Origin: Maylandia zebra
Lineage: Eukaryota; Chordata; Actinopteri; Cichliformes; Cichlidae
Reading direction: 5' to 3'
NCBI RefSeq assembly: GCF_041146795.1
Contig: NC_135177.1
Location: 22,418,560 to 22,482,559, forward strand
DNA length: 64,000 nucleotides
Below the pieces are notes generated by a model. That model did not search any database. It saw only the letters and a list, made by a program, of their open reading frames with translations, and had not been told where the DNA came from. Positions 1 through 64,000 of this stretch are shown here, one piece after another; position 1 is the stretch's first letter, and every line of letters starts with the position of its first letter. The position numbers and the translations under genes were made by a program.

Positions 1-1860
1 TTTTCTCCATTTCCGCCTTGCTTGCCGGCCGCTGATCTGAAAGCGATCGCCAAAATTCTTTGCAGTCTGTCACACTCGAGTGCGTTCAAATCAGCGGCTA
101 TCTGTCGCGAGGAGGCGGCGGTCGACAGCCTGGCTGCAGGTCGTCGAGTGGGGAAAGCATGTCGGAGTAGTGGGCCGTAGCTCCTGTTGCATACTGCGTA
201 GTAATGTAGTGAACTGTAGCTGTGTAGACCCGTTCTATTGACCTTTTACCCTTATTGACCTCTCATCTTTCTCACCTAGTTTATGTGTGTTTGACATGTT
301 TCTGCTACTGTATTTGACTGTATAAATATACATATAAAAATATATATATATAAATATATAGCTATATAAAACGAGATTGATATTACCAAGATAGACAGAA
401 AGGTAGATAAATATGAGAAAGTAGCAGCTTAAGGCTGCAGCCGTATTGATGGAGTGATTATTCATCTTTACATTTGCAACAACATGAAGCGGATGTCATA
501 CATGCAAAAACAAATGAATATGTGTTTATTTTAAGTATGCAATCCAGTATCTTCCCTATTGTGCGCTTTATGTATTGCCATTGTCATCATATTCATAACA
601 TGATTAAATTGAGCTCATACCTTTTAAACTCTGTATGCACTGTAATGTACCACGAATGCTCTGAATGAAAACATCTTAGATATCCCACAAAGTTATAGAC
701 GACAGCGACCTGTAGCCAGAATCTCACAGAGCCTCCGTGGGTTTTAGCAAAAACCCTCACAAAAGTCTGCCCCGCTTTCTCGGCACTGTCTGAATTTCAA
801 ATGAACGCAGTGAGAAAAACCCCAGATGTGATGTCGATTCATAAATGCTACAAGTCTGTGGGTTTGGTGGCTGGTCTTCACCTCGTACCTCAGCTTTTGT
901 ATTTATCTTAACCCCATGTTTGCCGATCATAATCATTGATATTAATGGTAGTGGTAGCAGTGGAAGTGATTCGTTTGTTTTGTTGTTGCTTAAATGAAAA
1001 GAAAAAAAAACCTGTTGTTTTGTGTCACATAATTATTAGTTATCTGTATCTATGACTATGCATATATTTAAATGCGCAACTAGAAGTGTGTTTAGTTTGT
1101 TATAAAGTCTATTTTAATTTGATGTTATCATGCAAGAGGAAACCGGAAGCATAAAACGATAAGTGCTTAAATTAAAAAAAGAAGGAGGGCGATTTTTAAG
1201 CGGCCAGGAAAGGCTAACGCTAAAGGACCTCTATTCAATCAGCAGGAAAGTTCCATTGCTATTGATCAATCAGGGAAAAGATCAGTTCTGCAGAGTTTCA
1301 GTGTAGCATGCGATTGCTGGCAACAGTCCAGTAGCATTAACTTAAACCAGTGTCATAACTCATTATCAGGAAAAAAAAATGCCAACACAAGTGATTAAAA
1401 GAAATAAAAGAAACAAAGTCTAGATACAGATAAAATATCAGTAGACACATTTAGTTTGTTTCTTTCCGATGTGAGATTACAAATGCATTTGTTTAAAAGC
1501 TATTTATTTATGGGATGTATTATTTATTGATCTTGAGGTTTCTGAAAGGAATAGCTCGCTAATTATCCGGGTTTTTCGTGTGCGAAAATGCACGCATGGC
1601 CGTGTGTATGTGCGTGTATGTGAAGTGAAAGCAGAGATGAGTTCGAGCACTTCTCTGTCAGCGCATCCTGCACTTTCACTTGTGTGTGTGAGTGACAGTT
1701 AGTTCTGTTCCTCCCTCTCCTCTCTGGTGTCATGTAGCCCGTAGACATCCCGTTGTCCTACTGTTGCGTATAGAGTGCCCCTCTAGTGTCAGTCACTGTT
1801 CAGCTCCTGCATGTGCTTGTTTGTAAATACACCAAATAAAATATGTATAAACCAAACATG
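1..1860 (+). other. 3' end, probably mostly 3'UTR, of an unidentified plus-strand gene
   Basis: One frame is open from base 1 to a TAG at 175-177 (58 codons), but I do not recognise the peptide, so it may be the last coding bases or only 3'UTR. The rest is AT-rich, has no long frame, and ends at a canonical AATAAA (1835-1840) followed by a T-rich stretch. This is what the 3' end of a rightward gene looks like. In human the gene that converges on the ASH1L 3' end is RUSC1. That makes rusc1 a guess by position, but I see no SH3 or RUN sequence here to support it. Confidence 0.45.
1835..1840 (+). terminator. Poly(A) signal AATAAA of the leftmost plus-strand gene
   Basis: A canonical AATAAA is followed within about 40 bases by a T-rich downstream element. 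It marks the likely cleavage region of the gene entering from the left edge. Confidence 0.6.
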
Positions 1861-2393
1861 ATCACCTGTTGGGAGTCATTTTTTTTTGCACTATAGTTGA
1901 TGTAAAATCCCCTATTAAGCCAGAACCTCAGCTCTATACTGAAGAGAACCTGTTTATGTGTTACAATGGTGGATGCTCAAAGTAAGCATGCTAAAGTTTA
2001 AAATAATGAGATTATTTTATGTGGAGGTAGTGAATGAGCCATAATCTCAGTTCAGTCAGGTTTTTCTGGATCTTTCTTGGATCTTCATGTTGTCATGGAG
2101 AGGGGATGCCCTTAATTAAGACATCTCAGGGACACAGCTCTGACTGTGAGGACAGCAGTCCATCTAAACAAGGTCCAGTGTAAGATAAATAAGGATTATT
2201 TTGAACTCTGAGCCATGGACTTTGCATGTTTCTTAATATCGATTGCATTTCATTTATTTGTTGATGTCTGAAATGTGCAAGATTACAGAGGAAATGAGGA
2301 AAGCTCATAATGTAGTATCCTGTAAAAACAACAACAATAATAAAAAAAACACAAAAACTTTTTTAAGCTCCTGAGAAATCATAATCTTCCCAC
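1861..2393. other. Intergenic spacer between converging genes
   Basis: This AT-rich sequence lies between the plus-strand poly(A) signal and the candidate minus-strand poly(A) signal at 2394. I see no coding frame with codon structure, no RNA gene and no recognisable repeat. Confidence 0.4.
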
Positions 2394-2399
2394 TTTATT
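2394..2399 (-). terminator. ash1l: Candidate distal poly(A) signal for ash1l
   Basis: TTTATT on the plus strand is AATAAA on the minus strand. A second candidate lies at 2718-2723. Which of them is used decides whether the perfect hairpin at 2588-2623 is transcribed in the ash1l 3'UTR. Confidence 0.4.
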
Positions 2400-4726
2400 T
2401 ACTCAGATCAAGATCTCTGGGTGTCTTTTGGACGTTCTGAAGGGCAGAAAGAGGAGAAAACGTCTCCAGGGCGAGCTGCAGCCCTCCCCCATCTTGTAAC
2501 CGTTTCTGTGGTAGCGTCCTCCTTTGTGGGTCATTATGGAGGACAACACATTGTGAGATATACAATCTAACGCCACTAGATAGCACTGTTAGCTCAAGCT
2601 GATGTTAATCAGCTTGAGCTAACCCCCGTCCCCTTATAGTAAACAAAGCAAGAAGGAGGTCTTTAAGCTGAGACACCACGAGCATTCAGGGTTTAGTACT
2701 AGTAGACATAAAATGCTTTTATTATTATGGATACAGAGGCAAAAAGTTTGAGCTGACATTCTATGGCGTTGAGTTATCACTGTTTTTTTTTGTTTGTTTT
2801 TTTAAGCACATTATCAGAGGCAACAGGCAAAGGTTACATGTCATGCAAACTAGATAAATAACTCTTTACGTGTACCTTTGCTATAAAGTTAATCATCCAC
2901 TGGCAATAATGTAGTGCTCTTAGTTTAAAAAAGGAAAGAGGGAAAAATATACATACAGTATGTAAACAGTCAAAGAAATTGCACTTTCTTGGCTTGTTAT
3001 TAGAAGCCACACTACTGAAAGAGAGCAGAAATGTAACACTGGAAAAACTAAGTCACTGTCACTGATTGTCTGACCAAAAACAAAAGTAACGCTCGGCTAA
3101 AGAAAATCAAATAAAAACAACCAATAAAAGAAAACCCAAACAAACCAAACAGACAAGTTATGTCCTACAAAAAACAAAATAAATCATATACAATCATAGT
3201 CAACTTTAAGGGAAAATGTCTGATATATTGGTCAGCTGTATAGTTTCTTAAAAACATCTTAGTAAAATGAAAGGTTTATTAACTTTCATGTATAATCCAG
3301 ACTGTATTGTGTATAATACTAATTTTACACGCTACTGCTGACAGAAAGAAAACAGGTCTCTCGATGTACTGTACATTCACACGTAACTAAACGCTTATGT
3401 TACTTCCAATAAGTGGATTAGCCCGATGTTCCTAAGATGAGAACAAACTACTTTGCATCTGTACAGAAAAATGACCTCCAATCTTCAAATATTCACAACT
3501 TTTTTTTTTCTTTTTCTTAGTTTATCTTAAAAAGGAAGTTCTTATATAGTCCTTATCAGAGGAGATATTGCTTTTAAAGACTGCATGAGTTCGCTTAGGT
3601 ACGTACACAAGACAACATGGCACTTCTACAGAGCATTTGGGGCAAATCGATTCTCATTCCCTTTCCGCTCTCCTTCCTCCCTCCTGCCGAGGACATTCTG
3701 ATTGTCAGTGCTCTGAAGCAAAGAGTGAAACATTCTCAAAGGCAGTCTGAAGTAAACAAAAACACTTTTTACACGTCCACCTCTCCTCCCTCAGAAGCAA
3801 TACTGAAAATAGTTAACAATAAACATTCCTATCGTGAATATATTTCGTCCATTTCTTTTAGCGGACACGACTCGAGCTGTCTTTGTTTTTTCTCCAAAAA
3901 ATAACTTCTTTCTTAAAACCTCATTAGAAATTCTCTTGCAGCGATGCCAAAATTCCTATCACTAAGCCCACCCCCTCCCCTGCCTATTCACTGGTACATA
4001 GCAGACACTGTCTTGATAAAGTGAAGAAAACCCCCTAACACTGTCTCAACAGCTTTTAACTGGCTCACGTCTCCTCTCGTGTCATTTTCCCAAAGGTGCA
4101 ATGTGACTTTGAAAGCTTACCAACTAAATGAGCGTTCAATTTTGACCTACTTAGGGCCCAGGCTACATTTTGTATTGCTCTGGGCAGCCTGCGAGCTCCT
4201 CGTCTCTTGGAAACGTCGGAGCTGAAATGCTGAGTACCATATAAGTCCATATCCAAACTCCCCTGCAATGTCCGTCTTTCCCAAATTTGCTTAAGGTGCT
4301 GAAGTAAGAGCAATCAAAGTGTACAGTATGTGTGTGTTTATAGTGTGTCCACTCAGCATACATACAGTCTTTAGTGTGCTTGTTCAATCAGCACTAGTGC
4401 AAATTCATTTCAGCTGGTCTGTTTCTTTCTTTCTTTTTCTTTCTTTCTTTCATACGGGACAGTCTATCTGTGTTTCTCTCATCCCTCACCGCTCGGACAA
4501 AAGATGTGTTGCCATGGTTTCATCCTTGATGTGGATGCCCTTCAGAAAGCTAGGATCAACACACTCATCTGTCAGCGTTTGAGATGTCTTTCTTTTGCAT
4601 TTTCAGCTGGTATAATTCGCCAGATCTCGTCTCCTTTTTCTCGCTTCTTCTCTGCGGGACTGCCATTGTTAACAGCAGCGTTGTGACATCAGTTCATCTG
4701 TCCAGTGGTGGGTCCTGGTCCCTTTC
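2400..4726 (-). other. ash1l: Presumptive 3'UTR of ash1l
   Basis: No frame on either strand shows splice-compatible coding sequence. I searched the minus strand for the bromodomain, PHD cysteine pattern and BAH domain expected at the end of an ASH1 gene and found none. The stretch is AT-rich, has a TTTC-rich microsatellite near 4426-4451, and ends at candidate minus-strand poly(A) signals. The reading as 3'UTR is inferred from position. Confidence 0.5.
2588..2623. repeat. Perfect 16 bp inverted repeat with 4-base loop
   Basis: Arms at 2588-2603 and 2608-2623 are exactly complementary and flank the loop GTTA. The element lies just beyond or inside the end of the ash1l 3'UTR. Its origin is unknown; it could be a small palindromic relic or an RNA hairpin. 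Confidence 0.8.
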
Positions 4727-7700
4727 TCAGAGTGGTCCCACCTACACAAAAGAAAAGATACTGTCAGCTAAATAGTACACATACTTCTGGCTTCTGCTTC
4801 AGCGGCAGACGTTTCACTTACCCCCTCTTTTTAGCTTATGAATGCTGCAGGTTCAAAAGTAAATCATTCAGCCGTTTCCTCCTCTGTTCTCTGCTGCAAA
4901 CTTCTCCTTCCCCTTGTTTTTCTTCCTCTCCCTCCTCCTCATGTCTGCTGTGGGTTTTGGTGGGCTGGAGTGAACAAGTATGCACAGTTAATTTCAAAAG
5001 CAGATTTTTTTATCCTTGTGGAATTTTTGCATTGTTAATATATATATATATATTTTAATGTTTGTAGATTTGTTGACTCACACAGGGGCTGGCAGTGAAC
5101 GAGCTGGAGGTGTCCTGACTTTGGTGGGGGGGGTCACTGCTGATAACCGTCACTTCCACCCCCACTGGATGATCTGAGGGTCAAAGGCCAAAGAGTTTTC
5201 TGTATGTTAGTGAAGGCGACGTAGGAGGAAATGAAAACTGCGCTCGTTTCTTTTACAGAAATGTCTGTAATTATGCAAGTGTCCTTATTTCCCCTTGATT
5301 TCTATCTGCAATCAGTCATGGAGTCTTTGATGGAAACTGTGTGTGGTTTCACTGTTAATGGGGAAAGTTGATGCCTGCTGGGTTCTTGGACACCAGCGGT
5401 GGATGACAGAAATGGGGAAACATTTCTGCAGGCTGAATTCTGTGGTTGGAAAACCACTTAGTTTTTGTTGCTGAGTATGATATGCAGAGACAAGCCAGTT
5501 GTGAGGACGGCGGTCTGTACGGCACACACGTACACATACATGCACACGTGGAGGAAAAGACACAACACAAGACGCCGAAAGAAGTCGGTAGAAATGAAAA
5601 TGTATAGAGTTTAAACCACATACACGGGGGCATACACGAACACCTACAGAAACAAAAACTAACACACACACTTGCTTCATGGACCTGACTTGATGTGGCT
5701 GTCGTCCCCATTGGCTCCTTCACAGGACAGATGTCGTGAGTCGCCCTCCTCTCCCTCCCCCTCTGCGTCTCGTTCTCTCTCCCTCTCTATTCTCATCCGG
5801 ATTTGTCTGTCTCTCACCAGCTCCCAGTTCCTCACAAGGAACACACGGTGCTTCACCACAAAGCTCCTGGCCCGGCACAAATGGAGAAACATGAACTGCT
5901 GACATTAGTTCAATAATATCGCAACAAATAGTTTAATGTGAAACGCGAATCGTCGTGTACTTTCCGTACCTCTCGCTGCTGGTCAAAGGCTCCATGTCGA
6001 GGTGCGGGAACAAGCTGGTAATGTCACTGGAGCTCTCCTCCTTTACAATAAATGCAGAGACGCGCGTAAGCTTCGGGACAGATTATTGCAAAAACATTCA
6101 TCACTGGAATCAAATAACCACGAGCCACAAAAAACTCACCGCTGTCTGCTGATATGATGCAGTCCTCTCTTTCAGCCGGCCTGAGTGAATCAGAGAGAAA
6201 GAAACACGGTAAGAAAGAAATTATCCGGCAAGCTAAACCTGACGACATCTAACAACTGCTGTAACACTGTAATAGCGGTGACTCACAGTAACGCCGCTTC
6301 CTCTTCAGGGGGACAGCAGGCTGTTGGTGAAGCTGTAACCAAACAACATGAAAGTTAGATCCAAGGACATTTTTTTAAAAGCTTGTGCCCTGCAAAGTCT
6401 GATCTGGTGTGACTGTACCTGGTTGTGCTGCCAGAGCCACATCACATCATAGGGCAGCTGGAAATGAATTCTTTTTAGCCTCAGGTACTTCCCTGAAGAA
6501 GATAAAGTGAGCTTAGCTGCATTACTACAAGAACATAGTACACACTAGCAGTGTTTACATTTTCTTATATACTCACCGACATGGATGGGAGCAGGTAAAA
6601 GGCTGTACTCGTTCTCCCCTGGCGTGTACTCCATGTTCTCTTTGCAGTTCTTCTGGGTTTGGGAGGGGGGGCTAGGAAAGATGCATAATAAATATTTAAA
6701 CAAACAAACAAAAAATAAAAAACATAACGGAAAAAAACCCCCATTATAATAGTTTGTTTATGGATTCAGTCAACTCACTCTGTAGTTTTGTAATCATCAG
6801 AGTAAAGACCTGCCCTCAGGAATTTCTTCCTGGGAGGACCATCGGCCTTTTCCTCTCTTTGGATGGTTACGGGTTGGGGCGGAGCCTGGTCGACGTCTGA
6901 CTGGCTAAAACATTCAGGGAGGGCGTCGCACTCGGATTTATCCTCAGCGACACTAAAAAGGAAAGCACAAAGAGAGAGATAGAATGATAGAGAGGGAAAA
7001 GAAAGAGAGAAAGGCACTGGTTTAGCACACAGTGCTGAAAACGATGGGTTAATAGGACAGTAGTGAGTGGTTGTATTGAATTTTCAAGTCAACCAGCTCA
7101 GGTGTTTACCTCTGATGACAGGGCGAGTCACTGTGTTTTCTCTTCCGTCCTCTCTTCCTCTTGGCCTGCAGCTCCGACTCCGTCACCTGCTGCGCCGTGT
7201 CGCCTCCTCCCCTGTCTCTCTCTGGCAGTCTTTCTTCTGTTCTCCCTCCCACTTCTCTCTCATCTCTGACGTGGCTGTGTCCTGGCAAGATTTCAGGTGA
7301 GGACATGGACGGCGTTGCAGATAAGTGCGCGAGGGAGGACACAGAGGAGGGCAGCGGGTGCTTCCTGGGCCGTCCTGGCCTTCTTTTGTTCTTCAGCGCC
7401 GCGCTGTCTGACGTTGGCACACTTTTCTGCTGCCCTCGGCTTCTCGAGTCACCTTGTAAACCTGAAGTCATCGAAATAACAAGGGGGGGGGCAGTCGGAG
7501 GCATGAGGGGAGGGTGGGGTGTAAGTGGTGGAGAGGAAATGAGACAGATGTGGATCTGTGATTGAGCCGGCAGGAGGTGTGAGGTGAGGCCAGTCTAGGC
7601 TGAGTCATGCACATAGGCCGCACATTAGGTGAGTCACAACATTTCCTCTGACCATTTCACTTCTGGGAAACACATTAAAAAGTGATTTATGCACGCCACA

Positions 7701-10700
7701 AAAAACAAGGAAAAGAAAAACAGACATAAACACGGTGCATCATGCATGCTTTTTCAGTGAGCATGCACAAATATGCACTAAGCACACTATTTATTTTTTA
7801 CAAATTCGGTTACTGTGAAATACAACCCCAGAAAGCTCAGCAGCTACAGACGGCGAACGGATGTCAAATGTATTCCTCCGCTTGCAAAAACATTTTTCCT
7901 TTGCCCCCCGTCTGACCTCTGTGCTATTCCTTTATCCATCTCTCTGAGGTCATTCGTCTTTTTGTTCCATTTTCCACTGCCAGTGACAAGACTGACCACT
8001 CTTTCCTTATTGGATTTTTCCAAGTCAAATAGGCCTTGTTGGGCAGCAGTGAGGGATAGGCCAATCTTTAAATAGCCAATCTGGTGGTTAACTAATGACT
8101 GTTCTCACTGGGTAGCCCTAGGCTGCAACAGCGTGTGGTTCACTGCCGACCAGGAAGATTTCAAAGATTTTCTGGCAGATTCCCATCAAGACGCTGCTCT
8201 CCTGCTATAACACTTTATAAAAATTCCAGCAGATAGTGGTTGCTGAGAGGCTGTGTGTTTGTGTCAGGCATCGTCTCTCGCACAGCAGAGAGAGTCTGAA
8301 ATTAGCTATAAAAAGAATGGAGTCTGATTTCCTCTCAAACACCCTCCAGGCTTTTGATGCATGGCTTAACAACACCTGAGAAAAAGCAGCGCTGTCCCTA
8401 TACTGGGGACACTACTGGTAGCACAGTTTCATCTCCACATTGCACAAATATAAAAATCTGTCATACCGTGCAAGTGGAAAGAAGCTCTTGGCATAAATCT
8501 TATTCACTCAGCTAGCTGTCATGATTTGCTCGCTGCTGTCATATTTCAGTGGTAGGTACATTTGATGATAGATTCCCTGCTTTATCTAGATTACTGTCAG
8601 TATCCTATATATTCATATTCTCCGCCGTTGACACAGTAGCAGAACACAACAGCCTATTCGCAAAACTCAAAATGCTCTCAGTGGAGATTTCTGTAGCATT
8701 CATCAGCACAGTCACGCTGTCATGCGATCGCAGCCTCACACTGATCGATCGGGTGAAAGCAAAGACTTGTCAGAGATCAAATCATTCATGCACCCTCACC
8801 TGCGTCTCTCCTCTCTGTCCACGCCGGTTCGTGTCTCCTCCACGACCTCTCTACATTTCCTTGATTCCTAATGGCCAATCCACTGCTCAGACCCCTCCCT
8901 CCTGTTGCTATGGCAGCAGACGTGAACAGGTTGGTGTGTGTCGGCGATGGGGACGTCGTGTACAGATGCGACTCTTGAACATCCTCGTCCCCATCTTCGT
9001 CCTCGCCGTCCGACGCGATCAGTCTTCCTGCATGCTGGTCTCCGGTGAAGCCTCTCCAGCTGGGGTTTGAGTTTCCGAACGCTGTAGCTCCCAGACTCCC
9101 AAATTTCGCCCAGCTCTGACCCAGGCCGCCCCATCCTCCTCCGAATGAAGACAGGTGAGAGGATCCCAGCCCCAGTGACGTGAGCGAAGTGTGTTTGTAC
9201 CTGTCTGCGGACGATGACGATGAGGCAGCGGCAGCAGCGACAGCGGAAAAGGAATCATTTCCATTCTCACGCAGCCAAGTTGATTCTTTACCCAGCATGC
9301 TCCCTGTTCCCCTTGCCACTTTCCTTCCTCCTTCTCCTTGCCCCAAAACGAACCCCAACCTTGACTTTGAGCAGGCCAGCCCCTCTCGTTCCACTCCATC
9401 TTCCTCCTCGTCCTCGTGTATCTCCTCCTCCTCGTCCACGTCTCGTTCGCAGTGCCTGTGACGATGTTTATGTTTGTGTTTGTGTTCACTCCTCCCGCAG
9501 CCGTAAGAGAAGCCGGATGCGAACCCTGAGCCGAGGTGTGGCCGTCCTCCACTGCCTACCCCGATATCCCCTTCGATTTCCCCTCCTAAAGCTCCCTCCC
9601 TCAGCAGCCTACTCCTCCGCCTGTGAAACCTAGGTGGATTAAGGAGAAAGTGGGCGTGGTGGGGCTGATGAGGGGCATACTGGTGGGGAGATGGAAGCGT
9701 GTAGGAGGGGAGGTGGTGGTAAAGTGTTGTGGTTGTGGGATAGCTGTTGTAGAAGCCCATATTCTCAATGGTCTCCTGAAACTTTGAAGGGCAGCCGCAT
9801 TGCCTGCGGTCTGGCTTTCTGTTGCAGTGGCAAGGGTAGAAAGGCTGCGGGGAGAACGTGGGATTAGCAGAGAAAGATGACGGGTGAGGAGAGTAGAAGC
9901 CATTTAGATTGATCCTGAAAATGTTGGAGCGGTGGGAAGAGGAGGAATGATGTCGCCTTCCTCCGGCAGCATTCGCACTCCCATCAAAGCCTTGTCCCAG
10001 TCCTGTCCTCGCCCAGCTACGCCGTCCAATATGTACCTCGCTGAACTGACTGATTAAGTCTTCGAGTTCGGCCAGAAACTCTGGGTCCTGCATGTGCAGC
10101 TGCTGGTGCTTCTTCTTGTGTTTATTTTTCTGTCTCTTCAGTGCATTGTGCCCAACACAGGAATAATAGTCTGAATGAGTGCACTTGTTGTGTCCTGGAC
10201 AGGGGCAGGGACACAAGCAGGTACAGGAAGGAGAACAATCGTAATCCCTGCGCCTGTGTCGATGTCGGTCTCTGTGCCGCTCCATGGTATTTGAGTTGGC
10301 CATGGGGTTGGTGTGTCTGGGGATGTGAGACAGAGGCAAAGAGACTGGAGAGGGACAGTCCATGATGGAAGAAAGGTGCCTTTGACCACCTAGAATCGCT
10401 CCTGACCCCTGACCCATCCTCAACACGCCCCGAGGTCCCCTCATCTCCCCTCGCTCAGAGACGCTGTTGTTGTCTGTTCCGATCCCGCTGTCGCTGGGCA
10501 GGGTCTCTTCGCTGTGTGATTCACTCCTCGGGGACGGGGTGGCCTCTTTCAGGTGGCCAGGAGAGCCAGGTGTGTGATGCAGTGGAGGGGTGGGGCAAGA
10601 GAGCTTACATGAAGACTGGTGAAAGGGGAAGTGATGCCTTCCCTGACATGGACAGCTCTTCTTCACAAAGGGAGAGAGCGATGAGGAGGAGGGAGGACGG

Positions 10701-13700
10701 GGGGAGGTACAGGAGGAGGATGGGGAGGGGAGGTAGAAGGGGTGAGGAAAAAGTAGGGAGGATGTTGGTTCTGCGAGGCTGCCCTCACTGTAAGGACTCT
10801 GGGCCCCACTGGAGTGAGTAAGAGATGGGGAGGGAAACGGGTGAGACGGAGGAGGCTGGGGTTGGTTAGTCGAGAAGAGAGAAGTTTCTGAGGGACTGGT
10901 AAACAGAGAGGAGTGAGTGGAGTTCTGGGAGTTTGAATTTAGGTTGGCGGTTTGGGATTTAGGCTTGCGTCCTCGCCTCTTGCCCATGTAGATGGTCCCC
11001 CTCTTGCTCACATTGATCTGAGGGCCTAGCTTACTTCCAAAGGAGGAGGACAGGGCTGAGAGTGTGTGTACTGTTGTAGCCTCTATCGATTTACACATTC
11101 TCTGAGAAGTCTCACCATCTGCTGCCTCTCCTGCCCTTCCTTCCTTTCCTAAATACCCAGACAGCATTACTTTGTGAAATCTCCTCTTCTTTCTTTTCTT
11201 CATCTCATTAATCAGCCTCCTGAGCTTTAGCTGCCTGTTTCCCTTTTCAGGGGGGTGAAAATCTTTACCACTCACTGTATGATCAGCGTGATTTAGTGCA
11301 TCTCCACTCGCCTCCTCGGGGAAAGGTCGTTTGGGAGGCCGGCCACGCTTCTTGGGGCTGGATTTAGACTGAGCCACACACTGTAGTATTGCACTTGGCT
11401 CCAGCACAGGGGCTTTCGGAACTCCGTCACAGCCCCGGAGAGGCACCTCAGTTGCGATATCGTTTGGTGTAAGCTGAGGGGGAGGTTCGTCTAAACTAGA
11501 GCTGTAGGATTTAGGACGACCCCTTTTTCGGGCCGTGTTTATGGGGTTTCTGGAAGAAGGGGGGCTGGATTCTGATGTGGGGTGATTCTGCTTTGGGGTT
11601 GGAGGTTTGGTTGCAGAAGACACTGGGGAGGAGCTGCTGGTTAGGGAGCCAGAGGTTGCTGGGTGTGACTCATCACTCTGCTGAATAGTGGCTTTGGCAG
11701 GAAGGGGCGTCTTGGTGTTCTGGGTGAAACTCAGTAAAGGATTTTGTAGTGAATCAGAAGGAGCTTCCTGATTTTCCACTCTCTGAGCCCGGTGCACCAG
11801 CTTGGTCCAGCTGGGCCTTCTGGCTTTACGTTTTTTGAGCGGTCGGCTATCCTGCTCTTGTGGGGAAGAAGGGGGAGAAATGGGAGAATGGGCAGAAGGC
11901 GTGGGCACAGGGGGAGGAGCAGAAGAGGAGGGGTGGCTTGGAGGCACTGTTGAATGTCTCGAGATGTCCTGTTCTTTTGATTTACTCGTGTCACCTGTTG
12001 TTGTTGCTGCCTCAGCTTGTGTAACTGACTTGCAACTGTTATCTGTCTTCTCCTTCTCATCTGGTCTGCCTGTATTCACTAATTTGCAGGTTTTATCTAG
12101 CTTGCCGTTGTCAGCAGTTTCCCCACATTTTGCACTGTTATCCTCTATTCTTTGTCTGTCTGGGCTGAGCTTATCCCTCTTTTTCTCAACCTTTCCTCTG
12201 TCACTCTTTAGATCATCCTTCCGTATATCATCACTTCTATGTCGTTCATCCTTTTCTTTTCCATGTCTCGATTTCCCATCCTTCCCTTTTTCCTTTTTCT
12301 TCTTCTTACCCTCCTCCTTTCTGCCCTCGTTTTTTGCTTTATCAGCCTCCAGCCTATCTCGCTTCGACTTCTTGTCTTTGCGTTTCTCTTTTTTTGCTTT
12401 TCTCTCTTTCTCTCTCTTTTTCTCCAGCGGGTGCTCTACAGAGGGATCGTGACCTTGGGATTGGACAGAGAGTTCCACAGCGGGGGATGACTGCGGTTTT
12501 GGGGTAATTGAGGGATAGGAGGGAGATTCTGGCCTGCTCTTATTGGAAAGGCTAAGTTCTTTATGGGAACCAGTGGAGACTAGAGGTCTTGTTGAAGAGT
12601 CCATGGAAGAAGTAGAGGTGGAAGTGCTGTGTTTTCCAACTTTGACTTTGGATGAAGTAGGAGTGCCAAGAATGTTAGAGGAGCCTTTCCCATTGGACAG
12701 GCCCTTCTGTTTGGTTGTCTGTACCAAACCATTATGCTTCTTGGAGGTGTTTTCATCATTCCTGGTTTCCAGTGGAGACTGCGTCTGGATGCATGGGCTG
12801 GAAGGAGTAGTTGAAGCTGCCTGGTCTGTTGTGGGTGAGCAGGGTTTGGGTCCTGCAAGGACGGGCTGGCCATTGACGCTCTGAGATTTGTCTTTCTTCA
12901 CTTTCTCAGATGAATTCCCCTCTGTCTTATCGGCCAGCTTGATAGGAACCTGAGAGATGAAAAACAGAGAAAAAAGAAAGAAAGAAAAAAGCAAATCTCT
13001 GTCATAGGCATCTTTTAGTTTGCTGTCAACAACAGTGACGGACAATGAAAAAGAGACAGTAACTGAAATTCTTTTGTTATTGTTCCCCATTAAAAAGGAC
13101 AGTGAAGATAAAAACGACTCAATCAAGCAGAGAAACGAGGGCACACTGAGGAGGAGAGAGTGGAAACAGGAATGGGGTTGACAAAGAGAGGAGAAATACA
13201 AAGGCAGAGAAACGGAGAGGAAGGGAGTGGGACAGGGACCGAGGGGGAGTGAAAGATAAATGAGAGCAGGTAGAGAAAAGAGGGGATGTAAAAATAGAAG
13301 AGAGGGACAGATATAGAGAGCCAAGCAGAGACAGAAAGAGAGGGAGAGAAAGCCTTGCTATTGGTGGCTATAAATTGCCACTAATACAGATGAGAAGGCT
13401 TGACATTTCATACTTGTTCTGTAATTTTGGTATGCTGTAGCTTGAGTGGCGTTTGTGCAGCTAAAGCTATAAGCTTTCCCTTGGGTGATTGTCATAAGGA
13501 CTGATGGGCCAGTGTCTGTAATAACTCCAAGCGGTTGCCGTGCTGTTGTCCTATTTATAGGTCTGTTTTTAAAATGCACTGCTTGAGTTTCAGGATTGAG
13601 ACAATGGCTGTTAGATAGATATTACAAGTGAGCTCAATGCTGGGTGATTTTGCACCACATCAAAGACTCTATGAGAATGGTGGTTAGCTGTAAAAAGCCT

Positions 13701-14539
13701 AAACAAAGCACAAAGGTGCCATTTCTCAAGCTAACTTCAGCTAATTGCAGATTTATTCAGATTCAGATCAACTTTATTAATCCCCTTAAAAAAGGGCAAT
13801 CTGTTGGCAACTGACATGAGGAACGCTGTACATATGTGAGGCCTTGTCCTTAACTTACCTGTTTGGCAGACTTCGTCCCTTGGCTGGTTACGACAGGGAC
13901 AGAGGCCGGGCTGGAAGCTGTAGAAAATGTCGGTGACAGCGACAGTGACTGTGATGACGAAGACAACAACGGTATTGATGATGTAACTGGTGGTGAAGCA
14001 GCAGATGCAGTTTGTTTGGATGTGGTCTGGACAGCATCCAAGCCTGAGTGTTGCTCTCTGTTTGCTTCGTCTGGGGCAGAGCTGGTTTTACTCTGCTGGC
14101 CCGCTCCCCCTCCTTCTCCATCGCCCTTTAGCAAACCCCCCCTGCCTTGTCTCTGATAGGTCCTGATGGTGGGCTTGCAGACGTAGCTCTCCAAGATCTT
14201 GGGCGGTTTCTTGGTGCGCTTGGTTTGGAGACCAATTCGGACTCTTACATTCCCCTCGGGGCAGCTGGCCTCTCTGCCAGAGAGCTGAAGCTGTTGCTGC
14301 CCCACGCTGCCACAGCGCCCCTCGATGAGCAGCTCCAGCACTGCCCCCTTGTCTCCTTCTCTCTTTCTTCCTCCTCCCTTTTTGTCCTCCTCCTTTTTTC
14401 CCACTGCCTCGCCATTCTCTACTTCCCCTCTCCTCTTTTTCTCTGCCACTTGGTCCTGCTCAGAGTCTTCAGGTGCAGAGGCGGGGTCCAGAGTGGAGGC
14501 TGTGGTCGGAGGGGTTCCCCCCTTCACTCTCTGGTCCAT
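4727..14539 (-). CDS. ash1l: ASH1-like chromatin protein lacking the AWS-SET domain
   Basis: Coding exons in gene order are 14539-13859 (start ATG at 14539), 12949-8800, 7461-7110, 6952-6779, 6671-6577, 6492-6419, 6332-6287, 6180-6140, 6040-5970, 5866-5685, 5173-5082 and 4741-4727. All phases close, giving 1990 residues; human ASH1L has about 2970. Family marks include KRTKKPPK near the N-terminus, [31 protein letters not shown] and [10 protein letters not shown]-hooks lie near residues 699, 758, 882, 1637 and 1711. The segment [13 protein letters not shown] (FQLP at 1828-1831) matches the MRG15-binding motif of ASH1L. From there the protein runs through [11 protein letters not shown] into [19 protein letters not shown], a segment that in human lies after the SET domain, so AWS, SET and post-SET are missing. 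No bromodomain, PHD or BAH follows. The last junction is the least sure: the donor at 5685 is weak (GTCCAT), and reading through it ends the protein at once as KSGP. The protein is presumably nuclear and DNA-binding. It should have no methyltransferase activity. Confidence 0.9.
7462..8799 (-). other. ash1l: ash1l intron between the large exon and the AT-hook exon
   Basis: This 1.3 kb intron has a consensus GTGAGG donor after 8800 and a CAG acceptor before 7461. It joins in phase to give the sequence RRDAGLQGDSR. I see no repeat or hidden exon in it. Confidence 0.8.
12950..13858 (-). other. ash1l: First coding intron of ash1l
   Basis: The donor GTAAGT follows 13859 and the acceptor CTCAG precedes 12949. 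Near 13755-13790 it holds a short AACTTTATTAATCCCC stretch like the 3' tails of fish LINE and SINE families. That match is too short to name a family. Confidence 0.6.
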
Positions 14540-14567
14540 CAGAGAAGTCGGGGGGAGAAGTAGGATG

Positions 14568-17447
14568 CTGTGAGGTTACCAGTACAACACTTTAAAACGA
14601 CTCCAGTGGGGTTGGTGGGGTCAAGGGTGAAGAGCAGAATGCAGGTGTCGATCACAAGGGTCACAAAAAAAAAGATCCAGTAAGAGTCCAAGTGCAGCTC
14701 TGTACCTTCATCCGGCAAGGGAAGGTCTCTCTGATGTCCTTTACAGTTACACTGAGACAGAGTAAAAGGCAGAAGGAAAGTGGAAGAAAAGACAGAAAGA
14801 TAGAGAGGCCAGTGATTAGTCATTTCAGTGAGCTAAGATGTTGAACAGCAGCAGTACAGGAATTGAGGGGAAAGTCCCCTTCCTTCAGGCAGCTGTAGCG
14901 AGGTGCTAAAGTCTGTGTCCACAGAGATGATCTCATCATCCAGAAAACCCAGGAGGCCAATCAACGTTGCTGATTCCCAGAATGTCGGCATTAGCTGGAA
15001 GACTGACTTACATTCCCCCCAAAAAAACAGCCTGGGCTAGTTCGCTCCGACAATCCGCAAATATCGATGGAGCTAAAAGACAGCGAACACACCCCAAACC
15101 TCTACACTTTTCACTTATGTCGTAATCCTTCCCGTGTCTCTCCGCAAATCAATCTATCAATCAATCAGCTTCTGGCTAATTCAAACACTTGATCCAGTCT
15201 CCTCCCCTGCTCCCTCCACTGTCTTTGCGCCTTCTGTTCTCAGCTACTCCCACAAGCACTCCTCCTCCCACCCTTCCCGCTGCTGTACTTTCTTTTCTCT
15301 CCGAAACTCCCCTTTTCATGTTTGGCAGTAAGCTTTTGCATGCATTCTCTATTAGTCCCTCCACTCTCTCTCTCTCTCACTCTGTGTGTGTGTGTGTGTG
15401 TGTGTAGACCACACAGTAAAATGGTCAACTCATACACTGTATCCATGTTAATCAGAACCATATTTCCTCTTCCTTGTCGTTCTTTTCCTTCTCTCCAACT
15501 TAAATCTCTCCATTCACAGTCCGACTGTTCCCCTCCTCCCCTTTCAGTAGTGGTAACACAAATCCGTAGGAAAGGGTAAAACTTATTTTTGGAAAGGAGC
15601 GCAAATTCCTCCTCCTCCCATTGCTTCCTCTAAGTCAAGTAAGCTTTTCATTGACCCCCATTGTAAATGGCCTTTTAATGTGACATTATAGTGAAGTAAC
15701 ACACCCTAAAATAACATTCTCCTCACCAGGAAAAAACTTTCACTCTCATTCGTGGTGTTTCCAGACCGCTTTTCAACGTGTCGAAGGGAAGCAGCATCTT
15801 TCTGTCATGCTTCCTTCATTATTCGCTCTCCCTCATTAAGGGAGACACTCATCCATTTTCTAATAAAACACACCCGGGCAAGCATTCTTGCAGCTCTCTC
15901 CTGAGCGCCTCTTATGAAATAGCTCATCTGTCTCTCAGCGCTCTGAACTGCCCCCTTAGACTTACGAGAGCATCTCAGATAATGTTTTCATTTAAGAGCT
16001 CAGTGGGCTATCTCTCGTGCCTCTTGGTCCCTCCCTCCACACCCAAATCATAGAAGCTCAAATCAACATCTGTTTCAGTAACCGCTGTTATGTAACAGTT
16101 TTGGAAAGCATTTCCAAGACCAGTCCTCCTTACAATGAAAGAAAATGAGCGTAGAGGTGGACAGTGGTCCTCTTGAACTTAACTGCGGCAACTTTTATTA
16201 TCAAGTCCACTCCAGAAGCCTGTGCGGAGGGGCCGTGAGCACAAGCAGTATGAGTTACAAACCTGTTTGTGAAAACTCGCCATAAGAGGAGAGCCAGAGT
16301 GGCAGGTTTTCAGACTTAAAAGGGCAAGCCCATTCAGCATCAGTCAGAGTGCATACTAATGGCTTTTTATAGTCTCCAGAACTATACCTCTCACACATAA
16401 CTCAAAATTATTCTAACATTAGACCAGAAGCTATTTCCAGTGACAGGATGATGGGTTGACTTGACACTGTAGTCAGTGCGGTGGCTCGGGAGCGCCGAAG
16501 CAACGATTAAATCATGATAATGGCCCACCATATTTCCAGCCATCATCACCATCCCATGACAGCGTTATCATCGATAACTACAACACTATTATCATCTGCC
16601 TGACAACAGCATGAGCCCAGCTGGAAATTGGGCCCCTGTGATGGCATCTGAAATCACTGAACCACGAAGCCTCGCGGTAAGCGTACGGGGAAGTTTCTCA
16701 CGTGAGTCCCCCTCCTCAGACGCGCACACGCACACACACTTTCCCTCTAGTTAGTGCGTTGGCCGTACATTGTGTACCCGGGTCGCAGCTGCGTAGGCTC
16801 ACTGATGTTGCTACTGTAGATACAGTATGGGCAGTGGGGGTGTTACCGCACTGGAGCAACCTATCACTGGTTTACCGAGGACGTCAACAGGAGCTTCCTT
16901 CTCCATAATGACTTTGCGCACCTCGGAAAATCACCACCCGCCTGATGCTGTCGCACTTACAAATGATACACACATGCACGTGTTGTTGTTGTCGTCACTC
17001 CTGTCTCCTATTTTGAGACATATCGCACATCTACGCGCCCTAAAACATGACCCAGCTGCACGTTTCAAACTCAACATGGAAGTGGGAGGCTACGTAGCAC
17101 GAAAAAATGTGCTTGCTGGTAGTGTTTGTGCTGGTGCGGATTAGTACCGAGCCACCTTTTTCCTCAGCCCCCCCTCCCCGCCTCTCCTCTCTCTCGCTCT
17201 CTCTCTCTTCTATCTGTCCTCTGCCAGTCCTTCTGCTGGTGTCAGCAACATTGAAATAAGAAATATCACCGTGCGGGGAGAACAGAGGGGAGGGAAACAC
17301 ACTCGGCAACAAGGGATAAAATTAGCGCAAAGCGGATGCACAAAATTCTTAACCTGCTGCGCTTTGAGCCCGCTGATGATGACAGGCCTGCACGCATTAA
17401 TACGGACTGCCATGACAAGCAGTAATAAGGCTACGTAGGCTACTTAC
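14568..17447 (-). other. ash1l: 5'UTR intron(s) of ash1l
   Basis: The start-codon exon begins at 14567 after a CTCACAG acceptor. The nearest strong upstream donor on the minus strand (GGGGTAAGT) ends an exon at 17448. Between them I see pyrimidine-rich sequence with short GT repeats (15383-15404) and no coding signal. Confidence 0.5.
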
Positions 17448-17920
17448 CCCGAGAGCGCGTCCCAGAGCCAACTGCGTTTAGGCAGGAGGTTAAGGTGTTG
17501 CTGTCCTGCTCTCCCCTTTCGCACCAGCGGCGATCCACGGCTTTTTGGTGCATTAGATGTTGCTTTGATTACATAACTAAGGCCAGCGGAGGTTAAAACA
17601 CCCCCTAAAACCGAGTTTCAGTCCCATCAGAGCGCAGAGCCTACTGTGCAACAACATTGGCGCGGGTGTTTTCATAATCATACAGTCGACGGATCTCCGT
17701 CGGCGCGTCTCCGCAGCTAGGTGGCGGACTGGTTACGCTGGATCTTATTTTTTTTTATTTTTTTTGCCTACTTCTCTCTCTACCCCCCTCTCTCTTTCTC
17801 GCTCTCTCTCTCTCTCGGGGGGAGGGGGGGGGAGTTACACCGCTCCCGCCAGTTATAATGGCTCAGATTGTGCTCTCGTATGCGCACAGCCTGCTAACGT
17901 GTCGTGGCGACGGGCTGAAG
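17448..17920 (-). promoter_or_regulatory. ash1l: Probable non-coding first exon and promoter of ash1l
   Basis: A strong donor, CTCGG|GGTAAGT on the minus strand, lies at 17442-17449. The sequence to its right is richer in GC and CpG than the surroundings. No TATA box is evident and the start site cannot be placed by eye. Confidence 0.45.
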
Positions 17921-17928
17921 GCTGCAGC

Positions 17929-17931
<3 letters not shown>

Positions 17932-17990
<59 letters not shown>
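17932..17990. repeat. (GT)n microsatellite
   Basis: An uninterrupted alternating GT tract of 59 bases lies just upstream of the likely ash1l promoter. Long GT/CA tracts can form Z-DNA and vary in length. A role in ash1l expression is only possible. Confidence 0.95.
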
Positions 17991-17993
<3 letters not shown>

Positions 17994-18299
17994 TCGGGGT
18001 ACAGGGCTGGCAGCGCAGAGGGGTTGTTGGATGTGCGGGAATGCAACTGCGTGGCCATTTTCATGTGGCCAGAGGAGGAGATAAAACGGTGGATACAGCA
18101 CAGGATCTCATTGCGGTTCATAACAGGCGATCGGGGAGGGCTATTTAGGCGCTTAATAAAATGGCGACGACTTGGCGAAAGTAGGCTGCTGGTAGGATTT
18201 TGGGGAGCAGCCGAAAAGTTGCGTCGCGTCATGCAATACAAGATTCGGCTTTACGCGAGTGGGAGAGGCACGCGGGGATGGTAAAAGTTGATACGTGAG

Positions 18300-19840
18300 A
18301 GCTGTTTACCGCGCGTTTGGTAACATTTCCCCCAAATAATAAAAAGCACACAATTTGAACATGAAACATTTGCAGAAGTGTGTTAATATGAGAACACAGT
18401 CATAATTAGTAGTGCTAAAAACAACAGTCACAGATATATAATTACAGTATAGTAATGATTTATTTGGCAGTAGAAGCGGTATATTCTCCAAAGAGTTTAG
18501 TCCACTGTTAGGTCCTGATACGCATATAAGATTTGGGGAGCCCCCGTGCCTCCTATTCGCTACACACTGTTTACACCGTGACCTCTAAATAACCATTAAA
18601 CACACTGCAGACTGCACCTGACCGCGCACGTCTGTATGATCCTGAATTTGTTAGTAGCACTAAAAGTCCTGAAAACACGCACCATGTAAGGAATATGTGA
18701 CAAAAAGCAGATAGATGTTTGCCCCCGTAAGTTTTAAGTCCAATTAACAAGCACGCAAATTTTTACAAACCAAAAAGTCCTTCAGGCTCTCTGGGCCTCC
18801 TGGGAAAAAGTTGTTGTCTAACCCTTGTGACACAACCGAGTTTTGCTTGTTGTTTGCTTTGTTTTTTTTTAAATTCTCTGTCAAACATTATTTCGAATAA
18901 AAAGGGTCCAGATTTATTCGACTGATACTGAAGCCAGGATCTCTGTATGTCAGTCAGTTTCAACGCAACCTTATTTTAAATGTTAACGACAGCGCTCGTC
19001 TATTTTAGGATCAGTGTACTCGTTATAACGTGAACAACTGGGAAAATAAAGTCGAACTAAAGTCGATCAAAGTGATTAAAGTTTAACAATTGAAATGCTC
19101 ATTAAATACCTGCATTGGTGCGAATGACTAGAAAAAAACGAGAGCAAAAGAAAATCAATGCGGAACTGAATTTATGCTCAAAAAGTCGCATAAAAACTTT
19201 GATCACATTGAGATAGACAAATATCAGAGTCCTAGAGATGCTTAGAGACACAAACATCCATGTCTATAAGATGCCTATAGCATGTATGCATAATGAGAGC
19301 GTAAGCTTTCAAGATTATTCACAACGAGCACTAAAGATAAGAGAGATATGCTTTGCACACTTAATTTAATCAGCAATAAGGTTTTGTTGCTGTCGTTGCG
19401 ATAAAAAGTGAATACTTGATCCGTTTCAAACACCTGCATAAGTTCTAAATGTTCAGAACCTTTCATTGTCAAACACATTATAAAATAGGTGATAATGCAG
19501 GGCATTCTTAGTTAATTACTAAAGAAATGAGCATTGCCGTACAGAAAATTTGGTCTTTCATGGGAGCAATTTTCCTGTGATTGTGGGTAGACGCAAATCT
19601 GCACACAGTAGACCATAGAGCAAAACAAAAAAAAATCAGCATACTAATTGCAAGTCCAATTAATAAAACTAAGAAAATAATTTTTTTTTTTATGTTATAC
19701 AAACAGACACAAAATACAAGGGCAAATTAGTGAAACTGTGTCCAGGGGAGGACTCTGATACTCTGACCTAAAGGATAAAACATACAGAAGAAATAAAGTC
19801 AGAGATAAAAATTTATTTAAGAGTGAAGACAGAGTGTTGA
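18300..19840. other. Intergenic, nothing recognised
   Basis: AT-rich sequence between the ash1l promoter side and the LINE remnant. All open frames are short, and I see no splice-linked exons, RNA gene or clear repeat. Confidence 0.5.
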
Positions 19841-19849
19841 GATGATGGA

Positions 19850-21660
19850 AGAAGTACTTTGAGAAGCTTGTGAATAACGGAAATGAGAGAGAGAGGAGGA
19901 CAGATGGAGGAAAGTTAGTGGATCAGGAATTTCAGAAGATTAGATTTCAGAAGAGCTGCTATAAAGAGGATGAAGAGTAGAAAGGTGGTTGGTCCAGATG
20001 ACAAGCCTGTAAAAGTATGGGATGTCTAGGAAAGATGAGAGTGGACTTTTTTCTTTCTTTTTTTTTTTTACCAGATTCTTTAACGCAATCTTGGAGAGTG
20101 AGAGGATGACTGAGAAACAGAGAAGTGCATTGGTACTGATTTTCAAGAACAAAGGTGAAGTGCAGAACTGTAGTAACCACAGAGGGTTAAAGCTGATGAA
20201 ATGCACCATAAAGTTACGGGAAAGAGTTGCTGAAGCTAGGTTAAGAGGAGAGGTGGGGACATGATGTTTGCTTTGAGGGTGTTGATGAAGAAGTATAGAG
20301 AAGGTCAGAAGGAGTTTTACTGTATCTTTGTAGATCTAGAGAAAGTATACGATAGGTTGTCAAGAGAGGAGAAGGAGGCATATCCTCACGCAGGACAAGC
20401 ACGAGGACAGCAAGACAATGATGAGGTGTGGAGTAGGTGACAAATGGGTTCGGGGTGTCGGAGGAATAACATCGGAAATCATCTCTGAGGCCCTTTTTTG
20501 TTTGTAGTTTGGATGGACAGGCTGAAAAATAAGGTAAGACAGAAGTCTCTGTGGACTGATGTTTGCAGGCAACACTGTGGTTTATAGAGCATGGAGCAGG
20601 GGAAAGAGAGTCTAGAGTGGTGCAAGTGTGCTCTGGAGAAAAGAGGAATGAAAGCCAGTAGAAACAAGACAAAATAGATGTGTGTGGATGAGAGGGCAAT
20701 AGAAGGAAAGATGATGCTGCAAGGAGCAGAGGTAGTCAAGGTGGTGACTTGGTGAATTGAAATACATGGGATCAATGATTCAAAGCCACAGACAGTGCAC
20801 AAGAGAGGTGAAGAATAGCATGCAGAGAGGATGGAGTGAGGGGAGATGAGTCTCTGGGGTGATTTGTGACAGAAGGACAGCAGCAAGAGTGAAAGGGAAG
20901 GTTTAGAAGATAGTAATGAGACTGATGGCAAAGCAAACATAGAGACAAACTAAAACATACAAAATCTCATTTACTTAGTGCAATATATATTCCTATGCAA
21001 TACACATTTCAATGTGGAGTAAATATCTAAATGACTGTGCAATATTTTTCTCATACTACACTGGAATTTGGGAACTACCGTCTCATAGCTGAAACTAATT
21101 TACATGTTACTTCTTTTCTATATATATATTTTTTAAACAAACACAACAACAACAAACAAAAACCTTAGTGTGCACTGTTTTATACACCATAAAGAGATAT
21201 ATATTTATAGAGTATTTATTTGACTTTGACTCTAATCTCTAAGAGTTACCTAGACCTTAGTGTATGTCTCCAAATTGCAAATACACATTTTTATCTTTAT
21301 CTCTTATGATGTATGGTAGCAGTGACAAAAAGACAGCTGGAGGTGGGAGAGTTGCAGATGCTCAGATTTTCACTGAAGAATGAAAAAGATCAGAAATGAG
21401 TATATAAACAGGAAAGCTCAGGTTGAGCAGGTGGAGACAAAGTTAGAGAGACAAGGCTGAGATGGTTCGAACATGTGCAGAGGAGGGATATACTGGACAA
21501 AGGATGCAGAGTATGAAGCTGCCAGGCAGGAGGAAAAGAGGAAGACCTCAAGATTGGTGGATGTAGTGAAGGAGTACACGCAGAGGGTTGATGTGACAGA
21601 GGAGGATGCTAAGGATAGGTTGAGATGGAGACAGATGATCTGCAGAGGTGATCCCTAAAG
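19850..21660 (+). mobile_element. Decayed RTE-type LINE (reverse transcriptase remnant)
   Basis: Plus-strand frames carry a broken reverse transcriptase. Near 20262-20360 they read FALRVLMKKYREGQKE then CIFVDLEKVYDRLSR, like the RTE motif around the first catalytic aspartate. Near 21460-21657 they read VDVVKEYTQRVDVTEEDA then RLRWRQMICRGDP, the usual RTE C-terminus. The frame changes and stops many times, so the copy is dead. About 350 bases of unrelated AT-rich sequence (about 20940-21300) interrupt it, probably a later insertion. The family call is from memory of typical fish RTE proteins. Confidence 0.75.
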
Positions 21661-21979
21661 AAGAACACGAAGTATATTGCATGAGCAAAGACATTTAGCT
21701 GATTAATTTCTCATCATGAATATTCATCACGAGCCTTGTAACTTTTTTTGTTTAATCTCCAGGCAACTAATCTGATGGTTAACTGAGATTACTGTACCGT
21801 TGCTGTTAATCTTACCTAAATCCGGAGAACAGGGATATATCTAATGCTTTAAAGATCACTGTCTTTACCCTTTATAATGTATTAAACAGTCATAATAACT
21901 GTACCGTAATTATCAGAGGCCAAACGTCAAAGTCTGATAAACTCCATTTTCCTCATTTGTTGTCGCCTCGCCTCGTGCG

Positions 21980-22178
21980 GTCTGATTGGCTAAACCACCG
22001 CGTCACGTCACTTCCTTTGTGTGCAGCATGATGGCGGTGTCCATGACAGGTCTGGCACATTGACATCGGCTCGGTTTGTGCAGTATTTACTTTCCGTGAC
22101 CGGAGTCTGGAGAGCCTTTTCAGCAGATGACGTTTGTCGAAATCTTCCTCACTGAACATTTAATGAAGTGAGTCGCAG
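21980..22178 (+). promoter_or_regulatory. dap3: dap3 promoter and non-coding first exon
   Basis: TATA-less promoter of the type common for mitoribosomal genes. It has an inverted CCAAT box (GATTGGC, 21984-21990), a CRE-like CGTCACGTCA (22001-22010) running into an ETS/GABP-like CACTTCCT, and a YY1-like ATGATGGCGG near 22029. A splice donor, GCAG|GTGAGC, ends the first exon at 22178. Transcription factor assignments are inferred from the motifs. Confidence 0.6.
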
Positions 22179-22359
22179 GTGAGCAGCTTTCAGCGTCCGC
22201 GCGGCTCTGGGTTCGTTCCCGTTACTTATTACATACGTGTCTGCAGGACGACACAGCTAGCTGTTAGCTAACTGTTTATGCAAGGTTACAGGACACTGGT
22301 GTGTGTTTATATATCCTGGCGTTTTGAATTGTTTCTCTCTGTCCACCCTGTTTCAGGTC

Positions 22360-25300
22360 ATGGCTCTTCACAGATTGTCCTCAAGGCTACGGCCAACGGT
22401 GAGGATAGGCTTTAGAAGCTGCTTCTTCGTAACCTGGACAGTACTTAAATATTTCACTTTATTGTCAAAACTGTCAGGTCAAAAATGTTTTTACTAACAG
22501 CTGTTGTGGCAAAATGTTGCAGGTAACCCACGTAAGGTCCCTTCACAGCGGTGGACGCAGGCAGCAGCAGGAGGCTGTGGCTGTAGACTCGGAACCGGAA
22601 CCTTTCTCAGTCTTCAGGACACCGGAGAGCGACCCGGTAAGCAAGACATGAGGCAAAGCTGGATTCATACTCGTGTTGTTGGGATAAGTGTTGAATCATT
22701 AGTCTATTAAACATGTACCTGCCCAACATTAACTTAACAAAGAAAAGCAAAACAGATGAACAAACCACCACTGCCGTTCAACACACTGAAGGGAAAATTA
22801 TTTAAACACAAATCTTTATTTTAAAAAAATTTTTAAGACTAAAAATCAGCAATAGCAAACAAAAGGTCCAAACTTACCAAAATGAAAAAACAAACAAAAA
22901 GAAAACGCATTATCTTCTATTTCAGGTCAAAAGCCACATGTTAGACTTTACATTTATTAGTGTTTGTTCCTTTTTTTCCTTTTTTTTTTTTACTATAAGT
23001 TGTTATTTTTCTGAATAGAGGAAATTGTGTTTGATCTAGCTGAATTTCTTTTACGTTCAGGTTATGTTGCATAAATGTGTTGCCTTGAAAAGCGACGCAC
23101 TCACAGAATTTGGTGTCTGTTCAAAAGATTTGTCAGTGAGCATTGTCAGTCTTCATTTTACGGTGTTTCATTCTTTCTTCTGCTGTCCTGAAGATTTTTG
23201 TTTGTGCTGCATGAACTGCATGAGAACTCGTTCGTGACCATTACAGCCAGATTGAGATTTATACGGTGAAAATGGTTACAGGATGGTGGATAAAATGTTG
23301 TTATATAGAGGACGAGTATATATTTCTGTTTAGGGCAATCTGAGGGTTGCTGAGCAACTGACAAAGATCCAATTTAAAAACATTTTGTTGCAGCTTTTAT
23401 AGAAATGCGACTGCATTGCTTATTCTTAAATCAGATATTTGGAATTTGTTGTCCCTTTAATTGAAATGACTGAAAAAAGCTTATGAGTTTGACCTGCGTT
23501 TCCTTCCAGGCATGTCATTCAGAGACGCACATCGGACAGTACTACACTCTGCCCTCTGCACATATCCGCACGCTGTTCCCTTCAGGCCTCCCTTGGCGCT
23601 ATCAGCAACAGGTAAGTTCATCCTTGGATGTGAGATCTGCATAGAAAAGTTACAAATGTGACCTTGTTTGTAGATTACAGTGTAGTTTTTCTTAAATGAT
23701 TTAAGCAGCACTGATAAATTCTTCTCCATGGTTTTAGGTGAAGACATTTAACGAAGCTTGCATCATGGTGAGGCAGCCAAGCCTTGAGGTCATCTCTTAC
23801 CTGAAAAAAACAGACTACAGCAAACCTGCTCTGCGATATTTATTTTGTATCCTTCAGAAACACACCTGCGCTGCCGCTTACAGAAAAGTGAACGCACTCT
23901 AGCTCTTGATCCTGATTAAAGCAGTCGTTGTCCTTATCAAGGTGTTCAGATGGGCAGAAGGGTACTGGGAAGACGATTTCTCTCTGTCACGCTGTCCACT
24001 TCTGCTACACACAGGGATGGCTGGTGCTTCATATTCCTGATGGTGAGACAGACACACCGGCTAAATGTCTGATTAGTAAACAGTAAGAAAGTGTTTGGGA
24101 TGCGCTGATTCAATGGCCTGTTATGTGGCTCGTTGACTGGCATCAACCTGTCAGCAAATAAAATGACCTTTAGTGATGTTTTTCTGTTGTATGCGATCAA
24201 CTTTCAACCACCCTGCTTGCAAATCCAATGATAAATGTATTAGTCGTTCAGAAAGAGTGTGGTGTCGGTTTAAAGGTCTTTAAACCTATTTATTTATTTT
24301 TAATGATGAATATATTATTTCACAATCGCTGCATCTCCTTCGTGAGAAGTTAACGATCAGTATCTTCTTTGCTCGCGCAGCTGATCAATGGGTGAAGAAC
24401 TGTAAGGAGCTGCTGCCTTCATCCTATAACGCGTCTCGCTTTGATCAGCCATTACAAGCCACGACATGGTTACGCAACTTCAGGCTCACCAACGAACGCT
24501 TCCTTTCAAAGGTAACAATATGGACACAGTAATACGCAGTATTTAGAGTACTTTGAGTATTCAAAGTGAGATAAAGGCTTATCAATAAGCTGGACAAGTA
24601 CTGGCTTTGATGTAGTTTAGGACTAACTTAAGTTATTAAATGACACCATTTAAATCTACCCGTCTTTACCCCGGAAAATGGTATGTTTGACATGGAGACA
24701 CAGGTTCCTGTAGCATGTAAATTTCAGCGATGGTCTTCATCCAAACTTGTGTAACATTTTAAAGAAAAAATGTTCCACCAATAGCACACCTGGTTGAGCA
24801 GACGACCCGTGTGCCATAAACTGTGATCATTATTGATCCAGTAGTTTGGATCCCAGTCCACTTCATTCACTTCCAGCCACTCGCCCTCTTTCTGTCCCTA
24901 CTTTAATGGCTAATCTATACTGTCCTTTCTACTAAATGCACCCCCCTAGAAAAAAAATGTCTATAAATAGTAAATATATGTACCCATATGTAACCACCAA
25001 ACTTGAAAATTACTATAACTGGCTTAAATTTTCCTTCGTTAGATTCCGTCTTCAAGTCTTCTCCTTATGCACGTCCAGACCACTTCCATTTTTACGATGT
25101 TCTGTTCTGACTACTTGTACTTATGAATCTGTGATTTCACCATGGCAGGAAGTTTCTGTCTACACTAACACAATTTTGGCTCCTCATCTACCCTACACAC
25201 CAGATCTGTTCTCCTCTGACTTTCACTTCTTTCTCAAAATAAAACCCTAAGGTTGCCATTTGAACACACTGGAGGAGATTCAGTATATATTGCAGGTGCA

Positions 25301-25832
25301 CATATGCAAGTGGGCATAAAAGTAGTTCAAGGTAGCAAATCTAAAACTATGAGAAACATTGAAAGGGTTGGGTAAAAGTCTGGTGAGGAATTCAAATAGA
25401 AATGATGAGAGTTTAATGTTTCTGTTTCTTTGCCAGATAAAGACAAAGCATCGCTACATGTGGACAAAGAGAGAGTTCACCGAGGAGGGAAGTCTGCTAG
25501 GAGAGCTGGTGGATCAGGTGAGTCCTCCCTCTGTACAAATAAGTGGGAGTTCTGTTGTTTAGAGGATTTGTTTACCCTCCAAAACATTTTCATCATCCTG
25601 TTACTGATTCTTTTGTCCTGCCTGACTGATTCCCAACACACAGGTCATTAAAGTTTCATCTTTCACCTTGCCTGTGCTTGCTGGAGATCAATAGCGAATG
25701 AACTGAGCACTGATGGATCAGAACAATACTTTTGCACCATGCATGCTGACAAATGCTGCAGGAATTTATATGCAGCTTGTCAATTTCCCACTTGTATCAG
25801 TTGTCTCATTATTCCCATTTCTTTAAAAGATG

Positions 25833-25904
<72 letters not shown>

Positions 25905-27850
25905 ATATTTTTTTCTTCTTTTTTTTTTTTTTCTTTTTTTCTTTAAATGTAGGGGTAAGCTTGTCATATATATGGATAAAGCTTATATTAAGCAATTATC
26001 CTACAACAGCGAGTAGACAGACGGGTATCCAGGTTTTTTTTTTCCTTTCTTCTTTTGGCTTCTGTATCAAACAGCTGGATGTTTACAGGCTTCCCCGTCC
26101 CACCCACACGCTACAATAACTCAGATTTTCTTCTGCTGCAGAGTTACTGTTATTTATATTCTTGATTTTGCTTCCATAACAAATGGTATTGCATCACTCT
26201 AGGGTATATCTCGTGTGAAGAGCAGCAGTGATGTTGTGGGGGCGGTGATGAAGGAGCTGAGGCTGCAAAGCGGGCAACCGGGTTCAGACTTCCACTTGGC
26301 CGTGGCAGTGGATGGTGTCAATGGCCTGTGGGGAAGATCCACCATCAAGAAGGAGGATAAGAGTGCTGTGAGAAGACACATATAGAGTCCTGTTATTCCT
26401 CAAAGATGTTTTCAGGCTTCTTCTACGTTTGCCACAGATGGAAAATCTCATGCGTCTCACTTTCTCACTGTTATCAGGTCGATCCAGAGGAGCTCACTTT
26501 GATTTATAACCTGAGGAAGCTCATGAGGAACGACTGGGTGAGAAGAGCACAAGGTGTTTACGAGAATATTACGTTGAAGAGATTTTCCATTAACGCTCTC
26601 TCTCTCTCGTTTTAGACTGGAGGCGCCATTATCGCCACTCTGTCCCAGACGGGATCGCTCTACACCCCCAAATCTGCCTACTTGCCTCAAGAGCTGCTCG
26701 GAGAGGTTAGAGGTCATTTGATTGTGCTTTATTATCTGTAGCACTCGCCCTCAAGCAGTGACGGCAGATTAGTCTTTGCTTGTCATTTTCAGTTTCGGCT
26801 ATTAGTCAGGAAATTGCAGACTGAGCAACATTTTGTTGTCTGTGAGCATCAAATCATGCTGCATAACCAGCAATATTGTCAGAAAACAGATTTCTTGTGA
26901 CATTTGTCAACAAAGGATGAATCTTATTCTTTGTTTAGTGCATACACGCCCTCTTTCTTTAGTAAGCTGGCTCTTCTATGCAGCAGCATGAATGTGAATG
27001 CTTCTGTTACTGTTCCCATTCTGCTCGCTGGGTTCAGTTTTGCAGTTATACAGCGTGACTGTGCCAATGCAGTCCGTTCTGTTCATCACAGCCATATTTG
27101 TCTGATGTATGCGTGTCACAAGATTCATTTGCAGATGGACCGATAAATCCATCTCTGTCGCCCACTTCTTACTTTGGATAACGATTAAACAATAAAACTC
27201 AAAGCAGGCTCGTAAAACATTCTGATCCCCCCCCCCCCCCCATTAAAAAGTGTTGGTGATGTAAGTTCACACTGTGTGGGCTTGACCTGAACTTTTTCTT
27301 TTCTTTTAAATGCATTAATTCATATTTAGAAATGTGCATTATTGATTTTTTTCCCCTTTAGTGCATCTATCTTATGTAAAGACTGATATTTGTTAGAGCC
27401 TGCAGTGCATGTTTTGCATTTTTATGATGATTCATACGTTCTCTATTTTTCTATTGTAAGTTATTGTCAGTATGTAAGTGATCATCAGCTGTATTGAAAG
27501 GCTTTAAACATGGTTGAAAGTGAGATTTGATGTTTTGTGTTCTGTTTGTGTTTTCATCATCAGAGGGGGTTTGACAGCATGGATCCATTCATTCCAGTTT
27601 CTGTGCCCAACTACAGCGAGAAGGAGTTTGAGAGCTGTTGCCTCTACTATATGGACCGCCACTGGCTGCAGCACCCACAGAGTGAGCGAGGATGGTGATG
27701 GTGACACTAATAACACGTAATTTAGGCTGTGTTTCTAATATTTTAATTTTTTTCCTCTAATCAGGTCGAACTGAGGAAGGGAAAAAAGAACTCGTCTTCT
27801 TGAGCAACAAGAATCCATCAATGTTGGACAGAATTTGTGGCTTCTTATGA
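22360..27850 (+). CDS. dap3: Mitochondrial ribosomal protein S29 / death-associated protein 3
   Basis: GTP-binding protein of the mitoribosomal small subunit, also linked to apoptosis. Twelve coding exons: 22360-22398, 22523-22636, 23510-23611, 23738-23846, 23950-24042, 24381-24511, 25437-25517, 26203-26367, 26478-26537, 26616-26705, 27564-27681, 27765-27850. Phases close to 395 residues; human has 398. The first residues are Arg/Ser-rich without acidic residues, as in a mitochondrial presequence ([13 protein letters not shown]). A Walker A motif GQKGTGKT lies at 123-130 and a Walker B-like LAVAVDGVN ends near 263. Family signatures include [42 protein letters not shown] and the C-terminal [16 protein letters not shown]. 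The start is the first ATG after the CAG acceptor at 22355-22356. No damage is seen. Confidence 0.97.
24920..25370 (+). mobile_element. Degenerate mariner-type transposase fragment
   Basis: In dap3 intron 6 the plus-strand frame at 25170-25290 reads [18 protein letters not shown], then after one stop [10 protein letters not shown]. This resembles the mariner signature around the third catalytic aspartate (PYSPDLAPSDFHLF). Only the C-terminal part is recognisable, no inverted repeats were found, and the limits are approximate. Confidence 0.6.
25837..25899. repeat. (AT)n microsatellite
   Basis: An alternating AT tract of about 63 bases in dap3 intron 7, followed by A- and T-rich homopolymers. 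The open frames across it encode only Tyr-Ile repeats and are not genes. Confidence 0.95.
27227..27241. repeat. Poly(C) tract of 15
   Basis: A homopolymer in dap3 intron 11, with no coding consequence. Confidence 0.9.
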
Positions 27851-27898
27851 GGATGCAAACAGATTAAAATCTCTCTCACACACACTCACACTCACTCA

Positions 27899-27900
<2 letters not shown>

Positions 27901-27942
<42 letters not shown>
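27901..27942. repeat. (CA)n microsatellite in the dap3 3'UTR
   Basis: A pure CA tract preceded by a degenerate CA/CT stretch from about 27876. It starts 50 bases after the dap3 stop codon and so lies in the mRNA. Confidence 0.95.
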
Positions 27943-27946
<4 letters not shown>

Positions 27947-28035
27947 CGGTCTACTAGAAATACAAAAACATACATGTGTCCATGTCTGTAATATGTATAC
28001 TGTTGTAAACTATGATGCATGCGTGCTACTTTGAT

Positions 28036-28054
28036 AATAAAATGTTAAAATAAA
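28036..28054 (+). terminator. dap3: dap3 poly(A) signals
   Basis: Two overlapping-range AATAAA hexamers (28036-28041 and 28049-28054) lie about 190 bases after the stop codon. Confidence 0.75.
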
Positions 28055-28059
28055 GAAAA

Positions 28060-29590
28060 TAGTGCTTTTGGTTTTGTCAGCACTTTGATCTTATGTGGTC
28101 CGAAATCCTCAATTTCTGTCAGTGTAAATAGTTTAACTACACATTTAATCAATTAGATATCTTAATATAGGATACTGTAATGTGTAAAATTACAGCAATC
28201 TAAGTTTAATTACTTTGGTATATTGTGAGTGGCCATGGGGAAGGTGTTAGGAAAAGCTTTAAAATTGGATGCAGTTAAAAGTCCAGTCTTTCTCAGGGTG
28301 ATTCTGGCCCCCAGGACTTTTGTTTCACACCCCGGAGTTTGGGTTTCAGGTACAGTCAGAAACACACTTTTCAAAAACCAGGACCAAAGTCCAGGTGGAT
28401 CTGCTATACCGAGCAGGATTACTGGATTCACACAGGCATAGGAAAGGGTTGCTGATCACCATATGCTGGGAAAAAGTGTGTATTCCCCAATACCAACCAG
28501 CTAGCAAATAGAAAATTGTAATTTCAGTCATTAAGTGTCTACACCTATATATCTCTGGGATTTACTTAATGAGGTAAATTCTACAAGAGAATATAGCAGC
28601 CTCTCTGAACATTTGATAAATGGCAGTCATCAGGACTTTATGACTAGTTGATAAATAATTCACTGGGGTTGAATTTTACAAATTTTAATTAATAATTTTA
28701 AAAACTGTAACCAAACATCACTGGCTTACTTTTATGGTCCAAAGTTGTTTGTTGATTTATTATGATCTACTACGAATGTCGGTGAATAAAAGCAAGCTGG
28801 TTCAAAATGCAGTACTAGTAAATTTACTACTAGTCTAGTTTCATACATTCACCAGCTTGGAGACCACGTGTCCCATTTCCTGTTGGCCTGCACTGCATTT
28901 TTATCCCTCGTGCCCTTGTCCCACATATTACGACAATGTCCCACATTTTAATTGGCTCAGGTTTCCAAACGTGAAGTCATGTCTCACAACACACGTGTGA
29001 CACAAAAAGAATCACGCAGACCTAGAGATGCATCCTCCCCGAAACCCAGATATGATAACCAAATGGAAAAGCCGCTGAAAAGCTAGCGTAACAGAAAAAG
29101 ACATTACAATACAGAAATGGAGGAAGAACTTGACATTTATGCGTAAAGCCTATTTGATCAGTGAAGAAATCGGAAAAAGTCGTTCAAATAAAATAGCTTT
29201 TATTCCTTACAAGATGTTAGTAACAGCAGTAATCTGTTGTTATTTATTTATTTATTTTAAACTGTTTTTTTCAAAGCTTTCAGGTTCATAATTTCTCAAA
29301 TATAGCGCATTGAGGTAGCTTGCTGTGAATTGGGGCTATATAAATTAAAATCAGCTGAACTGAAAACCTTTCTGAGGTTATTAATATATTTACAAAATAT
29401 TTAAAAATATTTATTTTTGTAATTTTCCGTATATTGTTCTATTGCCCAATCGTGCAGTTACGTAATTGGCTTAGTATTTTCTTCCTTTGCACTTCTTGCT
29501 CTCTATGTTGCAATAAAGTTGATCTAAAAAAAAAGTGGGGAAAAAATGAAGGTATAGCACCACCTGGCTGCCGATGCGGAATATTGCATA
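28060..29590. other. Intergenic spacer between dap3 and gba
   Basis: AT-rich sequence. A segment around 28240-28500 has a more mixed composition and could be an old repeat, but I cannot assign it to a family. No coding exons are seen. Confidence 0.4.
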
Positions 29591-29595
29591 GTTGT

Positions 29596-29624
29596 TCACG
29601 TGATCATATGTAACGTCACATGAC
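29596..29624 (+). promoter_or_regulatory. gba: Pair of CLEAR/M-box-like E-boxes upstream of gba
   Basis: TCACGTGA at 29596-29603 is a perfect palindromic M-box core. GTCACATGAC at 29615-29624 is a one-base variant of the CLEAR consensus GTCACGTGAC bound by TFEB, TFE3 and MITF. They lie about 150 bases before the likely first gba exon, which ends at a GTCTAAG|GTGAGC donor at 29750. GBA is a known lysosomal CLEAR-network gene. Binding here is inferred. Confidence 0.6.
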
Positions 29625-29892
29625 TGGCTAATAGGGAGGAAGTGGGGAAAGTTGTTTGGGATGACATTTGATCAAATTGGAGAAACGTGAGGAGGACTGA
29701 CCTTTCTAGTAACTCTGTAGGACATGAGGTAAACTGCAGGAGCGTCTAAGGTGAGCACATCTTCTTCTACGTTTACAAAGTGCGCCGTATGACAAGGATA
29801 TTAGTAAAAGCACGCACCTCTGTCTGATACGTGTGTTTTTCTAAATAAAAACTCGCACTTCTATGTTTAAAACTACTCTGTTTGTAGATAAA

Positions 29893-29988
29893 ATGGCCCT
29901 TTCATCTCTGTCATCTGTCCTGTGGGCGCTCCTTTTCGTGGCAGCACAAGTGATCCTCTCTGCAGGTAACCAGGAAAACACACAGTCT

Positions 29989-30051
<63 letters not shown>

Positions 30052-33000
30052 CTTGTGTGTCTTTTATTACTGCAGAAGAATAATTGTTAACTAGATTTAT
30101 TCTTCTCCCAGGTTACAATAAATGTGTTGCCAGAAACTTTGGCTATGACTCTGTGGTGTGTGAATGTAATTCGACATATTGTGACAGCATTGGATCTGTC
30201 AGCCTACCTCCACTGGGCCAGTTCTCGTCCTACCTGAGCAACATTGCGGGCAGCAGACTGGAGGCCAGTCAGGGTGAAGTTCGGGCTAACAGCACTGGAG
30301 AAAGTGGGTAGAGGAGTGGCATTTTAAGATACCATCAGTGATGCTGGAGCAGGTGCAGAGCATTTCTGTCTGCTTTTGTGTTTCTTTCAGGGCTCAGGTT
30401 GACTATCGTTCCCTATCAGAAGTACCAGAAGACCAGGGGATTTGGAGGGGCGATGACAGATGCAGCAGCCATCAATATACTCTCTCTTTCTGCTGGTGCA
30501 CAGGAACAGCTGCTGAGGCAGTACTTCTCCAGTGAAGGTACACTGCCACTGTACCGGGGAGACATAGCCTTACAGCCTACGAAAGGGCGATACAAAGTCA
30601 GGCAGTAAAATAATACTAATAGGTATAAGAAGGGTAACAGAAACGAGGAGATGTTAGACAGTTTGGGGTATTAAAAGGCACTTTTTTTTAACTTGCATCA
30701 GCAGCATGATGATCATCAAAACATGTCATAGCCCAGTATCAGCACCAGTTATAATTGACTGAGTGATTAAAAAATAAAATTATTCCCCAATGATATACAC
30801 AGATGTAACAAATATATGCAGAATAACTAGAAAAGGGTTTTGTGTCTAATTGTGTCTCCTTTTTTATTTTCTCTATACATTTACTGTTACACTGTTACAA
30901 TGGTAGTACGACATCAGTGAGACAGCATGTCCCCAGTGATCTGAAGGGTACTTAGCACAGCAAACCCACTCACCTGCTGTTTAGACCTGGTGTGTATGAA
31001 GGGCAGCCAATCAGAAGAAAGTGTCATTAAAGAATGGGGCAAGGGAGCTAAAAAAAAAAAGCTTGTTTCACAGTGGATGAAACTGCACCCAGGCCCAGTA
31101 AAATGCAAGTGTGGTGAACTGTAACGCAAAGCTGTTCTAGTAGAGTCAAAGTTTAAAGCTATAGAGCTGGAAATTAGTATTAGGGCCCTCTATAAAGTAG
31201 AGTCTCATCTAATTCAGTTACAGTTTGGTTAGAAATATAAAACCTGAGGACATGAAGAACAAAAAACGGTGCACATCCTGCCAAGCCCTGATCATTGACA
31301 TCACTGGCCTGAGGCAAGTAATAGATGGTGCCATGATTACAGGATTATTGACACTTGTAGATGTCTTAGAGCAGCCAAAAAGGAAGAAAAAAAGCAGATC
31401 AAAACCAACAGTCATTCAACACAATTACCTTCATTCAGGAAGGAAAAAACGATTTTAACCAAAAATGGCCTTAGTTCAATTATTTTCCACTTCCCAGATG
31501 TCCTGCTTCCCTCCTAAGCTGAGGCCAGATGTGTTTATCTGGTTAACTGAAAGGAGGAAATCATTTTAGTGAAGCTGACTGCACTGTGGGAAAGCAGTCG
31601 ACCAGTAAACACCAACAGCTGCCTGGCAAATGTACGGACAAAAAGGGTGGTACGTGGGTTTTTTGTTTTCTTTTCTTCTCCATTGGAAGTGGGCTGTCTG
31701 GGATTCCCCTCTCTGTGTGGAGGCTGCTCACTAGGACGAGAGTGCAATGGCGTAGGTCGGCAGAAAACGCTGAAAGAGCCTTCTCCTGGTGAGGAGGTTG
31801 AAAGACTGTGAAAGTTGAGCACACCTGCAGAGTTCTTTTCTTGCCCAAAAACTACAACTACAGCCATGACTCAGCTACTATGAAGGGCATCCTGCCAGAA
31901 CAGCTTCCTTGGACGTTGTTATTGATGCCTCAGATTTCTGGAAATCTATTGCATGGCTTGTTCACCAGTCTTCTAAAACATATTCTTTAAAGAGTTTTTA
32001 CACCGTGGAATAAAATGCTATAATTGTTGAGTAATAATACTGATTTATCCCCCAGCTTTGGTTGTGTTGATGTGTTTTGTGGCAGGTATCGGCTACAGTG
32101 TAGTGCGTGTCCCCATGGCCAGCTGTGACTTCTCCACACGTCTGTACACCTATGCTGACACACCTGGAGACTATGATCTGCACAATTTCACTCTGGCCCC
32201 AGAAGACATCAACATGAAGGTGTCTGTCTTTTGTCTCGCACGCTGACACGGCCGTTGTCGCCCATGTCTCATCTTACCTCCTTTGTGTTCCAGATCCCTC
32301 TCTTGCAGCGTGCGCAGGCCTTGTCTCCTCGTCCTCTGTCTCTGCTGGCCAGTGCCTGGAGTGCCCCCGCCTGGATGAAAACGAACGGTGCACTCACAGG
32401 AAAGGGCTCCCTGAAGGGCCAGCCAGGGGGCAAGGAGCATAAAACCTGGGCTCAGTACTATGTCAGGTGACTTCTGTGGCTTAAAATCAGATTGATATCA
32501 GATATTGGAGGAGCATGATTCAAGAGAAATGTATTCTGTTTGGTGCTTTAATCATTTCCTGTCAGGTTCCTGGAGGAATATGCTAAATATAACTTGACCT
32601 TCTGGGCACTGACGACAGGAAACGAGCCCTCTGCAGGAATGATGACAAACTACAGGTCTACTCAGATGCATTAAAAGTTTTTTTCATATAAAAAATGTTA
32701 AGCATTGAGCTGTGGATTCTAAATTTTGCAGCAGACTGACAAGCATATTTGTCTCACTGCAGTTTTCAAGCCCTGGGCTTCACTCCTGAGGAGCAGAGGG
32801 ACTGGGTGTCTCTAGACCTGGGCCCTGCCCTGCACGCTTCGTCATACCCACACACACACATCCTCATACTGGATGACAGCCGCATTCTGCTGCCCCACTG
32901 GGCCAAAGTGGTGAGTCAGTAAACAGAAGGGTAGCAGGAAAGGTCATGGCAAACTTTATTTTACCTGAGGCAAATAAGAAATTAAAAATGAATCAGTTTT

Positions 33001-35774
33001 AGGAGAATAAATGAATCCAAAACATCTTAACAAGATAACTTGAAAGCCTAATGTAGTGAAATACAAGAAGGGGAAGAGGGAATAAAGAACTTTTTTTGAC
33101 TTCAAGTCTCACAAACTTGGTGTCCAAACTGTTCAGCAAAGGAAAAAATGTCAATCTGATAAGCTGTTGATAGAAATCAACCCAAAGAACGACGCTTGTC
33201 TTGCTATTTCACGACAGTTAAGAATCAGATGAAACCAGGCTAAAAGCAGATTAATGCAAATGTTCTGCAGTGGTTCAACAAATAAAGTCAAAACCACTAA
33301 CACTGTAAGGCATCTTTCACAATTATGTTGAGTGAAGTGCATTATTTTTCCTTTTCAAGGTCTTGTTAATCACTGTTTCAACCATAATTTCCATTAACAT
33401 GACTTGTGGAGGGATATTAAAGTATATATGGATGAATTAGCCACTTACAAACTCCAAAGACTGATTTACACCAAAAAATAGGGAAGTTGTTGGATCTGCA
33501 AAAGAAAAATGCAAGCAACAGGCAAAACTGTGGCCCTGTAGTCTAATTTAACCAAATAACTTATTAAAATCAGTATTTACCCATTATGCTATAATTAGCT
33601 TCCAGTTAGCCTATTGAAGCTAGGGGAAGGACTTTAAGAAAAAAAACTTGGTGTCACTCGATGAAAGTCCAGAGGAGAGTTTATAGTGGTAAAATGAGTC
33701 GTGACTGGAATTGGAATCACATAAAAGGACATTTACTTTACTCAGTGTCTACAGCGGCTGTGAGGAAACGTATATTTAAAGACTTTACTGAAACCTTTTG
33801 GGAGGAAATAAATCCAGTATTTTGTGTATACTTTTCTAGGACTGATCTGGAAAATTGTGGCGCTGTTACTTTAACCACGTGGAAAGTTTTATTCCTTATC
33901 TCTGCCAAGGAGGTTTGCACGTGTGTGTCATCTTTCTATCTGTGAAGTTATGAGTGAATTCTGATAAAATTGAATGATTTATTGATAAAATCGACAAAAA
34001 GTCTTAATGCTTAGAAACTATGATTCTTACAAGTATGGTGTATTGTCAACACACAGAAAGTACCATATAAGGATTTAAAATGTCACGTCACGTTTGACCT
34101 CTGACCTGACAACATACGCTTATAGGGATATGTGGGGATTCTAAATATGTTAATATATTACGACATTGTTATTTACTTTACAGTAAAAGCTTATAGCTTT
34201 TAAATAAATACCAATTTGAGTACATTTACAATGTTTTATGAATAAGTGTTTTTTTTTTTTTTAAAAACAAAGCAAAACTTTTTTCACTTTATTTATTAGT
34301 GTACATTTAAACAAATGTACTAAACAATAAACAATCAAAATTATGTGAAGTATATTAAAATTAGCTATTGGTTTTAACTGCACTACAAAACTTCTTACAT
34401 TTCAAAATAACAAAGAAAACAAAATGAATATGTAAAAATGTGAAAGGTTCCCCTTAATAGTAAATACTGTCCAGCGACTGAGCTGCCCTAGCAGAGGTTT
34501 GTGCTCTCTGAGTGCTTCTTGTTTTGGTTATTATTTTTTCCCTCTTGTCCCTCCAGGTCTTAAGTGATATTCATGCAGGAAGGTACATCCATGGTGTGGC
34601 AGTCCACTGGTACTTAGACAGCGTTGTGCCACCTGACATCAGCCTGGGAACCACCCATGACCTCTACCCGGAGTATTACCTGTTTGGCACAGAGGCCTGC
34701 GCTGGTTGGAACCCGCTAAACAAAGGAGTGATGCTGGGAAGCTGGGACAGAGCTGAACAGTATGCACATGACATTATAGAGGTAAGATCATATTATCTGA
34801 TGCGTGGAGGTTTGTGCTTGTTCAGTCAGATCCACTGCAAAAAGAGAATTTGACAAGCTGTGAGCTGTTCCAGAAAGGTGAGTCACCTCCCTTCGTGCTG
34901 CAGTGCAGGTTGTGCACACACTCGAGAGACTGCAGGCCTGCAGGCCATCAAAGCAAGCTGGAACTGGTGTTTAGTTTCTTCTTTCTTCACTCTCTTTCAA
35001 GGGAAATTGGACTCCTTCCATTCTCTCTCTTTTGCATGGGTGAATTCAGGCTGCAGACGCTCTGAGAGTCCAGAGGAATTTGTTTATGTAGACGTGCAAT
35101 CCCTGCGATAGTTAAACAAAATGCTAGTTCAGCAGGCTGACTAAATTACACATCTTACTACAAAACACAGAGGAGGTAGTAGATAGTAAACTGTGGGTGT
35201 TTTTCTCCACGGCAGGACTTGAATCATTATGTGGTCGGCTGGACTGATTGGAACCTGGCGCTGGACCCGAACGGTGGACCAAACTGGGTTAAAAACTTAG
35301 TGGACAGCCCTGTTATAGTGGATGCGACGCGTGATGTCTTCTACAAGCAGCCGTCTTTCTACAGCATGGCCCACTTCAGGTAGTCAGGATCTCTGCTCAC
35401 ACTGAATGCTACATTTCACCCGTTCCATTACTTCACTGAGATCTTCTTACATGATCTTTCTACACAGCAAGTTTCTGTGGGAGGGGTCTCAGAGAGTGGG
35501 GGTGTCTGCCAGTGGAGAGACACACCTGGAATTTTCTGCCTTCATCCGACCTGATGGCTCACTAGTGCTCATCATACTCAACAGGTAAGGCATATTTAAT
35601 CTGTTGTAGGAAATGTGGCATGATGGGTAAACACTGAACTGTTTCTATGCTTTGTTTTTCTGTTTTAGATCATCATCAGACATCCTGTTTGAAGTCTGGG
35701 ACCCTCCTGTGGGTTACATCCCCTCCACTGCTCCAGCTCATTCTCTGCTCACACTTGCTTGGAAAAGGCAGTGA
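29893..35774 (+). CDS. gba: Lysosomal glucosylceramidase (acid beta-glucosidase)
   Basis: Hydrolyses glucosylceramide to glucose and ceramide in the lysosome (glycoside hydrolase family 30). Eleven coding exons: 29893-29965, 30112-30303, 30391-30537, 32086-32219, 32294-32466, 32566-32655, 32763-32910, 34557-34781, 35216-35379, 35468-35584, 35669-35774. Phases close to 522 residues; human precursor has 536. A hydrophobic signal peptide covers the first 24 or so residues. The acid/base Glu260 is in TTGNEPSAG and the nucleophile Glu365 in FGTEACAG, 105 residues apart as in human. Other signatures are [37 protein letters not shown] and FYKQP. Several NxT sequons are present (CNSTYC, ANSTG, HNFTL). 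Introns 4 and 8 of the coding part are about 1.5-1.6 kb and hold no recognisable exon; 30900-32000 may contain an unassigned old repeat. The gene appears intact. Confidence 0.98.
29991..30050. repeat. (CA)n microsatellite in the first coding intron of gba
   Basis: An uninterrupted CA tract of 60 bases starting 25 bases after the gba signal-peptide exon donor and ending about 60 bases before the next exon. It makes up much of this short intron. Confidence 0.95.
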
Positions 35775-36422
35775 TCATTAAAGCAGTTTCTCAGACTGCA
35801 TATTTGTTTCAGCTGAACCACATTAAAAGCATTTCTCTGCAAATTTGCACACAGGATGATCATAAAACCTCCTGATTTTAGGGCCTTAATTTTTGTTTAG
35901 CTCCTACCTCTGGACCAAGCAAGCAAGAGGAACCTCTGACATAAATGTAGGGCGATTGCATCACTTCAGCATTCCTTTTGGCAGTGTGAATACAAACAGG
36001 AAAAAAGCCCTTATAAGCCCCTAGTTCTTGAGAAAGATTTCAGTGTGGCTTTGGGAGTCTCCACAACTGTTTGGTCCAAAAACCCCTAATACAAAAGCTG
36101 TTTTATGTTTTAAGTTTCATCACACAGACATATTATTTTGTTTTGCTGTGATTTTTTTTTTTTTTAAACATAACTTGAGTAATTCCTGTATTCATTTAAA
36201 ATAACCACAGGAAACCAGACATTCAACACATTATTTCCCCTTTCAAATGTCTTGGGGGGGGAAAAATGATGCCTGAAAAGAATATACACATTAGCCTGTG
36301 CTACGTAATCACTGGTGCCTTGATTTCCTTTTAATAACATGCTTGACATGGCTCTGATCAAATCATGTAATGCACTGAATCTGTAAATAATTTAAGTTGT
36401 TGCTATTTAATCATATTTGCTA

Positions 36423-36428
36423 AATAAA
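36423..36428 (+). terminator. gba: gba poly(A) signal
   Basis: AATAAA about 650 bases after the gba stop codon. The minus-strand signal for rnf115 lies only about 80 bases away, so the two genes end tail-to-tail. Confidence 0.55.
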
Positions 36429-36505
36429 ACAATGTTTGAAATTTGGAGGAACAACTATTACATGGATTGTGAACAATGAAAATGAAACAATGACTTTTTT
36501 TTCAG

Positions 36506-36511
36506 TTTATT
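36506..36511 (-). terminator. rnf115: rnf115 poly(A) signal
   Basis: TTTATT on the plus strand, AATAAA on the minus strand, about 1.1 kb after the rnf115 stop codon. Confidence 0.55.
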
Positions 36512-37627
36512 AATACATCATAGACAGTTTATCATAGACATTTTTTTCATATATATAATATACAGTTTCATTACCAAGTATTTCACATTTGGGCCTCCAT
36601 TCTCATGTTTATTTCTTTGCAAATTTTAAGTTGTTGGACTAAAATTATTTACATCAAACAGTGATAAAATGTGAAACAAAAGACAGTCGTAAACAGGAAT
36701 AAAATGACAGAGGGATGCCAGCTGTTTATACTATACACACCAGGAGGAGCATGTTGAAATATGAAGCATTGTATATGGGGCCAAGCTCTGAGGATTTATT
36801 TTTATTCCCTTGCTGGTACTATGGGTAATTGTTTTGTTTTCTTCTGATTTAGAAGAGTTCTGAAAGGTGTCTTGAATCCCTTACTTTCCTCTGTAGTTAG
36901 TCCGACCTGTTTGTGACCATTTTACAGCAGCAACTCCACATGATTCCTATACAAGACTGTCGTGCTCCTGAAACACTGCAGAGTGTGCACACAAAAACAT
37001 AAACACCTTTACAGTCCAATCCAATTAAACACTAACATATCAACAGTCACTCGACATCTTCCTGACACAATCTCAACAAAGAACATTATACAGACCCTTC
37101 ATAAACAGCATTTATTTCAGGGATAAAGGTGTTCATGCTGTTATGGGTTGCCTCTGTGCATGCGTAGAGTGAAAAAAAAAATCACCTACAGTCTTTTCAT
37201 ATGCTTACAGGGCTCAGTTGCAGGATTTAGGTAATCTTAAGATGAATAAAGAGGGAAAAGCATGAAGAAGTCTGGTATTTCTCCACCATAGTCTATTGCA
37301 GCAGTATATTTAAAGAAAAGATTTGAAAGCAGTTTCCTGGGGGGTTCAAAGTACAGAGGATATGGGCTTGATAAACAATCTAGGCTGGTTTGTTATTAGG
37401 CAATAAAAAAAAAGATAAATCTGAACTTAACTGACTCTTAAGACGTCTGCATTGGTACACAGGTGAGGAGAAAGGCATTATAATAAAAAGTAAAAATACA
37501 AAAACTCAGACAGAGATGATTATGACTGCAACGGAGATGAACAGAGGGAAATGAGAAGCATTTTGTCTTCTCAGTGGGCTGCTTGATGTAGGCGAGGAGA
37601 ACTAAAGGGATGCGACAGGTGGGTGTC
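36512..37627 (-). other. rnf115: Presumptive 3'UTR of rnf115
   Basis: AT-rich sequence without coding frames, between the rnf115 stop codon (37628-37630) and its candidate poly(A) signal. Confidence 0.55.
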
Positions 37628-40600
37628 TCAGAAGGACCATCTCTCCTGTGTGCGAGGGTCCGTGGAGAGCGAGGGGGACTCTGATGGGGGCTGGCTGCTG
37701 CTGTCTTCTCCGTTCAAACTCTTCCTACACACTGGACATGTGTCATGCTGCACGGCCACAGAACAAAATGCAGAAAACAGTTGCTAAGCACAGTTTTCTC
37801 ACAAGTGTCTGAGAAGAGTTTTAATAAGTGGAACATTATTTCGGGCCTGTTTTAAATGACGTCAGTCTGCTCTTTGTCTTTGATTGTGACTCATTTTTAA
37901 AAATGTTTCAATCTGCTCAGCCAATTATGTGCTATCCACAGCTTCCCAACTGCTAATATCAAATAACTCGAAGACGAATGCAAACAAATTTTCAGATTTG
38001 TAATTTTTTTTTTTAACCTTTTGTCCCATGCAAATTCCAGGTAGATTTTCAAAATAACACATTCACAGAGGAGGATAACATACTAAAAGCACCATGCAAT
38101 AATAAAAACACTGACTGTATCATTGCAATAAATAAACTATCGGGAAGCATTATTCAGCATACAGAAGTGGCATTAAAACAACACTTCATCAGTTCCACTC
38201 CATTATCATCAATTTAAGCTAAGTGTTACTCAGGTCCCACCTACATGGCATTTCCATCATGACTCAGATAATCAAATCACATATTTGAGGTTCCTGTAGA
38301 TCTGAATGCTCTCAAATGCAAAGTGAATAAATAACACATAGAATCCTCAATGTCATGTATGGTCTCTGGTATGGTTATATTTAATAAAAATTCAACGTTT
38401 TTGATGTGACTCACCATTTCCAGCCACGGTACTATACAGTCTGAGTGAAAGAAGTGGTTACAGGGTAGCTGTCTGACGGGCTCTCCAACTCTAAAGTCCT
38501 CTTTGCATACAGGGCATTCCATACAGCAATCTATTGAAGAGGATATGTGTTTTTAAATCTTTTCCTGACATCAACACCCTTGTCATTTTTGATTGAGACA
38601 GCTTCACACATGTTTACAAAGTGGTACAGCTACGTTTCTTGAGGAGATATACATTACACTTCTCAACAGAGAATAACACAAAGTCCTGAGAATGCACCTG
38701 GACATTCATCTATGCCTTAAAGTCAGCTATCAACAGTCCTGCAGCAACTGGACAGCATAACTAGTCACACAGTTACAGCTGAGTGGGTAAAATAGGACAG
38801 CATACCAAGAAGAGGAAGTCAAGAAGAACAGAGCCAAAAGAGGAAAGAAAATTGGGGAGGTGAAAGACCAGGAAGCAAAAATATATATATTGTCATGGCT
38901 ACTGGGCATTTCGTCCCTAACAGGCACAGTTTCAGAAGCTCCTTCTAACAGGCAGCAAGTGTATACAAGACATTTAAGTGCTGTGAAGATTTTGAAACAA
39001 CTATGTATCAACAAAATGGACACTTTGTCCTTAGCTATTTTTTTTCAAAGCTGAAAACAAGTAAAAATAAAACATTATATGGAAACATGTCAATGAGTGC
39101 ACATATACAACTAAAGCAAAGTAATACTTGGTTTAACATTTTTCTGGAATGCATTACTGATTATTTTGTAAGCGGACAGCATACAACACACTGACTTCAA
39201 GAGGTATGAATAGTGCGACCACTATTTAAAACACAAACTTAGTTGTAGTAGTAATAAATAGGGGTTTGACCTGACAACTCGAGCAATGGCAAAATTGCAA
39301 TTTGTATTTCAAGGACAGAATAAAGAAACATCAGGGGACAGTGAAGGAAAAAAGATAATCAGAGGTGACTGACCGGCTTGTTCCTGAGAAATATTGACAG
39401 TTGGGAGTGAAGAGATCTTCTCCTTTTCTGCTGGCGGAGGTCCTGTGTTCTCCAGCTGACCTAGTAACTACACAGACACGGGCACATATGTAAATACATG
39501 AGAAGAACACAAATTTTGTAGACTATTTTATAGTTTGTTTACCTGTGTTATCACAGCATCTAATCCTCCCTGCCCCCATGCATAATCCCCAGGGTTAGAG
39601 TGCAGCATCCCTGTCCTGAACGAAACACAAATAGACCTTTTTAATAATAATAATGTTATTTTAAATTGTAGTAACACCTTGTTGCTCTATAATGTCATAT
39701 TACCATGACAGGGGAGGGGAGCCAGGGATTCCAGAGTTGGCAAAAAGACCAGCAAGAAATTGTTGTACAATCCTGACAAACAGAAAATGTACAGCAGTTA
39801 ATGTCATTACCAAAAATAAGATCGGTTCGGGGGAAAGCATAAATAGCACTGTCATTATAAGTGGGAGTATTCAAGGCAGAGAATAGAGCCAGGAAAAATG
39901 ATGAACTAGTGTGATACTCACCCTTCCACAGCAGGCGAGCGGTCTGGCCTACTGCTGCCTCTAGACCGGTATCTCCTCTGGCTGCTCAGACGAGGGGGGC
40001 GTCCTGGTCCCCAGTGTTCCCCAGCTCCTAGTAGGCCCCCCATAGATCCTCCTAGGCCTGCTGGGACAGATCCCCCAATTGGTCCCCCTCCTAACCCTCC
40101 TAGGTCACCGAAACTCCCCAGGCGCCCACCAGGGAGCCTAGGTTCTGAGTCTGGGCTGTCAATGTCTCTTGTAAATGGCCGCTCGACTAACAAGAGGTGC
40201 CATAGCTTGATGAAATAATAATAAAGAAAAGAACAGTAACAGAAGAAAAGGAAAAGATTAAGTAAAGTAAAACATACAATCATGTTAATTAAACCTCTTT
40301 ATCCTGTATTCCTTCCTCAACTCCCCAAACCTTTCAGATCATGTCATACCTCTGCAAACTGTGTGGCTGTGTCATCTAGCCCATTGGCGCCGACCTCTAG
40401 GAGACTGAGGGAAACAGCGCACAAGGGGACAAAAGACTCATTATTAGCAACATGCACTGTTCAGCTGTAGCGTAAGCCTGGAACAAAACTGCAGAGTGAG
40501 CCTACAAGTTACAACAGTGCAACATCAGCGTTCTTCAGTACATGTCCATGCTCTTGTTCCAGCTAAAGCCTGTGTGTGTGTAGACATCATATGCTGTCTA

Positions 40601-42691
40601 GAGAAGTGAAATGGATAGTGACGATAATACAAAAACCTCTTACCTGGAGTCTTCTGTTACTTCCTCAATGAAACCCGAGTCACATCTCGGACAGATGTAC
40701 TCCTAGAAATAGATTGAGCCATGTAAGAGTCAAATAGAAGAGGAAAAATTCATTTTATTTATTTATTTATTTTTTTAATTTCCTAGACCCTACTATTCAA
40801 ACTATTCATACTACATAAACTATCCAGTAATTTAAATATTCTATTCTCAATTATATCAATTCTCACAGAAAAATAAAATAAAATCAGGAATCAATAAATA
40901 CCTGGAATTTTTTACATTAAAATTCAATTACACTATCAACTGAAAGTATTTGTTTGTGTTGGTTAACTATACACCACTTTGCATGTGTGAAAATGAGATG
41001 TGACAAAAGGTAATATTCCATCACTGTCAAATCAGCATCCATTCCACAAAATAATTACAGCACGTAAAGACATTTTGCGGCCTAATATGGCACACAAAGA
41101 AGTACAGCCAGATAATATCAGTAAGAAGTGTGACGGCCTGTATTTTGTGAATGCAACCAAGTAGGTAGAGCTGGTCTGCCAACCACACCTAAAGAGAGGC
41201 GTTATAGAAAACCTGTGTAACAGAATGAGGAAAACACTGCCAGCCTTTTGTATTATGCTTATACCATGCTTAAGTTCACATGACAATTTTAAAACTCATA
41301 TTCGCACAGCATAGAGAAATTTGGGGATCTAAAATGAATTTTGTGGTTAAAACGTGTTAAGAAACTTTGCCGTAAGCAAAACAGTTTGTATCAGTTGAGT
41401 GTCAAATTGGACAACCTCACAGATTATACAGTTTGTTGTATAAAACGGACAGATGACTGAGGACTGGTGCCTGGGCTGTACTGTAGTAGCACAGGTCGAC
41501 AATCTTAGGTGTTGGAGTCACTTAGCTCAGTGAAGACATGCCATAGGACTGACTGTGCCTGGGACACTTTAGAGTCAGTGACAAGGAGGACTGGAATCAC
41601 CCTCAGCTGGATCATAAAAATAAAAGATTAATGTGTCTCTAGTGGTGATATAAAACCAGTCAACAGTTCATTGTGAATATTGTAATTTTTTTTTTTTTTT
41701 TAAACAGGGCAGAGTTTGTCCACAGTATAAGATTATTTTTGTCCAAACAAAAAATACTTTCTTAAAGGACTATGACAACCAGCAATTTTTTTATTATTAT
41801 TTTTTATTTGGGGAGGGGGGGGGGGGAATCTGAGATTTCACCTACAAAACACAACAAAACACCACAGTAGTAAACAGTGCCACTGAGAACTGTGAGAAAG
41901 CTACAGCTGACCATAACCTTGTATTGGAGTAGGTTAATTTTAGGTTGTTGTATTTAATATACTTGTAACACACTGAATACAAACACACGCCATACTATTT
42001 AAGACGTGGATGACATGTTTCAAACACGTTAAAGTTGCTAAGTATGTCACGGTTTAGGTCAGCATTGAGTCCAGAGTTTAGCTTCTACTTTTAACTTCAA
42101 AACTGAAACTGAATACGACATGTTTAACTATGTTTCCAAAAATCCCCCAACTCGTCCTGTCAACACTGCGTTTTTATCGGAAATTAAAAACTAACCAGCT
42201 GTCAGGCAACTAAAGTTAAGTGTGAAGCACTAAACAAAGGCAGCAGTAACGCAAATGTTTTCGACAAGTCCTTGTTGTTTTGAGGAAAAACACAACATCC
42301 CCGAACTGTCACAGCAGAGCTTCGAGTACACTGCTTTGACAGAAACGTCTAGGAAAGTCTAACAAAACCTGTCGATATTTGCTTTTAATGTCAGTTTTTT
42401 CCCCCCACCCCTTTCCTTTGACGGAGCTCGTAGCTGGAGTTTATTTTAGTGAGTTAACAACAGCAGACGTCGCTAACTGCTAACAGGCTAGCTGGTGTTT
42501 AGCTGTAGCGAGAAAGCAAGCGGAACAAATGGCCGTTAGCGGTGAGGCAGAGCTGTCAGCCGGACGTATTCTAAAAGAGTCTGACAGATAAACAAGAAAA
42601 GCCTCTTGCTTACCGGTAGTTTGGGGTTTACTTCACCTTTACAACAGTGACAGAAAAACCGATGCGGGGGAACAGCCGCAGCCTCCGCCAT
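37628..42691 (-). CDS. rnf115: E3 ubiquitin-protein ligase RNF115 (BCA2)
   Basis: RING-H2 ubiquitin ligase of the RNF115/RNF126 pair, acting in the cytosol on membrane-protein sorting and turnover. Nine exons in gene order: 42691-42614, 40702-40644, 40404-40350, 40205-39922, 39772-39704, 39615-39543, 39467-39374, 38530-38415, 37747-37628. Phases close to 315 residues; human has 304. The N-terminal BCA2 zinc finger uses Cys14, 17, 30 and 33. The sequence [17 protein letters not shown] and the gene's position identify RNF115 rather than RNF126. The RING-H2 ligands are C243, C246, C261, H263, H266, C269, C280 and C283. A Gly-rich stretch ([11 protein letters not shown] and on, near 85-120) replaces the Ser/Asp/His-rich linker of the human protein. 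The start ATG sits in a YY1-like AAGATGGCGG. The gene shares a promoter region with polr3c. Confidence 0.97.
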
Positions 42692-42919
42692 CTTCCCCAG
42701 AGCAGCACAAACACTGACGTCGGTCCTCCACAAACCGAAGGCAGCCGTCCACCTCCAGCCCAGCATGCACCGCGGCGCCGCTGGCTGGAGTCCCAGCTCA
42801 CCGAGGAGCGGAAGGAAAAGTGTTCGTGTGTTGACGTCAAGAAGCCGCACGTGAAGTGTTCGGTGCGGGTGACGGAGAATAAAAGCAGCATATGTTCAGA
42901 AACTTCTCAGCTTAAAAGG
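42692..42919. promoter_or_regulatory. Bidirectional promoter of rnf115 and polr3c
   Basis: The two genes are head-to-head. This CpG-rich stretch holds a CRE-like TGACGTCG at 42714-42721, a perfect CRE TGACGTCA at 42832-42839, and an E-box CACGTG at 42848-42853. A likely donor, AAAAG|GTTTGT near 42919, ends the non-coding first exon of polr3c. There is no TATA box. Use of these sites is inferred from motif and position. Confidence 0.65.
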
Positions 42920-43389
42920 TTTGTTTAAAGTGTTAAAGAACGGCTGAAATGGTCAGCTGTAAATGTTAGCTTTTCAGTTAGCTTAGCATGCACTGCTCAC
43001 AGGGTTAACTTGGGGTTAGACAAAACTATTTTCTGTACTCGACAAAGATGCTTCTGCACAATGTGTCATTTACACATGTACTTAGAAATTCATCAACAGT
43101 GGTTTAAATATAACTGAGGTCTGCAGTCGCTTAAATCTAAGTGGAAACTTGTTGTTTCTGTTCAGTAATGTGCAGTACAACTTTTAGCCTAGATAAGACC
43201 AGTTCTGTTGTCAGATTGTAACTACCAAAAATAATGTGGTTGCTATCGAAATATATCGACATAATCTGAAAAATAAAACAGTAATTTTTTTGCGTTCATT
43301 TTGTGTCACATTTTCTTTTTGTGACAAATCAGTTACACTTGGAAACACGAGTGTGGGGAGGTGTGGAGAGACAGTCGGTAATAATAACA

Positions 43390-44050
43390 GTAATACGTGA
43401 TATTAGGCGCCTTTCAAAACAACCAAGGTTACTTTACGCTGAAGAATTGAAAAACAATATAAAAATAAGAAAAGATCGATCAAGTCAATAAAACAATATA
43501 TAAAATCAGTAAGAGCAGAGGTTTAATATGATAGGTGGAAGACAGTCAGAGTGCATATGCCAGTTTTGAGACGAGATTTAAAAATGAAGAGAGTCAGTGT
43601 TGTGGATTTCTGGTCGGATGCAAGTCCAGAGGCGAGGAACAGAGCAAATGAAGCCTCTAGACCTCATGGTAGTCAAACAGGAAAAGGGCGACGAGATCGA
43701 GAGAAGAAGAAAATCTGGGATTGTGGATGAGTGTGTTGATGTGCAGAATTTCAGAGGGATGTTGCAGAGTGATGTTCTGTAATCAATAGGATATTTAACT
43801 GTGAGCCAGTGAAACTCCTGAAGTACAGGCATGTTGTAAGAAAGTGAATTTCTGGATGGACTTGAGAAGGGAGTTAAAGATGTCGATGGATGACGTAACC
43901 AGGATGGTGGTACTATTGAGTGTGAGAGATATACAGAGGTAACTAATGTTATAAAGACTGAGTGAGATTACTGCTGTGAGTTTGGAAAGAAAGTATTGCA
44001 TGTCAAGCAAGATATGTGGACTTCAGCCAGAGGGGAGGGAGAAACTGTGG
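43390..44050. repeat. Probable interspersed repeat relic in polr3c intron 1
   Basis: The sequence resembles a common fish non-coding repeat: an AGGCGCCTTTC-type start, an A-rich middle, then text built on 'gagtt-cagag' and 'gtggaca-tcagc'. I recognise the style but cannot name the family or set firm ends. A weaker stretch of the same style lies at about 47540-47780. Confidence 0.35.
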
Positions 44051-45366
44051 AGTTGTCATTGTTAATTTAGCTACAACTGTACAAAAAGTCAAGCATTTTA
44101 TTATCAATATTACATGCCAGTGCTGTAAGTATTGTTTGGTCTGTTCATGCTGTTGGCAAACTAATTTAGGTAATATATTTTAAATCAGTTTTACAATGTG
44201 AACAAAATTTTTGGACTGTGAGAGCAAGCTGGAGTACCCAGAGCGAACCCACAGTGTTTCAAGTCCCCAGCTGTTTCAAATCCCAAGCTGGCTAGTAGAT
44301 TCAATCCCAGGACCTGCTTGATGTGAGGTGATGGTGCTAACATTGGCCTAAAATGATTTATTATTAACTATAAATCAGATGTTGTAGTTTTTATGCTGTA
44401 CTTGCTGCCCATGTTGGTCTTAATGCTGCTGATGAATTTCATACAATTACCAGGAAATGGACCAATTTGTTGATAGGGCTTCAGGCCTTATCATGAGTAT
44501 TTTTAGGTCATACGGTTCCCATTATTAATAACATTATCATTATTAATGAGTAAGATGTTATTGTTTGTTTGAAGTTAGCTGCTTCAGGATTTTGCCTACT
44601 GATCTGTACTAGGGATGAGTATGATAAGATTTTGCTGATGGCAGTGACACAGATTTTGCTTATAGATCCAAGTCTTTGTTGATTCCTAATCATTTTTTGT
44701 TGTTGTTTGTTGTTTTTGTTGTTAAAAAAGGGTTTTCAGTTTCTGTTGTGCTTCAGAGTCTCTGAGTCTGAAGTTGGTATAGAACAAGTTAAAAAAAAAG
44801 TGATGCATGTGATTCAAGCGTGTGAGAAGTCCACTGTTAGAGACACATCCTACATTGCTTATTTTAGCATTCCTTTTTTAATTCTCCCCTTTTGAATTAT
44901 ATTTTTTTGTGTTCTTGTAGATAGAAACCATATATTGTTTGCACCTTCTAGTAAGGGGACACAAATTATTATGGGGTTTTATGTACATCTTAATATATGA
45001 ACACATAGCAACCAGTGATTTGCACATAGCAACAGCAGTCCACCTCCGTCATAATAAAAATATATTTCACACACTCCATAAAAAGCATTTACTTCTCTGT
45101 AGAAATGTGTTAGTCTTTACAGAGATAAGAGTTTGGTTTTTGCAGGGGGCGACTTATTTAACCTTAAATTACAGATCTCTTGTATCCTGATATGATTCTA
45201 ATTTCAGGTTTATTACATCCAGGTGTTAAGAAAAATGACACTATATTAAAGGAATATAGAGGAATACTGGAATGCTGTTTTTGTACTGATATAAGTAGTT
45301 ACTTACAGCTATACTAGATTTTAGACCTTTCATCACCTGTGTGTTCCTGTTCTTTTGTTTGTGCAG
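44051..45366 (+). other. polr3c: Remainder of polr3c 5'UTR intron
   Basis: AT-rich intron sequence running up to a TTTGTGCAG acceptor directly before the start codon. I see nothing else in it. Confidence 0.5.
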
Positions 45367-48300
45367 ATGACAGCCCAAGAAGTGCGCCTGTGTGGTCTTT
45401 TGCTGCGGGAGCACTTTGGAGAGGTGGTTGAGAAAGTGGGAACACACCTGCTCAAATGTGGAGCACAAAATTTAAGAACCATCATTCATGAAACTGGCCT
45501 CTCAGTGGACTTGGTAAGGAGTACTACACCAACTCTGCCTCGGCTTGTTAAGCTTGCTGAGTTTATATTTATTGTATTTATTTATATAACACTGTGTTCC
45601 AACAGCTATGGCTTTATGGCCATTTATCTGAAAATTCTGTCGTCTTACATTTTTATTTGTTAGAATTATTATTTTATAAAAAGCTAATTAGATATGATAG
45701 ATGGCTCTATAGTGTAGGGGTTACACAGTTGTCTAACAAGTGTAGAACAGTACAAAGTAGCATTTAAGGGCATATGGTAATTAAGTTGAATGGAGCTTTG
45801 CATAACGAACAGAAGCAAAGATGTAGTTTTCTGAGCATAATACACTGGAAAAAAGGCAAAAAAGCGCACATAATTTGGAGTTACCTCATTAAATCCTACT
45901 TTTACCTTATTAATTAGAATAGATTTTTAAAAAATGGTTAAGCTGCAGTTCTTCTGCAGAGACCTTCATGCTTTGTGGTGCATAGTCTAACTCGCTGGAT
46001 TATAGGTATTAGCCTGCCATTGGTCACATATTTTACACTCTTATTAATCTCCAGTCAAGTTTTGTCAATTTTACCTTTCTCAAAAGAAATGTGGATCTAG
46101 AAACAACAACATCTAAGCTAGGAAACCAGACAATGAAAATAAGGAAAATGTCTTTTTTTGTTGTTGTTCTCTGCATTAGTGAAACTTGAATCGCATTGAA
46201 TTCTGTCTTTACCTGACCGTTGTCAGTTATATTAAATATCAGAGGAAGCGATAAACTTTTTCCCTTCTTTCATTTGTTTATTTCCAAATCCAGGTGAAGA
46301 AGTCTCTGTGTGTCCTCGTGCAACACGGTGCCTCTACGTTCAGTTCAGGCCGCAAAGGACCCGGGAGCCCCACAGAGTATCACGCCAGCTGTGACCGAAT
46401 CCTTAGGATTCTTCGCTACCCACGATACATCTACACTGCAAAAACCCTGTATGGTGACACAGGAGAGCTGATCATAGAGGAGTTACTACAGAGAGGCCAC
46501 ACGACGATGAGCAGCACCGTTAAGACGGTGGCAGACCGCCTCACGCAGAACATGGCAGGTCAGTGTTGGCATCAAGCAAAGAACACATACTTCTATCAGT
46601 GGATGTTTTGACAGCTGGATTTTGGTCTAGTAGATGGACATGCCATTTGCTACAACCAGTGTTTAAATGTTTATGTGGAAAAAAAATGTCAGGATTAGCA
46701 ATTAAGGTTTCAAATGAATATCTCCCAAAAAACTTGGAGGCCTGTGAGTGAACCAGAAGTCCTAATATCTCTTTTGACTTTATCAATGTTGGACTTTTGT
46801 TAGAGACTCTAGTACTTGCACTGTCTTTGTAATTTAGCTGTGTGAAAAGGGAATTAAATATGACTTGGGTAACACCACTTTTTCTCTGTTGTTGCTGCAG
46901 AGGGCCTCACCATGGATTACAGTGAAGTGTCCTCGACTTTTTCCAAACTGGTGGAGACCCATTTTCTTCAGCGCTGCCCTCCATTGCCAAGAGTGGGAAA
47001 TAAAGACAGTTCTGCTCCAAGTGAGACTCCTGCCACTCCTGGTACTCCGGCTGCTCCCGTTAACACTGCCCCACCCACACCAGAGAGCTTCCCAGAATGC
47101 TATAAGGTACCTAGTGTGACACTCATAGGGCGGGGCAAACGCCAGCTCGCCAGTGAGGATGGAGAGGAGCAAAGAAGCGCAAAAAGGGCCAAAATGGATC
47201 CACAGGTTAGTTTTTTTAACCTTTTTGGTTACTTTAACAAATTTGCAATGTCCTCCGTCCATTATATCTACCTTCCCGCTTATCATTCATGTGACCTTTT
47301 ATTTCTCTGTTTGCCTCTCATATGCTCTGCTTCATTCGGCTCAGACACATGGTGACGAGGGGATTTACTGGCAGGTGAATTTTGAACGGTTCCATCTCCA
47401 CTTTAGAGATCAGACCATCATCAGTGCTGTTGCAAACAAGCTGGACCAGGTGATGGGAAAAAGTATTATAATTTTTAATTTAAGGACACTCATTTACTTT
47501 CTTGCGTTATGAAGATTATTTTGTTGATTATTATTGTTCATTTATGTACACAACACCTTTTAAAAATGTGGTTTACAAAGGAAAAACAAAATATGCTACA
47601 ACATTAGAAATATAACAAATGTCCACAAAAAACACAGTAGAGAGAAATAGTTTATTAATAAAAGGTACATTTTGATCATACATTTAAAGCTGCTGCTGGT
47701 TATGCAGGCATTAGTAGTTCAGGCAGGGAGCTCCAGACCTGAGAGTCCTTAGTGCGAAGCTTAGTCATTCATAAGAAAATATGGATGCCACTGTTATGTC
47801 ATTAATTCAATTAATGAAGAAGTCATTATGAGTAGCGATGATATGAGCCTGCTCTTATTGTGAAAGAGCATGTTATAGTCACTATAAATGCATATATAGT
47901 ATAGTATATGTGCGTATACTAGAATGATTTATTATTGTGATTGATTAAGAATTTAATGACTAATTATCTTCTTAATCCTCAATATGCAGACTAGCAGTGA
48001 AATAGTGAGGACCATGCTGAGGATGAGTGAGGTTACAACCTCGCCCATGGCCACCTGCACAAAGCCCCTCTCAGCCAATGAGATCTTCAGGTCCCTCCCA
48101 CCCAGCTACAACATCCTCAGACCCATCTTAGACCAGTACCTCACTCTGCTGGTGGATGACCCGGTATGATCTGCAAACACCATATTATGTTTTCTGATCT
48201 TTTTTGTTTGTTTGTTTTTTAAATAAACAAAAAACACAATGTCTATATCTTCTTTTCCTCCTCTTTTTTAAGATGGAGTTTGTGGGGAAGGCTGGTGAAA

Positions 48301-49433
48301 GCGGAGGAGGGATGTTTGTTGTCAGTATCCTTTTTCAGATTTAAAAGGTCCTGAGCATTTTCCTATGAAGCAGCACACTGGTTGATATGATTTAATTCAG
48401 GAATCACGGTTGCTTTTCTAAGCTCCTCTCTCAGATCTGCACAGAGCACTGGCCAATCTGGCACGGGCCACACTCGAGTCTGTAGTACAGGAGAGGTAAG
48501 CCGGTGTGTATGTTAAATAATATATATAGCTGTGAGTGTCCTATTATCACCAGCTTCGTGTTACTGAAGTCACTCTTAATCTGACATCAGGTTTGGCTCC
48601 CGGTCGGCTCGCATCTTTCGTCTGTTGCTAAGAAAACGTCACCTGGAGCAGAAGCAGGTGGAGGACTTTGCTATGATTCCAGCCAAAGAGGCTAAAGACA
48701 TGCTGTACACACTGCTGTCACAGAACCTGGTCCAGCTACAGGTATGCGGATGATGGACTGTTAGTTGTTTCGGTGTACTCAGAGAGAACCCACACATGCA
48801 AACTCCACATAACTGGTTGTGCCACTGTTGGCAGCAAGAACTGCAATCAGCCATTTGCAATAATTTGCCAATGAGTCTTTCAACATTGGGCCTCCTCACT
48901 GTGGAGGCCCAATGTTCTTTACAGAAATATTTTAATTCATTCAAATTTGAGGTTTTTCCAGTACGAACAGCCAGTTTAAGGTCATGAAAAAGCATCTCAG
49001 TTGGATTTAAGTCTGGACTTTGACTAAACCTTTGCACAAGCTACTGCATAAACTGAGTGAGTCTTGGATAATCAAGATGTTTTCTTGGCAAATGTTAGTC
49101 AAGGTTTGTGCTCTTTTTGGTCAGCAGGTGTTTTGTTCTTGGATCTCTCTCAATGGCGCTCACTGTGATTCGCTGGAGTCCCAAAGCCTTAGAAGTGTCT
49201 TGTAACCTTTTCCATGATTGAAGTCAATGACTTTGTTTCTCAGCTGTTTCTTTAGATTGTGATGCTTTGCTTTTTGACAACTTTCAGCCTATTTCACTTT
49301 GTGAGACAGCTTCTGTTCAAGTGATATGTAATATATAGGTGCTTCTTTAGAACTGCATTTTGTATTTACTCAGCTTATCTTAGCTGTCTAATATTATTTG
49401 GTGATCTGAAACATGTAAGTGCGACAGGCATGC

Positions 49434-49465
<32 letters not shown>

Positions 49466-50191
49466 TTGTTTTTCAGGAAATCCCAAAGACTCCTGACTAC
49501 GCTCCCTCTCGCACCTTCTATCTTTACACTGTTAATCAACTCCCGACTGCAAGAATGCTGCTCCAGAGCTGCTACAAGGTAAAACAGTAAACTCATTACA
49601 TGTAGCCTTTAGAGTTCTGAACAGAAGAAGACAGCTAATTGTCTTTCATTCTGGTATTTGCCTCCGGTAACATTATCTCTAAATATTTTCCTTCTGCAGA
49701 CCGTAGCCAACCTCGTAGAGCGACGCCTCTTTGAGACCAAAGAGAGCAAGTGAGTCTTTTCATTAGTGATATATTTTGATGCATCTCACTGCAAGGCAGA
49801 TAAAATCTTTTGTCTGGCACGCACGTTGCTACAAAGAAATGGGTTGACGGTTTTTGGTTTACAGGCGCTTGCTGGAGAAATCTCAGCGAATCGAAGCCAT
49901 CTTGGCATCTCTGCAGGTCAGCGGGGCCGAGCCCGAGCAGCTAACTGAAGTCGAGGAGATGATCACTGCTCCTGAAAAGCAACAGCTGGATACCTTAAGG
50001 CTTCACATCAATAAGTAGGAAGGCAAAACAGAAATTCTCTTTTCTAAAGGCGACAAGGCTCTTCGGTGGTTTAATCAAGTCCTTTTTTCACTGTCTTTTT
50101 CTCCTTTAGGTTAGATTCTGCAGAAAACCAAGTAGATGAAACCATCTTTCTTCTAGAGTCCTACATCAACTCAACCAATGCATCTTCATGA
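45367..50191 (+). CDS. polr3c: DNA-directed RNA polymerase III subunit RPC3 (RPC62)
   Basis: Subunit of the Pol III-specific RPC3/6/7 subcomplex, needed for initiation at tRNA and 5S genes in the nucleus and for cytosolic DNA sensing. Twelve coding exons: 45367-45513, 46294-46558, 46901-47205, 47345-47449, 47990-48163, 48273-48324, 48435-48495, 48591-48741, 49477-49578, 49700-49749, 49865-50014, 50110-50191. Phases close to 547 residues; human has 534. The ATG is the first triplet after the acceptor. Winged-helix family marks include LREHFGEVVEKVG, LRYPRYIYTAKTLYGDTGEL, NEIFRSLPPSYNI, QKQVEDFAMIPAKEAKDML and ETIFLLESYI. A Pro/Thr/Ala-rich linker (near 170-190) is more repetitive than in human. 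Intron 8 contains a Tc1 relic and a 30-base poly(C) next to its acceptor. Confidence 0.97.
48780..49330 (-). mobile_element. Internally deleted Tc1-like DNA transposon
   Basis: Inside polr3c intron 8. The minus strand reads QSPDLNPTEMLFHDLKLAV, the DDE-end signature of Tc1 transposases, then NLNELKYFCKEHWAS. The plus-strand text around 49060-49180 resembles the N-terminal part of fish Tc1 elements, so the middle of the gene is missing. A perfect 14 bp inverted repeat (48882-48895 and 48903-48916) sits beside the C-terminal part. Non-functional; limits approximate. Confidence 0.7.
49436..49465. repeat. Poly(C) tract of 30 at a splice acceptor
   Basis: Thirty uninterrupted cytosines, then TTGTTTTTCAG and polr3c exon 9 at 49477. 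The homopolymer takes the place of the usual mixed polypyrimidine tract. Its length may be wrong in the assembly. Confidence 0.9.
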
Positions 50192-50309
50192 CTTATACTT
50201 TGGAGTTTTATATTTCATCCATGCAGTTAATTTTTGTGTATGATTTCTGCGTGCGTGTCAAGTATGACTGTTTTATAGTTTATAGCTCGAATGTTTCTGT
50301 TTGGACTGA

Positions 50310-50371
50310 AATAAAATCAGATTTTTTTGCTTTACCTTTTTGTTATTACATTTACATCAGCAGTGAATAAA
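50310..50371 (+). terminator. polr3c: polr3c poly(A) signals
   Basis: AATAAA at 50310-50315 and again at 50366-50371, 120-180 bases after the stop codon. itga10 converges from the right, with ATTAAA-type minus-strand signals around 50400-50405 and 50489. Confidence 0.65.
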
Positions 50372-50710
50372 TAAAGAACAAGAATTTGTCTTTAACTGTT
50401 TTAATTAAAGAACAAACAAAAACTGAAGAATCAAGTGACTGAAATATAAAACCATAAAAATGTCTGCAAGTTAAATAGAAGGACTGTGGTTTAATACACT
50501 TTGCATTACTTTAAAATTAGAAAAAGATTATTTACATAAGTGCCCCTGACCCTTGAAACAGTGGGTAGCGCATTACTGTTGAACCCCCTCCCCGATACTC
50601 TTTGGTCCTGAAGGCCCATCTCGGGACTATCTTTGTGTCTGCCAGGAGGGCTCTACTCATCTGACAGTCTTCATTGCAGATGAGTGTGTTCTTGGCAGCA
50701 GAAGTTTTGC

Positions 50711-52264
50711 TCAGTCCTCATGGTTTTCATCCTCTTCTCTCTGTTTGCGTGTGAAGAATCCAAGCTGATAAAAAAACAAACAGAAAACAAGAAATTGAGA
50801 CAGATTTACTACTTTCTGATATTTTCTTGAAGGAATCTGATGTGAAATTTCAGCTCCAAATACCTTCCACAGTATGAAAATAATGAGGGCCAGCAGCAGC
50901 AAACCCCCTATGATGCTACCAATCAGAATCCAGAGCGAGATGGGAATAGCTCGGCCTTTCAGCACTTCCAGCACAGTCTAAGGAAAAGAGATGAAGGGAG
51001 AGATTAGAGGAAATTAATTTTATGCATATTGTGCTGCTCAGGATTCTCTTGGGTCTTACCTCCCTCCAGACTGTTCCTGCGCTCAAAGTAATGAGGTTAG
51101 TCTCCTGAGCTGTGAGTCGATATACGCCTATTATCTTCACTGACTTATATTTGGCCTAGAGGAAGAGGCACACAGATTATGACCAATGTTTGTGCCACAG
51201 GAGCACAATTTAAAAATCTGCGTATGTTTTGTTACTCACATTTCTGAAAAAATCATCATGAACTCTGCGGCTGACCCGAATGATGGCATCCTTTCCTCTC
51301 GGAAGCTGCTTGACTTGGCACACGACCTCTGTGCACCATGACCTGCTGCAGTTCTACACACGAAAACATGTAAACATGAGCCATATTAACATCTTTGCTT
51401 TTGCAGTGTTCACCAGCAGCTCTGTGGCAATTTAGGCCCTTACCAACATGTCATCCTGCATCATGTCTTCAGGATGAAGGGGGCGCACATCTCCCTGTCT
51501 GGCCTTCAGCTGTGCTGCATCACTGAGCACGCTGCAGTTCACCGTGACCTACGGGGTAATTTACATATGTCAGGTACGATTTTAAAGCATGATAAGAATA
51601 CACAGAAGCAGTACTCACGTTTATTGAGAAGACATCGGTGACAGTCATGAAGACTCTGTCACCTGCAGCCACAGAGGGCAGATGCAGACGCAGCTCCAGA
51701 TTACTCACAGAGTAACAGCCGAGATTCTGCAGCTATAAACACAAACAAAGCTAAAAAGTTTGCCTTGTCTTATTTTTCTTACTGTGATTATAATTATATG
51801 TTTTTATTGGGACCTATATAGAGGATATACATTTACCCTGAGATGTGTGTAGAATTCTGGTCCAATTGCTTCCGACATTGTCCGAGTAGGATGGACCTCA
51901 TAGCGGTTCAAATTAGATTCACTGCAAAAACAGGGAAAAGATCAGCACATAAATGCAGAGATAAACCAGTTCATGAGTTGAGCTTAACTAGATCGATGCT
52001 GTACAAACACACCTGCTAACAAAAAGGTCTGGTTCATACTGAACAAAAGTCTGGAACTGAACACTGTTGTCCCCCAAAGTGTCTTGTCTCTCCACACTGT
52101 CACTGTAAGACAAAAGAAGGGTTACGAAAGCGTCTCAGTTTAAATGTCTCCTAAATACTCCAGCATCTCAAAACGTGGATGCAAACAGATGAAGACAGAA
52201 TTATTAGCCCCCCTATTAAATTTTCTTTTTTTAAGTGTTTCCCAAGTGCTGTTAAACAGAGTAA

Positions 52265-52307
<43 letters not shown>

Positions 52308-55300
52308 GACATCAGAAACAGCAGTATGCGACATTACGTGATGGCAGAGCTTCAGTTCATCCTTTGTCATTTTTTTTTTTTTTTTTTTTTTTTAAATAAA
52401 TAGGACAGGGGGAATGAATGAGAGAGAGAGGGGGAGAGAAAGAAAGAAAACCAAAGGGGAGAAGAGACGGTGAGAAGGGGGGGGAAGAGAGAGAGAAAAA
52501 AAAAAAAAAAAACTCCTGGGTCACCTGTATGGAGAAAAAACAAACAAACAAACAAACAAACAAACAGAGGAGACAGCAAACAACAAAGAGCAACATAATA
52601 ATAGAGAAAACAAAGCACCATCACAATAAACTAGCTAGTCATAGATATCAGTATTTACTAAGTAATAAACGATATTGTGCAGCACGCAAGATAGACAGCG
52701 CACAGTGTGCTTTGAGGCAGCAGCCAGGAAAGCTTTAGTCCGCGTCTGTGAATACCCATGTGTGCATACCTGTGTGGATCAGCATGCTTGCATTCCAAAG
52801 GTTTCTCCATGTAATGATCTGCTAGGGAGTGTGGGGGGGCCACAGCCCCGTCCTCCAGGGTGTGAAGCGGGTATGGAGGAGATCAAAACTCCAGACATCC
52901 AGAGGCCCCCAGAACACAAGAGACCATGGAAGACCAACAGAGGGGCAGCCGCGCCACTGTCCCAGTAAGAGCTGAGGAGAGTCCCAGATGAGGGCTCGCC
53001 CAGCAGCCGCGGAGCAGAAGTCAGGGGGAGTTGCAGTGACGCGCCCGTGAGCTCCGCCGGCCCCCAGCTGCGCCTGAGTGACCGAGCCCTAGGCCGAGAG
53101 GCCGGGGGCACCCCACCTCCAAAGGGGCCCGAGCGAGCCCCAGGCCCCAGGCCCCGACAAGCGGCCGCCAAGGAGTGAGCCGGTGTGTACCCGGACGCCC
53201 ACCCCCAGACACAAAGAACCACCAACACACCGACACCTGAGGGAGTCCGCCACCGGCAGGGGAAGTGGTGGTGGGTGGAGATAGGCCTCCAAACCTTGGA
53301 GGGCCTGAGGTGTCCCCAGAGAGGTGGCGTCTGATACCCAACCTGACATATAGACACAGACATACAGGCACACACAGACACAAACATCCATTCCCACCCT
53401 CATGCTCTCATATGCACTCACTCCACACTCAACCAACGTGGAGACAGACATAAAGAGACGCTGTACACACAATCACACTCCCCAAGCGTACTCTACAAAC
53501 CGGGTCTAGGTACCCTTGCCCCTGGAGGGGGGAATTGCACCCAGACCCAGGTGGTGTTACCCTTTTCCCTGCGGTGGGGAGAGGCAGACCACCCCGACTC
53601 CGCAGCAGCAGGGAGGCCCCACACCCCAGACCGCAGTCGGACGGCCAACTCCTCCTACTAGCCCTCCCGCTCCAGCAGGCCGCAGAGAATGGGGGTGGGA
53701 GAAGACTCCAAACCTCCCTTCACCCGCTCATTGTAGTGTTGATGCATGTGTGTTCTAAGGTGCATTTAAAACCCAGGAGGGCATGGAGCTACCTGCCAAG
53801 GAGCAGCAGGTAAGCGCATAGTCCCTCCTGCTAACCCTCAATGACTAAGTGTATTTAAAATTGAGAGGTGGGCAACGACGTCAGGGGTGAGGTATACACC
53901 CTGATGGTGATTTGGACTCCGTGATTGTGCCCACCCCCAAGATCCTATATGTATGTGTAATGAGAGTGTGAATACTGTGAATGTCTAAGTTGTGGGATAA
54001 AATTGAGGCAGAGGCAGCCAGAAGGGGACGGGGGGGGGGGGGGGTAGCCTCCTCTGCACCCTGGTGACATACCCCCACTCCAAGGCCCTGCATGTGTGGG
54101 TGGTTGTGGAGGAGCGGGAAGAGGGAGGCAGCTGGAGATGGGGAGGGAAGGAAGGGAGGGGCAGGTAACCCCTCCCTGGGGCCAGCTCCCCCGCTGACCC
54201 CAGTAGGCACTCCCACCCTCCGCGACCCGCCAGGGAAGGGGGGCCCAGGCCCATCAGACCGGGGCCCAGTGCAGTAGCGCCCCCCGGCTCCACAGAGCCC
54301 TGGACAGTCCACCCAACCCCACCACAGAGAAAACTACACCCACCCCACCAACCACACATCTTCCAGACTACATAAGACGGTAAACGCCCAGGCTGAGATC
54401 TTCCTCCACCTCTCCTGTATCTCCCCCTCCTGCAGAGAGTTCCTGAGAGAAGAAAGCTCCTGCCAGATGTGACCATCCCCCCCACCAGTTGAAGAGCCCG
54501 ATTTTTTTTTTTTTACACGGTTTTTCCAAACATCTTACTTTTACTTTGAATGCTTACAATATTTTACTTTGCACACATAGATAAAATTATTTCACAAAAA
54601 CCAGAAAATACCAGTTTTTTTGCTGTAAAACAAGCTGGAGTCAGTCTCGCATGCATCTCCTGAACAATCCCAGCACATTCTTCTTTGCCCAATCTCTCAA
54701 CATTTTATGTCCTCTGGCATGGACCTTGGTCTTTAGTTCACCCCACAGATTTACAGTGGGATCCAAGCAATAGCTTTAAGCAGCCCAGTCAGTAAAGTTC
54801 ACGTTGGTCTTCTGGAGCCAGTGATTCACCAGCAGCGTATGTTTTGGGTCGCTGTAGTGTTGGAAGACCAAGTGACAGCCCAAACCCAGTTTAGCTGCTG
54901 ACTGCGTGAAGCTTGTTTAAAAACTTCACATATCCTTCTTTCTTCATAATGCTTTCCACTTTGATGAGGTTCTCAGTTTCAGGCACACTGAAGCATCCCA
55001 ACAGCATAATACACCCACCACCTGTTTCACTGTGGGGACGATGTTTGTTGGGTTGTACGCTTCGTCCTTCTTTCTCCAAACACAAGCAGCATCTCTGTGG
55101 CCAAAGAACTCTAGTTTTCGTCTTAACTGACCACAGGACGTACTTCCAGTACACATAAAATTCCAGCTTATTCCAGTTTATTCTATATTACTCCAGTTTA
55201 TCCCAGTATGAAATATTTCTGCAGGTTGTTCTTAGCATACTTTAGTCTGGCTTGAAGATGTCTCTTATGTAGAAGTGGCGTTTTTTGTGCTTTCTTGCAG

Positions 55301-58300
55301 TCCATTCCTGCCCAGGGTGGCGTTGACTATCTTCTTTGAGATTACATATCTTGACTTGGCTAAGTCATTCAATAGTCTCTTGGCAGTTGTTCTGGGTTTT
55401 TTTTTTTTGACACATCTCTCACTAGTTTTCTTTCCAGAGTATTTGAAATCTTTCACTTCCTACCTCTGCCAGTCTTTTCTGTTCTGTACTGTTTGGCTCT
55501 ATTTGAATTTTGTGATGATACTTCTTACTTGTGAGCAGCAATAATTCTTTTTCTCAAGTCTAAACTGAGGTATTTTGTTTGTTGCATGCTGTTTTCTCAA
55601 GTGACAGCTCAAACCTTTGCTGTAGGTTTTATATTGTGTGCAAATTGAAAGATAACCTTTAATTTTACAAGTTTTGACCATTACAAAGTTAAAGCACATC
55701 ACTGAACAGCACTGATTGGTGCTATGGCTCAATTAAAAAAAAAAAACAGTCAGTTTTTCTAATATTTTTTTCAAATATTGTCCTCATCTGTAAATACTCC
55801 AGCATCTCAACACGTGTGCATGCATGCTACTTTGCAGACAGCTACCTGGATGCATGGAGCTTCATTTTCACTTGATTGTGCAAAGATGTACAGCTGAATT
55901 CAAACTCCAACAGGAAGTTAACCTGCAAACAAAAAAGAGAGCAGCAACTTGCTGAAGTGCCACATCTAACCTGGAGGAAGAGAAGTATGTGTGGGCTGAG
56001 TTGAGTGATTGATGGAGCTATTTCCTCAGCACGAACGTACCTTTGACTGGGAGCGAAATACTGGATAACTGACATTGCATGAGTGGCTGTTGGCGCTAAG
56101 AGCTGTGCACTCGATCTTGAAGTGGGCAACCTCCTACGATGAAAGAAAAGACACGAAGAAAGAGAGGATCTGTGCATGTAGATAGATGTTTATGGTTACA
56201 TGGTCCCTCATGTAATAGCAGTACATGTGCTGTATTTACCCTGATGCTAAGGCTGGAGAAGTGGAGGTTGCGTGAGTAGTGCAGCGTCAGGCTGGTGTTG
56301 TAGGCGTTTTCCAGTCTGTTCTGAAGCTGCACCTCCACTGCCAGACGCCTACGAGGGCTGCGAATCACATAAGGCTTTTGTCTGTGGAGGAAACACAATG
56401 AAAACTCACTGAGACCAAAAAAAGGGAAGAGAGGGAACACCAGAATATCTCAGTTCTGTACCTTGTCCCAGAGATGTCCATGTGTGCCTGTAGCACCAGG
56501 TCAGTTGTACACACATCATCCTCACCACAGTCTTTAAAAAATGGGATCTGGACAGGTATGGGAGGCAGGAGCAGCATGTTGAACGAATGTGGACAACAAC
56601 AAGGATATATAGCGCTAATTTTTGTGCCACTCACAGATTTGTTGATAGTAGTCGGCCACCCTTCATCCAGCACGGGACCACTTTCTGTGTTGTTGATCTT
56701 AAACCACAGTGAGAAGCTGATAGGACGAATGTAATCTGCTGTGTCCTACATTGAAGACAGAAAAAATGTAAAAAACAAAACAAAGAAATGTGACTTTCCC
56801 ATCCTGCTGTGTATGAATGAAAGATGGAAGGTGTGTACCGACACTCACATAGACATGGAAGGGAAGTCTGTAGCACAGAGTTTTCCCTGTCTGGGCTCGT
56901 ACAGCCAGCTGGGTCTGTCGGTGGGAGCTGTCATCAAACAGCGCCCGTGCTGACAACTTCCTGTCATCCAACATGGCCCGCACCCACAGATCTGAAGAGA
57001 AATCATGCAACTGAGGCAAAAACTCCATCGATAGGCTACTTAATGTAGGGTTTATAAAATATATACATATATGTATAAAATATATATAAATGTGTCAACC
57101 AAAACTGTTGCTGCGTGGTCTTGGGGAGCGGGACACGGCTGTAAAGCAGGCGGTGGCATTGAGACAGGCGGATTCTCTGCCTCCTCTCTGGCAGGTCTTC
57201 TGAATGACATTAATGGAGTGCGGCTGGAAGGACAGACTCACATTGATCTGGACGATGCTGCGAGAGCTAGAGACAGAAGGGACAGTCTCAAAAAGCAGTA
57301 TTTATCCATTTATGTGCACAGTTATAATAGCCAGTAGAAATTTTTGTTATGATTCTAAATGTGGGAACTTGTTGTTTATAGATGATACACAAGTTATGTT
57401 TTATATGGCTCCATTATCTAACACTGCTTGCACTGCTTTCTGCCTGTTACACTTTCCATCCTACCCACCTGAGCAGTACAGCACTTCCCTGCGCTCCCAC
57501 TGCCAAGTCTATTAGGTCATCTCCATCCAAATCCAATTGAGCATTCAAACTTCGGCCAAAATACTGCAGGGAGGGGGAAACTGATGATGCAGCTATCCGC
57601 TGTGATAAGGAGAGAGACAGGAATTAGTCTAAGTTCTGAGATGCACCAGTAAAACTTGCAGTTGTAAAAAGGGGGATACCTGTTTATAGTTGTGGATGAC
57701 ATAAATACCGTCTCCGTGATAAACATAGATGGCCCCCCGGTGTTCATCCTCCAGTGGGGCTCCCACCAGCAGATCCGTGAAGCCATCATGGTTCAGATCT
57801 GGAGTGGGTGCCAGTGCATAACCAAACCTGGCATCCTGGGACTTATTGTTTGACTTCAGCGTTCCATTGGATACAAAAATGTCCTCCTGTGAGACACGAA
57901 GAGGAGGAAACAAAGAAAGATGAGTGGATGGTAACAGGAGACCCTGTAGGAGAAAAACAGGGATATCATTCATTGTTGTATATGACAGGAATGTTTTCAT
58001 AATAACTGATATGAAGGTGATCGATCCATGCTGCTGCTGTCTTACTCCATTGAGAGTGTAGATGTAGACTCGTCCAGCCTCCTTGTTTCCTGACCCAAGG
58101 TACATTGGAGCAGCAACCAGAAGGACATCAGTGATGCCATCCTGGTCGATGTCTAGCCCACACACTTCACTGCCGAAATACGAGCCAATCTAAACACAGA
58201 TACATGTTATTTCATCTTACCGCCAGCAGGGGGAGCGCTTGCTTTAACCCAGAGAAATCAGACTCCTACTGTTTGCTGCTGAAATATTAAAAGCAAAAAC

Positions 58301-61300
58301 AAACTGAAGGGAGACTCAAACAAGGGCTTTACCTGCTCTCCATTAAGCGCCTGCACAATGTTGACATCGCCTTCATCGCTGAGTTCAAACAGAATGACTT
58401 TGCCTTTGTGTTTGAATCGAGGAGCTCCAGCTACATACACCCTCTTCCAGTCACCAATTATCACAGAGGTCACCGTGTAACCTGGAAACGCGTATGAACA
58501 CACCTCATTCAGCACTGAAAACCTAATCTAAGGCTCTTTAAGAGTTACATTAATGCTGTATCTTATATTAAACGGAAAGACCAGGAATGTTTACTTTGTT
58601 TGAAAAAAGTTGTTATTTGATATTTTATAAACCAATATTTGCCATTCTTTTTAGGAGAGTGGGGACGACTCACACTCTCCAGTATGGTTTAATATGGTCA
58701 TCTGCGTTTGTAATACCAGGGTAAGTGTGAGCCATTACATGATTGTTTCATCAATGAAGATAGTTTTTTTTTTTTAATTTTTTCTATTTTTTATTCAATA
58801 CCACACACAGTAAGTGCAAAAACCAAAGCATTCAGTGTCATGTTTGGTGGTATGATGTGTGGTTACCTAAATAAGCAGCATGATTTTTGAGCTCCAGAGG
58901 AAACTCGCTTTCAAAGGCCTCTCTGGATGGCACGATTCGCCCATTGGTCCCTTCTTTCAACACACCCCCATCCCAGTCATAGGCCCCCACCATGCCAAAC
59001 AAAATGCCATCCTGAAGAATGGAGCAGGGAATGAATGATGTGCAGAGATAAAACTCAACTAATTGCTGGCTCACAAAGAATTAAATAAAGTTGGACTTAC
59101 ATCTAGAGTGTGCGTGGAGAAGCCGATCTGAGACATCTCCATGTGGAACGAGCTCTCGTTGTAACCCAGCGTACCTAAAGGAGGAAAACAAGTCATTCCG
59201 TGCTCCTTTGCCCATCTCCTCCCTTCCCTTTCCTCTCTCTTTCTGATTGTTGGCATCCTCACTCACACTGAAGACAGACACTGGAGGTGGCAGACATTTC
59301 CTTTTTTCCTGTCTCTTCCTCTCAGATTTCCCTGAACATTGAAGGGTGGCATCGCTTTTCATCGTCCTTCCTATCATCTTCCCACAAATACTATGACAGC
59401 TGAACATGCCCTTTTTCAGTTTTCACTGCTTTGTTCATCCATGTACATCCTCCCCACACATTTCTTTCCTTATGTAATTTTCTTTGCCAATTAGACAGAT
59501 AGAAAGCTATCATTTCTTTAATTTCACCACATTTATTCTTCAACACAGTCTGAACTCTCATAGGCAAGTTTTCTGTAAGCAGTCTTCGGGAATAGTTCTC
59601 CAGGCTTCTTGAAGGAGATTCGGAGCTCTTCTTTGGATGTTTCTGCCTTTTGTTCTGTTCTCTGGCACATTGATCCCACAGTGCTTCACTAATGTTGGAG
59701 TTCAGGGCCTCCATTGTATTTTATAGAGGGTCATTGTCACCTGGTCTGCTTTGTACACATAGATGACAATTTGGATGAAAAACTTTCTGATTTCCAACGA
59801 GGCTTCAGTGGATCAGGTGGATCTCTCCTGTCCTGTGTCTGGACTTTCAGAAACTGTTCCCTTGCACTGCTTCTTTTGCTCTACACATGTCCAGTTTCCT
59901 AAAAACTTTTAAGAACACACTGCACATTATGCTAAGTTTTTTTCTGTATATTCAAAGAAACGGGGAAACATTTTTATGTATTTGTCTGTTGTGTGTAGAC
60001 ACAACACTGGTTCATCCATTCAGTCAGGTACCCTTTTTATGCTTCAGTGTTAACTGGCTTCACAAACAAAACAACTTTCCTCAGGTGCATGGGCAGAACT
60101 GAAAATTAGTAAAAAGAGCAGCCAATGTCCAAACAAAAACTTTGAGAGCCCTTTGAAAACCCTGAAGAACTATTGCTCAAGACCACTTTAAAAATGTACA
60201 AGAAAATGTAAAAGAAAGTCTGAGTGGCCACTCAAGACTTTTTCACAGCACTGTGCAACCATTCAGTCTTTCTTGCTTGTGAGCAACAGCTAGCACATTT
60301 TATGCAGCACAACACAGCAGGTAAACTGCTGAAAAACCATGTGGATTGAAAGTCACCTTCAAGAGTGAAGATGCGATCTCCCAGTGCATCAACAATGTCG
60401 TTGAGCGCAGCTTCGTCCGTAACATTGAAAAAATATTTGTCATCAGGGTCGCTGGCGATGAACTTGATCTCCTTAATGAAAGTTTCAGGGTCTTGCTGTC
60501 TCCGGATGTAATGACCCAGGACCTGAAGAAAGTCAGAAAGGTAAAAGATCACATGGGAAATGAATGAGCACATAACACAAGCTCAGCAAAGTATTGATGA
60601 AAGACCACAGATGAAATTCTGATGTATACAAGCAGGTATCAGAGCAATTGCTCATCCATGTTTCTGCTGTGACTATCAGTAAAATCGACTGAGTTTGGAG
60701 ATGTGCCAGTTTCTGTGTCATTTACCAATAATTAAGTGATACCAAAGTCAACAAATCGAGTGGAATGCATAAGATGGAAGAAAAAGGCAGCCACCAGAGA
60801 TTTGTAAATGAGGAGCACAGGCCTAGCTGCGAGGTGAAGAGATGACTGATCCAGAGAATATACTGCAGCGGCAAAGGCTTATGGCTTAACGCCTGAAGTA
60901 CAAATGAGAAAATTCCATAAGAGAAACCAAACCCAAGATCTCCCCCTGTGACTTTAGCTGCCAAGCAAACTAAGGAAATCCTCTGTTTTCAAAGGGCAGG
61001 GGTGCAGTGTGTAACATAAAGGCGAGCCTGCGTATAAATATGTACATTATGAACTTGTAGAAGTTGAGAAATTCCACGCAGACTGCCAAATACTGCGAGC
61101 TCTCGCATGGGCATAAAAGGGCAACAGGGAAAGAAGAACTGTAAAGTAAATGTAACTCTTCTGATTGGTTTGTTTCCACTTTACAAGCTTCCAAACATAC
61201 GGTGCTGCCTAAATGCTTTAGCCTCTGGGCTGCACTGATGTAAAAAACACAATTTTCAGTGACCGGGCGCTTTTTTTGCTCTTGTTTTGAGAGCTCCGAC

Positions 61301-63322
61301 CCCCTTGGCGAGCCATTTTCACTGCGCACACACACGGGCTGCAGCACAGAGAGCAACATGAAAACATGGCTGCTGTTATAAGCAATAATTACCTCTCATC
61401 ACTTTGACTTTTTTGGGCAAACATTCAAACCACCAAACCCACCCCATTCACTGTCGTTTGCTTCAGCCATTTTTTGTTTGTTTGTTTCAATATTTAAGTC
61501 TGTGACTGTGTATAAAATGTCTGCTCTAGCAGCACCTTAAATATCTGTCACTACCTGTTTGATTCCCTCCATGAAACTGTGGTTCACAAAGTATTTTGTT
61601 TCTGCAGCATATTTTATTACTTTCTCCAGGTGATTTTTGGAGCCAAAGAGTTTCTGGTATCATAGACACAATAAAATTTCATCTGTACTTCTCAAACCTT
61701 TTGTCTTTTTTTAAGAGACATTTTTCTCTATGATTCACACACTTTCCTTAAGTGTGGTAAATGGTCTATATTAAAACTGTTATCCAGAGAAACAGTGGCT
61801 GTAATAGCTGCTACTGGATTTTCAGAGTGGCGTTAGTTTGCCCACTAGTTTGGCTGATTAATTATTTTCATTCAAAACTATTGAATGAAAATAATTCATC
61901 ATTTGCTTTGTGGTTGATGAATCCAAACAACTTTCAAGATTCATCAGTATCACCAGAATCAGTTGTGCTTTGAATTTAGTCCTAACTGGGAACTGCTGGT
62001 GTCCTAACAGACCAAACCAGGGGTTATGCTGAGTAACGAATCTCCTTGGTGGGCCAAAGAGCCAATGCAGGCTGAGTGTGGATAAGAGGAAAAACATGGA
62101 TCAAAAAATGTTGAACAAAAAGTATTTTGTTGTAAAATAAATAAGTAAAAAATGTATATGGTGATTCTGTACAGAGCTTTGAATCTTTGTGGAAGATCCA
62201 GCTTCTTATCATGTTAAGAAAATAATAATTATCTCAAAGTAACAGATTTCTGTGATTATAGCTCAAACTATTATAAAGAATATTTAACATTTTCCTTTAA
62301 CAATCACAGAAACGCTACAGACTTATCTGCATGCTCTGATACCACTAAAAGCTGCTAGAAGAACATTTCTATCTTGGCCCACCACTGCTTAATGAACAGA
62401 CTGAAATTAGTTCCTTAGATGTTTTCCTGTAGCGAAACATTAAAGGAAGCAGATTCAGGGAGACATGGGAGAATATTCACTGATGATGGCTTGATTAAAC
62501 TGCGGGATTTATTGTTCCAGAGGTAGGGCTTACTCGTTGTTTCAACAGAACAAGTTATTGAAACTGACTCGTACTGTAAATAAGCTTCTCCAGTCAGTGA
62601 TCAGTTTATCTGATCTTCTCTAATCTACATCTGTTTCCAAAGTGGCCCTTTGCCACTCTTCCTGCATGCTTGGCTCATGTTCTCCTCTTCTGCGGTTCCA
62701 GCGGAGCCTTTAGGTTCGTTTGCTTCTCTTGTGGGTAGGGAGGGGTCTGCAACCAGTCCTGCCAACTAGAGTCTGTCTGGCTCTCAAAAACAAACCACGC
62801 CACCACTCGGTGTTTTTCTGTGTGTTGAGGGGGTCGGGTGGGGCTGGAAAGGAAGAGTTTTTGTTCCCAGTTGGCTATTTTAGTAGACCCAAGTGGGTCA
62901 TTTTGTAATTTGGAGTTATTTTGGGGTGGGGTGGTGTTGATATTGTCTGGTTCATTCGGGGTGTATATATTTGCTATACCACTTTCACACAATGTGTGAG
63001 GAATGCCAGGGATGCGCTACACATCCTGCATATGGCGTCGATTAGTTGTCTTTTTATTAGTATTGTAGAAAGAATTTCTGAATCAACAATTTGAGCACCA
63101 CAAAACGCACAAATTGTCAAATAAACCCCCAAAGATTATCGTTCTGCTGAGCTTGGACAACATGCACTCACAGCGATGGCGTATCGGGTGATGTTTCTTT
63201 CTTCGCACTTCTCCAGAGCACCTTCTAGTTCATCGCCATCGTGGGACTCTCCATCTGTGACTACGATCATCACCTTGGTGGCACCCTCCCTCGCTCCACG
63301 CTCAGGACTGAAAGCCTCTGTG
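50711..63322 (-). CDS. itga10: Integrin alpha-10, partial (N-terminal exons beyond the window)
   Basis: Collagen-binding integrin alpha chain that pairs with beta-1 at the cell surface. Exons in gene order: 63322-63172, 60522-60357, 59174-59101, 59011-58867, 58481-58333, 58189-58046, 57886-57680, 57599-57469, 57266-57100, 56991-56849, 56745-56635, 56547-56462, 56381-56240, 56133-56041, 55922-55846, 52102-52013, 51921-51837, 51732-51619, 51548-51444, 51353-51240, 51155-51060, 50977-50864, 50764-50711. Phases close to 918 residues plus stop. They cover the end of the inserted vWA domain (VVTDGESHDGDEL, with the third MIDAS motif), the beta-propeller with three calcium loops (DIDQDGITD, DLNHDGFTD, DLDGDDLID), thigh and calf regions, a transmembrane helix (ILIGSIIGGLLLLALIIF) and the tail LGFFTRKQREEDENHED. 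Identity with alpha-10 (SQIGFSTH, QNHAAYLG-like, AYNTSLTLHYSRNLH) plus linkage to polr3c and rnf115 argue for itga10 over itga1, 2 or 11. No damage is seen. Confidence 0.95.
52152..52177. repeat. Left copy of a 26 bp direct repeat flanking an intronic insertion
   Basis: Matches 55791-55816 at 25 of 26 bases. The two copies bracket 3.6 kb of repeat-derived sequence in one itga10 intron and look like a long target-site duplication. Confidence 0.8.
52268..52303. repeat. Poly(T) tract of 36
   Basis: A homopolymer inside the compound insertion; on the minus strand it is a poly(A) run, as at a retroposed end. Confidence 0.9.
52400..54490. repeat. GC-rich interspersed-repeat-like block
   Basis: About 2 kb of C/G-rich sequence in an AT-rich neighbourhood, opening with GA-rich and CAAA microsatellite sequence (52410-52565) and closing at a T-run near 54502. 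Frames up to 202 codons are open on the minus strand, but all are Pro/Gly/Arg-rich and overlap in several frames, as expected from base composition. It resembles non-coding 5' portions of fish non-LTR elements seen in many copies. The family is not certain. Confidence 0.45.
54600..55480 (-). mobile_element. Degenerate Tc1-like transposon
   Basis: Minus-strand frames read YVLWSVKTKTRVLW, then VWRKKDEAYNPTNIVPTVK, VGVLCCWDASVC and KVESIMKKEGYVKFLN, which together follow the order of a Tc1 transposase. An upstream piece near 55265-55456 resembles the DNA-binding domain. Several frame changes and stops make it dead. No clear terminal inverted repeats were found. Confidence 0.75.
55791..55816. repeat. 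Right copy of the 26 bp direct repeat
   Basis: Partner of 52152-52177. It lies 29 bases inside the intron from the donor of the itga10 exon ending at 55846. Confidence 0.8.
59430..60256 (-). mobile_element. Deleted Tc1-like element in an itga10 intron
   Basis: The stretch around 59575-59660 resembles the text of fish Tc1-like elements. The right edge (about 60225-60254) has the form CTCAAGACTTTTTCACAG followed by CACTGT, a typical terminal inverted repeat of such elements. The transposase core is missing. Limits and family are approximate. Confidence 0.5.
60523..63171 (-). other. itga10: Long itga10 intron within the vWA domain region
   Basis: A 2.65 kb intron between exons encoding adjacent parts of the inserted domain. 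It contains a perfect 16 bp inverted repeat at 61860-61896 and no coding signal or repeat I can name. Confidence 0.7.
61860..61896. repeat. Perfect 16 bp AT-rich inverted repeat with 5-base loop
   Basis: Arms 61860-61875 and 61881-61896 are exact complements. They lie in the long itga10 intron. It may be the relic of a small palindromic transposon or chance in AT-rich sequence. Confidence 0.75.
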
Positions 63323-63877
63323 CTACAAAGAATGAGAGAGAGACATATAAAGCTTTAAAAAAATATACGTCAGTTGGTCCTGCAGATCTTGTGAAACAGA
63401 ATCAGATCTTAGACGTGGAGAACGAAAGAAAAACGGAGTCAAAGTGTAGCTAGGAAATGGATGAAAGGGAGGCTACCAGTGAGTATCAAGTAATTTAAAT
63501 AGACATCCTCTGTAAGATAACACACGACATTAATCCTTTCTCTGAGAAAAAGAAAAAGCTAGTAAAACACGGAGTTTGAGTTGCTTTCATCGAGCGCGAT
63601 ATAAGTGGCCCAAGTCACAGCTGGACCTTTCCACAACTTTATTAGTCCAACTTGACACACATGCATCAGCTGCCAGTTGACTCCAACCAGTCACTGCGTG
63701 CAGTGTGGATGTGTCACTGCACACAAGAACCACATTTGTGCATTCCAGTCCAGCTGTGCTATGACACACAGACGAAAACTTGACAAACACACAAACAGAC
63801 CCGAGCTGCACCCCATTTGTCTGGAGGAAACCTGTTCTCAGTGGGAGCTGATTCAAGCACTGAATAGGGTTGGTAAG

Positions 63878-63880
<3 letters not shown>

Positions 63881-63966
<86 letters not shown>
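63881..63966. repeat. (CA)n microsatellite
   Basis: A pure CA tract of 86 bases in an itga10 intron at the right edge, the longest microsatellite in the window. Confidence 0.95.
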
Positions 63967-63970
<4 letters not shown>

Positions 63971-64000
63971 GAATGAGGCAGAGAAGTCACTGCTAGTGAA

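Follow-up and report, generated by a model that had tools for sequence, protein, structure and literature searches.

A 64,000-nucleotide stretch of the Maylandia zebra genome (C11:22418560-22482559, referred to throughout as the window) carries what is probably a living, non-catalytic ash1l gene, as opposed to an artefact or a dead copy. This gene, the window paralogue that we call B, lies on the minus strand (14539-4836), and its 12 coding exons, once joined, form an uninterrupted frame of 2,028 codons that closes with a stop (Table 1). The same genome (962 Mb, 63 contigs) contains a full-length ash1l, here called A, on contig C21, and all of our comparisons were made within this one genome and one assembly. 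Our preferred reading, held with middling confidence, is that B is a genuine ash1l ohnolog that has lost its catalytic and reader domains in frame and that serves as a docking protein for MRG15, with AT-hooks but no enzyme.

We found no broken splice site, frameshift or stop in the 12-exon model of B. An earlier note on this DNA had described exons 6 to 9 and a further exon starting at 5866, within a set of twelve consistent coding exons whose phases all close. Each of these exons is present with GT-AG borders, the joined frame is open, and the phases fit at every junction. The introns between exons 6 and 10 are short, as had been claimed, but measure 86, 106, 99 and 103 bases and do not span the range of about 85-155 given previously. 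Exons 6 and 7 had been aligned to ASH1L just before the AWS domain, and this placement holds, as the two exons match the human PDB chains 6ago_A (E 2.5e-12) and 6ine_A (E 2.7e-12). The 3' end of the model is less secure. Alignments of exon 11 to A score no better than shuffles, and because this exon has no homologue the C-terminal tail of B may be mis-modelled; if left unspliced, exon 10 ends HIKSGP-stop.

Table 1. Coding exons and sequence features of B, in window coordinates.
Feature	Position	Strand	Remarks
Exon 1	13859..14539	-	ATG at 14539; conserved block; phases 0 to 0, as A exon 1
Exon 2	8800..12949	-	4150 bp, open throughout; contains DSGIGT and 3 of the 6 AT-hook-like pattern matches of B
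AT-hook block	10958..11029	-	23/24 identical to A; coordinates by arithmetic from residue 868
DSGIGT motif	10475..10492	-	Read as a beta-TrCP-type degron; SETBP1-homology region
Exon 3	7110..7461	-	352 bp vs 670 bp in A; lacks the LLHVNKILRAKKLQRQARTGNN block; AT-hook present
Exon 4	6779..6952	-	174 bp; length and phase as in A
Exon 5	6577..6671	-	95 bp; length and phase as in A
Exon 6	6419..6492	-	74 bp, equal to A; encodes the MRG15-interacting block
FQLP, FxLP core of putative MRG15-binding site	6452..6463	-	From motif comparison (PMC5963871)
Exon 7	6287..6332	-	46 bp, as in A, where it encodes the last residues before AWS
Exon 8	6140..6180	-	41 bp; probably what is left of the 3' part of A exon 12 (post-SET tail), its acceptor shifted to phase 1
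Exon 9	5970..6040	-	Corresponds to A exon 13; phase 0 to 2 in both
Exon 10	5685..5866	-	Corresponds to A exon 14; phase 2 to 1 in both
Exon 11	5082..5173	-	92 bp; homology to A not found; least certain exon
Exon 12 (last, with stop)	4836..4964	-	Tail a probable remnant of A exon 24

Around B, the window contains a glucosylceramidase-like GH30 stretch at 34512-34850 (+), a polr3c-like HTH_9 (RPC82) stretch at 45325-45660 (+) and an integrin alpha-like FG-GAP stretch at 57632-58189 (-). Together with a RING gene described below, we take these neighbours to be a gene set of human 1q21-22. The CpG observed/expected ratio is high at 17-19 kb of the window (0.79-0.89), an area upstream of B that is possibly its promoter area. 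A TG/CA dinucleotide run lies at 17933-17990, upstream of the first coding exon of B. A search of the window for structured RNA returned no Rfam match at the gathering threshold.

The earlier note had supposed that B might be one of two teleost ohnologs, and had pointed to a genome search for a second, full-length ash1l. Gene A, with 24 coding exons, 2,945 amino acids and an open frame, is that copy. Using the C-terminal 210 residues of B as a query, we obtained nine matches in the genome: the window accounts for six, C21 for two (E 1.3e-6 and 9.3e-5) and C5 for one (E 6.8). A 750-residue piece of exon 2 gave five matches: itself, two on C21 (3.7e-49 and 9.0e-9) and two on C12 (E 1.2e-6 and 1.6e-5). 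The intron phases of exons 1-7 are the same in B as in A, and the exon lengths are equal in exons 4-7. At the level of individual exons, the nine that B retains from A each hit the collinear B exon, and a hit as good arose in 0/30 shuffles for exons 1-6, 13 and 14 and in 1/30 for exon 7. Upstream of B, at 37600..42900 (-), is a RING gene that we presume to be rnf115-like, and its counterpart lies upstream of A at C21:13810856-13818465 (+), with the same orientation relative to ash1l and with six blocks in order. As the one neighbour common to the two loci, it provides modest evidence of common descent. From the matching phases of exons 1-7 and the rnf115-like gene that precedes both copies, we infer that A and B are ohnologs, and the partner gene, the exon phases and the common neighbour thus bear out the earlier supposition. 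Identity between A and B at third sites is 0.31 (n=84 four-fold codons at identical residues within conserved blocks), which amounts to saturation and is compatible with an ancient duplication, for instance that of the teleost genome; the date and the teleost origin are our inference. Separately, intron 8 of A (6.4 kb) contains long open frames of 546 and 1,161 codons at C21:13837919-13842881, one of which ends in a tyrosine-recombinase-like stretch that is presumably DIRS/Ngaro-like.

Comparison with A reveals how much B has lost. At E values up to 0.01, Pfam families AWS, SET, bromodomain, PHD and BAH were found in the C-terminal 1,194 residues of A, and no family was found in B when it was searched at the same threshold in three pieces (exon 1, exon 2 and exons 3-12). 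Two runs of A exons have no counterpart in B, namely exons 8-11 (AWS and SET; 572 bp) and exons 15-23 (bromodomain, PHD and BAH; 1,271 bp). A block within exon 3 is missing as well. The LLHVNKILRAKKLQRQARTGNN block is also present in human ASH1L and SETBP1, and we take the difference in exon 3 to be a loss in B and not a gain in A. B has thus undergone losses at three places (the exon-3 block, AWS to post-SET, and bromodomain to BAH), each time with its frame intact, and the linkers before and after the lost SET region are homologous to those of A and in frame. On its predicted protein, B cannot methylate H3K36 via a SET domain. The absence of AWS, SET and post-SET between 6287 and 5866 agrees with the earlier note, which had not recognized that the bromodomain, PHD, BAH and exon-3 block are also gone.

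The earlier note had further described the SET-side loss as clean, and this part of its description needs qualifying. Exon 8 of B resembles the final third of A exon 12 (RLKE-type), a resemblance equalled in 6/5000 shuffles, and exons 8 and 9 together resemble A exons 12 and 13 at 0/5000 shuffles, neither figure being corrected for the number of tests. Exon 9 by itself matches A exon 13 at 0/5000 shuffles and at 0/30 shuffled windows. A tblastn search did not find the match of exon 8 to A. We consider exon 8 to be probably the surviving 3' part of A exon 12, its acceptor having shifted, and because this acceptor is of phase 1 and that of A exon 12 is of phase 0, the SET-side loss was not a pure exon skip. 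At the C-terminal end, exon 12 of B resembles the tail of A exon 24 at 18/5000 shuffles (uncorrected), and it is also the best hit of A exon 24 in the window (E 0.21, a value reached in 3/30 shuffled windows); it is thus a probable remnant of that exon.

To look for relics of the lost exons, we compared each A exon with the whole window, with 30 shuffled windows as the control. For each of the 13 lost exons, between 2 and 28 of the 30 shuffles gave a hit at least as good as the best one in the window: 2 for exon 20, 3 for exon 22, 4 for exon 19 and 6 to 28 for the remaining ten. None of these window hits falls in either of the introns from which the exons are absent, and we therefore take them to be chance. 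The candidate relic of A exon 20 (E 0.033; plus strand, 14878-14946, in the 5' flank of B) was rejected, with a single shuffle giving 0.039 and 2/30 shuffles reaching it.

Since a single assembly is the basis of these observations, the SET exons might exist in the animal and have been dropped from the assembly. We regard such an error as highly improbable. There are no N letters in the window, the two missing domain blocks are separate and each lies between GT-AG exons with fitting phases, and the flanking exons have already diverged from A. Moreover, A is the only ash1l-type gene among the loci compared (five with AWS and three of the best with SET). The five AWS places include A itself, at 100% over the exons covered, and the remaining four agree with the SET exons of A at 30-65%; for the three SET places the figure is 39-58%. 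Given these levels of identity we rejected all seven as a third ash1l-type SET gene and assigned them to other families, presumably NSD/SETD2 and others. This statement covers the SET and AWS family searches, whose counts are lower bounds (at least 83 SET matches), and the eight loci compared. Several groups of 3 to 10 SET matches have exactly equal scores, with their members mostly on different contigs (e.g. C2, C4, C7, C9, C16 and C33). Most of these groups have one to three internal stops, and two of the equal-score copies show a frame of at most 98 codons, which includes part of a SET-like stretch. They may belong to a dispersed family of SET-bearing repeats or retrocopies.

Several observations bear on whether B is under selection. 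Over 490 codons in conserved blocks, dN between A and B is 0.28 and the synonymous difference is 0.755, beyond correction, so that divergence at nonsynonymous sites is by far the smaller. These figures average over all the time since duplication, which indicates that B was coding for most of it and leaves the loss of its domains undated. A young unitary pseudogene, in which the domains were lost recently, selection has gone and the frame is open because little time has passed, would fit the same averages, with drift following the loss. The several losses in B, its short and weakly conserved C-terminal tail, and its faster evolution than A around the MRG15 block (see below) are all in keeping with such a history. 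However, the frame is intact at each of three sites of loss, and the phases fit at every junction, including the acceptor whose phase differs from that in A. We also simulated neutral decay (200 runs per step, assuming 0.1 indel per substitution) and recorded the fraction of copies with no stop and no frameshift. This fraction was 0.055 at a divergence of 0.005, 0.015 (3/200) at 0.01 and 0/200 at 0.02, so that under the assumptions of the simulation 1% of neutral drift would seldom leave an intact frame. A young pseudogene is thus, in our judgement, unlikely. The earlier note had proposed an intact ash1l duplicate devoid of its methyltransferase, and the full-length partner, together with a frame that is open in B despite saturated synonymous sites, upholds that proposal.

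We next consider what B has kept. In the alignment of A with B, 723 of 1,785 residues are identical, the last two exons of B being misplaced against A by the aligner. Ranked by identity to A, the best non-overlapping windows of 24 residues are the AT-hook block with 23 identical residues, the DSGIGT region with 22 and the MRG15-binding block with 21. On conserved parts the earlier note was incomplete, having missed both the MRG15-docking block, which is among the best-kept parts of B, and the loss of the histone readers. AT-hook-like patterns match six times in B and seven times in A, where those at residues 643 and 1319 have no B counterpart. DSGIGT in B is, we assume, the motif of the SETBP1 hotspot degron. 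In the MRG15-binding block, B has KYLR with its arginine, FQLP, and the hydrophobic residues V and M at positions P+3 and P+4. In the literature KYLR is described as an invariable motif, with R1288A weakening Mrg15 binding (PMC5696344), and FxLP is placed about 40 residues before AWS (PMC5963871). The SETBP1 hotspot degron is described in PMC5989213.

Of the 12 exons, the one that encodes the MRG15 block, exon 6, shows the lowest dN (0.17), in a comparison in which exons 11 and 12 are poorly aligned; pN is 0.152 and pS 1.03 over its 24 codons only. With human as the third sequence, 38 residues covering this block and the next exon contain 10 private changes in B and one in A (p 0.012), and those of B are divided equally between exons 6 and 7 (five each). 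This faster evolution of B in the MRG15 block fits relaxed constraint as well as it fits a changed role.

Published work on Ash1 and MRG15 suggests how B might act. Ash1 is reported to recruit Mrg15 to targets (PMC5696344), and the partners of MRG15 share an FxLP(x)2-3 hydrophobic signature and are argued to be mutually exclusive (PMC8701324). We propose that the AT-hooks would place B on chromatin and that its KYLR/FxLP block would hold MRG15. Given this mutual exclusion of partners, MRG15 held by B would be unavailable for activating full-length Ash1l, the product of A; alternatively, B may bring MRG15 to its own sites without H3K36 methylation. Under this scheme, which we built from motifs and published interactions, B would be transcribed, would bind DNA and MRG15, and would either compete or recruit. 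More specifically, and only tentatively, we suggest that B is dedicated to the Ash1-MRG15 complex, which it would antagonize or recruit without being an enzyme itself, as a regulator acting in trans on the other copy. A search for literature on competition for MRG15 by the small binder MRFAP1 found none.

Two further reports constrain the proposal. Nurf55 binds a different, more C-terminal region of Ash1 (human 2065-2964), according to PMC5696344, and because much of this region is missing B would form at best a partial complex. Similarly, the C-terminal part of ASH1 is reported, acting with MLL1, to suffice largely for the activation of Hox reporters (PMC3225378); a large part of it is missing from B, which may for this reason lack activator function.

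B could instead have been retained as a structural or regulatory protein unrelated to MRG15, with its SETBP1-like half being what matters and the MRG15 block a passenger. The two best-conserved windows are indeed the AT-hook block and the DSGIGT region, and SETBP1 has been reported to activate transcription by binding AT-rich promoters (PMC5989213). But the MRG15 block ranks third among the windows, and no exon has a lower dN than exon 6. We consider this explanation rather unlikely, and we continue to favour B as an MRG15-docking AT-hook protein.

At stake is whether Ash1L acts only via H3K36 methylation. With a HoxA9 reporter, catalytically dead ASH1 is reported to give about double the activation obtained with the wild type (PMC3225378), and according to a 2025 paper (PMC11883000) information on the N-terminal 2,000 residues of ASH1L is lacking. 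B, which would consist of almost only such N-terminal residues and the MRG15 switch, would be a case in nature where the two functions are separated with no need of engineering. B is also a warning for domain-based gene counts, which are blind to it because it has neither SET domain nor bromodomain: one ash1l is named in the accessible text of a zebrafish SET-gene survey (PMC2200798), and one in that of a tilapia bromodomain survey (PMC9454494). We found no fish ash1l duplicate and no SET-less fish ash1l in the open-licence PMC literature, which is weak evidence of absence.

Like ASH1L/Ash1 (KMT2H), B has the AT-hook half, the DSGIGT motif, the phases of exons 1-7, the KYLR/FxLP block, the linkers that flank SET and, probably, a short C-terminal tail; unlike it, B lacks AWS, SET, post-SET, bromodomain, PHD, BAH and the exon-3 block. 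ASH1 has itself been described as having an N-terminal SETBP1 homology domain (PMC3225378). In this genome, a locus on C12 that is distinct from B (19712554-19715862) contains GTIYIGKKRGRKP and DSGIGTDNN blocks in common with ash1l, and by sequence these shared blocks show the kinship of the two families. We take this locus to be setbp1. SETBP1 is not known to have a SET domain, and B resembles it in having AT-hooks and a DSGIGT region without SET. B differs from SETBP1, however, in being a second ash1l copy with the ash1l exon layout, in keeping the MRG15 block, the exon-10 linker and probably a C-terminal remnant, and in lacking the HVNKILKAK block of SETBP1. Judged by its predicted protein, B is a second SET-less member of the wider ash1l/SETBP1 family, reached by another route, and if our reading is true it would be, after SETBP1, the second SET-less chromatin protein to come from the ash1l family. 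Finally, B shares the FxLP(x)2-3 hydrophobic signature with the MRG15 partners PALB2, MSL1, MRGBP and Pf1, in which it serves for docking on the MRG domain (PMC8701324). Its block differs from theirs in being inherited from ASH1L, where it switches on the very enzyme that B has lost, and in B the binding of MRG15 is putative.
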